Shown: positions 1 to 64,000 of the stretch, in pieces
Numbering within the stretch: position 1 is the stretch's first letter
Layout: each line of letters starts with the position of its first letter
DNA from: Crambe crambe
Taxonomy: Eukaryota; Porifera; Demospongiae; Poecilosclerida; Crambeidae
Assembly: GCA_963924555.1 (NCBI GenBank)
Contig: OZ004595.1
Span: 2,666,001 to 2,730,000, forward strand
Direction: 5' to 3'
DNA length: 64,000 nt
Program-made: the position numbers and the translations under genes
The notes under the pieces: model-generated
Seen by the model: only the letters and a program-made list of their open reading frames with translations
The model's database searches: none
Told to the model about the DNA's origin: nothing

Positions 1-603
1 AAAGAACTTCACTCGTGCATGAAATACGCTGTTACTCCATTACTAATTTCTGAATTGTCTCCAAATACTGAGAATGTTCCAGAATTATTGAGGGCATGAA
101 TTCACCTGAAACTTCATCTACATGTAAATGATCTAAGAACTCTATGCACGTAGCTTGAATTTCAACGAAGCATGATACATGATGCTCAATACCCAGTGGG
201 GATGTTCCTTTAATCATGAATCCTAGGCCAGGCTGTTATTGAGAACATGAACACTACTGGGGCCAGTAAAAAGTGTCCTGATTAGAGAGAGAGGTGTCCT
301 GATTAGAGAGAGAGAGGTGTCCTCAGTTTAGGGGACACTTAATATTGAATATAAACAGAGCATCCAGACCTGCTTATAATGTAAAACTTAATTGCCCACT
401 TGACCATTTAAATGAAGTTCTTGGATGAAGTTTTATTTCTGGGGTGAGTGAATTCACCTAATTATTACCTGAGGGCATCAACGTACATATAATCATTACC
501 CGAGGGCATCAACATACATAATTATTACCTGAGGGCATCAACATAATATATGGATTAATCATGTATGCATGTGCCATTGATAACAATATACATGTACACA
601 CAG
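1..603. other. Upstream intron/intergenic DNA with short tandem repeats
   Basis: No coding exon is recognisable here. It is probably an intron of the TBC1D9-like gene, since base 604 is preceded by a pyrimidine-poor but usable AG acceptor in phase 0. It holds a short duplication of GTGTCCTGATTAGAGAGAG (about 275-318) and three copies of a roughly 30-bp unit containing TACCTGAGGGCATCAACATA (about 461-547). Confidence 0.5.
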
Positions 604-3600
604 AAACCTACTCCTTTATCGGTGTCCGATCTGATCAAGCAATCCAACGAGACCTTTAGCATGATAACCAATCAAACGATCGAGGCCATGAGGAACGTGG
701 CCCTGCTGGAAGTCGGACAGAACCTGTTGGACTCAAGCAGACGTTCCATCCTCCGAGCGACCATGGAGGACACCAAGTTCACACGCAAGGAGCTGGAGGT
801 TCTCTACAAGTGGTTTGAGGTCAGTAGAATATAATATATCACAGAGAGAACCTCTAATCTTTAATCCGCAGTTCATGCAGGGTTCTCCCTAAAGGGTGTT
901 AGAGAGGTGCAGCACCACTCTGATGGGGCCCATTTTTCTTTCATGTGGTTAAAACATTAATAATAATATCAAAATCCTTTGATGCGGTATTCAAGCACCG
1001 CTCTGATCAGTTTCACTGGGGAGAACCCTGTTCGTGCCCTGTGTGATTCCTTAAGACCAGAGAAATAATTGCCATGTTTAGTATGGGTGGTTTTGCCGTC
1101 CACATTGAGTGAACTGAAGCCTGCTTGTGGCAATGTGAGTGGGATGCCTCAGGACTGGGTGAGTGGGTGACTGGGGTCAATCATCATAACATTTTTCATA
1201 AATTATTTTTCCCATGTGTGGTTGATGGTTAATTTTAATTGTCAGCATCATCTGGAGTGAGGTGATGTAGTAGCCCAGTTATTCTCTGCACATCTGGGGT
1301 CCAACTGTCACCTGTTCTTGTTATAATGATAAGTATTGTACTGCTTATTCAAATAACAGGCTGACAGCTGACACAGAATAATTTTTCTGACCAATACTAT
1401 ATCGTCCATTCAATTCTTGCCAAGTAGACGATAATAGCCCCATCGTTCATGGCAACCCTGGAATGAGGAGTTGATAGCTCATGGCTAATCCAGTTGATTA
1501 ATTGGTGGTAATAGCATGCATATATCTAGTTGAGGTATAGCCTCAGCCCCTTATGTATGATCTTAGTGCATCTGGAGCCCATGGTTCATTGTTAAATAAT
1601 AATGATAGCCCCGTGGTTCGTGGCAACCTATGTTTGATAGTGCATCCGGAGTTAGGAGTTGGCGATGTATACATACATACATACATACATACATACATAC
1701 ATACATACCTACATACATACATACATACATACATAGCCCATGACTAATCTCATTCACCAGATACCATACATATGCATATGTAGGTACAGTAATTGTTGAA
1801 TAATGAATACCCTGTGGTTAATGGCTACCGGTTGTGTCCACCTTTGCCAGCCATCCTGGGAAAGTTTGTGTGCTTATTTGCTTATTTCTTTGGGGGGAAA
1901 TGTTGTAATTGGCTTAATTTTCCCAGCCAGACACATTGGAGAATCTGCTGTCAGAAATTAGCTTTATTTGTTTGCCAACATGTGTTTTGTATCTGCAGGA
2001 AATTGCATTGTAACTGAATTAAAGTGTTTCTTCTCCATAATTGAAATCAAAGATCGACTGATAGCCAATTATTATTATTATATTTATGGAAACACAGGAA
2101 ATATGAGTTCTCCCCAGTCTTGCATCTAGCCCTTCACTGGGAAGAACCCTGTTTGAAATATAATTCACCAAACCACCCATTAGGCTGATACTTATTTACG
2201 GATTACCCTTACCTTAATTTGTGAAAAGTGAAAAGTAGTCACTGACTTGATGAATGCTTGTACAAAGACTTTTATTAATTTTGACCCAAGCTCTAAATAT
2301 AAAGAAGTCATTTCCTAGTCCAAAGACATTTATCTTTGATGCAATTGAGCCATTATCTGATTGCAGGAGGGCCACCGCCAAGCAATCTTTTGGGGAGGTG
2401 GGGCTCGTTTCCAACTCGCAAGCACTTCCAACACCAAACAAGAGCCGACCATTGACTCGGAGAGATTCACCATGATCTTCCGCTACTTGTCTCCATGGGG
2501 CTTTGGTGAGCACGCTCAGATAATCGCCAAGAGAGCATTCAGGGTAAGTCAAGCAACTGGCATGACTGTGTACGTGTGACAAGTTATCCTAGAGTTTATT
2601 TTCATTCGCTTGATCCCCGAATCCTTCATTACAACTACTATAACTTTCTCAATTCTTAACCGAATTTCATAAAAAAAATTTAAAAATTAAAAAAACCAGG
2701 TCATAGAATGGTTGCTCAGCTCTCTGCTGGTGTTTTCAATATGAAATTTGGGTCAAGAATTGAGAAAGTTAGAGCAGATATAGTGAATGATCAAGGGACG
2801 TAGCAAGCAGGACAACTGCTAAGTACTTTGCACTAGATACTTATACCAATCCTTCCACCACAAGTTGGTTTTTATTACTGTGGATTGCAGGTTGCTTGAC
2901 ACTATAGTACTTCAGCCAGCAAGGTCACATGGACCAATCAGATTCACGCTGACATCATTGCCTACAAATCTGATTGGTCCATGTGACCTCGGTGGCTGAA
3001 GTACTAGTGTCAAGCAACCTGCAATCCACAGTACATTCAGTGGTTTCCCTTCCAAGTTTGTACCAAGCAATGTAAGATGAAAGACCTGTGTAAGCTTGAG
3101 GCTGTTCCTGAATGGGATGTGTGGCTTTTCCTCAATAGGTGCAAGTTTTTATTGCAGTCAATTTGTTCTTTACATTAGAACTGCTTCTAGCCATGTTATG
3201 ATAAGGCTATGGTCAAGGCTATTGTGCTCAGCTACTCACTCTTTATAAGGAGCACTCTAAGTTTTATGTTTTGTTGGTTGTCAGGACATGGTTTGTTCTA
3301 TGGCTTATACAACTGCATGGATTGAATAGGACATAAAAGGATCAGGTTCTTAGGTCCTTGTGAGCCACTACCTATTTCTCATTCCTTGTGGACAACCATC
3401 CTGAAAACTACAGTAGTCCTTACAGTGCTTTGCAAGTTGGTTGGCAAATTTCACCTCTTGTAGCTTTCTCTATTGTATTTGCAGTAGTGCACAATAGTGA
3501 GCTACAATTTAGCTAGGACGTGAACTCTGCCAACCAACTTGCAAAGCACTGTAACTGTTTCAGGGATGAATTCAACATCTTGCTATTGAAATTGTAGTGG

Positions 3601-6600
3601 GATAAAACATTAAGGTGCTGTTTGTTTGTTTGCTTGTTTTGTATCTCAAGTGAGTTTGGGGATTTTCTGTCATCACATGATAACATCTGTTACAAATTTG
3701 ACCTTTGTAGGATTAATGGTACCATAATTAGATGATCTCATTATTGCATTGCTGGCTATTGGACTCACACCCATCTCCTCCACATTTATGTGAATGGTGT
3801 CCAACAGCTCTGCGTATATAGGAATCGATTATCATTAGGAAGTATTTGCAGTCCAAAACATTTATGCATACGACCCTACATGCATTTGATTAGTGATACC
3901 AAAGTACATAGCACGTGTGTATACACAGTCATGACCTCTGGTAGGGAGTGGAAGTTTAGAAAGGGTGACCAGATGTGACCCCATATATACATCCTCCTCC
4001 TCCTCCTCCTCCTCCTCCTCCTCCTCCTCACCTCATTATATCAATAATTATAGTTTATTCTCCTCTGTTGTAGCTGGTGGACACCACAGGAGGAGGACAG
4101 ATGAACTTCCATAACTTCTGTCTTCTATTTGGCATCATGAGTCGCTCCACACTCCAGGAGAGACTGAAACTCCTCTACCTCCTCCACCTCAACCAACTCA
4201 CCTCAGAAACAACTGCAATAATCGACTACAAGTCTCTACACGCTGGACAAGAGAGTGGTAAGTACGTAGCCTAGCACCAATGCCAGCCAGTTTCATCACT
4301 TTGCAATTGAAGCCTTAATCTAATTAAGTACAAGTACTCGCTGTCCCTTTTAGCTTCTACCTACATACACTGTAGGTTCCAAAGGTGATAAAATAGATCT
4401 CCAAAGTATGTGGAGTATATTGAGTTTACATACTTTGGAAATGAGGCAAACATTGTCACCATAAAGAATAGAACAAACAATATTGTAGAAGAGTAAACTG
4501 CTCAAAATGGTACAGTAAAAATTATCAAAATTGCATTCACTGGTATTCAACATGCAACTTGAGATTTTATACCACCAACTCCTTCACTATGTTTTTGGTA
4601 TAGATTTGGTGTTGGATGCTACTTCGGATGATGAGGAGGAGAAGGAATGTGGGGGAGAGAAGGAAGCCAGACACATTGGGTCCAATAGGGGTACTAGCAA
4701 AGGTCCACTCGAGTACATGCACCATTGTGAGTGTAGTAAAACCTTGGTGGGCTCATAATGAAAGAACACTGCTGATTCCACACTGTTTAAACAACCAATA
4801 AGAATGCTTATAAAATTCTGTTGCCTACAGTGTATGTTGCTTTCTTTAACTGTGAAGTCCTAGCTCTTCTATTAATACACACATATATACATGCCGCACC
4901 CATATCCGCACAGTCTTGAAAAGTTCATTTAACTGTCTTGTGTACGTGTATGTAGGCACTAAGAAGTTGTTCTCACCTCTGGATCCTGGCTTTCTTCCCC
5001 GTTCCATCAATCAGGTAATGAAAGCTTTATACATCTATATGCATGTGGTATGCTACATACATGTCCTATCTACATGCATGTGCAAGCTACATATGTGTTC
5101 CGTCTACATGCATGTGCATGCTACATACATGTCCTATCTACATGCATGTGCATGCTACATGTTCTATCTACATGCATGTACATGCTACATACATAGTCCA
5201 TCTACATGCATGTGCATGCTACATGTTCCATGTACATGTTACATGCCTGTACTTGCTCGGTTCCTGAGTTCATAGGGCAGAATGTATGGAGATTACCACT
5301 TCACTCTTTATTCACACATGTATGTGTGGATTCATAATAATTATGGGCTGGTTTATTATGTACCTGCTACATGTCCATGCTACATGTACATTCTGTATTA
5401 TGTACATGTAGCATACACATGTACATACTACACTGGTGGTCTCAGGTTGGGATTTGAATCAAAATCAGCCTGTCCATAAAGGTTGAACGAATAGTAATGA
5501 GGAGCTGAAGTAAGTACAAAAAAAAATACCGTACAGTGGGATAATTTCGGTGGGGATAAAATTCGGTAATTTCAGTAAACAGTCTATTTATTGAAAATTT
5601 TTCTATCAAATTCTCTAAATAAAGCCACCGCTTAGCCACATGTAGAGTTGTTCTTGTCGTTTGTACATCATTCAGCGTTAACTATGGCACCTTATCCAGT
5701 CGGCTGATAACTTACCTAACCTTTTAAAAATCACCACAATTGCAAAGAGGGCTATACCTGAAGAAATAGGCAGTATGGAAGCCAAGTGAAAATGGAGATT
5801 CAGCAGCTGTAGATATTGTTGCGCATGCGCTAAAATAGTCTTACGTACCGAATAAAAGACCACCGTAATTCTTCATCTGTATTGTCCTTCAGTGATTAAT
5901 GAAATATTTTATCTCCAAAAAAAACAAAAAAAAAACAAACCTGCTGTACATTATGCTGGTGTAATGTGCATACTTACCTAGTCACCTCCCCCTACTAATT
6001 ATGTACCTATGTAAACTAGGCTTTTTTCGTTGTTAAAGTATTTTCGGATGCATGTTACTATCTGAAAATATTACAACAATTGTGTGTTAATATAGCTAGC
6101 TAATTGCTACACATCCAAAATTAAATTAACATGAATATTGAGTATTGCACTTTTGAAATTTCCAGTTTATGCTACAGCATCTCTATGACATTATACATGT
6201 CACATGTGCATGCTGTAATAATATTACATTACATAATCATTCAGCCACTAACAGGCTGACGTACTTTTATTGTGTGGAGTGTGCTCACTGGCATAGGAAT
6301 GTGCTCGCTGGCCTGGGAGTGTGCTCACTGGCATAGGAATGTGCTCGTTGTCCTGGGAGTGTGCTCACTGGCATAGGAATGTGCTCGCTGGCCTGGGAGT
6401 GTGCTCACTGGGATAGGAGTGTGCTCACTATTACTAGCCTTACAATTGCTGGAACAAAGGGCTCTATCAATAGATTGGATTTCATAAGTGATAACATAAT
6501 TACTCAAAAAGCATTTAGGCAAAAAAGGTGTCTGTTCACTACAAGAGTAATTGGTTTTTTAGTGTTTTATTACTAACTGGAAGTTGCGGACTACCTAACT

Positions 6601-8217
6601 GGAGTGAGAAGAGAGCCTTATGGAAAAGTCAGGAACTGCTCCAAGTATTGATATCTTCATTCTATATAGAAGATTCTTGTTATACCATTAATCATTTAAT
6701 AGTATCCAAGCTACCGTTATCCCATAGCATTTGGTTTTTCCAAGCTAGTGTTTGAAATCCATGTCAATGCACAGTATCAAGGCCCACCATGTATAGTATA
6801 TCACCCTCTCTAAACCAATTCCCGTCTATTGTGGTAGGAACATGGTTGCAGACAGACCTGGTGACTTGACCACTTGCCTACCCCCACTGACCACCAGGTC
6901 AAGGCAGTATTCATAATCCCATAAATCACTGATTTTCCATTTTCTCATAAATGGTGTTACTGATCACCTTGATTGTGCCCATTAGGTGGCTGCTATGGAT
7001 AGAACCACCCCTCTGCCATATGGATGTCCATGGAGACTCCATAGTAACCAACCACTTGTTAGCACCTCTCATGCATGTATGGGTTATCCTCATTAATTGA
7101 GAATTAAAGTAGTTACTGAGAGCAGTAGTTGTGGTGCACTTGGTAGTATGAAGGCGTTGTTGCTTTCATGCCAACAAAGAGCTGCCAGTTATATTCTGAC
7201 GCGTGGGAGTAATCTTTTGAACAGACAAAAGTGTTCTTTTGTAGATTGAATTACTATAAGAGAGATGGACAGTCACATGCTAGATGAAGTTTTAGAAGTG
7301 TGTCTCAAAAAGAGTTTGAATAGATTCTGACACCTCATAACTCAGGGGTCTCCTCATAGATCACAATTTAATACTAGGGGTCATGGACTGAAAATAGGTT
7401 AACCACATGGAAGAAAATTTTAATTCGAGTAAAATTTAATAGCTAATTACATAAAAAGTGAAGAAAAAAAACTTTTTAAAAAAAAAAGTGTCTGCGGTAT
7501 TATCTATTCAGTATCTATAGTATTTCATTACACCGTACTGTATGGTGGAAAATTTTCCACAGATGGAAATTAATTCACTTCATTATTGATGGTTAATTAA
7601 TTCTTCCCTGGTTGTTTACCACATTATGTATTATCTCTATGCAGGCAGAGTATATCCAGCTGTGTAAAACCCTGTATTCTCTCTTACAAGACTCTCCTGA
7701 TGAAAAAGAACTCTTTGAAGCCATGGGTAAAGTAGCCAACTCCTTGCTCTCTATCGGAGAAGAAAATGTCCAGCGCGACTTTAGTACCTCACCTGATCCA
7801 GAAGGCCACAAGTCCAAAGCAACCGCAGATGGTTTTACAGAAAGACTATCACCCACTCCAAGCAGTCCCCTGGCCAGAAGTAATGAAGAAAGCGAAAGAC
7901 ATTCCATAGGACCGAGCTTACTTTCCACCTCAACTCCTTCAGACTCTTCAAACTCTCAAAAACTTCTCACGACAGATGAAGAAAGGCACTCAAGGATCTC
8001 TTCAGTGGCACGTGACAGTTTCGAACAAGCCATAGCAAATGCAGAAGAAGTGGAAGAAAGATGGCGACTTACATTCGAGGAGTTTGTAAGCACTCTCCAG
8101 AGGGAGCCTGTGCTCTGTCAGTTCTTTGCTGAGCAGAATAGCATCGATTTGTCTGGTACTAATGTTGACCCTGTTCTTAATCCATATACCAGAACTATCA
8201 TGGCTACATCTCCATAG
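604..8217 (+). CDS. TBC1D9-like: TBC1D8/TBC1D9-family Rab GTPase-activating protein, C-terminal exons (5' part outside window)
   Basis: Family members are GRAM- and TBC-domain Rab GAPs acting in membrane traffic. Only the part after the TBC domain is visible, about 443 residues. Exons read by eye: 604-819, 2367-2543, 4074-4257, 4604-4726, 4956-5014 and 7645-8217 (stop TAG); all have AG/GT borders and matching phases (0,0,1,1,0), and the summed length is a multiple of three. Exons 2-3 carry the EF-hand-like region conserved in TBC1D9 (FRYLSPWGFGEHAQ, then LVDTTGGGQMNFHNFC). The acidic exon 4 (DDEEE) is linker. The last exon starts with AEYIQLCKTLYSLL, matching the family's conserved C-terminal block, then a Ser/Pro-rich stretch, then WRLTFEEFVSTLQREPVL, the family's C-terminal motif. 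The EF-hand loop is poor in acidic residues, so calcium binding is doubtful. The GRAM and TBC domains must lie upstream of base 1. Confidence 0.9.
878..1030. repeat. Foldback MITE in TBC1D9-like intron
   Basis: The ends are inverted: CAGGGTTCTCCC at the left and GGGAGAACCCTG at the right, about 153 bp apart. A related end occurs near 2110-2155 in the same intron. It has no coding capacity. The rest of intron 820-2366 holds a (CATA)n run and no recognisable exon. Confidence 0.5.
1666..1736. repeat. (CATA)n microsatellite
   Basis: Eighteen or so CATA units with one CCTA interruption. Open frames here (MYVCMYVC or HTYIHTYI repeats) are products of the microsatellite, not genes. Confidence 0.9.
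2876..3033. mobile_element. TA-flanked foldback MITE (Tc1/mariner-like)
   Basis: A nearly perfect inverted repeat: about 65-70 bp starting CTGTGGATTGCAGG at the left is mirrored at the right end, with a loop of some 20 bp. Both ends are flanked by TA, as expected of Tc1/mariner-type insertion. No ORF. It sits in intron 2544-4073 of the TBC1D9-like gene. Confidence 0.65.
3421..3553. mobile_element. Second TA-flanked MITE, CAGTGCTTTGCAAG termini
   Basis: Terminal inverted repeats of about 25 bp (CAGTGCTTTGCAAGTTGGTT and its complement) enclose about 80 bp of unpaired sequence, with TA at each border. The TIR begins CAGT, typical of Tc1/mariner relatives. A different family from the element at 2876 but in the same intron. 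Confidence 0.6.
3991..4029. repeat. (CTC)n microsatellite next to a splice acceptor
   Basis: Pure CTC/CCT triplet run about 45 bp upstream of the acceptor at 4072-4073. It may act as part of a long polypyrimidine tract for the next exon. Confidence 0.85.
5037..5260. repeat. CATG-rich tandem repeat
   Basis: Degenerate tandem copies of a roughly 27-55 bp unit based on CTACATGCATGTGCATGCTA. It lies at the start of intron 5015-7644. Frames through it encode Cys/His/Met repeats in more than one phase, the mark of a tandem repeat rather than a gene. Confidence 0.8.
6278..6432. repeat. 40-bp minisatellite
   Basis: About four direct copies of a 40-bp unit of the form GTGTGCTCACTGGCATAGGA followed by a near-copy containing GCTCGCTGGCCTGGGA. 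It lies within the last intron (5015-7644) of the TBC1D9-like gene; nothing else in that intron is recognisable as coding. Confidence 0.8.
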
Positions 8218-9115
8218 TAATTATAAAGCTTTTGTTGTTGTTATTGTTTTGTTTTCTTGATGTCCAACAGGTGTTCATTACACTCTTTTATAGTTCTAAT
8301 TCCATAAATGGCTACCTTTTAATTACTGTTTCATCTAATTGCCACCTAAGTTAAGAAATGGCCACATTGGTATCTGTTAATAGCTGAAGCCATGAAACAG
8401 ACCCACTTCTGAAGAATTATTCTTTTGTGGGGTTAAATTGACACCTGCAGTCTTTGTGACTGCATGCTGTGGAATAATTATACTGTAAATCTGGAAATTT
8501 TAATTTAATTTCTGTCACTACACCATGGATGCAATGGAAATTCACTACACGAAACTTAATCACCATGTACAAACTAGTATAAAAGCATACAAATAAGCAA
8601 TTATTATCGCTTACATTTTATGCTCATAAAATGCTTGCACGAAATTAATGATGCACTCTATTAACGAGACCTTTTTTTTTTACTGCACATAATAGTTGAG
8701 TTATATGTAGCCATCATGTTATGAGTGAATTTGAAACAAGAAAAAAGTGCTTTTGCTATAATGATTAGGCCAATGTGATTAAATTCATTATTTCCTGTCT
8801 ACCCCCTGCATGCGCCTACTGGTTTATTATTCAACATGCATTTGAAAGGTTTCTACAGCAATTAATCTTGTCAGTTGTATCTAAGTGCTTCATGGTGAAT
8901 ATTACACCTGTAGCTGCTCCAACAGCAAAATTTAGTTGGAGTCAATAAACTATAGCTTGCTTGCTTGCCGTCAAATATTGCATATCACCCCAAAATAGCC
9001 TCCCTTCCTCATCCATATTGAGCAAGTGAAGGACAGGAAACAAGGTATTGAGTTACATATTGGCTTGAGCATCAATTATAACTAAAATATTTCTGGCAAG
9101 CCTCAAAACCCCAAA
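8218..9115. other. Intergenic: TBC1D9-like 3' UTR and spacer
   Basis: AT-rich, no convincing ORF. It should hold the 3' UTR of the upstream gene and distal promoter sequence of the first Eph/Ig gene. Some segments (about 8480-8560) resemble dispersed repeats seen near 12265-12320. Confidence 0.5.
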
Positions 9116-9118
9116 ATA

Positions 9119-9215
9119 CTAATGACATCATACCCATGAGAATTGTATAAAAGGAGCTGATAGCCAATAGCATGCTGTATCTAATAGAGCAGCTGCTGTT
9201 TTAGTAGAGTGAAGC
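9119..9215 (+). promoter_or_regulatory. Core promoter of Eph/Ig gene 1
   Basis: A TATA box (TATAAAAG at 9146-9153) lies 70 bp before the ATG, with AATGACATCAT (CRE/AP-1-like) about 25 bp upstream of it. The block is conserved almost base for base upstream of the tandem paralogue (14006-14013), where flanking DNA differs more. That supports both promoter function and recent duplication. Confidence 0.65.
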
Positions 9216-10722
9216 ATGAATACTGTAACACAAAGTGCACTGATCTTCCTACTGGTGGAAGTTGTGTGTGTGATAGCTCTGCTTCCTCCTAATCCACAAT
9301 GTCAATATAACAACCGGGATGCTCCAAATGATTTCAATCGACGATGTCGGGCTGGCGACAATAGACTGAACCACATTTTCCCTGACAATTGGAAAGTTTT
9401 GGTGGACACTTACAACTACCAACAGCTCTTCAGACCAGGCAGCTCACGTTCAGTTTGGGAGTCAGAAGATTTTGATGGGGATGGAAATACGGTAATTATT
9501 CTTAATGACAAGCTACACTGCATTATTGTTATTCCCTTACAGTGGAACCAAGTTATTGGAGGAGTCTGCCGCTGGAGTCTTTACACGTGCTCTTATCCAG
9601 CACCACAGGACAACTGGCTCTTTTCTCAGCGTATTGGCTACCATGGAGCCAAGGAAGTATTTTTCGATGTAAATTATAGATTTGACAACTGCAGAGATGA
9701 TCCTGAATGCAGTGACGATTTTGTTACTCTGTATCGTTGGGACACTAATGCAAGGGCCAACAAAGCAATGCTAAAAGATAAAAGTAACTACAAACCTTTC
9801 TTTGGTAATGAGACGTCTTCGAAGCTGCAGCAACCTCCTCCTCCAGCTTCAATAGTGGAGGAGCTGCATAGCTGGATTCGACCACCTGAATGTGCCTTCT
9901 ATCTTGGTCTCAAAGACAGTGGTACGTGTGGTTCAGTGACAAGAATTATCATCTACTACACAGTATGCCATGGAAGGAAAGAAGGATTGGTAGTCTATCC
10001 TGAATTTGCAACTCCACCAAGAGATGGACCAGATGAAGTCTTTTATGCATGTTGTGTTGCAAATGCTCACAACATTACTAGTCTTGCAGTGAATGGTTTC
10101 AGCGAGAACAGCACTTGCAGTGATCAGGCTATAGGTGGTGCCAAATGTGAGTGTGATGCTGGCTACGAGATTTCTCGGGATCGGCAATCATGCATAGGTG
10201 AGCCATGCAACTTAAAGTCGAGTAGGGCCCATGCTAAGGGTTCACAAACCTGTTGTCTAAAAATTGCCTTTTCTACTTCTTGAATAACAATTTATTTTCA
10301 ATAATTATTAACCTTTTTTTGCTACCCCTCCAGCCTGTCGCAGAGGGTTCTATCGTGCAGAGGGATCGAGTAGCAAATGCCAGCGGTGTCCTCTGAACTC
10401 TGTCTCAAATAAAATAGCATCTCCCCAATGTGAATGCTTAAGCGGCTTCTTTAGAGCTCCAGGAGAAGGACCAAATATCCCATGCACAGGTATGCACAAT
10501 CTAGTTATCAGTAGCTTGCTGGTGAGTCACTATAAAGGCTGAATATTCTTTGATCATTGAATGAAATATCAGTGATCAAGGTTCAAACTTATTGTATTGG
10601 CTATAGACTAGAGTTGGCTCACTCTGACAGTAATGTTATCATTAATTAGTTGAGTACAAAGTAGCATAATTGAGTCATGTAGGGAGATAATTAGTTATTG
10701 ACTGTTTTATTTTACTTATCGC

Positions 10723-10763
<41 letters not shown>

Positions 10764-12958
10764 CCTGTGATGGAATAGAATTTGGTGGTCTGGTGGTCAG
10801 GTGCGAACTTAAGTGTAAAGGTTACATTCTGATCATTATACTTCATAAGTATTATTTCATAGTTCGTACTTTGATTTCGCAAAAAATTTTCTCTATTATT
10901 ATTCTAATCAGCAACAATAATATAATTTGATGGCATTGTTTTATTTTATATTGCAGAGCCACCAACTGCTCCCATAAATTTTAGAATCAGCGAGCAAACA
11001 GATTCAACTCTCACTCTCTCTTGGCTACGTCCATCAAAAACTGGACGACAAGATTATCACTACCGGCTTTGTTATTCCATTTTAACAACTACAATAGAAA
11101 AATATTGCTCCCCTGATATTATAAGTCCAACTTCACGTCGAATGTTTTACACTATCGAAGGCTTACAGTCAGATACCATGTACGATATACAGTTATCATC
11201 TCACAATGGGGTCAGTAATCAAGACTTGAAGAACAATGACCGTAGAACTGTTGCTACAAGAGGAGGCACAACTGAGGGAGGTCAGTCTTCCTATGATAAT
11301 TATGCACAATCATTGTGTTCTAATTATCTGAAAGTATAAAATTCCATAGCTCCAATTCATTCCAATACTCCAAATGAATATTCTCCCCTCAATTTTCTAT
11401 CTGTACTATTGTAGTTCCTGATCATCCAATCTTAAAGCGACTTTGCACAGTGGTGATTTGGAAGCATCCCCCCAATCCCAAAGGCAAGATTATGGGATGT
11501 GAACTGTGCTTTGGGAGAGCTGAAGGAGGCCCTGAGTGCTCTAACTACTCTGCTACTGATAACTTTCAGTTAACCAGAGACGATCAAAGGGAAAAGAATG
11601 TCAATGTTGAGGTATGCATACAAATGCCATAAATATGATCATGGAATTGATGTATGTATTGTACAAACTCTTCAATTCCTGACCCAAATTTCAGAGATAA
11701 TTTTTTTTTTTTACTCCCACTCTCTGCTGATGGAATTTGGTCAAAAATTGGTTATTGGCTACAATCATACCATAGTAACCATAGTAACTGTTGCTAGTTT
11801 GTGGGATATTATGAATTTTTATTGTCATTCCCCCAAGAGAGAATTTCCTGTAGTAAAGTGTGCAGTTCTAGCTAGAGAGAAAAAAAAAAGCTAGAGAAAC
11901 TCAGAGGAAGTTCAGCTGACTGGGGTATAGTGTGCATCACCCACTATTTGATCCGTCTGCTGATTTATTACATTCAATATTCATGATTTTGAAAAATATT
12001 GAAGATGAAAAGAATGGGTTTGATGCTAAACTAACGCAAACTATTATACTTTAATTTTTGCAAAAAAAATTGTTATGCAATTGGCTTTTGTTGCTCCCTT
12101 TCAGATACGATGCTGGAACTCGGCTGCAAGTAGTAACTCCACAGAGCTCTTACCAATTGGTATGCAATGACGTCAGCAGAGAGTATAGTTTTTGAAGTGC
12201 CATAATTATAGAAGAAAATTTTGTAGGGCAAAAATTGAAGTGTGAACCTCTCTATGTATTATTTTCACGACCACTAAATCCACAAAAAAATTCACTCCAC
12301 GAAATTTTTAATTTCCTGGTATAGATTTGAGCAGTTGTAGCTAAGCAAACAGTCAGGAGAAGTAACATAATAATTTGAGTATCCATCCTCATATACGATG
12401 TGTGTGTACTATTAGGTTGTGACAATTTTGTTGCACGCTGTCCACCTTCTCCAACTACTCATCGTCCAACTACCTCTCGAGCAACTACCTCCCCTCCAAC
12501 CACACCCCGTCCGGTGGCTACACGTCAGATAACTATCCCCCGTGCATCTACATCCCCTCCACCCACTAACCCTCCACCCACTACCCCTCCACCCACTAAC
12601 CCTCCATCTACAAACGCATGTCCCACTTACAACTCAGATTTTGTACTTAATGGAGTGGGTTACAGTAATGGTGATAATATCTCCATCAGTGCTATTGGAA
12701 GTGAAGAGTCAGCATTAATTTGCACAACTGAAAATGAAAACTGCTGCACTGGTCTTAATCGTGCAGGACAATTCCAGTACCCCGATGGGACAGAGGTGCC
12801 AATTAGAAGTAGAAGACGGGGATTCTACCGGAATAGGGGTTGCAAAATGATTCGTCTCCATCGTAGAGAAGGAGTGACAGGTCCCACTGGGGCTTATCGC
12901 TGTATGATTCCCGGAAATGATGGGACCATGGTTACTAAGACTATCAATGTTGTAGCAG
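9216..12958 (+). CDS. Secreted Eph-receptor-like ectodomain protein with one Ig-like domain (copy 1); 3' end unresolved
   Basis: About 735 residues visible. Exons: 9216-9491, 9543-10197, 10334-10489, 10957-11280, 11415-11611, 12105-12159, 12416-12958; phases 0,1,1,1,0,1 agree with both paralogues. Order: signal peptide (MNTVTQSALIFLLVEVVCVI), ephrin-binding domain (QDNWLFSQRIGYHGAKEVFF; FYLGLKDSGTCGSVTR), Cys-rich repeat (ACRRGFYRAEG ... CPLNS), two FN3 domains, a Thr/Pro-rich linker, and one Ig-like domain (SALICTTENENCC ... FYRNRGCK ... YRCMIPG). In Eph receptors this ectodomain binds ephrins, but no transmembrane segment or kinase is seen. The Ig exon ends in a good donor (GCAG|GTAAGT, phase 1) and no downstream exon is obvious. 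Without splicing there it would end after about 27 further residues at 13038. Role as a soluble recognition or decoy molecule is inference. Confidence 0.82.
9492..9542 (+). other. 51-nt intron without stop, in frame (copy 1)
   Basis: Bounded by ACG|GTAATT and TTACAG|TGG. It is a multiple of three and has no stop, so retention would insert VIILNDKLHCIIVIPLQ into the ephrin-binding domain. The minus-strand paralogue has a 377-nt intron at the same codon position, which shows this stretch is an intron. The tandem copy has the same 51-nt intron at 14352-14402. Confidence 0.75.
10725..10761. repeat. (GT)n microsatellite
   Basis: Pure GT run within intron 10490-10956 of Eph/Ig gene 1. Confidence 0.9.
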
Positions 12959-12988
12959 GTAAGTGGGGATGGGGTGGATATGGGTCCA

Positions 12989-13145
12989 GTAGGATGGGGT
13001 TCACTGATCAAGTAGGATGGGGTTCACTGATCGAGTAGGATGGGATTCACTGATTCAGTAGGATGGGGTTCACTGATTGAGTAGGATGGGGTTCACTGAT
13101 CGAGTAGGATGGGATTCACTGATTCAGTAGGATGGGGTTCACTGG
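12989..13145. repeat. 23-bp minisatellite after the last visible exon of Eph/Ig gene 1
   Basis: About 6.8 copies of a 23-bp unit of the form GTAGGATGGGGTTCACTGAT plus three bases (CAA, CGA, TCA or TGA). Variant units recur in an ordered pattern (CGA then TCA twice), so the array has grown by multi-unit steps. It starts 30 bp downstream of the donor at 12959. Confidence 0.92.
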
Positions 13146-13985
13146 ATTAGGTGTAGCTAGGTAACTAATATTGCTGGCATCTCCAGCAGCTGCCACTCCC
13201 CCCATCAAGTCATGGTTGAAGTACTATTAGGGGTCCCCTTCTCCCATTAGCATGCTGGATGATCTAACCCATTATTTAGCAATGTATCCAGCTATTTTAC
13301 AACCTTTTCTTATCAAACATCAGCTGTAATTCATAGTTATAATTTCATTGTGTGTGTGTTGTTGTTGTTTTTTTTTGCACTACTATTAGATTCATGATCC
13401 ATGGATACATTACATTGGACCATTATGATAATCATAACTACAATCTTAAAGAAGTAACGTCAATCATTAGTTAGTTGCAGCATTATAAAACAACTTTTAT
13501 AGCTAGTGGATTATCTATTATTATCTATTATAGTTCATATTGTAATTACCAGCTAAATATTATTAAAATAACAACCCTTCAATGCATAATACGCAATTAA
13601 TTTTGTGTCCAGAAAGTTTTATGAGAGAGAGAGAGAGAGAGAGAGAGTGTCTATTAAAGCTGGCTATGTTCTTTTTGACATTTGCTCTCTGCAACTCTAC
13701 AATAGTTGCATGCTGTATATCATAATCATAATACACTATCATAGCTAGGAAATTATATTAAGTAAGCTGTGACTACATACATCTATCACCCACACAGTAC
13801 ATAGTACTCAAAGATAAAAATGGGATAAGTGCAGTTTCTAAGCTAGTGGACCACTGATACAGGCACTCTGATAGTGCCATACTGGTATGATAATTACTAT
13901 GGCACAGCTGCATAATAATGATTTTGGGCAAGCCTCAATACCACGAAACCCTAATTATTGGTAATGATGTTAGCTAATGACATCA
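13146..13985. other. Intergenic spacer between the two tandem Eph/Ig genes
   Basis: AT-rich; holds a (GA)n run at about 13624-13647 but no coding exon that I can support. No phase-1 acceptor followed by a Thr/Pro-rich or Ig-like exon is visible, which leaves the 3' end of gene 1 open. Confidence 0.5.
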
Positions 13986-13989
13986 TGCA

Positions 13990-14075
13990 TACCCATGAGG
14001 ATTGGTATAAAAGGAACTGCATGATAGCCAAATGCTGTATCTAATAGAGCAGCTGCTGTTTTAGTAGAGTGAAGC
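13990..14075 (+). promoter_or_regulatory. Core promoter of Eph/Ig gene 2
   Basis: TATA box TATAAAAG at 14006-14013 and a shared 5' UTR block (GAGCAGCTGCTGTTTTAGTA) immediately before the ATG, duplicated from the promoter at 9146. A TGACATCAT motif lies just upstream at about 13977-13985. Confidence 0.65.
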
Positions 14076-17000
14076 ATGAATACTGTAACACAAAGTGCAC
14101 TGATCTTCCTACTGGTGGAAGTTGTGTGTGTGATAGCTCTGCTTCCTCCTAATCCACGATGTCAATATAACAACCTGGATGCTCCAAATGATTTCAATTC
14201 ACGATGTCGGGCTGGCAACAATAGACTGAACCACATTTTCCCTGACAATTGGAAAGTTTTGGTAGACACTTACAACTACCAACAGCTCTTCAGACCAGGC
14301 AGTTCACGTTCAGTTTGGGAGTCAGAAGATTTTGATGGGGATGGAAATATGGTAATTATTCTTAATGACAAGTTACACTGCATTATTGTTATTCCCTTAC
14401 AGTGGAACCAAGTTATTGGAGGAGTCTGCCGCTGGAGTCTTTACACGTGCTCTTATCCAGCATCACAGGACAACTGGCTCTTTTCTCAGCGTATTGGCTA
14501 CCATGCAGCCAAGGAAGTGTTTTTCAATGTAACCTACAGATTTGACAATTGCAGAGATGATCCTGCATGCAGTGATGATTTTGTTACTCTGTATCGTTGG
14601 GACACTAATGCAAGGGCCAACAAAGCAATGCTAAATGACAAAAGTAACTACAAACCTTTCTTTGGTGATGAGATGTCTTCGAAGCTGCAGCAACCTCCTC
14701 CTCCAGCTTCAATAGTGCACGAACTGCATAGCTGGATTCGACCACCTGAATGTGCCTTCTATCTTGGTCTCAAAGACAGTGGTACGTGTGGTTCAGTGAC
14801 AAGAATTATCATCTATTACACAGTATGCCATGGAAGGCAAGAAGGATTGGTAGTCTATCCTGAATTTGCAACTCCGCCAAGAGATGGACCAGATGAAGTC
14901 TTTTATGCATGTTGTGTTGCAAATGCTCACAACATTACTAGTCTTGCAGTGAATGGTTTCAGCGAGAACAGCACTTGCAGTGATCAGGCTATAGGTGGTG
15001 CCAAGTGTGAGTGTGATGCTGGCTACGAGATTTCACAAGATCGACATTCGTGCATTGGTAAGCTGTGCAACTATTACATATTAATAGGAGGGCCTATGGA
15101 ATATTTAGTTCACTCTTTTCTAGCTCTAAGTGTTTTAATGCACCTGCACGAGCATCATTTTAGTGCACCATGTATTAAAACACATGGAGCTAGAAAAGAG
15201 TGATCTAAACATTTTAGTGCTGATCACATGACTTGTGACCAATCAAATTCCAGTTAGTCCTTACAGAACCCTAGCCCTAGCCCTAGCCTAGGCCTAGTAC
15301 CTACGTAGCAAGCTCTGACACACTTTGGTTCAGTAAGAATGCTGATACATGTATTCAAAAAAAAATTGATGAGGTAAATTCCTGAGGTTTTCCTGTTTGA
15401 AACCCAATGTAACAAACAAGTGAATGCTAAAGTCTTTAAAAGAAGACATTAGATGCTAATTTTCCGTGAGCACTATAGGGACAGAGGCTGGAAGGATCTT
15501 CCACTAGGCTCCTATGTACGTACCTCAGCACAGTTCCTCAAGTGTGCACTAAACATTAAGTGCACATAAAAGTGTGCTTTATGCACACTTTTCAGAGGAT
15601 CTGATTGGTCACAAGTCAGCACTAAGTAAAGATTTAGAAACCCGAGCTGCTGGAAAATTAAAAAACAACAACACACTTTTCTGGTCGCAAAATTGCCTTC
15701 ATTAATTCAACTCTTCATTTTCTCTGTTCTTTCTTACACTGGAAATGAGCATGAGTATGAGGAAATGAGCTAGTATTTCCAAAAGCTTTTGGAAGACGTA
15801 TTGACTATACTGTATCATGAACTGATTTCCTCCTTTGATTTAAATATATGTAGCAGGTTTTTATTTTCATTATTCTTGCCCCACTCCAGCCTGCCGCAGA
15901 GGGTTCTATCGTGCAGAGGGACCGAGTAGCACATGTCAACGGTGTCCTCTGAACTCTGTCTCAAATAAAATAGCTTCCCCCCGATGTGAATGCTTAAACG
16001 GCTTCTTTAGAGCTCCAGGAGAAGGACCAGATTTCCCATGCACAGGTACATTATATAATGTGAGCTGTAGCTAATACGTACGTGTAAATCAGTGTTATGA
16101 ATTGTTAGTAGATTAACTCAAACTCATGAATCAAGTATCAGCACGAGAGATGACTCAGATGAATTACATTGAGATTCGATTTATGATTGCTAAAACTGAG
16201 TTCCAATGTTGTGCTTAATTACTCTCTGAAGTCTTTTCTTAATTAAGGTCATTTATCACTGCAATCTCATGGTATACTAAAAATTGGTCTGCCTTGGAGT
16301 AATGTGTAGATGCATTGGCACAGCTCATAAACCTGTGTGTGGCAGTGTTCACGCCCTACTTACAAGGTGTTGCATTACTTGCAACTATTCCAATCAATTT
16401 ATTGTATTAGCTATAGACTAGAGTTGGCTCACACTTATAATAATGTTATCATAAATGTTATGATTAATTGATTACAAATAGCATAATTGGGTTATTTCAG
16501 GTGGGAGAATTAATCTACTTAATTTATTGACTGTTAATTAATTTTATTTTACCTTAATAGGTGATGGACTGAGCTATTTTTTGTGCAAAATTTTGTGATG
16601 CATGGAAAAATGAGGGAATGGTTCCAAACAGGGATAGCATAAAAACTTCTTTTTTTTCGGTGGTGGTGCAAAGTTTTTTTGGAGAATTTATAACAGCTAG
16701 TTCATACTTTTAATTTTGCAAAATCAAAACCACTAAATGTTCTCCCATCAAATTTGGTTGTAGTCAGCACCAATGATTTTATTCTTTTACGTTTCATAGA
16801 GCCACCGACTGCTCCCATTAATTGTGAAATCAGTGAGAAGACCGATTCCACCCTCACTCTCTCATGGCAATGTCCATCAATAATTGGACGAACAGATTAT
16901 TTCTACCGGCTTTGTTATTCCGAATTGGCAATGATAGAAGAAGAGTTTTGTTCCCCTGATATAAGGCCAACTTCATGTCGAATGGATCACACTATAGAAC

Positions 17001-20000
17001 GTTTAAAAGCAGATACCACTTACAATATTAAACTCTCATCTCATAATGGGGTCAGTGATCAGGACTTGGAGAACAATGACCGTAGAACTGTTGTTAAAAG
17101 AGGAAGAACAACTGAGGGAGGTGAGTCTTACGTATTTTCACAATCATCTTCTGGCTCAGAAAAGTCACCTCTAAGAGTTAACATTATTACTGTGTGTGAT
17201 CTCCTAAAAAATAATCAATAATTTAAGTATAAGTAAGCTGTAGCAAATAATTAATTTAAATGAAAAAAACAACTAATCCATAAAACATGACTTTTTAAAT
17301 TTTCTATTACTATAGTAAATCAGGGTTTTTTTGTGGGCATGTTCAACGTAATTATTGTACTAAATAGATTAAAAGCTAATCACAGGTAAGTCTAAACATG
17401 GATTGATGTCTAATGAAAATTTCCCAATTTATACAGTTCCTGATCTTCCAATTTTGAAGAGACTATGTACAGTGGTGATTTGGAAGCCTTCTCCTAATCC
17501 TGCTGGCAAGATTGTTGGATATGAACTACGCTTTGAAGGCATGAAGGGAGAGATCATGAACTTCTCTGCTGATGATAACTTTCATTTGACCAGCGACAAT
17601 CAGAGGCTAAGGAATGTTGATGTTCAGGTAAGCACATGCAACCCTGGTAACTGTTGCTCGGGCAACAAATGCTTTATCATCATGGGATTTTATTATCACT
17701 TTATGTCAGTCGGTTCTCAAGGGAGAGTTTATCTAATTGTGTAAACGTGTACTATTCCCAAGACACTTTATACTACATAGCTATGGTTACAAACTACTGT
17801 TTGCACTATAGCAGAATATTACTCACAATAATGATCATTAATTTCGCTGGCTTGATCTAACAAGAAACAAGCATAATCAGAAGAGTAATGGTCCTCACCT
17901 AGCTAGCTAGAGAACTGGAGGCCTTTTAGTGTGCATTGCCCATGCTTCTCTGCAGAGTGAATTTGAATATTTCACTGCTTTGAGATAAAAATTTTGTGGC
18001 CTTAAGATTAAGAGTTTGATGCTACGTATATGAGTGCAAAAAATTTCTTCTAAATAAAAAGTGAAGTAGGGTAGCCATAAAATATAGCTGCACTATTACT
18101 ATTTCTATATCACTCCTAATTTCAATAAAACCACACCCAACTTAAATCCCTACTTCACTCCCCCTTCAGCAACAAGTGAGTCAAGAAAATCATAATGAAA
18201 AGAGTTTGATACTATGTCAATTAAAAGGCTGTCAAGTGGTGGTGACAGCTGGACTTTCTTCTGGCTCCATTGCTATGTCTAGGCCTTCTTACATATGTAT
18301 GCACTGTACATGTAGGAGATTCTTTGAGCATGTGAATTGAATCAATTTTGTGATTGAACTTTGACCCTGACATGCACATACATGTATGCATAGAGTAAGA
18401 TTGGTTAGTGGGCTCGCTTCGCTTGCCCAATCATATTCTTTTTTTCAGAGAATTTCGTCCATTTTGCCATGATTGCAAATGGTTTTGTTACTCCTTTTCA
18501 GATACGAACCAGGAACTCAGCTGCAGCTAGTAACTGGACAGAGCCCTTACCCATTGGTATGTTGTACATACATCAAACATCACAGCACCTAGATGCATAC
18601 AATTTTTTTTACTTTTCCAACTCTTGATTAAGACACTAGGACATCATTATTACCATAGCTAAAGTATTCCACTATAAAGTGGTCAAGTTGAGCTAGTACA
18701 ACAGTTTTAGCTAAGCAAACACTCGAGAGGTGAAAAGTAACTCTAGTTATTATGATTACTGAGTATCCATTCTCCTGTGTTGTTGTTGTTGTTGTTGTCG
18801 TCGTCATCGTTGTTGTCATCATCATCATCATCGTCACTTATTATTATTATTATTTTGTAGATTGCAACTTTAATCCACAATGCCCAACCTCACTACCCCC
18901 ACCTGTTGATTTAACCACTCCCCCTCTGACCACTACCCATCCTCCTCCAACTACTTCTCATCCAACTGCTTCTCATCCAACTACCTCCCCTCCAACTACA
19001 TCCCGTCCTGTGGCTACCCGCGGGACTCTTCCTCCTACAACTTCCAATGCCATGCCTCCACCCACTGCCCCTCCACCCTCTACCCCTCCATCCATTATCC
19101 CTCCGACCAATGAGTGTCCCACTTATGACACAGATTTTGTAGTTAATGGTGTGGGTTATAATGATGGCGATACTATCTCCATCGACACTATAGGAAATGA
19201 AGAATCAGCATTAATTTGCACAACTGAATACGAAAACTGTTGCACTAGTCCTAATCGTGCAGGACAATTCCAGTACCCCAATGGGACAATGGTGCCAACT
19301 AACAGTATGGGAGAGGGATTCTACCGGAATAGGGGCTGCAAATTTATACGTCTCCATCGTAGAGAAGGCGTCACAGGTCCCATTGGGCCTTATCACTGTA
19401 TGATTCCTGGAAATGATGGGACCATGGTTACTAAGACTATCAATGTCATTGCACCAACTCCACGTCCACCGGTTCGTTTAACCACTCCCCCTCCTACCAC
19501 TCCTCCTCCTACCACTACCCGTCCTCCTGCAACTACTTCTCATGCAACTACCTCCCCTCCTCCACCCACTACCCCTTCACCCACTACCCCTCTACCCACT
19601 ACCCCTCCACCCACTACCCCCCCACCCATAACCCCTCCACCCACTAACCCTCCACCCACTGCCCCTCCCACGAACATGTGCCCCACTTACAACTCAGATT
19701 TCATACTTAGTGGCGTGCGTTACAGTGATGGTGATACTATCTCCATCAATGATATTGGAAATGAAGAATCAGCATTAATTTGCACAACTGAAAATGAAAA
19801 CTGTTGCACTGGTCCTAATCGTGCAGGACAATTCCAGTACCCCAATGGGACAGAGGTGCCAGTTAGCCTTATGGGAGAGGGATTCTACCGGAATAGGGGT
19901 TGCAAGTTGATCCGTCTCCATCGTAGGGAAGGTGTGACAGGTCCCACTGGGGCTTATCGCTGTTTGATTCCTAGAAATGATGGGACCATGGTTACTAAGA

Positions 20001-20506
20001 CTATCAATGTCATTGCACCACTACCACCATCAACTTCACGCCCACCTGTTCGTTTAACCACTCCCCCTCCTACTACTCCTCCTCCTGCCACTACTTCTCG
20101 TGCAACTACCTCCCCTCCTCCACCCAGTACCCCTTCACCCACTACCCCTCCACCTACAAACGGATGTTCCACTTACAGTACAGATTTTGTAGTTAATGGT
20201 GTGGGTTATAATGATGGTGATACTATCTCCATCGACACTATAGGAAATGAAGAATCAGCATTAATTTGCACAACTGAAAATAAAAACTGCTGCACTGGTT
20301 CTAATCGTGCAGGAGAATTCCAGTACCCCAATGGGACAGTAGTACCAGTTAACGATATGAGATATGAATTCTACCGGAATAGGGGTTGCAAGTTGATCCG
20401 TCTCCATCGTAGAGCAGGCGTGACAGGTCCTACTGGGCCTTATCGCTGTATGATTCCTGGAAATGATGGGACCATGGTTACTAAGACTATCAATGTCATT
20501 GCATAA
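14076..20506 (+). CDS. Secreted Eph-receptor-like ectodomain protein with three Ig-like domains (copy 2)
   Basis: About 1,099 residues. Exons: 14076-14351, 14403-15057, 15890-16045, 16800-17120, 17437-17627, 18502-18556, 18861-20506 (stop TAA); phases match copy 1 and the total is divisible by three. Domains by residue: signal peptide 1-20, ephrin-binding about 30-290, Cys-rich 290-365, FN3 at about 365-472 and 472-540, then one large exon with three [Thr/Pro-rich linker + Ig-like] units, Ig domains at about 635-750, 825-938 and 986-1099. Each Ig unit has the CTTE(N/Y)(E/K)NCC, FYRNRGCK and Y(R/H)C motifs. N-glycosylation sites (NIT, NST) are present. The linkers (repeats of TTPPP) look mucin-like and are probably O-glycosylated. 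No transmembrane helix, GPI signal or kinase. The first two exons are almost identical to copy 1. Likely extracellular; ephrin binding is inferred from the family. Confidence 0.87.
14352..14402 (+). other. 51-nt intron without stop, in frame (copy 2)
   Basis: Same position, length and reading frame as the intron at 9492-9542, bounded by ATG|GTAATT and TTACAG|TGG. The intron differs from copy 1 by only about a single base. Confidence 0.75.
15100..15640. repeat. Composite MITE/dispersed repeat in Eph/Ig gene 2 intron
   Basis: The segment opens with an imperfect hairpin: TTCACTCTTTTCTAGCTC near 15108 pairs with GAGCTAGAAAAGAGTGATC near 15186. It continues with sequence that reappears in reverse orientation at about 62215-62475. 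It explains most of the 832-bp intron 15058-15889. No coding potential. Confidence 0.55.
18779..18858. repeat. Trinucleotide run upstream of the Ig exon
   Basis: Consecutive (TTG)n, (TCG/TCA)n and (TTA)n triplets end at the acceptor TTTTGTAG|AT (18859-18860). The open frame continues upstream through this run, but the paralogues place the exon start at 18861. Confidence 0.8.
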
Positions 20507-20545
20507 CTACCACCATCAACTCCACGCCCACCTGTTCTTTTAACA
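20507..20545 (+). other. Relict Thr/Pro linker after the stop of Eph/Ig gene 2
   Basis: Right after the stop, the DNA still resembles the linker found between Ig units 2 and 3 (CTACCACCATCAACT...CGCCCACCTGTT). This suggests the repeat array once continued, and that a change creating TAA after IA ended the protein early. Confidence 0.65.
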
Positions 20546-21109
20546 TAACATGATGACACCATAGCAACTGCACAATTATTAAAGACCATACTTATTAAAA
20601 TATTATAAGCATTAATCTTTTTTTCCTTCACACTGTTAGCTGTACGATCCATGGATGGATGCAGTTGACAGCTTTACTTTGGACATCTAATAACCATGTA
20701 TGTGTAGTAAAGTAACATCGTGCAATCATTAGTTTTACTCTTTTGTAATTATACTCTTTATAATTATAACTAGTTTATTATAGCAATTATGTATGACCAA
20801 AATTGTATAATCATTGTTACAGTAATAATTGTGTTGATATCTGAAGAACAAAATAATTCTATGAAAAATAGCATTTGAAATAATCATGGTGAGAGAGTGA
20901 GTTTCTTAGCTAGTCAATATTGTATAGTGATGAATGGATGCAGCAAAGAACATCTCAGGAGAAAGCCATTATGGATGTCAAGCTGTGACTTGTGATCATA
21001 CTGCAAGGGAAAAATGATAATTATTATTACACTGTAAGCAACAACAACAACAACAACAACAACAACAAAACCTCAATGCATTAGTTATTGCAGGGATCTT
21101 CCAGAAATT
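20546..21109. other. Spacer between converging Eph/Ig genes
   Basis: AT-rich; contains a (CAA)n run at about 21040-21068. No coding exon is recognised on either strand. It must hold the 3' ends of the genes at 14076-20506 (+) and 21110-25188 (-). Confidence 0.5.
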
Positions 21110-24100
21110 TTAATTTGGGGGGAGAAAAAGATAAAACTTAGGATGTATTATGAATTGCACATAAGATTGTACGAAAATAAACAATTTACCTAAATCGATT
21201 TGAATAGATGTCTCCACACCACAGGAATCGAACAATTTACAGCGATAGGTTCCAGTTCCATTGTTATTGGCACCAGACTGCCGATGATGCAAACGAATGA
21301 CCTGTTCTCCCCTGTTGCGATAAAATGCCCCACCATCTTTATTTCTACCCACTGAATTCCCATTGGGATCAGAGAACTCTCCGATTCGCTGGGTACGGCA
21401 GCAATTCTGGAATTCTGTCATGCAGAGCAAGGCATTGGCATCACCTTCTCCAACATCACCGATACTTATTGTGCTTTGGTTGTTGTATCTTCTTCCATTC
21501 ATCATAAAGTAGGGGAACCGACCTGCATGGAAACAAGAAAGTGTAATTAATTAGCCATTGTAATTATTCTTGAAACTATTTCGATGTCTTAAACTTCTGT
21601 TCTATAATGGAGTAAATAATATACAGCTAGCTACTTGATTTCTAGCCACTACTAGAACTGACATGCAGGAGGAGTTGCTGTGGTGGCAATGATACCAGCC
21701 GTCTGTGTTGGGGAGGTTGTAGTGGAAATGGTTCTAGGTGGTGGGGTAGGAGCTGAAGAAGTTGAAGAAGCTGCAGTTGAAGGAGCAATTGAAGGTGTCG
21801 ATGATGTAGGAAGAATTGGGCAGTTTCTTTGGCCATTGCAATCTGTAGGATGCAGTCATCATGAATCCATTGATGTACACAACTAATTAGTTACAAGGAA
21901 CTAGCAAGAGCTGCATATGTACATATGCAGCCACACAACTATGTAATCTCACGTACTTATTGGCAAGAAATCAGTCCAGCGACTTGCTGCAAAGGAGTTT
22001 AGTGCCCTAATCTGTAATAGAAAAAAAAATAATTGTGTAACTAGCTAGTGTGGCTCAGTTGTAGAGTCGTAATTAATTACAGCATTATTATTAATTATAG
22101 CTAATTATTATGAATTGTAATAGACACTGAAGAGTAATTAGCTACAGGTGTTAATACAGTGAGGTGTTATAAATGCATTGTTATATAGAGATATGCAGGG
22201 CATTGTGGGCCTGATAGATGTGGTTAGATGTTTGCTGTGCATGGTTAGATGGCTTGATATGGTGCGTGTATTAATGATGCTGCTACATATTTTCACATAC
22301 AAATAGCCACATACCTGGACACCAATATTTTGCTGCATTTCTGCTTCAGCTGTGATGTAAAAGTTCTCGTCCCTACCAAACTTTTCAATTCTCCCTGGAG
22401 ACTGGCCGATACGGAGCTCATAACCAGTGATCTCACCAGCTGGCTCAACTGGTGGCCTCCATATCACCACAGTGCACAGTCTGTTCAGGATGGGTGGGCT
22501 AGGAACTGCAAGCAATAGCATAACATAGTTTATCAACTAGTCATAATTATTCCACATAAAAAAAACATACCAAGGATAGTCCTTCCCACTTGCCCCTCCC
22601 TCCCCCCTCCCCCCTCCCCCCCTCGACTAGCTGATCAACTGATAGGGGTCCCCTGATTCTTGTGATTACTACAAGAGTAAGATGCTACACACCTCCTTCT
22701 GTGGTTGACCCAGTGACTGACATCACCCTACGGTCATCGTTGGTGGGGTCCTGGTCACTGACTCCATTAAAAGTTGCAACAGTTACTTCATAACGAGTGA
22801 CAGGACGCAAGTCGCGGATGGTGTATGTTACAGTCTCTCTATCATTTCGGTACAAGTTGTTGACAGTGATTTTGGTTCCGGTTTTAAGATTGGAAAGATT
22901 GATTTTGTAGTAGAAGTCACTTCGTCCTGTGATTACTGGTCGTATCCAGGAAACAGTAATGGATGTGCTCACTTGGACTGAAATACGAAGGTTTCTGACT
23001 GGACCTGGTGGCACTGCAAAACATGAAGGATATCGTTCTATATAATGCACACAAGACAGCTGCAAATCACTATTCCTATAAAATATTGATTCCCCTATTT
23101 AGCTATTCAGAAACTAACCACTGCAAAATATTGACTTAGCTATCAACAGAGGACCTTAAATTTGTGGTTTAGTATGTTTGCCCAATTATAACCACTGGAG
23201 TGGCAGGAAGTTAAAGACCACAATAGTGTGAATTTTAATTATGGAGGAAGTACGTAGAACATGCAGTGGAGTGGCAGGAAATTAAATAGACCACAGTAAC
23301 CATGGTAACTAGCATAAGCCAGGTAACCTTAGCAACTGGCTAGCTCTATGAAATTGGATTTATCAAACTTGATTTGGTTGCTAAGGATAAATTGATGTTG
23401 ATAGCTATGTACAATGCTACAGTCGATTTAGCACTCCATCTGTTCCCTAATGAGAAGCACAATGTGCTTATCATCTCAATAGTCTTTGAATTTAAACATC
23501 ATTTTGATGTACATAAAAAATTCATTTACCTGTACAGCCCTTATCAGGACCTTCTCTCTGGTCCCTGAAGAATCCAGGGAGGCAGTTGCACTGAGAAGCA
23601 CCCACAGCATCCATCACAGTATTGGCAGGACATCTCTGACAGGTGCTGAGTCCTTCAGCTCTGTAGAATCCCCTGCTGCATGCTGAAAATTAAGTGGGAT
23701 GAGTTATTAGCTAGTATAACCCTGCTTAGAAACTTTTTAGAGCAACTGTTGGTAATCCACTTGAGCTCATTAACTTGACTCTTTAAGAGGCCATAGCTAA
23801 TGAGTTCAAGTGAGTGTATTATTTCAAGTGAGTGTATTATTGTCACCAGATTTAGGAGGATGTAATGCTAGCAATCTATAGCTAATGATTATAATTAACG
23901 TATGACATACCTATACATGATCGTCTATCTGTTGAAATTTGATAACCAGCATTGCATTCACACCTGGCCCCTCCTGTAATCACATCTCTGCAAGAGCTGT
24001 TTCTGCTGAATGCTGTCACCTGAAGGCTGGTTACATTGTGGGCATTATCAACACAGCGAGCATCAAAAATCTCATCCGGTCCATTTTGTGGTGGAGTAGC

Positions 24101-25188
24101 AAATTCAGGATAGACCACCAATTCCGTTTGTCTTTCCTTGCATACTGTGTAGTAGAGAATGATTCTTGACACTGAACCACATGTACCACTGTCTCTGATG
24201 CCAAGGTAGAAACCATTATTTTTGGGGCGAATCATATCACGTGTCTCCCTCACTATTGAAGTTGGAGGAGGAGGTTGCTGTAGCCTTGAAGACGTCTCAT
24301 CACCGAAGAAAGGTTTGTAGTTGTTTTTGTCGGTCTGCAGTGTCTCACTGACTCTGCTATTAGCATCGTAGCGATAGAGAGTAACAAAGTCATTCTCACA
24401 GTCATCGATGTCTCTGCAGTCATCGAATCTGTAGGTGACATTGAAAAATACTTCCTTGGCACCTAGGTAGCTGATGTATTGGGAGAAGAGCCAGTTATTT
24501 TGTGTTCCTGCAAAATCAGTGCATGTGTAGAGACTCCAACTGCAAACTCCTCCGATAACTTGGTTCCACTGTAATCGTACCATACAGAGTGTGTACATAT
24601 GTAAATTTGAAAGTATCATTGATAACTGACATAACTATAGCCACAGAGCTAACAGAGTATATTAATGATGAGATGGGAAAGGGGATGCTGTGAGGAGTGA
24701 ATTTATCAATATATAAAGGTCTAGGTACTCCAGATACTCTAGAATACTGTCAGATACTCAAATCTGCAGTTAATCCACAATACTAAAAATGTATTTTTTT
24801 TTTTGTGGTCATGTTCAGCTAGCAACAAAAATTAATATTACCCTGTACAAGCTAATTAAAGCAGTAAGAATGAAAATAAAATTTAAATTAATACAGAAAC
24901 AGCTGCATATAGCTATGCCATTTAGCTAGCTATTGTTGTGCATACCTTAAGTCCATCATTATCGAAATCCCGTACCTCCCAAACTGAACGAGAACTGCTT
25001 GGTCTAAAGAGTTGTTGATAGTCGTAAGTGTCCATCAAAATTTTCCAGTTATTGGGGAAAATGTGCCTCGCTGCGTTATTCCCCTCACGACATCGTTGAT
25101 TGAAATCTCCTGGTGCCTGTGCAAAGGAGAGCCTGACCACTCCGAGTAAAAGCAGCAGATCTTTTAATATCTGCATTGTAGCTCCCAT
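21110..25188 (-). CDS. Secreted Eph-receptor-like ectodomain protein with one Ig-like domain (diverged copy 3)
   Basis: Minus-strand gene with exons (plus coordinates) 25188-24946, 24568-23911, 23682-23530, 23013-22693, 22505-22315, 22011-21957, 21842-21663 and 21522-21190. Positions and phases match the plus-strand paralogues, except that the linker and Ig domain are on separate exons. About 711 residues: signal peptide (MQILKDLLLLLGVVRLSFA), ephrin-binding domain (QNNWLFSQYISYLGAKEVFF; FYLGIRDSGTCGSVSR), Cys-rich repeat, two FN3 domains, a short Ser/Thr/Pro linker, one Ig-like domain (ALLCMTEFQNCC ... FYRNRG ... TYRCKLFD). The Ig exon can end at a donor at 21190 or read through to a stop at 21110-21112, adding a 26-residue, partly hydrophobic tail. 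No kinase is seen. It is clearly older than the tandem pair. Confidence 0.85.
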
Positions 25189-25285
25189 TATGAGTTTTAT
25201 GTTAAGAATTCTCCTGCAGATGAATGAGTTACGTATAGTTTTCTGCTCCTTTTCCTTTGCATGTGAAGTTCCAAACTGTGCATGT

Positions 25286-25295
25286 CCTTTTTATA
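25286..25295 (-). promoter_or_regulatory. TATA box of Eph/Ig gene 3
   Basis: TATAAAAAGG on the minus strand, about 100 bp upstream of the ATG at 25188, at a distance similar to the TATA boxes of the other two family members. Confidence 0.6.
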
Positions 25296-25549
25296 CTGCA
25301 ACTCAGGATGAACTAAGGAACTAGCTAGCTAGGTGATAAACTTTGCTGTCATCTGTTTGACAGGATGTGATATCGTATGACCCTATTAGGAGTAGCTTAC
25401 CAAGTTGAGGAAGTTGTTAGTTTCAAAAGAGGGACTTCATGACCTGATATCATCTACTGATTGACACTCACAGATGGCTTTCATCTAGTCGGCTATGTAT
25501 CATCTACTTAAAAGGTGTAAATTACAACTTCTGTCAGCATCATGACTCT

Positions 25550-25870
25550 TTGATATTGACTCAGTAAAAAATTAGTGGTGCAGGAAGATGGCTTTACTGT
25601 TGACATAGTAATAATTTAGGAAGATGATTAGCTACTTCAGCATTGACTCCTTGACACTGACTCAGTAAAATAATTTTAATGGCTAGTTGCATACGAAAAG
25701 GGTAAATGATGACTCAGTAAAAATAATTAATTTTAGTGGCATAGGAAGATGATACGTAGGTTTTAAGGGGTTATTTTAGCACTGTAGGAAAATAATTCAT
25801 TTAGCTAGTAGTAGCTACATGTATAGGCATACGAAAGATTTAAGGGGTTATTTTAGCACTGACTCTTTTT
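25550..25870. promoter_or_regulatory. Diverged tandem repeat with several TGACTCAG motifs
   Basis: At least three copies of TGACTCAGTAAAA (about 25557, 25666, 25709) and a weaker TGACTCT occur in a run of diverged repeats, together with repeated GTGGCATAGGAAGATGAT-like blocks. TGACTCA is the AP-1/bZIP consensus. The run lies 260-580 bp upstream of the TATA box of Eph/Ig gene 3. Enhancer function is inference. Confidence 0.35.
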
Positions 25871-25987
25871 TAAGTGGTGTAGGAAGACAATTAGTAGTAG
25901 CTATAGGTATAGGAAGATGATTAGAGATTTAATAAGTATAATGATAATCAAGTAATCAAGGTTTATGACCAGCTCAGTTTATCACTG

Positions 25988-26233
25988 CAGTGGCGGCTGA
26001 GGGTGGGGGCGAGAGGGGCTAGAGCCCCCCCCCCCTCCACTTTTTTGACCCATTATATAATTGACTAACTGCAGCAGTAAAGTCTACTGTCTAGTCACTA
26101 ATGATCGTTTCAAGTCACAAATGATGTTGCACATTAGTGACTGCATTGTTTCAAGTCACTAATGTGGGAGTAGTCATCGATGTGCAATTTTGAGCCCCCT
26201 CACTTTTTGGGGTCCTCAGCCACCCCTGCACTG
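25988..26233. mobile_element. Small TIR element (CAGTGGCGGCTGAGG ends)
   Basis: About 246 bp with imperfect inverted ends (CAGTGGCGGCTGAGGG at the left; CCTCAGCCACCCCTGCACTG at the right) and C/G homopolymer runs near both ends. No ORF; I could not find a convincing target duplication. Part of the spacer between Eph/Ig gene 3 and the TRIM gene. Confidence 0.5.
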
Positions 26234-26496
26234 GATTTAGGGAGGGAGGGGGTGGGTGCTTTTCCTACTCCAGAGTAGGTAATTTAAACAGGATGAATAT
26301 CTATTGTTGTGCGTGTGTTTGTGGCTTGGTGTAGGAGGAAAGTGGAGGAGGATATGTAAACAGGTGGAAGCTGTAGCCTCTTTCCCATGCCTATTTTAGG
26401 TCTGGGTATGAGGATACTAGCAGCTGCTCAGGGGCTGATCCAGAATTTATAATGGGGAATCTAATGTCCATGTGGCCACAGTGGGGGGAATATGCT

Positions 26497-27335
26497 CCCT
26501 CCTACATATAGCTACATAGTGTGAAAGAAAAAAATCTCTCTTTTTAGTTGTCTATTGACTCCGAGCAACTTTTTTTCTCTATACATTCTATGCACAGGAT
26601 CAGGGCTAGCTAGTCAAAGACTAATCTAAAGGTGTCCTTCATTTGAAGGCATGAAGTTAGTTCAATTAGCTTGCTGCTGCATGGCTTGCAGAAAATTAAC
26701 TGCAAGGAGAGAAGCATACCGGTAAGTGGGATTGATCATGGAAATTGGGGTGGGAGGAAGTGGAAGAAAGAAAGAAGTATAGGCAGGATCAATCAGGGAA
26801 ATTGGGGTCAGAGGAAGTGGTAGAATGTTTGATTGTCTGATAGTAGGGGTGGGAGGAAGTGGTAGAAAGTCTGATCTTAGTAGAGGAAGTGATGCTAAGT
26901 GACAGAGCTAATCATGCACACTCATGAATTCAATTACATACCAAATTTTGCAAACATTTTTCTCGAAAGGATACAAAAAACAACAACAAAAATCACTCAG
27001 AATGCAATGCTAATGATCAAGAGCACCCATGTCGTGGCCATATGCAGGCATGGGAGCTGACTGAAGCCTATTATTTAGCCTATTATGCTGCTATTCCAGT
27101 GAAGCCCTATTATTATGCCAGCATATTAGCCCCATGCCTATTCACATTAGTCTGGAATGCAATGATAATATGTAATTTCTATCATCACACATGATGCTGA
27201 GATTGATAGCTAGCTACAAGGTGAAAAATTTATCTCTATAGTTACAGCTAGCTATCATGGCAGTGTCACAATAGCTAATGAGAGATTTGTTTTGATTGCT
27301 GGATAGAAGACATTTTAAAACCGTCTTGAGCAATG

Positions 27336-27390
<55 letters not shown>

Positions 27391-27617
27391 GAGTTTGATG
27401 GAGTATTGCAAGCCTAGCACTTTGAAGAAACTGCTCACCAGCAGGAAAATTAAAGTGTCTTATTTACGTACTTAGTACAAACCATACTGATGTCATGACA
27501 ACCTATTCATTATAGTGAGGAATTCAAAACAGCCTAAATAAACCACAGCATTCTCAGTTCATTATTGCCCACCACACCCGTTATTTTAGGATCAGGGCCG
27601 CCAGCGCGAAGTCAGAA
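26497..27617. repeat. Upstream half of a segmental duplication (TRIM 5' region)
   Basis: This 1.1-kb stretch is homologous, with indels, to about 58270-59482. Shared marks include GGGGTGGGAGGAAGTGGTAGA tandem units cut short here to about four, a (CT)n run (27338-27386 here, much shorter at 59174), and the block before the ATG. It carries no ORF and probably contains the TRIM promoter and 5' UTR. Confidence 0.8.
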
Positions 27618-29717
27618 ATGGCTGAAGCTCTCAAGAAACTTGATGAACAGCTCAATTGTGCCATCTGTCTTGATATTTTTACGGAACCCAAGCTTCTTCA
27701 GTGCTTCCATGTCTTCTGTAGGCAGTGCCTTGTGAAATTAGTCGTGCGAGACGAGCAGGGACAACTCTCCCTAGATTGTCCAACATGTCGTCAGGCCACA
27801 CCTATCCCAGCCAATGGAGTGGCAGGCCTACAGTCAGCTTTTCATATCAACCACCTCTTGGAAATCAGAGATTCAGTAAAGGAAGCAAAAACTCCAGCAA
27901 TAAGTCAGGAAGTGGTAAAAAGTGACAAGACACACCCCATTCCAAAGGTTACTCCTAACTGCTTTGAGCATGCTGACAAAGAGCGAGAACTTTACTGTGA
28001 AACTTGTGAAGACTTAATCTGTTTGAAATGTGCTATCAAAGGAGGCAAGCATCAAGACCACAATTATCAACCATTGAATGATGCTTTTGAAAAGTATAAA
28101 AGTGAGATGACATCATCACTGGAACCAATGGAGAAGAAGTTAGCCACCATCAATGAGGCACTAAGGCAGTTAGATAAAACTCGTGAAGAAATATCTAACC
28201 AGCAATCAGTCATCAAAGCAAGCATCAATGACACCATTGGACAACTCCATGAGGTACTCGAAGGAAGGAGGACTGAGTTGATTGGTGAACTAGACCGAAT
28301 CACTCAGAGAAAACTGAAAGGCCTGGCAATCCAGAGGGACCAGATGGAGACTACTCTGGCCCAGCTGAGAAGCTCTCTTGCATTTATCGAGGAGAGTATG
28401 AAGACAGGCATTCAGGAAGAGATGCTGATGATGAAGTCAAATGCTGTGGTAAAACAGATAAAAGAACTAAGTGCAGGATTTCAACCAGGTGTATTGAAGC
28501 CTGACACAGAAGCAGACATCATATATACAGCATCAGCCAATACCACTGTAGCATGTCAGAACTATGGCCAGATCTACTCACCTAGTTTTCCAGATCCATC
28601 TAAATGTTATGTCAACTTAAAAGATGCTGTAGTTGGGAAGAAATCTACTGCTATCATGTTCACTCTCAACTATGAAGGGGAACCATGTACAAAATCACTC
28701 GAATCATTGCAGTGTGAGCTTGAGTCTGAGATAACAGGTACCATTGTGAGAGGCACTTTTGAGAAGAAAGAACTTAACCAGTATGAAATCAGCTATCAGC
28801 CCACTTCAAAGGGGAGACACCAACTATGCATCACAGTGGATGAACAACACATCAGAGGAAGTCCATTTGCTGTACCAGTGAAATTGCCAGTCAAGGAGCT
28901 CAGAACTCCAATCCAAACTATCGATGGTTTGAATAGACCTTGGGGGGTGGCAGTCAGCCAGAGAGGAGAAGTGGTAGTAAGTGAGAACTACGTAGATCGT
29001 GTATCTATCTTTAGTCCAAGAGGTGAAAAGCTTCAATCGTTTGGCACAAGTGGCCGCTCAGATCAGGGACAGTTTAAAGCCCCTCGTGGAGTTGCATTTG
29101 ACAGTGAGGGTAATATTTTAGTGGCAGATAATCATCGCATTCAGAAGTTCACTATGAGAGGTCGCTTTCTTGCCACAGTGGGTACTGAAGGAAATGGACC
29201 TCTACAGTTCAAGTATCCCTATGACATTACATTCAATGTTAGTAATAACAAAATCTATGTGTCAGATGAAAATCACCGTATTCAAATTCTGAACTCTGAC
29301 CTCACTTTCTTCAGCACCTTTGGAAGGCAAGGCATAGGGAAAGGGCAGTTCAATTTTCCACGGGCTATATCTTGTGACAGTACTGGGAGAGTCTACGTGG
29401 CAGATAGTTGTAATCATCGCATCCAAGTCTTCACAGCTGAGGGGAAATTTTTGAAGATGTTAGGGCAACATGATCAAGGTAAAGGGGAATTGCACTCTCC
29501 TGCTAATATTGCTATCGACACTGATGATATTTTGTATGTCAGCGATCACAATAATGATAGTATCTCAGTGTTTACCTCTGAAGGTTATTTCATGTCATCT
29601 TTTGGCCGAAAAGGGAAGGAACTAGGAATGTTCAGTAGACCTTCTGGACTAGCAGTGGATAACAGTGGAGTGCTGTATGTCTGTGATTTTGAAAATAAAC
29701 GTATTCAAGTGTTTTAG
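27618..29717 (+). CDS. TRIM-NHL E3 ubiquitin ligase, single exon
   Basis: 699 residues, intronless. Order: RING finger (about 15-62; CAICLDIFTEPKLLQCFHVF then CPTC), B-box zinc finger (about 113-158; CFEHADKERELYCETCEDLI, C and H ligands present), coiled coil (about 160-285), filamin-type Ig domain (about 300-430), then six NHL repeats (about 435-699; units such as PRGVAFDSEGNILVADNHRI). This is the architecture of TRIM2/3/32/71-type ligases, in which the NHL propeller binds protein or RNA. It does not single out one vertebrate orthologue; TRIM-NHL genes are known to be expanded in sponges and cnidarians. The ATG sits in a favourable context (GAAATGG), directly followed by the RING. A decayed partial copy lies at 59483. 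Confidence 0.93.
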   Translation: MAEALKKLDEQLNCAICLDIFTEPKLLQCFHVFCRQCLVKLVVRDEQGQLSLDCPTCRQATPIPANGVAGLQSAFHINHLLEIRDSVKEAKTPAISQEVVKSDKTHPIPKVTPNCFEHADKERELYCETCEDLICLKCAIKGGKHQDHNYQPLNDAFEKYKSEMTSSLEPMEKKLATINEALRQLDKTREEISNQQSVIKASINDTIGQLHEVLEGRRTELIGELDRITQRKLKGLAIQRDQMETTLAQLRSSLAFIEESMKTGIQEEMLMMKSNAVVKQIKELSAGFQPGVLKPDTEADIIYTASANTTVACQNYGQIYSPSFPDPSKCYVNLKDAVVGKKSTAIMFTLNYEGEPCTKSLESLQCELESEITGTIVRGTFEKKELNQYEISYQPTSKGRHQLCITVDEQHIRGSPFAVPVKLPVKELRTPIQTIDGLNRPWGVAVSQRGEVVVSENYVDRVSIFSPRGEKLQSFGTSGRSDQGQFKAPRGVAFDSEGNILVADNHRIQKFTMRGRFLATVGTEGNGPLQFKYPYDITFNVSNNKIYVSDENHRIQILNSDLTFFSTFGRQGIGKGQFNFPRAISCDSTGRVYVADSCNHRIQVFTAEGKFLKMLGQHDQGKGELHSPANIAIDTDDILYVSDHNNDSISVFTSEGYFMSSFGRKGKELGMFSRPSGLAVDNSGVLYVCDFENKRIQVF

Positions 29718-31425
29718 TATGTCATTGATTTATGCCATATTATTATTGATTTTTTTAATGTCAACAATAATTATTATATCAATATTATTAGCTACTATGA
29801 TAACTTTATCACTGCAATAATTATAATATCAGCTATAAGTGTCTTCCTGATAGCTAAAATAGGGAAAGTGGTAAAGTGAAAATGAACACATGATTCTTGC
29901 TGATCAGGCTGTAGTAAGATACTATCCATGCAGTTTCTTCAGAATGTGTAAACAAAGGCATGAAGATGGGGGGGGGGGGGGTAGCATGGAAGTCCTTGCA
30001 GGAGAGGAAGCACCCATGGCTATCATGAGCAACAACAGGGCCAAGACCTGAAATTTTTGTGAACTGTGAACAGAGAAGTGCAACTGAGTGACATACTCAA
30101 AATACCTCAAAGAATTCTGCATCAGAGTGTTCATACAGAGGGGTGGGGTTTATCAAGTTGACAATGCTGAAGAGGTTATTGGTGCAGGCACAGTTGGAGA
30201 GTGTGTGAGAGTTCAATCTATTATGGGTGCAAGGATGAAGTCAAATGTGCATGGGCACGTCATTAGGAACAAGGGCTGAATGGATGAGGTTATGCAAGGA
30301 TGAAGTTGAATCTGTGTACAGTCACTAGGTGAGACTAAGACTAAGACTAGAAGAGATTAATATGCAAGGATGAAGTCAAATGTGCATGTCACTAAAAAAG
30401 AGTTAGAACAAGGGCTGAATGGATGAGAATATGCAAGGATGTCACTAGGTGATGTGCCCACATTCAACTTCATCCTTGCACCTAATCTCATCCATTCCAA
30501 CTCTTTTTTGACCAGTCATCCCTGCATCACCCTCTTTCTAATCTGTGTACTGTGATAGATACATAGCTACGTAGCACAGAAATTTCTAACAGTTTGCCAT
30601 CAATCTGTACCAAAATCTGGTTCAAAACTAGTCCTTAGTTACTGCAGTGATTGTAGTACATAAGATTATATCCTTTTGGTATCTGGCTATAAAGACACAC
30701 GTATGATGAGCACAAAGGATCCTGTTTAATAGTCTAGACACCTTTGAAAGACTTGTGTCCTGAATAACATAATGCTAGACGGATGCCAGATTTAAGTCAA
30801 ACTATGGACTGTGCAGATTAGAGAATCAATAACTGAGAAAGCCACTTTGAGAGTTTAATTACTTGTGTAGCTATAATTATGTTTTAGAGCACGAGATAAT
30901 CAGGGGTTGATTCAGAGTTTTTGGAAAGAGGGGGCCGCATGCTTGCACCATGACTGGAGTCTCCACTATAGCTGGTACCACTTTTCTGGGTTTTGAAATA
31001 TTAATTTTTATGTTCACTGAAATCCAACAAACTATACTAAAACCTTAATGATCATAACCAGGGGCTGATCCAGGGGAAATGAAATCATAGGTCCCTTTCA
31101 AATGATAATTATTCATAAGCAATACATCGTAGCTAAAACTTATCAGATGCATATTGCTTGGTCTGATAGCTATTCAACATAGAAATCAGTCCTTTAGGGC
31201 CGTAGACAAGTTTTTAGGTTTACGTAGGTGCTAGCAAGTGTTCACTATACCCATGAGACTGTGTTAAATTATACAGTGTAACCACACCTCATTTATCCAG
31301 AACCTTGTTTATCCGATTTGGAAAAAAATACATGTACTTGTTTGAGAATTATTTGTTTTGAGAGTGTTTTTCACAGATACATAATTAGCAACTGCAATAA
31401 TCAGTAGTATCTACACTTCATTACT
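29718..31425. repeat. Spacer with locally repeated and inverted units
   Basis: No gene is recognised. At about 30228-30520 there are three or four direct copies of a unit containing ATGCAAGGATGAAGT and TGAATGGATGAG, plus one inverted copy (ACTTCATCCTTGCAC ... CTCATCCATTCC). The remainder is AT-rich DNA with short repeat fragments. Confidence 0.55.
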
Positions 31426-31431
31426 CTTATT

Positions 31432-32249
31432 CAGTGGCGGATTTAGGGAGTTTCTTTTACTGCTTAAAAAGTTCTTTTACTTCTTAAGAAGTACCCATCT
31501 TAATTCACATCTTAAATTTTTGCACAGCCAGGGCCGGATCCAGGATTCTTAGATAGGTGGGGTTGCAGGACTAGGAGCACACACACTGGGCTATGGGGAA
31601 GGTACAAGAAAGAGCAAGTTATTTGGAGGATCCATGTTGGCTTCACTTGCAGGCTGCCACTTTGATCATTTGCTTTATAATGCACAAATTGGATCCAAGA
31701 TCCCCAAATCTCCCTAAATGGCACATATTTGTGTGCACTATAATGACAGCATGAGTATAGGCAAAGGTGAACCATCTCAAAAATTGTGTTATAGCTAGCT
31801 AGCTATTACACTCAAACTCTGAAGTGACGCATGCAAGGTCACAGGTGTTCGTGAAAGAAATCACAGTTAGTCTGCACTGAGTTATCTAATGTGTGACCTA
31901 AGCTTGAAAATGAAATCCAAAAGATATCTTTAAAGTGCAAGGTCACAGGTGTGATACAGTATAAAGAAGTCTCAGTTAGTATGCATCACATTAGTTAAGT
32001 TAGCGCATAATATTACGTATGTGTTCATTATACTACTTTAGAGCAGAAAAACAAGAAAAATAGATATGTATTATTTTATCTACAGGCTTAGCTTGAGAAC
32101 AAAGGGGGGGGGGGGTTACAACCCCCTCAACCCCACCTCTGGATGCAGCCCTGACAGCATTAGCAATGAAAATATAAAAATGGGCGTGGTTGTGGGAGTG
32201 GTAGTGGGACACCAGAAGTACCCTTTAGAAAATCCTGGATCCGCCACTG
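31432..32249. mobile_element. TIR element A, non-autonomous (6-bp target duplication)
   Basis: 818 bp from CAGTGGCGGATTTAGGG to CCTGGATCCGCCACTG, flanked by the direct repeat CTTATT (31426-31431 and 32250-32255). Inside is a direct duplication around GCAAGGTCACAGGTG (about 31832 and 31937). No transposase is visible. It shares both ends and the subterminal AAGTACCCATCTTAATTCAC with element B. Confidence 0.7.
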
Positions 32250-32262
32250 CTTATTAGTGGGT

Positions 32263-32734
32263 CAGAGGCGGATTTAGGGGGTTCTTTTACTTCTTAAGAA
32301 GTACCCATCTTAATTCACATCCTAAAATTTTTGCACAGCATTTACAATAAAACGAATGCAGTGGTGTATCTAGTGAGGTGCTAAGGATGCCCCTCTAGCT
32401 ACTTCAGTAGGCTCAATTCTATAGCAATTAAGCTGATTGTCTAGCAAGCAGCATAAAATTACAGAAGGAGAAGATCGGGTCAGAGTTCAATAATTAATTT
32501 ATCGGCACATGCGCCCCATCATGTTTTTACCTGGTACCCTCATCTTGATCTAAAATCTGTGCTTCTTGCACTAGTGTCTCAAACTGAATTCTGACCCTGT
32601 ACGCTGGCAGAGTAGGGTAGCTACTACTTAATCTGCCATAATAAAAAGGGTGTGATTAATCAAAAGTGGGCGTGGTTCTCGAATTTTTCGCGCGCGCAAG
32701 AAGTACCCTTTAGAAATTCCTGGATCCACCACTG
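32263..32734. mobile_element. TIR element B, same family as A (6-bp target duplication)
   Basis: 472 bp from CAGAGGCGGATTTAGGGG to CCTGGATCCACCACTG, flanked by GTGGGT on both sides (32257-32262 and 32735-32740). It lies only 13 bp from element A. Non-coding. Confidence 0.7.
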
Positions 32735-32740
32735 GTGGGT

Positions 32741-33520
32741 GGATGAATAACAGTCAAACCTTGGTTATCTGGACACCTTTGTCCAAACTTTTTTCCAGGC
32801 TGCTGGATAGCTAAGTGAATTAGTCCTGGTAAATGAAATGTAAGTGTTGTGGTTATGCTGTGTTGTATAGTTTAATAGCTACTATAGTACAACAGCCTAA
32901 AATTGAAATTGCTGATTCATCCACCCACTAATTAGAGTAATGAGAAATTGCTGCAAGTTGTGTGGTGTTCATCCACCCACTAATTAGAGTAATGAAGTGT
33001 GTAAACCAAAATGGGTGTGATTTCTAAATTTTGGCACTATTTATTATTCACCCCTCAGGATCAGCCCATGAACCTGCCACTCAGAGACTAGCATTCTCAA
33101 ATGTATGGATTGTCTTTAATTACTTGCACATTCACACAGATGAGTTTATCCAATGCAAATCAATTTGTTGCTAGTAGAGAAGGTGAACTTAGACAAATTT
33201 GATGATTATCCATGCTAAAATACCCTCCAGATTGCACCAGATTGAAACTGAGATACCATTTTTTTCTGGGTCTAGATGGTGTGCTTCATGTGTACCACTA
33301 TAAAATAGCTAGCTCCGGCCCTGTACACATGGAAAATGTTTTGCTAACTTTTGACCAAACCCCCAAAATAACAACTGTAGCTTAGCTTCATAATTCTGTT
33401 CTTGTCTAGCTAATCTTTTCTCTGGCTCAAAACATCTGTAATTATGGTGCTTTATTTTACCATGTGGCTCTTTCATTTAAACTATTTACAGCTATATTGC
33501 ACCATGCAATGAGTACTGTG
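32741..33520. other. Non-coding spacer before the MULE
   Basis: Contains a duplicated block with TCATCCACCCACTAATTAGA (about 32908 and 32967) and a fragment near 33220-33316 (CAGATTGCACCAGATTG ... TCTAGATGG) that resembles the dispersed repeat at 63810-63910. No gene is recognised. Confidence 0.5.
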
Positions 33521-33782
33521 GGTGTCTAGAATCGGTGGAACGGGAACGGTGGAATGGAACACTGGACTGGAACACTGGAATGGAACAGTGGAATACTGGA
33601 ATAAGTACTCGAATATTATGCGCATGCGCATAACGTTCTTTTCACCTAGCTCGTGCTTGCTTTGTTCGTTTCAAGACTGATCAGGTACGTGCGAATATCT
33701 CTCTTGATCAGACTAAGTTAAATTTGGGCATAGATTAACCTAAACTGTGGCTAAAAGCCTTGTGTCTTTTTTTAAGGCTATA

Positions 33783-36700
33783 ATGTCGGGTACCTTTAGT
33801 AGCCCCATAGTTGTGGATGAAGCGGCTTCTCCAGTAAAAATCCTCTATGGAGAGCAGTACAGGTTAGTTGGTAAAAAGCTTGCTACTAGTAAAATTAGGT
33901 ACCAATGTTATGGTTATCTAACTAATCATAGATATGGCTAGACTATCTTACCAGACCCATGCATCAGCCAGATATGTCCAATATAATGCTTTTTTATATT
34001 TAGAAGAATAGTGAAAAATTTATCATCAGAAGAGGAAGACTTGGACTTTAATTCACCCTCTGAGGAGTCTGTATTCGAAGGTACTTGTTTTAGTTAAATT
34101 CCTAATTAGAACACACCAATAATTATTTTAAAGAGGGAGGGGGGCTAGGCTAGGGACCCAATATTTGATTCTAGGATGCTTTGCTTGAGTTATGGAATTG
34201 ATGGTTATCGCAGTTGTTGGCATACTAATACAAAGTAATGAATCTTTGAGTGTGCATAAGTCACGACTATTTGCTCCAAACTTGATAATCATTATAGAGC
34301 AAACTCCTAGAGTACTGTATAACTTCTTTTTGGAATTGCAATGATCTTATTGTGTCACAGATGATGATGATTCCAATATTGTTGAATGTAGAAGCGATAA
34401 AAGGTGAGGCTCTAGTCGTCTGAGTCAATGCTGAGGCTCCATACTGTAGTTGTCCATAAGGAATGAGAAATAGGTAGTGGCTTACAAGGACCTAAGAAAC
34501 ATGTCCTATACAATCCATGCAGTTGTGTAAACCATCAAAACACGTAGCATTTTTTCTTTGTGATATAGAACTGCAAATGGTGTTCCAATTTATGAAAGTC
34601 CACCTTTAAAGTATTCGGCTCACCGGATAATGCAGATACTTTTGGATCCTAATATCAATGAGGAAAGAATTGCCCAACAGAGGCCCCTAGAAATACAATG
34701 TAATTCGACATTTGTAGTGGATCTCAGGAATTTAAAGCACCCAGATGATGTAAAAAAAGATATGTATGGTAGATGGCAGCATCATGGTTCCCATACTGAT
34801 GTCTTTAAGTGTTCTTTCAATCAGGACAACAAAGTTTGTGTGGAAAAGGTGGCTCAAGGAGCCAGTGGGGAAGATGTTTTTTATTTGAGGCGATTGCATT
34901 CTACCCATCCTTGCAACAAATATTTCCGAAGGATAGTGGCATTGATCTCAGGTGAATTTTTTATTCTAATTGTATAGGGTATAGCACGTGCCTTGAGTAC
35001 CTACTGATTGCCCTCTGCTTGTAATTGGGGGGGGGGGGGGGGGGGGGGGCATTGGCTTAGACTATTTGTTTTTCTGACGTGCATGCATATAGTCTAAATG
35101 TATCAAATGCTTGTACTATATAGAAATGTGATACGGAACTTTACAACTTACAGATACATCTAATCAGCCTCATCATCTGTGCCTTGTTGTGTATTATCTA
35201 CCCGAGAATTTCAAGCCATCCATCTTTCCACATGGAAATAGCAAAGATAGGGATAAACCATTTTTCCCAACATTACCAAGTACAATGGCAACTTTGAAAG
35301 ATCAATGTGCTTGTGGAAGTGGCCCCAAAGATGCAGTTGCCACTGTTTCAGCTGTAGTAGGTGGAGTCGTTTCTGCTATTGATGCTTGTGAATTACCAAG
35401 GAACGAACAACAGGTTTCTTATTTGAAGCAGCGTCAAAAGAAGATTTCCTTTCCATCTGCATCAGCAAATGATGAGTTATCTGTAGTAATGCACAAGGCA
35501 TTCCTAGAAGATAATTGTTTCATCAGGGAAGTTAGAACACTTCACGAACCTGCCATCGTTGTTGCTTTGGATCGCCAGCTAAATGATATGGTAAGATTCT
35601 GTACTACCAAGGAAAACTTTGGAGTGTTAACAGTTGATCCCACTTTTTCATTGGGTGATTTTGATGTAACAATCACAACATATCGCCACCTTCTTCTGCA
35701 GTGCAATCGTACCAAGAACCATCCTTCTTTTATTGGTCCTGTTATGGTGCATCATAAAAAGACTTTTTCTACATATTTATTCTTCAGTTCAACTTTAGTT
35801 GGACTGCGTCCATCATTATCAACACTACAATCGTTTGGTACAGATGGTGAAAGTGCATTATTTCAAGCATTCCACCACTCGTTTCCATCAGCCATCCACC
35901 TGTTATGTTTTAATCATATGCAACGAAATCTGAAGGACAAACTTCATGAAATTGGTATTGCTGAAAATATTCGAGAAATGATTATTCATGACATTTTTGG
36001 GAAGCGAATCGGAAGCCATCAGTATGAAGGACTGGTTGATGCAGTTAATGACAAAGAATATGAGAGTGGACTAGACTCTTTGGGAAAGAAATGGAAAAGA
36101 TTTGATAGCTGTGAGAAAGGTCCAATACAGTCGTTCATTGCCTGGTTCCACAAGTACAAAAGTGAAGAAAAAAAAATGGTTTGCTACGTTCCAACCGTCA
36201 AAAAGCTGGACTTGGTAACCCTCCTGTAATATTTACTACGAATGCAAGTGAAAGCATGAATGCACTTTTAAAGAAAAAGGTTGATTACAGAAAGAATGAA
36301 TTGCCTGTGTTTATTGATGAGCTTAAAGCTGCCATCGAAGAGCAAGAGAGAGAATTAGAAAGGGCTGTGATAAAAAGGGGGAAATACCAGCTGTGCCCAG
36401 CATACAAGCATGATCTACAAAAGGATGAACATGAGTGGTTTATAAAAATGACCGTTAATCAGCGAAAATCTCACCTCAAGAAAGTAGCTGCATATTCATT
36501 GAACAAAAAACCTGGATGTAGACGCCTTTTGTTTGATAACCTACTTCAAATGACCTTTGTCATGATGTACCTTCATCTTCATCTATGTTTCCACCTTCAG
36601 TAGCCACTTCCTCATCGACATTGTCAATGGCATCCTCTTCCTGTTCTGCGTTATTGCCATCAGCAGCAGCTTCCTCTTTTGCATTGTCACCTTCAGCAGC

Positions 36701-37748
36701 CTCTTCATCTTCTACTTCATCACTTTCAGCAGCCCCTTCCTGTGATATCTCTGTTGATGTTAGTCAATTGGATTCAGTCACTACACCAATGGAAGTTTTA
36801 GTAGCAATTTGGAATAAGGCATCTGAGTTGTTACATGAATCTAATGCTGTTATGTTGGCTCCTGGGTGTGATGATACTGCTAGAATGGTAAAAAGCTATT
36901 CTGGGACCCGTCCTCACTTGGTAGTACGAAAAAAGGGTGGACAATATTCTTGTGACAATGCATGCCCGAACTGGAGGTCAATGGGAATATGTGCTCATTC
37001 AGTTGCTGCTGCTGAAGATAATCATGACTTGCAGGCATATGTCAGGTGGTTTTCAAATGCCAAGAAAGCACCAAATATATCAAAACTTGCTACAACAAAC
37101 ATGCCAGCTGGTCGAGGTCGTAAAGGTGGAGTTCCCCCAAGGAAAAAAAGAAAAGTTCAGCCACCTGAATCACGAGTTTCCTTTGCTACTATAGCAGGTT
37201 TGGGTAATGAAGCAGATATTAGTGGAAGTACTACTACTGTTTTATCAGGAAATTCTGTCTCTACTTCGCATGAGCCTGATGACTTTTATCCTCGGGGAAC
37301 TGTTGCTAATGTTGTTGTAACTGGTGGTCAGTTGAATATTCTACCACATGATTCAAGTTTCGTCACTCGGTATCATCAAATGCCGACTTCCCCACCTCCA
37401 CTTGTCCACTGCAGTCCATCAGTGCAGCATTCAAGTAGTAATCCTTTTATATTGTCATTTATCACAGGGAACATTCGTGTCTGTCATGGTTGTAGGCAGA
37501 AGTATCCAAAGCCTCCCAAACCTCCTTTTGATTTGTGTGTGAAGCACCAAGAGTGGCAAAAGTTTGGATCACTGGACGATCCCCAAACACGTTATGGAAA
37601 TGTCTACTATCATTGCAATATTCCATGCATCAAAGTTCATTGTCCAGACTTCGAGCCTTCTATGCTGCAAATGCCAGCCTCATTGTTGGTACAGTTGCTA
37701 CCAACACATACACAGTATCTCACCATGCACATGCCTGGACGTTTATAA
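33783..37748 (+). CDS. MULE transposase gene (two apparent frame breaks)
   Basis: Exons read by eye: 33783-33862, 34004-34080, 34361-34403, 34569-34951 and 35154 onward, phases consistent. N-terminal acidic segment, a Cys/His region (FKCSFNQDNKVC ... HSTHPC) that may be FLYWCH/WRKY-like, then the MULE catalytic core: VDPTF near 35633, FGTDGES near 35838, and the probable third acidic residue in NASESMN near 36243. A SWIM-like zinc finger follows (CDNACPNWRSMGICAH near 36952), a basic stretch (PPRKKRKVQP) and a C-terminal Cys-rich block. Frame changes once at a run of nine A (36168-36176) and again near 36545-36560. Either could be a real mutation or an assembly indel. The 340-residue catalytic part is otherwise well kept, so the copy is young. 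Confidence 0.85.
35027..35050. repeat. Poly-G tract in transposase intron
   Basis: About 22 consecutive G within intron 34952-35153 of the MULE transposase gene; length is prone to sequencing error. Confidence 0.85.
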
Positions 37749-37883
37749 TTCATTTTAGTTCTAAATGACCATAATTATTTGCAATAATTAATAATTTCCA
37801 TTCCAGTATTCCATTCCATCGTTCCATTCCAGTATTCCATTCCACCGTTCCTGGTCCACCGATTCTAGACACCCGAGTACTGT

Positions 37884-38511
37884 GGCTAATAGGAGGGAGG
37901 GGGGGGGCAGGTCCCTTAGGCCCCTACCTAGATCAGCCCCTAATAATGTTATCTAACATAGTCTGATAATTATCATTGTGTAGTCTTATCTTACAACTTT
38001 TATGTGGCAATGATATAATTAATTATTTGTGTATAATTATGTTCTGACTGCATTAGAGGACTTATCTACGTAACATGAATATCTTGTACCAATAGTCAGT
38101 ATCTATGGTGACAGTGTACCTTTTAAGAGCAAGGGTGTAATTTTTTTGTGTTCTGACTGCATTTCTGACTGCATTAGAGCACAGAGTGTTAAGTAATTTT
38201 ATAGTGTACCGATGAATGAAGCTCTGGCTGCATTAGAGCATGCATTATGGCACATGCTAAGAAGTACTACAGTACTGTGTAACTGTTGAAGTAGCTACAT
38301 CGAGTGCCTATTTACCAGGAAGTGGGCATTGATTAGCTAATGAGATTCATGAATTCTAATGTAAGGCATGAATTCAATAATGAAATTCATTAGCAACAGA
38401 AATCACATGTTTTGTGAATTCTTGGCATGAAGTTGTTCTTGGCATAAAGTTTACCGGTTCTTAAAAAAACACTATACGTAGCTCTATAATCATCATTTTG
38501 AAATTCAGAAA
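37884..38511. other. Spacer and probable 5' region of the sacsin-like gene
   Basis: No coding exon is seen. A motif CTGACTGCATTAGAG or close variant occurs four times between about 38045 and 38240. AAATTCAG just before the first visible ATG could be a splice acceptor, so an upstream untranslated or coding exon is possible. Confidence 0.4.
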
Positions 38512-41500
38512 ATGGCCAAAGAGGAGACACAGTTCACTGGTGAGGCATTTGGCCAGAAGAGGCCTCCTTTATCAGTGACTATTAAACAAATTCTAGAAAG
38601 GTATCCTGATGGACAAATCTTTAAGGTAAAGTACAATGGGGCAGGGCTATAGACACTAGCTAGTTATGTTACCAAGTAGCTAGCTACACCATACAAAGTA
38701 AGTTAGCTCATTAGCCATTTGTAATGAACATGTAAGTTACCCTAGGGATCTACCTAAGATTGGTGGGGTGAGGGGGGTAGGGGGCTGAATTTTAAGGCAA
38801 TATAATATAGCTAGTAGTAGAGATCCAATAAATCTGGGGGGTGGGGGAGGGAGAATTTTAAGGCAATATAATATACGTAGCTAGTAGCTTGAAATAGAGG
38901 TAGAGATCCAATAAATCTGGGGGAGGAGGGGGGGAGGGAGGGAGGAAGGGAAGGGACAATAGTGTAGTATCATCTGAGGGGGAGAAATAGTGTGCTATCT
39001 ATAATCTGGCCCCATAAGTCCCTCATCCTATGTGCCATAACTACAAAACATTCAGGAAATGATCCAAAATGCTGACGATGCTGGAGCAAAGAAAGTGCAA
39101 TTTTTTGTGGATTCTCGGTCCTATGGAAAGGAGTCCCTCGTTAGTCCTGACTTGGCCCAATGCCAGGGTCCATCTCTCCTATCTGTGAACGATGCCTCTT
39201 TCTCTGACAAGGACTGGGAGGGGATCCAAAGTCTACAGCAGAGTGTAAAAGCTGATGATCCTTTCAAGGTTGGACGTTTTGGAATTGGATTCAACTCAGT
39301 CTATCATCTTACAGGTGGTTAGCTATAACATCATAGATAAGTGTGTTTGTGTGCGTGCATGTGTCGTGTGTGCATATGCATGCGTGCGTGCATGTGTGTG
39401 TGTGTGCATGCATGTACCTGTGTGTGAGAATGAGTGAGAGAGAGAGATGGCTGACCATTGATAACAATATTATTATTCACAAACGATGGTTATCTCTCAT
39501 CTAAGCATGTTTTAAAGGTGTTATCATGTAATGAGATGGTGAAGGAGGATTGAAGAAAAACTGGCAACCCAAGTGACCCCGCAACCCACCAGCTGAGTTT
39601 GAACCCGCAGCATCTGACTTTAGCCGTCATAGCCACAGGACCCAACCGAATGAGCCACCAGGAACCCAGGAACCAGCTCTCTCCAATCCACCTTATATAC
39701 TGCATTGGTGGTACTGCAATACTGCAGTCTCACACCAGTGCAAGCCACTTAGTATGTGCCGTCAGAATCCCGCTAGGGATCGACCGGAAACATCTCTCTG
39801 TCAAGAGAGAAGCCATACTAGTAGACCCTCTGAAAATTCACAAACGATGGTTATCTCTCATCTAAGCATGTTTTAAAGGTGTTATCATGTAATGAGATGG
39901 TGAAGGAGGATTGAAGAAAAACTGGCAACCCAAGTGACCCCGCAACCCACCAGCTGAGTTTGAACCCGCAGCATCTGACTTTAGCCGTCATAGCCACAGG
40001 ACCCAACCGAATGAGCCACCAGGAACCCACTTCCCTTCTTACCTTTGGGACCTTTAGACTGAACTTTCCTCCAGAGCTTTCGGAAGAATCTTCCAATTTT
40101 GCCTTTAGTTCAAGAAGTTTGGCAACCTCTTTTTTGATCTGAAATAGCAATACAGAATGCAATCACATGATACAGCATGGACATACCTTTTAAAAAGTAT
40201 GACCCCCCTAGTCCCCCTGCCTCAAATTTAATCCTTAATCCCACTAAAGTAATCAATGACCCGTAGCTGGTAAGATCTTTGCCACCATCTCCTCAGCAAT
40301 AAGGTTGCCATAGTGATGATGCTTGTAATTATGAGATGAACGAAATTGTGGACCCAGGAGACAAGTCTATAAATCCTGGGGTGCAAAATATACACATGAA
40401 CATCAGAGGATCAGTTCACTGAAAACTTGAAAGTGAAACAGCTAGGATTGAATGCTTCATAGATGCAGGATTATGTGCGAATTTGGTTCTGTAATCGTCG
40501 CCGACGAGAGAAATGTGAGGGGAAGAGACCAATGACAAGACAACTGCAAGCAGCCTCCTATCCAACACTGGCAGAGCCACCAATCACATCTCCACATTCC
40601 AAAATGGCTCATTCGGTTGGGTCCTGTGGCTATGACGGCTAAAGTCAGATGCTGCGGGTTCAAACTCAGCTGGTGGGTTGCGGGGTCACTTGGGTTGCCA
40701 GTTTTTCTTCAATCCTCCTTCACCATCTCATTACATGATAACACCTTTAAAACATGCTTAGATGAGAGATAACCATCGTTTGTGAATTTTCAGAGGGTCT
40801 ACTAGTATGGCTTCTCTCTTGACAGAGAGATGTTTCCGGTCGATCCCTAGCGGGATTCTGACGGCACATACTAAGTGGCTTGCACTGGTGTGAGACTGCA
40901 GTATTGCAGTACCACCAATGCAGTATATAAGGTGGATTGGAGAGAGCTGGTTCCTGGGTTCCTGGTGGCTCATTCGGTTGGGTCCTGTGGCTATGACGGC
41001 TAAAGTCAGATGCTGCGGGTTCAAACTCAGCTGGTGGGTTGCGGGGTCACTTGGGTTGCCAGTTTTTCTTCAATCCTCCTTCACCATCTCATTACATGAT
41101 AACACCTTTAAAAAAATATTATTATTATAGGGAATACACTGAAACTGAAACTGCTAGGTCATGAAGTTTACAATAACTATCTTTCAAAAGTCAAAAGTGG
41201 AGGGCCAGAGGGCCGTGGCCCCCTAGACTACTCACTATTGGGTCCCCCCAGATTTAGGCCCCCAAGACAGTACACTATTGGGTCCCTCCCCCTCCCCTCA
41301 ATATTGGAGCTTCACCTCGGTCAAGGGTAGGTTGAATGGAAAAAAAATTTTTTTTAAAATATCACCAAAACCCTTTCAAGGTAGTCTATAAACTAAATAT
41401 ATTACAATTTTAATTCACACTACAGCATAACACCCACAAAAAATCATTCTTTTCAGCTAGAAATCGACATTGACATTTACTTCCTGTTGTGGGCGTGGCT

Positions 41501-44500
41501 TAACGATGACGCAGACGTAGGGATTCATTTGGCATAAATTATGGCAACAGATGGTAGTCTAGGTGACCATAGTTCTGGAGAAAGCACTTTAGACTCAAGC
41601 TCTTCACTAGAAAGTAGTTCAGGTGACAGCTCTCTAGCACTTTCATATGCATCTTCTGAGTTTGAAGGTGCTGATGAGCCAGAAGGAGTGCATCCATTTC
41701 TCTGTGAGCCTGTTACCAGTAGTGATGATGATGAAGGGAGTGATTCAAGTGATGGTGACTCACCTAGACTTCTCAATACAGATTGGTAAGTAAACAACAG
41801 TTCAAGTTATTGATTTTTTTTTTGTTTCTCGATGTTGAAGGTGCACTTGATAATGCCTACAGCTATAGAATGTCTCTGCTGTAGTGAAATTACAGAAATG
41901 ATGAATAAAAGATCAACAGAAGAAGTAGGGTGTATTACTCTTCACCCGGGGTTTTAAAGTGTTTGCTTGAATACATGGGTTCTCCAAACCGCATATTATA
42001 GCTATAGACAGCAGTATGGTGAAAATGCTATTGAAGGAGCTATTCAAGCAAACACTTTGAAACCCCGGGTGAAGAGTAGTACACCCTACTTCTTCTGTTG
42101 ATCTTTTATTCATCATTTCTGTAATTTCACTACAGCAGAGACATTCTATAGCTGTAGGTATTATCATACAGTGACCACAAGTGCACCTTCAACATTGAGA
42201 AACAAAAAAAAAATCTAACTATTCAATACACTTGAACTGTTGTTTACTTACCAATCTGTATTGAGAAGTCTAGGTGAGTCACCATCACTTGAATCACTCC
42301 TATCACTACTGGTAACAGGCTCATAGAGAAATGGATGCACTCCTTCTGGCTCATCAGCACCTTCAAACTCAGAAGATGCATATGAAAGTGCTAGGGAGCT
42401 GTCACCTGAACTACTTCCTAGTGAAGAGCTTGAGTCTAAAGTGCTTTCTCCAGAACTATGGTCACCTAGACTACCATCTGTTGCCACAATTTATAGCATG
42501 TGGCCAAATGAATCCCTACATAGACTATAGAGGTTCCAGAATGGACTGGAAATGATTAATTACATCCGCCTTGCGGTGTTCCGTATATTTATGGTAATAC
42601 TTACCGGATATTGTATTCTGGGCCGGCTGTTTCCATCAATTAATTAACTGTATAGTGAATTTCTACAACCAAATATGTACCCCAAATGGATAAAAACAAT
42701 ACCATGCAACACTGCAAACTTTATATGAACTGCTTATATTACAGTATGAGCTGGATTGATTAAACTTGGTCCTAGAAAATTACACAAAGCAGGTATACTA
42801 TTTGACAAAGAAAGGTGTAGTAGTTAGTAACAATGTAGTAGAAAGTTGATATGTATCTTTTAAAACAATTTACTAACATGTACTTCAAGTCCTCAACCAC
42901 ATTAACTATGGATGATAGAACTACTTCAGGAGATAAAATTACACAAAGTATTTATATGCAATTTTAACTGCTAGAGCACACTTTAACTCGAGTTTTGCTC
43001 TGACAATAATCCCAGGGTCTTGGCATCTTGTAGTATAGTCTCCCTGGCAGAGTTCAGCCTCTTCATAGCCACTTACAAGCTTGTACGGTTAACCACTAAA
43101 GTGATCTTTCCTGTTCATGGAGATACAGCTGCAGCGCAATAGGCGCAACACGGATATCACACGACCGGAAGTGCTTGTTAATATTAATTTAATAGGCGTT
43201 TCCAGTCCATGTAGGAACCTATATAGTCTATGATCCCTACGTCTGCGTCATCGTTAAGCCCCGCCCACAACAGGAAGTAAATGTCAATGTCGATTTCTAG
43301 CTGAAAAGAATGATTTTTTTGTGGGTGTTATGCTGTAGTGTGAATTAAAATTATAATATATTTAGTTTATAGACTACCTTGAAAGGGTTTTGGTGATGTT
43401 AAAAAAAAAATATATTTTTTTTCATTCAACCTACACTTGTATTAGTGGGTCAGCTATGCTATTTGGGTGAGAAAAACACTTCACTGAATGCTGCTTTTAT
43501 TAACCTTCTACTAGAGCCCCAAGTGATACTGCATGGGCCAGGTGATACTGAGGGGCCACTCTCCCTAAAGTTGCCTTACCCCCCGGCCGACATATTTAAT
43601 ATATATAGGGACAACCCATGCCCTTAGCCCACATGACTACAGCAAATAAAGCCACTTGGCCTGAACATAATCCCCCCTCCCCCTCCCCCCTCCCAATTAA
43701 AATTCTGTTTCCTCTGCCTATGAATATAATTTTTTTTGCATGCATACAAAATACCCTGCTATCAAAAATTATGGTACTAGGAGAATGCAAGCATTAGGGG
43801 CATGCTTAGTATAACCAACGGTTGTCACAAAAATACCAGGAGTAATTATGCTATCTTATATTTTGATGTACATAATTATGTACATTATACAGATGTCCCA
43901 GTGATAATAAGTGGTGAAAAAGTGGCTTACTTGGAACCTCAAGAACGTATATGGGACCACCAGACTGGGCGATCCTTTACTCTCTCTGAGCTACAAGATA
44001 CTGACAACCTTGCTCCTTTCAACGAAATATCGGATTTTCGATCCAGCGGTATGACAAGCTACTCTAAAACAATATTCCGTTTTCCCCTGCGCAAAGAGCC
44101 ATCAGCTCTATCTGAAAATTTGTATGATGTACCTAAAATTCATGAGTTGATACATGCCCTTCGTGAAGAGGCTAAATACCTGCTAGTTTTTTTGCGGTCT
44201 ATTGATACCATCGAAGTTTACGATATTTCTAGCGATGGGACTCAAACTCTATGCTTCAAAACTGAAATTTCTGATAAATACAAGCGTGATATTGGGCGCA
44301 AGCGAAAGAAATTTCTAGATGATCTTAAATTGATGTATGATTTGAAAGCATATGATATATCCAGCTTTATCGAATTCACTGCAAAGTTCAGCATTGAAGT
44401 GTCTGGAGTCAGATTAGACCAAAGCCAGTGTGGGAGATTCAAATGGCTAGTGGCCAATCAGGTAGGCTCTGACAACATGGCTGTTCTTGCGGCAGCTGAA

Positions 44501-47500
44501 AAGCAGAAAGTCTTTCCCTGGGTAGGCACAGCACTGGAATTGACTTCCGATCAGAATAATGGTCGGATATTTTGCTTTCTTCCGATGCCAATTGAAGCAG
44601 CTTCTAATCTTCCAGTGCATGTAAATGGTACCTTTGGTCTCACTGATGATCGTCGGAGCTTGAAATGGCCAGGAACAGAGAGGAAAAATGATCCAACAGC
44701 AGATTGGAATAAAATGATTGCCAATCAAATCCTTCCAAGATGTTATGTCACTCTGCTCCGTAAAGCTAAAGATCATCTTCAACATAATAATTTCTATAAA
44801 ACATGGCCTGGTGAAAAGATACTGAAAGGTCCCTGGGGAGACATCTTGAAGCCTATTTATGCTTCTCTGTTTGAATATCCAATCATTTGGTCCAAAGCTC
44901 ATAAGAAAGAAGGAGAATGGATTGAAGCAAAACAGGGGTTTTTTGTACCAAGAGATAGTAATATTGAAACAGTAATCCAGCAGTGTCTTGTGTCATGTGG
45001 TGTAAAAGTCGTGGACGTACCACGGAATGTCTGGTATGCCATGGATCTGGCTAGCATCCAAGTGAAGGAGATAAAACCAAAATTAGTACGTAATAAGATC
45101 AGCACAAGAGACCATTCCAGTTACTTGAAGCTGAGCAAACTTGATAAGTTCACCTTACTGGACTACTGCTTAGCTGACGGGCAGTACCAAGATCTAGCAA
45201 CAGCTAGCTTAGTTTTGCTTCCTCTTTCAGATGGTACATTTGTACAGTTCAGAAAGAGAGCGCACAAAAAGAAATCTGAGACTACAATTTATGTTTGCTC
45301 TGATACTTGTCCAAGTTACTTGCTTCCTAATCTACAACACTTGATTGTAGATCTCACAGATATCAATATCTCTCTGCATAACAAACTTTTGAAAGTCGCT
45401 GAATCAAAGATGACTCACATCAAGCCATTAACTGTTGAAGACATAGCAAAACTGATTGATCAAGCAATGCCCTCCTCTTGGAAGAATTCAGAAAGAGTGA
45501 CTCTACCAGATGAAGATTTTCCAGCTGAATGGTTTGAAAAATTCTGGAAGTGGGTTGAAGGAAAAAAATTGCATATTTTTGCCAATAAATTGATATTACC
45601 AGTTGCTCCACACAAAGATGTGCATGACCCTACTGCTGAGTTTTGTGCCATAAGATTAACCACATCCCGGTCAGTAATTTATATTCCATCATCACTTGAA
45701 TGTGAGGATGCCCCGAAAGAAGCGATTAATAAGCTTCAGGTGTCGATATGCTGGGAAAAGGAGTTTCCATTTGTGAGGCACAAGAATTTGAAGACTTACG
45801 TCCATGCTTATGATACTAATGGTCTACTTGATGCTATAAGCGCAATACCCAACTATGGCACAGTCAAGTTCAGTACTAATGAGGCAGATGAGTTGAAGAA
45901 CTTCTTAAAGCCAAGTGCACTTACAGGAAACCCCAAGAGAGTCAGAATACTGGAAGAACTTGGTATTTTTGTTACGGCTCATAATTCTGGCAATCGCCTG
46001 TCATCAGTTCTACAAGTCAAGTCTGATTCAACTCTCAAAAAAGCAATGGTAGCCCCTCTTGATTTGTGTCTCGATGTCTCCAAGTTGCCACCAACACTGA
46101 TTATGTTCTCACAAGTAGATCAGCACCAAAGCCAGGTACAATTGCTCCAGAAAATGAATGTCACTTTTCCAAGCGATTCCGAGTTCATTTCAAAGCATCT
46201 GCTTCCCATGATACGTGCCAAGTCGATTCCTGACAATTTAGTTGACGAGATCATGATTCAAATTCTGGATGCATTTTATGCTCTGAGTTACAATGATAAG
46301 ACCATCGCTATGGAAATCAAATCCCTTCCATTTGTCAGAGTGAGTATGAATGCTGGACACCGGAAATGTCCCCTTGATCTGTATGATCCTCGCAATCACG
46401 AAATTGCTCAAATCTACAAACGAGAATCTGTGTTTCCCATATCTCCTTATGACAAGGAAAGCTGTCTCATTGTGCTGGAACAGTGTGGCTTATGTACAGT
46501 AATAACACCTTCTGAGATTCTTGATATCATTGCCTCCATAGGTACTTCTCCTGGACCACATCCCCAGCATGTCAATCAAACAATAGTAACTCGTGCTGGA
46601 GCGATTCTCAACTATATATCTAATGAAAAGTTTCTAGAGCAATTGAGTGATGAGGAAGATGAAATTTCATTCAGCAACAAACTGAAAGAACTATCTACAA
46701 CTAAAAGTTGGCTGCCTGTGTTATCGAAACCACCAAACGACTATCCTCTTGATCTTAAGTGGAAAGGAAGAGAGTATGATTCCCATGTCATGTCACTCCA
46801 AGCTTTTCCTTGCTATGTTCTGAGTACTGAAGACTGTGATAGGATGCCGTCATTAGTTGGATCACAAATGTACTTATCAGACCCTGCTTTACCCCCAAGA
46901 GTAGCTCAAATGCTCCTTCCTGTTTGTGACATTGTCCAGCATGTCATATCTCAGCTGCAAGAAATTGTTAAAGTGTACAGAGCACTTACAAGAGAAAATA
47001 CTTCAAGTCTGGTGCATCAGATATACCAAGAATTGATGGATTCCAACCACCAGCAAAAGACATACCTCAATGATCCAAGTTCAGAATGGCTCTACATAAG
47101 GAAGAGTCACATATTTGTGAGTCTGTCGGTGGTTGCATCTGAGCAAAATTCAACTTTCCGTCAAAACTTGGAGCCATATATATACCAGCTGCCTGAGAGT
47201 TTAGTAAATTATACACAATTATTTCAGAAATACGGGATGAATAAGAAAGTGTCCCAGTCACAGATTTTGTCAGTTCTCGAGAAGATTAGGGATCATATCT
47301 CAAGGAGTGATAATGAGATTGAATGTCGTCCTGATGAAGCCTGGAACATGGTCATGAACATCTTGAATTGGCTGACCAATAATGGCTCGAAGGATGTCTC
47401 TGATCTGATACAGGAGGTCAATGTGTACATTCCAATTGATTCTGAGGCAGAATCGGAATGGCCTCAACTCGAGAATGCAACAAATGTGGTATTCACTGAC

Positions 47501-50500
47501 AGCGAATTCCTCCGAGACTTTGCGATATCAGAGTCTGATACTTCCATCCTGTTCTCCCATTCGGGAATTTATCCTAAAATGGCTGAATGTTTAGGTCTGA
47601 AGTTACTAACCGATGAGATGGATATATCAGAGGATGCTTTCGAAGACACAGGACAACATGAACCTCTGACTCAACGGCTGAAGACTATCCTCAAGGACTA
47701 TAAAGATGGTCTGACAATCATCAAAGAATTGCTTCAAAATGCAGATGATGCTGAAGCTACTGAGTTCAACATCTGCTATGACAGCAGAACACATATCCTT
47801 GAAACAAAGAAACTCTTTTTCCAGGGAATGTCTGAATCACATGGTCCAGCTTTGGTGGTTCATAATAATCGGACTTTCTCTAATGATGATTTTGTTAACA
47901 TCACCAAGCTGGCAGGAGCCACCAAAGAGAATAAGCAGTTGAAAATTGGTAAATTTGGTATCGGATTTTGCTCTGTGTATCACATAACTGATGTTCCCTC
48001 ATTTGTGAGCAGAGATTTGCTTCACATTTTTGATCCTACTTTGACTCACCTCAAAAAGGAAGTCAAAAACCCAAGCCAACCGGGGAAAAAAGTGAAATTC
48101 ACTCAGAAGATAATTTCCAAGTCACAACAACTTGATCCCTATGTTGGCCTCTTTGGATTTGATAAAAAGCAAGATTACAAGGGAACCATGTTTCGTTTGC
48201 CTTTTCGTACATCCCCAAGTGAATTGAGTGGTACATGTTACACTGACGGAACAATCCATGAATTGATGGATAACTTGCAAGGGTGCACCTCAAAGTTGAT
48301 TCTTTTCTTGCAGCATATCAACCGTATTACCTTCCAGCACATCAGGAATGGAGAATCAGAACCAACCATTCTATTTGAAATTGTTAAAGAGCCTGTCTCA
48401 CTGGCTGTAAATCTGCCACAGAAAGTCCAGCTTAACAAAATCTATAATTCCTCATCTCAGTCTTCAGAATATTGGTTAGTGGCTGAAAACGAATCAAATT
48501 TCGAAGGTAAGTATGCTACAGCATCAGTAGCATGTACTCTTAACTTCGATGAAGTTTCAAGTTACAGTGTGAGGAAGAAATTAGATGGTGAAGCATTCTG
48601 CTTCTTACCACTTTCTCAGTCAATTGGCTTCCCAGTACACATCAGTGGTAATTTTGCTGTGATCAATAACAGGCGTGGGTTATGGACATCAGATGAAGCC
48701 ACCCACAAGGCAGACACTGAAGTAAAGTGGAACTTGAATATGATGAAATTGGTCGTTCCAAAGGCATACCACTCCTTGCTTATAGCTCTTCAAAGAATGC
48801 ATTCAGAAAAACGACTATCAGAGTATAACTTTTATGATTTTTGGCCACTTGAAGAAAAGATCAAAATCAGTAACCCTTGGAAGTATGTCATAGTACCGTT
48901 GTACAAATTACTAATGAGAGATGAATTGTTTTACTCAACCACAAAGAAGTGGCTGACTCTTCAGAGTTGCAAGGTTCTTGACTCCAACATTTTATCTCTG
49001 CCTCCAGACAATACCACACCTGAGTGTGTATCAGAAATAATGACGCACCTTAAAATCCCATTGGTCAACTTGCCTGAAAATTATAAGCAGCATCTCGACT
49101 TAAATACTGTGCTCATAACTGAGAAAAAATTTATTGAACTCTTTTTTCAAAATTTGAAACAATTCGATGTGATTAAAGATAGCAGAAACGAAATGGTTCA
49201 GTGCTTGTTAGAAGTTTACGCGTCAGATTTTGATGATGGGACGACAAGAAGTTATTTCCTAGACAATTATTTGAGAAAGTATTCTTGCATTCCATCCTCA
49301 CCCAATGGGACTGTGTTAAAAAAATGTAGTGAATTGATCGACCCAGAATCAAAGTTTGCTGATCTGTATGACAGGAGTGAGCATCATTTCCCAGCAAAAG
49401 AAATAGCTTCTCGCCATCTTTCAAGCACTGCTTTACATAACTTGGGGATGCTGTATGAGATCATTCCATGGAATATGCTGATTGAAAGGGCTCAAACAAT
49501 CCCTACATTGATGAAAACTAACAAAGTTGAAGCTCTTGAACGTGTCAAGCTGATCCTTTACAGCATTAAGAATCATACTGAAAAAGACCCTCCCTCAACT
49601 GGCATTTTGCTACACGATATTCCATTTCTTCCAGTGCTCACAAAGCCTGATGGTTATCCTCTTGATTGGAGAGGTGATAACGCACCACTTTTATGTGGCA
49701 GTCAATTGGTTCTTGTAGGGCTTTCAGAAAGGTATCAGGGTGTTAGTAACACTCATACTCATGTAGCAGGTGCTCAAGTCATGTTCTTATGTGAAAAGCC
49801 ACCTAAAGATGGAGGATGTGGTTCACTTGATCGGTCCTTGAGGAAAATCTTGCACATCAAACAAGCTCCATCATGTGATGATGCCATTCATCAACTAAAA
49901 CAACTTATTGATTTATCAAAATCAAAAGTGGAACTGAAAATAATTGATGAAATGTGTGCACAAGTTTATGCTTTTCTAGACAGGGAAATCAAGTATGCTC
50001 GTGGAAAGGAGAAGCCTACTCCAAAGTGTATTGGTGAGATGAAGCGTATCAATTCAGTCTGGACTGGTTCAAAGTTCATAGGTATGCAATGTATTGCCAA
50101 GAAGTGGACACTTAATGGACCATATCTTTACCAAGTACCATCAATTTTATCTGGCCAAGTTGACTTATGCTCTACACTTGATATCAAAGAAGAATTTACA
50201 GAAGATGATTTGAAGTCCACACTGCAAGATATGAGTATCAAGTTTAAAAATTGTCCTATTGACAAGGACAGCCAAGAAGTATTTTCCAACCTGATACCAC
50301 TGCTACGTCATCTCTCACCACCAGAATTCAGTAATTTCAAAATTATGCTCCCTGATGAGAATTTTATTATGAGACGGTCTGATAATCTAGCATATAATGA
50401 TGCAGATTGGGCTCCACACGATGATAAGTATACCTATGTGAACGGTTCAATTTCAAAAGAATTAGCCAAGCAACTCCTCATAAAGCCTGTCAGCTCCGAA

Positions 50501-53500
50501 CTGCTGGAAAAGTATGTCTTGAAAGAGAAGTCCTTTTTTGCTGGCTCTGAGTTTGGTCAAAGAGAAGAGCTGACTCAACGAATTCAGAATATTTTGCGAG
50601 ACTATCCATTCAATATCACTCTACTGAAAGAGCTTTTGCAAAATGCAGATGATGCTAAAGCAACTAAAATGTGCATTATTTTGGACAAGCGATCTCATCA
50701 CAAAGACAAAGTTCTATCTGAAAATTGGCAAAAACTTCAGGGACCTGCCCTACTTGTGTGGAATAATAGTATTTTCACTGACAAAGATCTCAAAGGAATA
50801 CAGCAACTTGGCTTGGGGAGCAAGAGGTCTGATAATGAAACCATCGGTCAGTATGGTATAGGATTTAATGTCGTCTACCATCTCACCGATTGCCCGAGTT
50901 TTGTCACTGGTGAAAACACACTCTGTATCCTGGATCCTCACTGCCACTTCATCCCAGGAGCCACTCCCAAAGCTCCAGGAAGGATATTCAGTGGTGATGT
51001 TTGGGAAAATTACTCTGGCATCAAGTCAGCTTACCTACGTGGTGGACTCAATAAGACCTTACCCGAGTTACAAGGTGGATCTCTTTTCCGATTTCCCCTT
51101 CGATGCACTAGAGAGCTTTCAGCCATGTCTGAAATAGTTGATAATAGCAATGTCCCTGAAGAAGGTGAATGTATTATCAGTGCTCAAGAAATGCATAAAT
51201 ACTTAAATACTTGGGCACCAAAGATGAAGAATGCCATGTTTTTTTTAAATCATGTAACTGAGCTGAAGTTTTGTGTGATTGAAGAAAACTCCACAGACAT
51301 TTCCATAGAATACTCATACAAGACTTGTGTGGATGATGCTGCAAAGAGAAAGAGGGCACTACTACATGACAAAATTTCTAACTTCAAGAATGTATCAGGT
51401 GATGAATGCTGTCTTATTGACTACCCCTTGACTCTAATAGACTCCACACCTAATTCAGTGATGAAAGAAGAGTGGATTGTGCAGCAAGGTGTTGGAGATG
51501 TCTGCAATGCTGCCCAGAAGTGGCAGTTTGTGAAACAGGTAAAGCCAAAACATGGTTTGGCTTCTCCTCTGCACTTTTCCTCCTCAGATTCCCAAAACAG
51601 TTCCACTCAAGAAGGTAGAGGAAGGAACTTTGAAGGACAAGTATTTTGCTTTCTTCCTCTGCCAATTTTTTCTAACCTTCCTGTGCATATTAATGGGAAT
51701 TTCATCTTGAATTCTTCTCGTTCCAACTTGTGGTTTAACATCGATATGGATGATAGAACAAGATGGAATGCCAACCTCATCAGAGCTGTGGGATCTTCTT
51801 ATGAGAAATTTTTATCCAATATCAAGCAGTATTTCTTTCCTCAAACAACATACAAATCCTGGCCACCTCTTATTGCTGCCATCCATTCTTACTATGATGT
51901 GTTTCCCCAAGTAGGTAGAAGAGAGCTTGATAAGAAGTGGTCTGATCTTGCAGAAGATGTGTATGAGAAGCTGGTTTCATCTAATGCTCAAGTGATGATG
52001 GTCACAAGATCCAGTGGACCTTCTAATGCATCAGCTGAAAGGTCTAAGGTTTTCACAATACAGTGGCATCGTTGCATTGATAGCTCCTCATCAAAGATCT
52101 ATTTCTGGAAGTCAAGAGAGAGTAGCAGGGAATATGACCAGAAGACTATAAGGCCTATACTTGAGGATATCGGGATGAAAATCACATCTGCTCCGTTGCG
52201 ATTAATGGGCCACTTCAATGAAGCTTTAGCAAAGAAGAAATGTGTGGAAATTGTATCTGTATCACCCCAGGCCGTTTATTCCTATTACACCAAGTATTAT
52301 AACCAGTGCAGTTCAACTGGTTTCCCTGCAGCCATCAAAGATACTTCTTTCTCCATGATCAGTAATTTCAAAATCTTCACTTCGTATGTATTATCAAGTG
52401 AATGGGAGTATCAATCACAAGGTCACACATTCCCTGAACCTCCTTTTGGTTTTCCTTTGTTGCTAACAGAGGATGAGAAGCTGAGATGCTTTGATAAAGC
52501 ACATATGACTGTAAAATCTGAATTCGCCCATTTATTCCCATCATGTCAAAGTCAATTTTTACATCATGATTTACTTGATTGTTACTATTCTAGTGCATAT
52601 TTTATTGATTCACAAAATGGTCTAGATGTAGTACGAGCAATCTTTACAAAATCCCTCCCAAGTATATTGTTTTCTACAACGAAAGCAAATAATGATCATG
52701 AGCAGATCATCTCAAAAGACAAGCTGAAAAGTATTTGGGAATGCTTTTCCAAAGATGCTTTATTTGAACACTATCTCCCCGAGATTATCAAACTCTGTGC
52801 CATTATTCCTGCAACCAATGGCTACTTATTCACATCTAAGAATCCTCTCCAGCCTGTAGTAGTGACTCCTAAGATACATCAGCAATATATAAGCACAGTT
52901 GAAGTTCTCAAGAGTTTGGGAATGCCTTTTGTCGATACTGCAATAGCACGCACAGATAGAATTGGCTGTCCAAGTCTGGTCGACTACAGAGAAGTATTAA
53001 CAAGTCTTTATCATCTATTTCAGGAAAGAGATATATCAGCTTCCATGAACGGTACTCGTGTGTCTACTATAGTTGAGCTCTTAAAAGGAATTGATTATAG
53101 ATATGATCCACAAAGCTGTGGTTTGGTGAAGTCGTTGCCGATCTATGAAGCTGTAGATGGTAAATTTGTTAGTATCAATGAGACAGAAGTGTATATGTGG
53201 CCTGAAAAGGACACAATGTGTGATATTGCTTACAGCAAATGGAGCAAACATGTGAATGTCATCTTTCTGAACCGCAGTGCAGTTTGGAAGGATTTAGCCT
53301 CAAGAGAAGTATTATCCATACAATCAATCGCCGCAGAAGACTTGTATGTAAAGTTTATTTTCCCATGGTTTTCGCACCTAAGTGATGATGAAAGATATAC
53401 TCACCTAGACCATCTCAAAATTTTGTATGATATTAACAAACCTTTTAAGGAATCAGCACTACGGTTTTCTGGTAATTATCAAAAGTCTCAAAGAGCTAAC

Positions 53501-56500
53501 AATTTTATAAATGCATTACGTGATTTGAAATGCCTAAAATCCAAAGATGGCATTTTGAGGAGAATCAATGAGTTCTGTGATCACAAACAAGTTATATTCA
53601 CAACTTTTTCCATGAAGTTTCAATTCCTTCCTGATAAGTTTAGAGAACCCAATGAAGAGATAAAATGGATGGACTTCTTTAAAGAACTTGGATTGCGAGA
53701 AACTGTGACAAAAAATGAATACCAGGAATTTTGTACAGAAGTGTCTAAAGGAAACCATGGACATCTCACCAATGCTTCTACTGTTCTTGTGAAGCATCTA
53801 CTCTCTGATGCTGCAAAGGCTGAAGCATGGCATTATGATGCTATCTTTCTCTCTAAGATTTCTCATATACCATTTGTGGTGGCTAAAAAAGATGAATCAC
53901 TGAATTGGATAGTTAAAGAAGCCGAGCCGAATGTAACTATTGCACAGGGAGGTATCATGATTTCTCTCACTTCTCCTTGCCAAGCATGCACACTTGACTG
54001 CAGCACCCTCCTATGGACTGTAAAACCAATGGTGGACTTACATCTCCCATGCTTTCAGACTCATGAGAGCATTTCAATGTTGAAAAACTTGAAAGTAACG
54101 GAAAATTCCAACGCTACTTCATCTGATGTCATTGAGAATATCAGTAACATTAGCAATCACAGTCACTTTGCCAACTTTGATCTATTTGATTCCTATCCTG
54201 AGAGCATGAAACAACCAGAAGCCATCCAAAAGGGATTGATGCAAGTTATGAAAGAAAATTTCCAACACTTGAGTGGTAATGTATCTGATTCTGAGATTAG
54301 TACCTTAAGTTCGCTCCCTTGTATTCCAGTTTATAGTGTTCCTCTAGAAGCTGGCAAGCGACAGCTGGTGTTGGTCAAACCCTGCTATGTGGTTAGTTGT
54401 GAGGTAAAGAACTTCCACCCCTACCTTCACAGCTTGCCCGATGACCTACATGCTGTTTTACCTGTAATGACAAGTATAGGGGTGAGGAATAAGATTGATA
54501 TGAGTCATATTCAAGCAATATTAGAAATGGCATACACACGTGCCGAGGATCAGATATTGGAAGTGAACACACAGAAATGCGTTGTAGATGCTCTAAAAAA
54601 GCTGAAATTTCTACTCGCTGACACTGAGAAAAAGGACGCCGAAGATATTGGAAAAATATTGGCTCCTCTTTATCTTCCAAGCACTGAAGGGAAACTGGAA
54701 CTGTCAACCAGTTTGATGTATGGTGACACTAGTGCTTACCGGGGACACTTAAAACTTAACTTGCAGGATATAGAGTATGCACAATTGCATATTCGAATGA
54801 GTGACTACATCCTGTTTGGTGCATCACAATTTTGCGATGCTCTACCTGAGAATGTCAGACCGAAACGGATGTCTGATATTTGTGAGCAGAGTATAGTATC
54901 ACAATGTGATAAAGTGGCTGACTCAGAAGTCACTTCAAAGATCAAAGAAACGTTGAAGATTAAGCTCATTTCAACTGCTGCTTTGAAGATTATTTTGCAC
55001 TACATCAAAGATGATAGTATCAGTGACAAGATAAAAAATTTCCTAGATGATTTTCTGTGCAACATTAAAGTACTTACAGTCAGGGGATTGAAAACAGCCA
55101 TCAAGATAAGAGACTCTGGTATAAATATAGGAACTGCAACAACTGATTTTTTTCTACAGTGTCAGGAAAACCACAATTGTTGCCTCTATCTTGATGCAAA
55201 AATTACAGTTCCCATGGATGACTGGGCTCTGAGTGAATTAGCTGATTACATCATGCGTCAGATAGCAAAGGAGAAGCCTCAGATGGAGGGAGAAGCTCGA
55301 AGAAAGATTAGAGAGATGTTGAAGCTTCTCTTTAAGGTTCAAAACGGTCCACAGATTGAGAATTTACTTGAAAAGGAAGATATTGCTATTCAGTCTCAAG
55401 ATATGGACTTGATGGAAGCAGAACTTGGAAGGGAGATTCCACACTGCTGGCATCATAGATTGGATCAAGACATTGACAACATATTTTATCCCACTGAGTG
55501 GGTAGGGTACGAACAGCATGAAAATCACATCGTTTTTGCCCAAATAGGTTATCCAATTCTACCCAATGACCAAACTGATTTGGATTCAATACCAAGAGTG
55601 CACATGAGGTACAAAATATACACAAAAAAGGATGACGTGGAGGGTATTGATGTAAGTGGATTGGATTTGTTCAAGTTCATCAAAGGGAAGGCAAAAGTTA
55701 AGATAGAACAAGACTCAGTTTCAGGCCATGCAGTTGTGATCTATGAAGGTGATGGTTCTTCAGAAGAAAAGATGGAGAGTGAAGAAGATAGAGTCAAGGC
55801 TAATGCTGAGAATCTTAAATCCATTAAGGAAAAAATCCGTGAAGAATTGAAAGAGATCTGGAAGTTACCAGAAGATTTGAAGAAGAAAGCCATCAAGAGA
55901 ATGTACCTGAAGTGGCATCCAGATAAGAATCCAGATGATCCTGAATTCGCAGAGGAGGTCTTCAAGTTTCTTAAGAGTCAGGTTGAACGATTGGAAAATG
56001 GACAAGGGGTGAGCAGTGATGATGAACCAGGTTACACAAGCCACCAGTATCGATCCAGGTGGGCTCATGATTTCTCAACATGGGATCAAACTGCTCGAGA
56101 TCACTTTCGCTGGTTTAACTATGAGCAAAAATATCACAGTTCTGGCTTTGCAAAGTCTCATAATTACAGTGGTTCAACATCTGATGCTGGATGGTTCTTC
56201 CAAGGCTCTGATGATGATGCCAAAAAGCAGCAATTGAAGAATATCAGAGAAGGAAGAAGGTGGGTGGAACAGGCAGAAGTCGATTTTGGAATGCTTGAAG
56301 CTAATCTCTCTCTGAGTATATCTGATCCCAGTCTTCGTGGATATGGGCTCGTGTGTTTCTTATCCCACCAAGTCGCAGAAAAGGCCCTACAAGGTGGAGT
56401 CTTTGCTATTTGTGGTGAAGATAGAAGGAAAGATCACAACCTCTCTCGACGAGCCTACATGGTTCAAGCGAGGAAGCTTGGTTTAACCTTTGGGTTGCTG

Positions 56501-56674
56501 TCTCATGTTACACCTCTTGAAAGGTACTACCTTGATAGTCGATATCCTAACCAATGGGAAGGCTATGACAATATTCCTGCTGACCACTTTACTGCCAGTG
56601 ATGCTTCAGAAGCTGTGAAGAATGCAACATTTGTGTTGGAGATGGTGAAGAGTCTCATGCCTGACATGAACTAA
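38512..56674 (+). CDS. SACS-like: Sacsin-like giant co-chaperone (three SRR/HATPase repeats, J domain, HEPN)
   Basis: About 4,384 residues; human sacsin has 4,579. Exons: 38512-38625, 39056-39314 and a 12.8-kb exon 43893-56674; borders are in phase and the sum is divisible by three. Three sacsin repeats start with Hsp90-like ATPase folds bearing the N-box: MIQNADDAGAKK with VGRFGIGFNSVYH (from residue about 38), LLQNADDAEAT with IGKFGIGFCSVYH (about 1404), LLQNADDAKAT with IGQYGIGFNVVYH (about 2373). A J domain with the HPD motif (KWHPDKNPDD, about 4131) and a C-terminal HEPN domain (about 4240-4384) follow, in sacsin order. Sacsin is an Hsp70-linked chaperone organising intermediate filaments and mitochondria in vertebrates; its role here is inferred only. 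The N-terminal ubiquitin-like domain of vertebrate sacsin is missing, as the protein starts at the first repeat; an upstream exon cannot be ruled out. Confidence 0.93.
39477..40027 (-). mobile_element. tRNA-derived SINE, inverted arm (left)
   Basis: Reverse orientation. Read on the minus strand it starts with a tRNA-like head containing an A-box-like TGGCTCATTCGG and a B-box-like GGTTCAAACTC, then a body of about 290 bp, then a second truncated unit beginning with the same head. It mirrors 40604-41112 almost perfectly: an 88-codon open stretch is identical in both arms. Confidence 0.75.
40043..40138 (-). pseudogene. Exon-like fragment resembling an aminoacyl-tRNA synthetase WHEP segment
   Basis: Minus strand, 96 nt, flanked by an intact acceptor (CTATTTCAG|ATC) and donor (AAAG|GTAAGA); length is a multiple of three with no stop. 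It encodes 32 residues beginning IKKEVAKLLELKAKLED, close to the WHEP helix-turn-helix of methionyl-tRNA synthetase (EVAKLLDLKKQL type). It sits in the loop between the SINE arms. I read it as a captured exon; whether it is ever spliced is unknown. Confidence 0.45.
40604..41112 (+). mobile_element. tRNA-derived SINE, plus arm (right)
   Basis: One full unit of about 365 bp (A-box-like at 40605, B-box-like GGTTCAAACTC at 40657) followed head-to-tail by a truncated second unit from about 40969, ending AACACCTTTAAAAAAATATT. The A and B boxes at tRNA spacing support a tRNA-derived RNA polymerase III promoter. I saw no intact tRNA fold, so it is not a tRNA gene. Confidence 0.75.
41541..42060 (+). 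pseudogene. P2X7-ballast-like gene 5' end, left palindrome arm (damaged)
   Basis: First exon 41541-41785 encodes an acidic Ser-rich start (MATDGSLGDHSSGEST ... GVHPFL.EPVTSSD ... LLNTDW), donor GATTG|GTAAGT. The second exon starts near 41841 and encodes ECLCCSEITEMMNKRSTEEV and then HPGF. Compared with the right arm it has lost about 13 bases around the CTCGHC motif and has a stop after HPGF. The TDWC-TCGHC-ECLCC-HPGF order is typical of invertebrate P2X7-ballast-like (zinc-binding) proteins. Truncated at the palindrome centre. Confidence 0.6.
42045..42487 (-). pseudogene. P2X7-ballast-like gene 5' end, right palindrome arm (better preserved, truncated)
   Basis: Minus strand: exon 1 42487-42252 (first exon three codons shorter than the left arm), intron of 65 nt, exon 2 from 42186 giving TDWCTCGHCMIIPTAIECLC and then CSEITEMMNKRS and CTTLHPGFQSVCLN. 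Cys pattern C-x-C-x-x-C ... C-x-C-C matches the zinc-binding part of the P2X7 cytoplasmic ballast domain. The frame then runs through the palindrome centre into inverted sequence, so the 3' half of the gene is missing. Confidence 0.6.
42519..43232. mobile_element. 714-bp non-autonomous TIR element inserted in one palindrome arm
   Basis: Ends CATAGACTATAGAGGTTCC and the complement of CATAGACTATATAGGTTCC; the inverted ends extend through TGGACTGGAAA. Flanked by ATCCCTA (42512-42518 and 43233-43239), an eighth base being ambiguous. The empty site survives in the left arm near 41515-41530. A 7-8 bp target duplication would suit hAT. No ORF. Confidence 0.75.
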
Positions 56675-56758
56675 CTGTGTATGTTGTAGTATTGTTTTTT
56701 GTTGTTTTTTTATTTTTATTATTGTTGTTTTATTATGGCTACTAGTTTTATTATGGGC

Positions 56759-57162
56759 TACTAATTTTTACTGCTTAATAAATTCACTTTATGTGATATA
56801 ATATATATTTTTTATGTGTAAACTTACCCAGCAAATGCCATGTCTCGGAATTAAAGTGATTCCACAATTTTTCAGGCTCTGGAGTTGTAGACCCTATTAT
56901 GCAGACCAGAAATGCCTATTAGTTTTAGCTACAACTGTCCTCTTCCCTATTGTTTGTGGTAAACCCTTACCAGAGGCTTCTGGTCAACCATAGGGTCTAC
57001 AACACCAGAGCCTGAAAAATTGTGGAATCACTTTAATTTCAAGACATGAGTAAGCACACATAAAAAATATATATAAAATATATTTTGTGTACTTATACAC
57101 ATACTTATACATACGCGATATTATATCAAAATAAAGCGAATTTATTAAGCAGTAAAAATTAA
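56759..57162. repeat. Long inverted repeat overlapping the sacsin-like 3' UTR
   Basis: Left arm about 56759-56905, right arm about 56975-57162. Matching blocks include TTTTTACTGCTTAATAAATT, CACAATTTTTCAGGCTCTGG and TAGACCCTAT with their complements. The probable poly(A) signal AATAAA of the sacsin-like gene (56777-56782) lies in the left arm. Probably a foldback element. Confidence 0.8.
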
Positions 57163-58269
57163 TGGTACAGCGGGAGGAAAAAGGACAGGGGTCGACAATG
57201 TGGCCTATTCCACCTCTGAAACCGGAGCTCCACCTATTATATAGCTACTTGTGAAGGAAAAATTTGAAGCAAGTGATGATGAATGCATAATGTAAAAAGA
57301 AATAGAGAGAACATTGGCAGTGGTACGTATACACCCAAATGGTTACGTTCAGGATCCAAAAGCATTAAAGCACACACAGCACAATGGATTGTGATAGAAA
57401 ACCCTACCTCCATGCTCAACAAAGAAGTAACTGGGATTAGAAATTAAACCCAACACCCTAGAATCTCCACCTTTCAATCACCGTGAAGGGCACTATATGA
57501 ATGCTTACTACAGTTGAAGCTCCAAGTGCTGAGTGTCCAGACACAATGGAATAGGCTATTTTCAAGAGAGTGGGGACTTGGACATATCAAAATCATGCTC
57601 TTGATATCCACAGATCAGCAGAGATGATGAGCTCCATGACATAGACAACATTAGCTAACAAGCATTTACCTGCATTGGAAATTGATTGAGGGGGTGAAGG
57701 CTGTAATTAAGAAATTAGGTGACAAACTATAACAAAAATTAGGAATTTTATACCCAGATTTTTTCATTACCTCTAGAGAGATGAATGAACCAGGATGCAA
57801 AACACAGTACACAAAATGGTACAGAAGCATCTAGGAGAAGACTTGGGAAAGAATGTGCTTCAAAGACTATCTTCCACCAAGTGGTGAATGTTCTTATGAT
57901 GAACTTGAAGGTATACTAAAATAATCATTAGCTATATGACTATAATAGAGCCTCACAAGAGGAAGAAGATAATGAAGTTGACATGCTATCAAACATAGTC
58001 AACTCTAAGAATTCACACTGTAAAAATAAAAGTGTTTACTGCACACCATTTTATCCCAATACACACAGTGTTTTTGTTTTTGGTATGTGCAGTACACACA
58101 GTCACTTTCGTTTTTACAGTGCACATCTTTCTTTATTGCCAATTAACACCTTGCTACATGGATGAAGTTCAAACCAATTCTGGAACCAGAGTTCCAACCC
58201 AATATATACAGCAATTTAGCTACCTGGGAAGGGAAAATTTGAAGCAATTAAATAGAGAGAATTAACATT
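57163..58269. other. Spacer without recognisable gene
   Basis: AT-rich. A diverged duplication is visible: a block with GGAAAAATTTGAAGCAA near 57256 recurs near 58223. No ORF has support. Confidence 0.5.
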
Positions 58270-59482
58270 CTCCTACATGTACGTAGTGTGGAAGAAAAAA
58301 TCTCTCCTTTTAGTTATTGTCTATTGACTCTGAGCAACTTTTCTCTCTCTATACATTCAATGCACAGCATCAGGGCTAGCACCAACTAGCTATTTAAAGA
58401 CTTAATCTAAAGGTCACCTTCGTTTGAAGGCATTGAATTCAGCTAGCCTGCTGCTGCATGGCTTGCAGAAAACTGCAAGGAGAGAAGCATAAGTGACAGT
58501 TGAGGGTAAAATCAAAGTGTGTGATTTCTACCATCACACAGGTGGGATCAAAGATGATCACGGAAATTGGGGTGGGGGGAAGTGGTAGAAAGTGACAGTA
58601 GAGAGAGTATATAGGCAGGGAGATTGGGGTGGGAGGAAGTGGTAGAAAGTCTATTAGTCTGATAATAGTGGTGGGAGGAAGTGATAGAAAGTCTGTTAGT
58701 CTGATAATAGGGGTGGGAGGAAGTGGTAGAAAGTCTGATCTTAGTAGAGGAAGAGATGCTAAATGACAGAGCTAATCATACGCACTCATGAATTCAATTA
58801 CATACCAAAAATTTTTGTAATTTTGCAAACAGTTTTCTTGAAAGGGTGCAAAAAATAACAATAAAAATCACTCAGAATGCAATGCTAGCACTTGATAATC
58901 ATCAAGAGCACCCATGTCATGGCCATGTGCAGGCATGGCAGCCTATTATTATGCTGCTATTCCAGTGAAACCCTATCATTATTATGCCAGCATATTAGCC
59001 CCATGCCTATTCACATTCAACCAATCATATAGCTAGTTATTAGTCTGGAATGCAATAATAATATGTAATTTCTATCATCACACGTCGATAGCTAGCTAGC
59101 TATCGATTTGATTGCTGGATAGAAAATTAGCTAATGTTGAAGGGACATTTTTAAAACTCTCTTGAGCAATGGGATCTCTCTCTCTCTCAAGTGAGTTTTA
59201 GATGCACTGATAGGAGCATTGCAAGCCTAGCACTTTGAAGAAACTGCTCATCAGCAAGAAAAAAAAGTTTAATTAAAGTGTCTTACATTAACTTTCATAG
59301 CTAGTTTAGCTATACGTACTTAGCTAGTACAAACTACAAAGTCATACTGATGCCATGACAACCTATTCATTAGTGAGGAATTCAAAACAGCTTAAATAAA
59401 TTACAGCATTCATATAAACTCAGTTCATTATTGCCCACAACACCCGTTATTTTAGGATCGGGGCCCTGCAGTGTACAGTGAA
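58270..59482. repeat. Downstream copy of the TRIM 5' segmental duplication
   Basis: Homologous to about 26497-27617, in the same order and orientation, with several indels. The GGGGTGGGAGGAAGTGGTAGA-type units are expanded here (about 58565-58745) and the (CT)n run is contracted (59174-59187). Confidence 0.8.
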
Positions 59483-60240
59483 ATGGCTGAAGCTCTCAAG
59501 AAACTTGATGAACAGCTCAATTGTGCCATCTGTCTTGATACCAAACTTCTCCAGTGCTTCCATATCTTCTGTAGGCAGTGCCTTGTGAAATTAGTTGTGC
59601 GGGACAACTCTTACCCAGCCAATGGAGTGGCAGGCCTGCAGTCAGCTTTTCATATCAACCACCTCTTGGAAATCAGAGATTCAGTGAAGGAAGCAAAAAC
59701 TCCAGCAACAAGTCAGGAAGTGGTAAAAAGTGACAGGACACACCCCATTGCAAAGGTTACTCCTAACTGCTTTGAGCATGCTGACAAAGAACGAGAACTT
59801 TACTGTGAAACTTGTGAAGACTTAATCTGTTTGAAATGTGCTATCAAAGGAGGCAAGCATCAAGACCACAATTATCAACCATTGAATGATGCTTTTGAAA
59901 AGTATAAAGGTGAGATGACGTCATCGCTGGAACCGATGGAGAAGAAGTTAGCCACCATAGGCACTAAGGCAGTTAGATAAAACTCATGAAGGCAGGAGGA
60001 CTGAGTTGATTGGTGAACTAGACCGAATCACTCAGAGAAAACTGAAAGGCCTGGCAATCCAGAGGGACCAGATGGAGACTACTCTGGTCCAGCTGAGAAG
60101 CTCTCTTGCATTTATCGACGAGAGTATGAAGACAGGCATTCAGGAAGAGATGCTGCAGATAAAAGAAGTGCAGGATTTCAACCAGGTGTATTGAAGCCTG
60201 ACACAGAAGCAGACATCATATATACAGCATCACTGTAGCA
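59483..60240 (+). pseudogene. TRIM-NHL pseudogene, 5' part only
   Basis: Closely similar to the gene at 27618 but decayed. The RING has lost IFTEP and the segment holding CPTCRQ, so the last zinc ligands are gone. The B-box is intact (CFEHADKERELYCETCEDLI). In the coiled coil there is a deletion and frameshift near 59960, a second open stretch 60006-60194, and homology ends near 60240, before the filamin and NHL domains. Transcription is possible since the upstream region was duplicated too, but a functional ligase is not. Confidence 0.9.
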
Positions 60241-60630
60241 TGTTATCTCCAATAAACTAATGTTGAAGACTTTGCCTCACTCTACCAGATTGATTTACCT
60301 GCTCCACTCTCATTACTGAGCTTCAATAGCTATTGGAAACGTAAATTCATCCACTGTGTACAGACAACCCGATAGATGCTCTAAATGAATGTGACAGTAG
60401 GCTTTTCCCCAATGTTTCCACCTTATTGAAAATACTAAGTACAATTCCTGTTACATCTTGGATCTTCTCTGCTCTACGCTGAGTAAAACCTTTCCTAAGA
60501 ACAATGACAGAGGGCAGACTTAGTGGTCTCACTCTATTACACATTCATCGTAACATTTCAATAGATTTGGATGATGCAGTTAATCCCTTTGCAAGAAAAC
60601 ATCTAAGAAAACTTTATAATAGAAAATAAA
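60241..60630 (+). mobile_element. hAT transposase C-terminal remnant
   Basis: Plus-strand translation in shifting frames gives a hAT dimerisation-domain pattern: FPNVSTLLKILSTIPVTSW, then FSALR, then RLSGLTLLHIHRNISIDLDD and NPFARKHLRKLYN. It has an internal stop and indels. It begins where TRIM homology stops, so insertion or recombination of this element may have cut the TRIM copy. No inverted ends found. Confidence 0.7.
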
Positions 60631-61510
60631 AACAAAACATTATATATATATTATAATAATTTAAAAGCCTACAATTTTCAGTGTGGTGTTTCTGTAGCTA
60701 TCTATTAATGAAAAAATAAGCCTACAATTTTCTGGTGGGGTGTTTCTGTAGTTGAAAATTATAAGCCTGTGAGGAAGGACAAGCTTTGTTTTCTGGATCT
60801 GCCCCTGAGAGGTGGGCGTGGTTTCGTAAAAAATTTTCAGCGCGCAAGTTAGCCCCCCCCAACTTTTTTTCCTGGATCCGCCTCTGCAAGTGGCTGTATC
60901 AAGTTGAGTGCTATGTTTCGTAAAAGGTAGGAATATAACTAGTGCTCTTTAGATCTCTAGAATCCAATTCTACTGTGCCGCCAAAAAATCATGCCCAGTT
61001 AGCTCCTGAAATAAGTGTAAGTGGGAGTGATGTAATCCTGCCTAGTGATCCAGGCACTCCAATTGTCCCAGAAAACTTTTCCAAGCTTCTTTGTTTGATA
61101 ACTGATTTAGTTTGAGCAATAAATACATTTTTTCTAAGGCCAAACCAATTGTGTGCCCAGAGTTAAAATAACTGCTGGCCCTTGGTGCAAATGGCCAACC
61201 ACTTTCTAAAGTGTTGTCCTTCTGATGCACTCAAAAACAAGAGTGTACTTCATACCTATCGTAAACAGTAAACAGTAAAGATACCTTACTGTTTACAGAG
61301 AGCATTCAAAAGATATGCAGTAAACACTTTCACTTTCAGAGTGTAGCTAGCTTAGAGGTGGAAAATTAATTGTGTATGGGAATTTTACAGCAATGAAGTG
61401 AAAGCCATGTGCACATGGCCATCGACAATGCTTAATTTCTGATTGTTAAATTCTCATGTTTAAATCATCACATAGCTGTCTACAGTTGGAGCTATTGTTG
61501 ACTGTTGGTG
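60631..61510. other. Spacer with transposon end fragment and short inverted repeats
   Basis: Contains a solitary end related to elements A and B (CCTGGATCCGCCTCTG at about 60872-60887) and a duplicated block AAGCCTACAATTTTC (about 60665 and 60719). A small inverted repeat GTAAACAGTAA ... TTACTGTTTAC lies near 61262-61299. The last part should hold the promoter of the CARD-like gene; no TATA box stands out. Confidence 0.45.
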
Positions 61511-62145
61511 ATGGAAATGGCAGAGTCCAAGGAGTATTCCACTGTTGTCAAGTGTAGCAAGAAGCTGGAGATTGCTCTCAAGTCTGATAGAGATATAGCA
61601 CAGTTTCTTCATGAGCAGGGACTCCTCACAACAGATGATTATGATATTGTCAGCAGTCCAACATCAAGACTCTCTCCTGCTGAGAAATCTAGCATACTGG
61701 TGGCTGCAATCAGAAATAGAGTTGAACTCCATCTTCGCAATTACCATGTAGTGGTCAACTACATGCAGCAGAACAGCACAAGATACAGAGACATTATTGA
61801 GATTCTTGCTATGGAGTATCAGGGAAGTACAGATCCTCGAGCATCTCCCAAATTTTTCCCTCCAGCTGCTGTATTCACCCCTCAGGCACCACCGGGTATA
61901 TGGAGAAAACTAGATGTCGATTTTTAAGTTCATGTAATTGTTTCCCATAGTTACTACCCAACCTGAGCCTGATGCTGCTCCTTCACCAAATAAGTCCTTC
62001 AGGGGGATGACCACTGTGACAGCCACACCCACCTCTTCTCCTATACCCAATTCCTCTCCTTCACCAAGATCTCCCTCTGAGGGAATAACCTCTATGGTGA
62101 GCACCTCACCTCCCAGCAGCACCACAGTATCCAATAATAATACAG
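61511..62145 (+). CDS. CARD-like domain protein, first two exons (continues beyond window)
   Basis: Exon 1 61511-61895 from ATG (MEMAESKEYSTVVK), donor CCGG|GTATAT, phase 1; exon 2 61951-62145, acceptor CCCATAG|TT, donor ACAG|GTGAGC, phase 1. About 193 residues are visible. Residues about 5-105 look like a six-helix death-fold domain, best CARD: IALKSDRDIAQFLHEQGLLT, then SPAEKSSILVAAI, then RNYHVVVNYMQQNSTRYRDI. Exon 2 is a Ser/Thr/Pro-rich linker (PTSSPIPNSSPSPRSPSEG). The protein must continue downstream of 62145, but no next exon is recognised before 64000. CARDs mediate homotypic assembly in apoptosis and innate immunity; the partner domain here is unknown. If exon 1 were read through it would stop at 61927. 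Confidence 0.55.
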
Positions 62146-62214
62146 GTGAGCTCAATATGGATTACTACATTGTGTGACTGAGAGCCTTTACTATGCATTT
62201 TAACCAGTTGGGAT

Positions 62215-62475
62215 AACATAATATGGTCACATGACTTGTGACCAATCAGATCCTCTGAGAAGTATGCTTTAGGACTAGCTATGACCTTCCAGCCTCAGTC
62301 CCTAGTGCTTACAGTAAGTGAGCACCTTAATATCTTCTTTTATAGACTTTAGCATTTCACTAGTTATATTGGGTTTCAAAAAGGAAAACTTCAGAAATTT
62401 ACCTCATCATTAAAGATCACTCTGATCTAGCTCCATATATTTTAATGCATGGTGCACTCAAATGATGATGCTACA
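62215..62475. repeat. Inverted copy of the dispersed repeat at 15100-15640
   Basis: Reverse-complement match to the intron repeat in Eph/Ig gene 2: TCACATGACTTGTGACCAAT, then GGGTTTCAAA and AATTTACCTCATCA in the reversed order, ending in the MITE hairpin (GATCACTCTGATCTAGCTCC). Confidence 0.6.
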
Positions 62476-62621
62476 GGGGCAGCGGAACCGGCCCGGCAGA
62501 CCCAGCAGCTGCCGGACCAATATTGAAACAACCAGTTACTAAAGCCTACAGTACTCTAAGTAATCTTAGACTATAGCTAGTCACAATCAAGGAATTTCAT
62601 TGGTCCATTTGGTGAATTCTA

Positions 62622-62702
62622 TTCACTTAGAATCACGCCTTATGGCACTTAGAATCACGCCTTATGGCACTTAGAATCACGCCTTATAGCACTTAGAATT
62701 CA
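62622..62702. repeat. 22-bp minisatellite
   Basis: About 3.5 copies of CACTTAGAATCACGCCTTAT plus GG. Confidence 0.9.
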
Positions 62703-62896
62703 CTTGCCCTAGGTAAACCCGGTAAAGATGGTCATTCCAATTGGTCCAATTCTAGCAACGCATCGCGGTGGCCACGGTTATTGTTTCTAGGTGCGCTCTG
62801 ATTCATGTTTGTTGCATTTAAAAACCATGGTTATTGTTTTCAAGTGCGTGTTGAGGTAAGTTAAACAACTCCAGTGATTGGCTATAGTCTAAATAA

Positions 62897-63040
62897 GTTA
62901 GACACCTCGACCAACGGGATCTACGGTCTGTTTAGAAACCTTCGGGCCCTTAGTAGCGCCCTCGCTGCGCTCGGGACGCTACAGCCCAGGGCTCTCAGAT
63001 TTCTAAATAGACCGTAGATCCCTTGGTCTCGTTGTCTAAC
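62897..63040. mobile_element. Foldback element, copy 1
   Basis: 144 bp: outer stem GTTAGACA..TCGACCAA, middle stem GGGATCTACGGTCT.TTTAGA, inner GC-rich hairpin GCGCCCTCGCTGCGCTCGGG. Ends are inverted over more than 40 bp. Non-coding. Confidence 0.75.
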
Positions 63041-63509
63041 TATTATTTAGAACACAGTTACCTTGTTTCTTTAGTAACCTACCAAGAGCCTATGGCACTT
63101 AGTAAACCTAAAGGCACTTAGTACCCTGTGGTGGGCAGCAATTAGAAATATTCTTATGAATCACATATGAATCCATAGTAACCAACCAACCCTGCCTGGT
63201 GGGCGTATGTTAGAAGACTTATCAAAAAATCAAAAAACCATTATGATGAAGCTAGTTTCTCGCCTCCTGACGCTAGTGAGTACCAACTAAAGCCTAGAAA
63301 AGAGTAACAAGGTACCGAAGGTAGCGTAGAAACCTTAGTTCATATTTTCAAGCATATAAGCTAGAAAGCCTACCTTAGTTCTGGTGATTTTCAGCTGCTG
63401 GATTTTCCGTGCATGAAGCTTTCATGGCTGACTAGCTAACTTTAGCGATTCATTTGAAGCCTTTCTACTTTAGTCTAAGTTCCAAAACTATGTTGCTATG
63501 TTCTGAATA

Positions 63510-63650
63510 AGTTAGGCAACTTGACCAACGGGATCTAAGTTATTTAGAGACCCTTGGGCCCTTAGTAGTGCCCTCGCTGCGCTCGGGTCGCTACAGCCCA
63601 GGGCCCTCGGGTCTCTAAATAACTTAGATCCCTAGGTCTTGTTGTCTAAC
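63510..63650. mobile_element. Foldback element, copy 2
   Basis: 141 bp with the same layout and inner hairpin as 62897-63040, but its middle stem reads GGGATCTAAGTTATTTAGAG on both arms. Confidence 0.75.
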
Positions 63651-64000
63651 TATTATTGTAAACCTGGGCTAACAATGTCACTAACAGACTTGGTGTTTTA
63701 CTGATATTGGTCAATAATCATTCTTTTGGTTCCCAAACACTCCTAGCTACTCAACACTTGAAATTTCTGGTCTCCAATAATCTTAGAATTTTAACATAAA
63801 ACCTCCTCAGATTGCACCAGATTGTAATGGACCCCAAAATCCAAAAATTTCCTGAGGGGCATGTCCCCAGACCCCCCTAGATGGCGCGTTTTGCACGCTC
63901 GCTATGGTACAAAAAATCTCTGCCCCCCACTTTTCAGTAGCTGTCTCCACCCCTGAAGTCGCAGCTTTCTACAATCTCTCGCGCTTCAGAGCGATCACTA
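63651..64000. other. Window end: repeat-derived non-coding DNA
   Basis: Includes a dispersed repeat fragment (CAGATTGCACCAGATTG ... CCCCCCTAGATGGCGCG) related to 33220-33316. No next exon of the CARD-like gene is identifiable between 62146 and 64000. Confidence 0.45.

Follow-up and report, generated by a model that had tools for sequence, protein, structure and literature searches.

Three Crambe crambe genes joining an Eph-type ectodomain to Thr/Pro linkers and Ig-like domains as possible extracellular recognition proteins

Within a 64-kb window of the Crambe crambe genome (the whole stretch of DNA that was analysed), three genes, named A, B and C, carry the ectodomain order of Eph receptors and then run on into Thr/Pro linkers and Ig-like domains. 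We give roughly an even chance to the reading that this cluster encodes extracellular recognition proteins which possess the Eph ligand-binding ectodomain and are devoid of the signalling part. The gene models are genomic splice predictions in which some sites were picked by eye. A and B lie on the (+) strand, and C lies on the (-) strand and converges on B, the two ends being only ~490 bases apart. The features of the three genes are as follows (LBD, ligand-binding domain).

A, 9216..9491 (+): exon 1, N-terminus resembling a signal peptide (by eye), LBD start; splice model
A, 9543..10197 (+): exon 2, most of the LBD and EGF/sushi-like Cys-rich part; PF01404 31.9 bits, splice model
A, 10334..10489 (+): Cys-rich (Ephrin_rec_like) exon; PF07699 27.4 bits
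A, 10957..11280 (+): FN3-1; PF00041 38.6 bits
A, 11415..11611 (+): FN3-2, first part; homology to C exon
A, 12105..12159 (+): FN3-2, second part; conserved exon, splice model
A, 12416..12958 (+): Thr/Pro linker, then Ig-like domain (12613-12957) and phase-1 donor; exon acceptor scores weakly; homology, splice model
A, 13390..13397 (+): possible 3' exon, Asp-Ser-stop; weak prediction, picked by eye
B, 14076..14351 (+): exon 1, N-terminus resembling a signal peptide (by eye), LBD start; splice model
B, 14403..15057 (+): exon 2, LBD and EGF/sushi-like part; PF01404 30.8 bits, fold model pLDDT 88.0
B, 15890..16045 (+): Cys-rich exon; PF07699 29.8 bits in the spliced protein
B, 16800..17120 (+): FN3-1; PF00041
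B, 17437..17627 (+): FN3-2, first part; homology
B, 18502..18556 (+): FN3-2, second part; conserved exon, splice model
B, 18861..20506 (+): final exon, Thr/Pro linkers and Ig-like domains, three of each (Ig 19109-19453, 19673-20017, 20159-20503), TAA at 20504-20506
C, 24946..25188 (-): exon 1, N-terminus resembling a signal peptide (by eye), LBD start; splice model
C, 23911..24568 (-): exon 2, LBD and EGF/sushi-like part; PF01404 58.8 bits, acceptor by homology to A and B
C, 23530..23682 (-): Cys-rich exon; homology, splice model
C, 22693..23013 (-): FN3-1; PF00041 46.8 bits
C, 22315..22505 (-): FN3-2, first part; homology, splice model
C, 21957..22011 (-): FN3-2, second part; conserved exon, splice model
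C, 21663..21842 (-): Ser/Thr/Pro linker exon; splice model
C, 21190..21522 (-): Ig-like domain exon, then phase-1 donor; homology, splice model
C, 20996..21000 (-): predicted 3' exon, Val then stop; acceptor TTTTCCCTTGCAG, picked by eye

The order LBD, Cys-rich, FN3, FN3 claimed in the original prediction is borne out in all three genes by Pfam matches combined with homology from gene to gene. Ephrin_lbd (PF01404, cut-off 27) scores 31.9 bits in A, 30.8 in B and 58.8 in C, and the LBD exon of C matches EphB2 in the PDB at 2.4e-10. The predicted structure of the ephrin-binding domain, proposed at the outset as a check, is Eph-like. Ephrin_rec_like (PF07699, cut-off 23.1) reaches 27.4 bits in A, and in B 21.5 bits as an exon and 29.8 once spliced; the Cys-rich domain of C was found by its homology to A (60% identity, 1.4e-18). 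FN3-1 exceeds the PF00041 cut-off of 25 throughout (38.6, 32.0 and 46.8 bits in A, B and C), and FN3-2 falls below it, with no match in A, 12.0 bits in B and 13.4 bits in C, though it is alignable among the three genes and its second exon is conserved. In the splice models the frames of A and B stay open and show phases 0-1-1-1-0-1, the first five of which C shares. An intron of 51 bp in A and B and of 377 bp in C splits the LBD. The 51-bp segment, which is in frame, was considered as coding sequence and rejected, since it has GT..AG ends, coincides with the intron of C and gives pLDDT values below 50 within it or at its edge in the fold model.

The continuation beyond FN3-2 into Thr/Pro linkers and Ig-like domains was likewise recovered in each gene by homology and composition, with one Ig-like domain in A, three in B and one in C. 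Thr, Pro and Ser make up 71%, 84% and 83% of the three linkers of B, a mucin-like composition that suggests O-glycosylation. No Pfam Ig family recognises the Ig-like domain, and a PDB search with its profile gave no convincing sequence match (best E 0.0035, titin), but a structure model predicts an Ig fold, and both the Cys pair and the YxC motif are present. Among 15 aligned copies from the C. crambe genome, C37, G93, Y95 and C97 are invariant; in a larger alignment of 64 rows C37, G93 and C97 remain so and Y95 is found in at least 90%. The genome holds at least 150 copies of this domain (150 of 265 candidates scored).

Turning to the protein ends, the TAA of B at 20504-20506 stands as the original prediction had it, with no adjoining splice donor and no helix or GPI-like tail. 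A hidden splice donor at this stop was considered and rejected, as no GT adjoins it. Secretion of B is thus supported by its own stop after the Ig array, as far as genomic sequence can tell. C is predicted to end like B through its 3' exon, and A, less surely, through its own; all three proteins would then be secreted into the extracellular matrix. Hydrophobic runs other than simple repeats are present 3' of the Ig domains, at 13651 (A), 20774 (after B) and 20832 (C), so that A and C may have an alternative membrane exon. Two other runs, at ~13320-13345 (A) and 21072-21091 (C), were taken for low-complexity sequence of (GTT)n type. Six kinase-exon queries found no kinase exon in the window (best E 1.4); four of the six work as cross-controls, and the control is partial because K3 and K4 give no cross-match between the two kinase genes described below. 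No intracellular part that could hold a SAM domain or PDZ motif was found in the window genes.

The window genes belong to a larger family, with 31 LBD matches genome-wide, of which 17 were examined at the level of their DNA. At six loci on contig C11 no kinase was detected; three have Ig domains, two have a membrane helix and short tail, and these relatives repeat the plan of Eph ectodomain followed by linkers and Ig. One Ig-bearing C11 locus, L013, has a possible membrane-helix exon downstream, so that secretion may not hold for every Ig-bearing member. Two kinase-bearing Eph genes, L023 and L030, lie at C18:4.08-4.54 Mb on the window's own chromosome. In an LBD tree that was midpoint-rooted and contains a doubtful long-branch join of C18_3.673 with human rows, the window LBDs split from those of the two kinase genes on a long branch (support 100/99), and window and C11 LBDs alike are far from them. 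Because a window LBD served as the query for sampling the clade, this tree under-represents kinase-bearing relatives. A whole-genome search with the kinase exons failed to single out the Eph genes, since it drew matches from a great many kinases.

If the proteins are recognition molecules of this kind, the LBD may capture a cell-surface or matrix protein, either ephrin-like or another cupredoxin-type ligand, and the putatively O-glycosylated stalk and its Ig domains may engage other Ig-domain proteins, a partnership suggested by the modelled fold. The secreted molecule would bridge or block contacts instead of relaying a kinase signal, and relatives from the same LBD branch that lack a kinase but are anchored in the membrane could play the same role at the cell surface. 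The family probably originated through the attachment of a phase 1-1 Ig module after FN3-2, where kinase-bearing Eph genes continue into the membrane helix, with tandem duplication following. A broader reading is put forward tentatively: the Eph ectodomain may be a free cassette, with a deep LBD branch off kinase signalling that comprises secreted Ig/mucin and short-tailed membrane forms for cell recognition through non-ephrin ligands of their own, while on C18 an Eph kinase and a Mer/MET-like kinase may have swapped another Eph ectodomain, together with its membrane helix, in nearly complete form.

The original prediction also proposed soluble ephrin binding, of which the Eph-like fold and the independent stop of B hold up and the ephrin contact itself does not find support. 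The latch Arg103 forms a salt bridge with ephrins in EphA2/EphB2, according to PMC10647059. Its column, located two before the Cys105 of PMC6485061, holds Asp in A, B and C; of the 66 rows that have a residue there, only 4 show Arg, and two of these four are human. These observations bear on the possibility that the secreted proteins are decoys which soak up ephrins and so damp the kinase-bearing Eph receptors of C18. We judge this unlikely. It would agree with the domain order of Eph receptors, with a kinase-bearing gene (L023) on the window's contig, and with B having a stop and no anchor. However, the deep divergence of window LBDs from both kinase-gene LBDs means that a shared ligand is not evident, and the Ig array is left unexplained. 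The Asp also counts against a decoy, although the LBDs of L023 and L030 lack the Arg as well. PF00812 matched no ephrin in the C. crambe genome, a null result that is not proof of absence, yet it found one in the Spongilla proteome, as stated in PMC10176882.

The remaining alternatives fare worse. The proteins could be secreted immune recognition factors whose jelly-roll LBD binds microbial or glycan ligands while the Ig arrays recruit cells, a decidedly improbable reading even with an expanded, tandemly duplicated family and an Ig domain drawn from a very large one in the genome. Exposed immune-recognition surfaces often diversify, whereas the main LBD exon evolves slowly (dN/dS near 0.2). 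The galactose-binding-like superfamily of the LBD, noted in PMC6485061, would fit such a factor. Less probable again is a polymorphic self/non-self recognition molecule: the genes form multi-copy clusters and the divergence between A and B is uneven, with 95% identity across the first 1.1 kb on the 5' side and 77-89% in most pieces further 3', but domain-wide dN/dS is below 1 wherever computable, and the low value of the main LBD exon shows no diversification across the domain as a whole. That these are Eph kinase genes with 3' exons missed or lost, leaving ectodomain fragments or pseudogenes, is very improbable. The gene structures are splice models, with predicted 3' ends in A and C, but frames are open, phases match in three genes, selection is purifying, the gap between B and C is short and the C11 loci show the same plan.

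Eph receptors are a textbook case of contact-dependent signalling, and soluble Eph splice forms exist in vertebrates. The extracellular recognition proteins proposed here share with Eph receptor tyrosine kinases (EphA/EphB and the sponge Ephs of Krishnan et al. 2019, PMC6485061) the LBD, Cys-rich, FN3, FN3 order, the LBD cysteine columns and the predicted fold; they differ in the linkers and Ig domains after FN3-2, in the kinase not found in the window genes, in B having no membrane helix, and in the Asp at the latch. Vertebrate Eph forms lacking the kinase (PMC6993872) are similar in having an ectodomain without kinase but are splice forms of kinase genes, whereas the window holds separate genes with an Ig module. 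NCAM-type Ig-superfamily proteins differ in that the window Ig has no Pfam Ig match, has an extra vicinal Cys pair and is fused to an Eph ectodomain. Among the open-access papers listed, none evidently dealt with Ig/mucin or secreted sponge Eph proteins. There is also a likeness to Eph architectures without a kinase, which PMC6485061 mentions for sponges, cnidarians and ctenophores; these are LBD proteins without a tyrosine kinase which that paper suggests could act in adhesion. The word "immunoglobulin" does not appear in its main text, and the sections consulted describe no Ig/mucin secreted form. If our reading is true, a branch that is large and constrained, lacks the kinase and includes secreted Ig-bearing members would point to a role of the ectodomain in recognition or adhesion apart from the kinase early in animals, and the window genes offer concrete proteins for asking what a sponge Eph ectodomain binds. 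PMC6485061 finds three LBD clades but one kinase clade in demosponges, and some of those LBDs may, like the window genes, not sit on kinases.

The three window genes with an Eph-type ectodomain (A, B and C) together span about 9216-25188, with A and B in tandem on the plus strand and C on the minus strand, convergent with B. In each gene, an ephrin ligand-binding domain (LBD) is followed by an EGF/sushi-like stretch, an Ephrin_rec-like Cys-rich exon (CRD), an FN3 domain, a split FN3 domain, a Thr/Pro linker and Ig-like sequence comprising one domain in A, three in B and one in C. Domain and homology searches thus agree with the original prediction that three genes carry the full Eph ectodomain order and continue into Thr/Pro and Ig segments. 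The N-termini of all three resemble signal peptides by eye. The spliced model of B encodes 1,099 amino acids with no internal stop; given predicted 3' exons, the models of C (712 aa) and A (737 aa) are likewise free of them. A and B have the intron phases 0-1-1-1-0-1, and the acceptor 5' of the linker/Ig exon of A has a weak splice score. For C, the automatic model misread the linker exon, with one internal stop as a result, and scored an alternative LBD acceptor at 8.2, slightly above the 8.0 of the one chosen; the corrected model is manual, built on sequence and homology.

An in-frame TAA at 20504-20506 directly follows the last Ig domain of B, with neither a splice donor nor a hydrophobic tail, which bears out the earlier reading of a clear stop there and no membrane helix. 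The predicted end of C uses a phase-1 donor 3' of the Ig domain and an acceptor before 21000 to give Val-stop, while A would end in Asp-Ser-stop through an acceptor weaker than that of C. Two Ig-bearing Eph-type genes on contig C11, L016 and L017, read manually, have a phase-1 donor after the last Ig and an acceptor about 50 bases on, leading to an immediate stop. Since the 3' parts of these genes and the sequence beyond form blocks 96-97% identical (C11:5.80-5.82 Mb), they count as one case. The ends of A, C, L016 and L017 are predictions, and three hydrophobic runs lie downstream of the window Ig domains. Six kinase-exon queries found no kinase exon in the window (best E 1.4). When checked between the two kinase genes (L023 and L030), four of these queries cross-matched (4e-7 to 8e-5), with K3 and K4 giving no match at E <= 1e-3.

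Across the genome (143 Mb, 119 contigs; the window is C18:2666001-2730000), the LBD profile PF01404 marked 31 places, 30 above the cut-off: 25 on contig C18, including the three in the window, and six on C11. Seventeen were inspected at the DNA level (three window, six C11 and eight other C18 loci); the remaining 14 all lie on C18. At the six C11 loci the kinase queries had no match. Three of these (L013, L016 and L017) have three or four Ig domains each, L011 and L015 have an exon for a membrane helix and short tail, and at L009 neither Ig domains nor a membrane-helix exon was seen. L013 also has, 3' of the Ig domains, a separate candidate membrane-helix exon that may or may not belong to the gene. 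Kinase exons occur at two of the eight inspected C18 loci outside the window, L023 and L030. None was seen at the other six, with at least about 10 kb downstream covered at five and the gene at L029 extending beyond the covered DNA; C18 loci, besides those of C11, may therefore lack kinases. A further kinase match, at C18:4484532, is on the same strand as the LBD at 4492131 and about 7 kb downstream of it. By eye, L019:1702-5639 (C18:3.61 Mb) is Eph-type and kinase-less, with an LBD, CRD, FN3, a membrane helix and a short tail whose end is rich in proline and resembles an SH3 ligand. Large arrays of the Ig-like domain seen in the window genes occupy contig C12 at 0.09-1.07 and 2.5-3.4 Mb.

An LBD tree of 75 rows, midpoint-rooted and with database rows gathered by querying with a window LBD, divides into two groups with support 100/99. 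One comprises the 56 database rows together with those of the window, C11 and C18:3.61; the other holds the six C18 4.x rows, C18:3.67 and human EphA4 and EphB2. L023:1747-5149 (C18:4.08 Mb) and L030 (minus strand, 4.53 Mb) are 96.4% identical over a 3.4-kb stretch that reaches from LBD to membrane helix inclusive. Beyond this stretch, L023 continues into an Eph juxtamembrane region followed by a kinase exon whose closest match is EphB1; the kinase exon of L030 is closest to Mer/ROS/MET among the best 60 of 294 matches, and no Eph kinase is among those 60. With nearly identical ectodomains and helices joined to differing kinases, the pair looks like a recent ectodomain swap.

In EphA2 and EphB2, Arg103 is the latch residue that forms a salt bridge with ephrin (PMC10647059), and in sponges and ctenophores a few disruptive substitutions are reported to affect salt-bridge positions (PMC6485061). 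All three window genes have Asp at the latch position. Nine of the 75 LBD rows are gapped in this column, and four of the other 66 have Arg (the two human rows plus P0150 and P0162). All eight C18 rows outside the window lack it, five having Glu, including both with kinase exons. A six-frame search with the ephrin profile PF00812, which is less sensitive for split exons, found no ephrin in this genome; the same profile does detect one in the Spongilla proteome (PMC10176882).

For the main LBD exon, dN/dS (NG86) is 0.22 for A/B and 0.20 for both A/C and B/C. In the short first LBD exon the ratio is 0.66 for A/B, a figure based on seven differences, and 0.22-0.23 for the comparisons with C. Values for the CRD, FN3 and Ig exons range from 0.22 to 0.57 where computable, B-internal Ig repeats included, with dS saturated in five of 18 A/B/C comparisons and about 2 to 3 in three more. 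The 5' parts of A (9126-10212) and B (13984-15072) are 95% identical over 1.1 kb, spanning a 51-bp intron and upstream sequence. Identity is 93% in the CRD and 77-89% in most pieces further 3', a few short ones reaching 91-94%. This higher 5' identity points to a recent conversion or partial duplication there.

Elsewhere in the window, 43781-56674 is one open frame of 4,297 codons, presumably sacsin-like, and two open frames at 35132-37748 resemble a MULE-type transposase. A TRIM-NHL gene (RING, B-box, filamin, NHL) lies at 27519-29717, and by eye 59456-59980 is a shorter near-copy of its N-terminal part.

Judged by the titles and abstract openings of the papers listed in an open-access library, none evidently deals with secreted sponge Eph proteins that carry Ig domains, and the main text of PMC6485061 nowhere uses the word 'immunoglobulin'. 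The window proteins are Eph-ectodomain proteins, not Eph receptor kinases, and most likely act in extracellular recognition or bridging. Eph architectures without a kinase occur in sponges, cnidarians and ctenophores, so kinase loss is already known in kind, and an adhesion role has been suggested as possible for such factors (PMC6485061).
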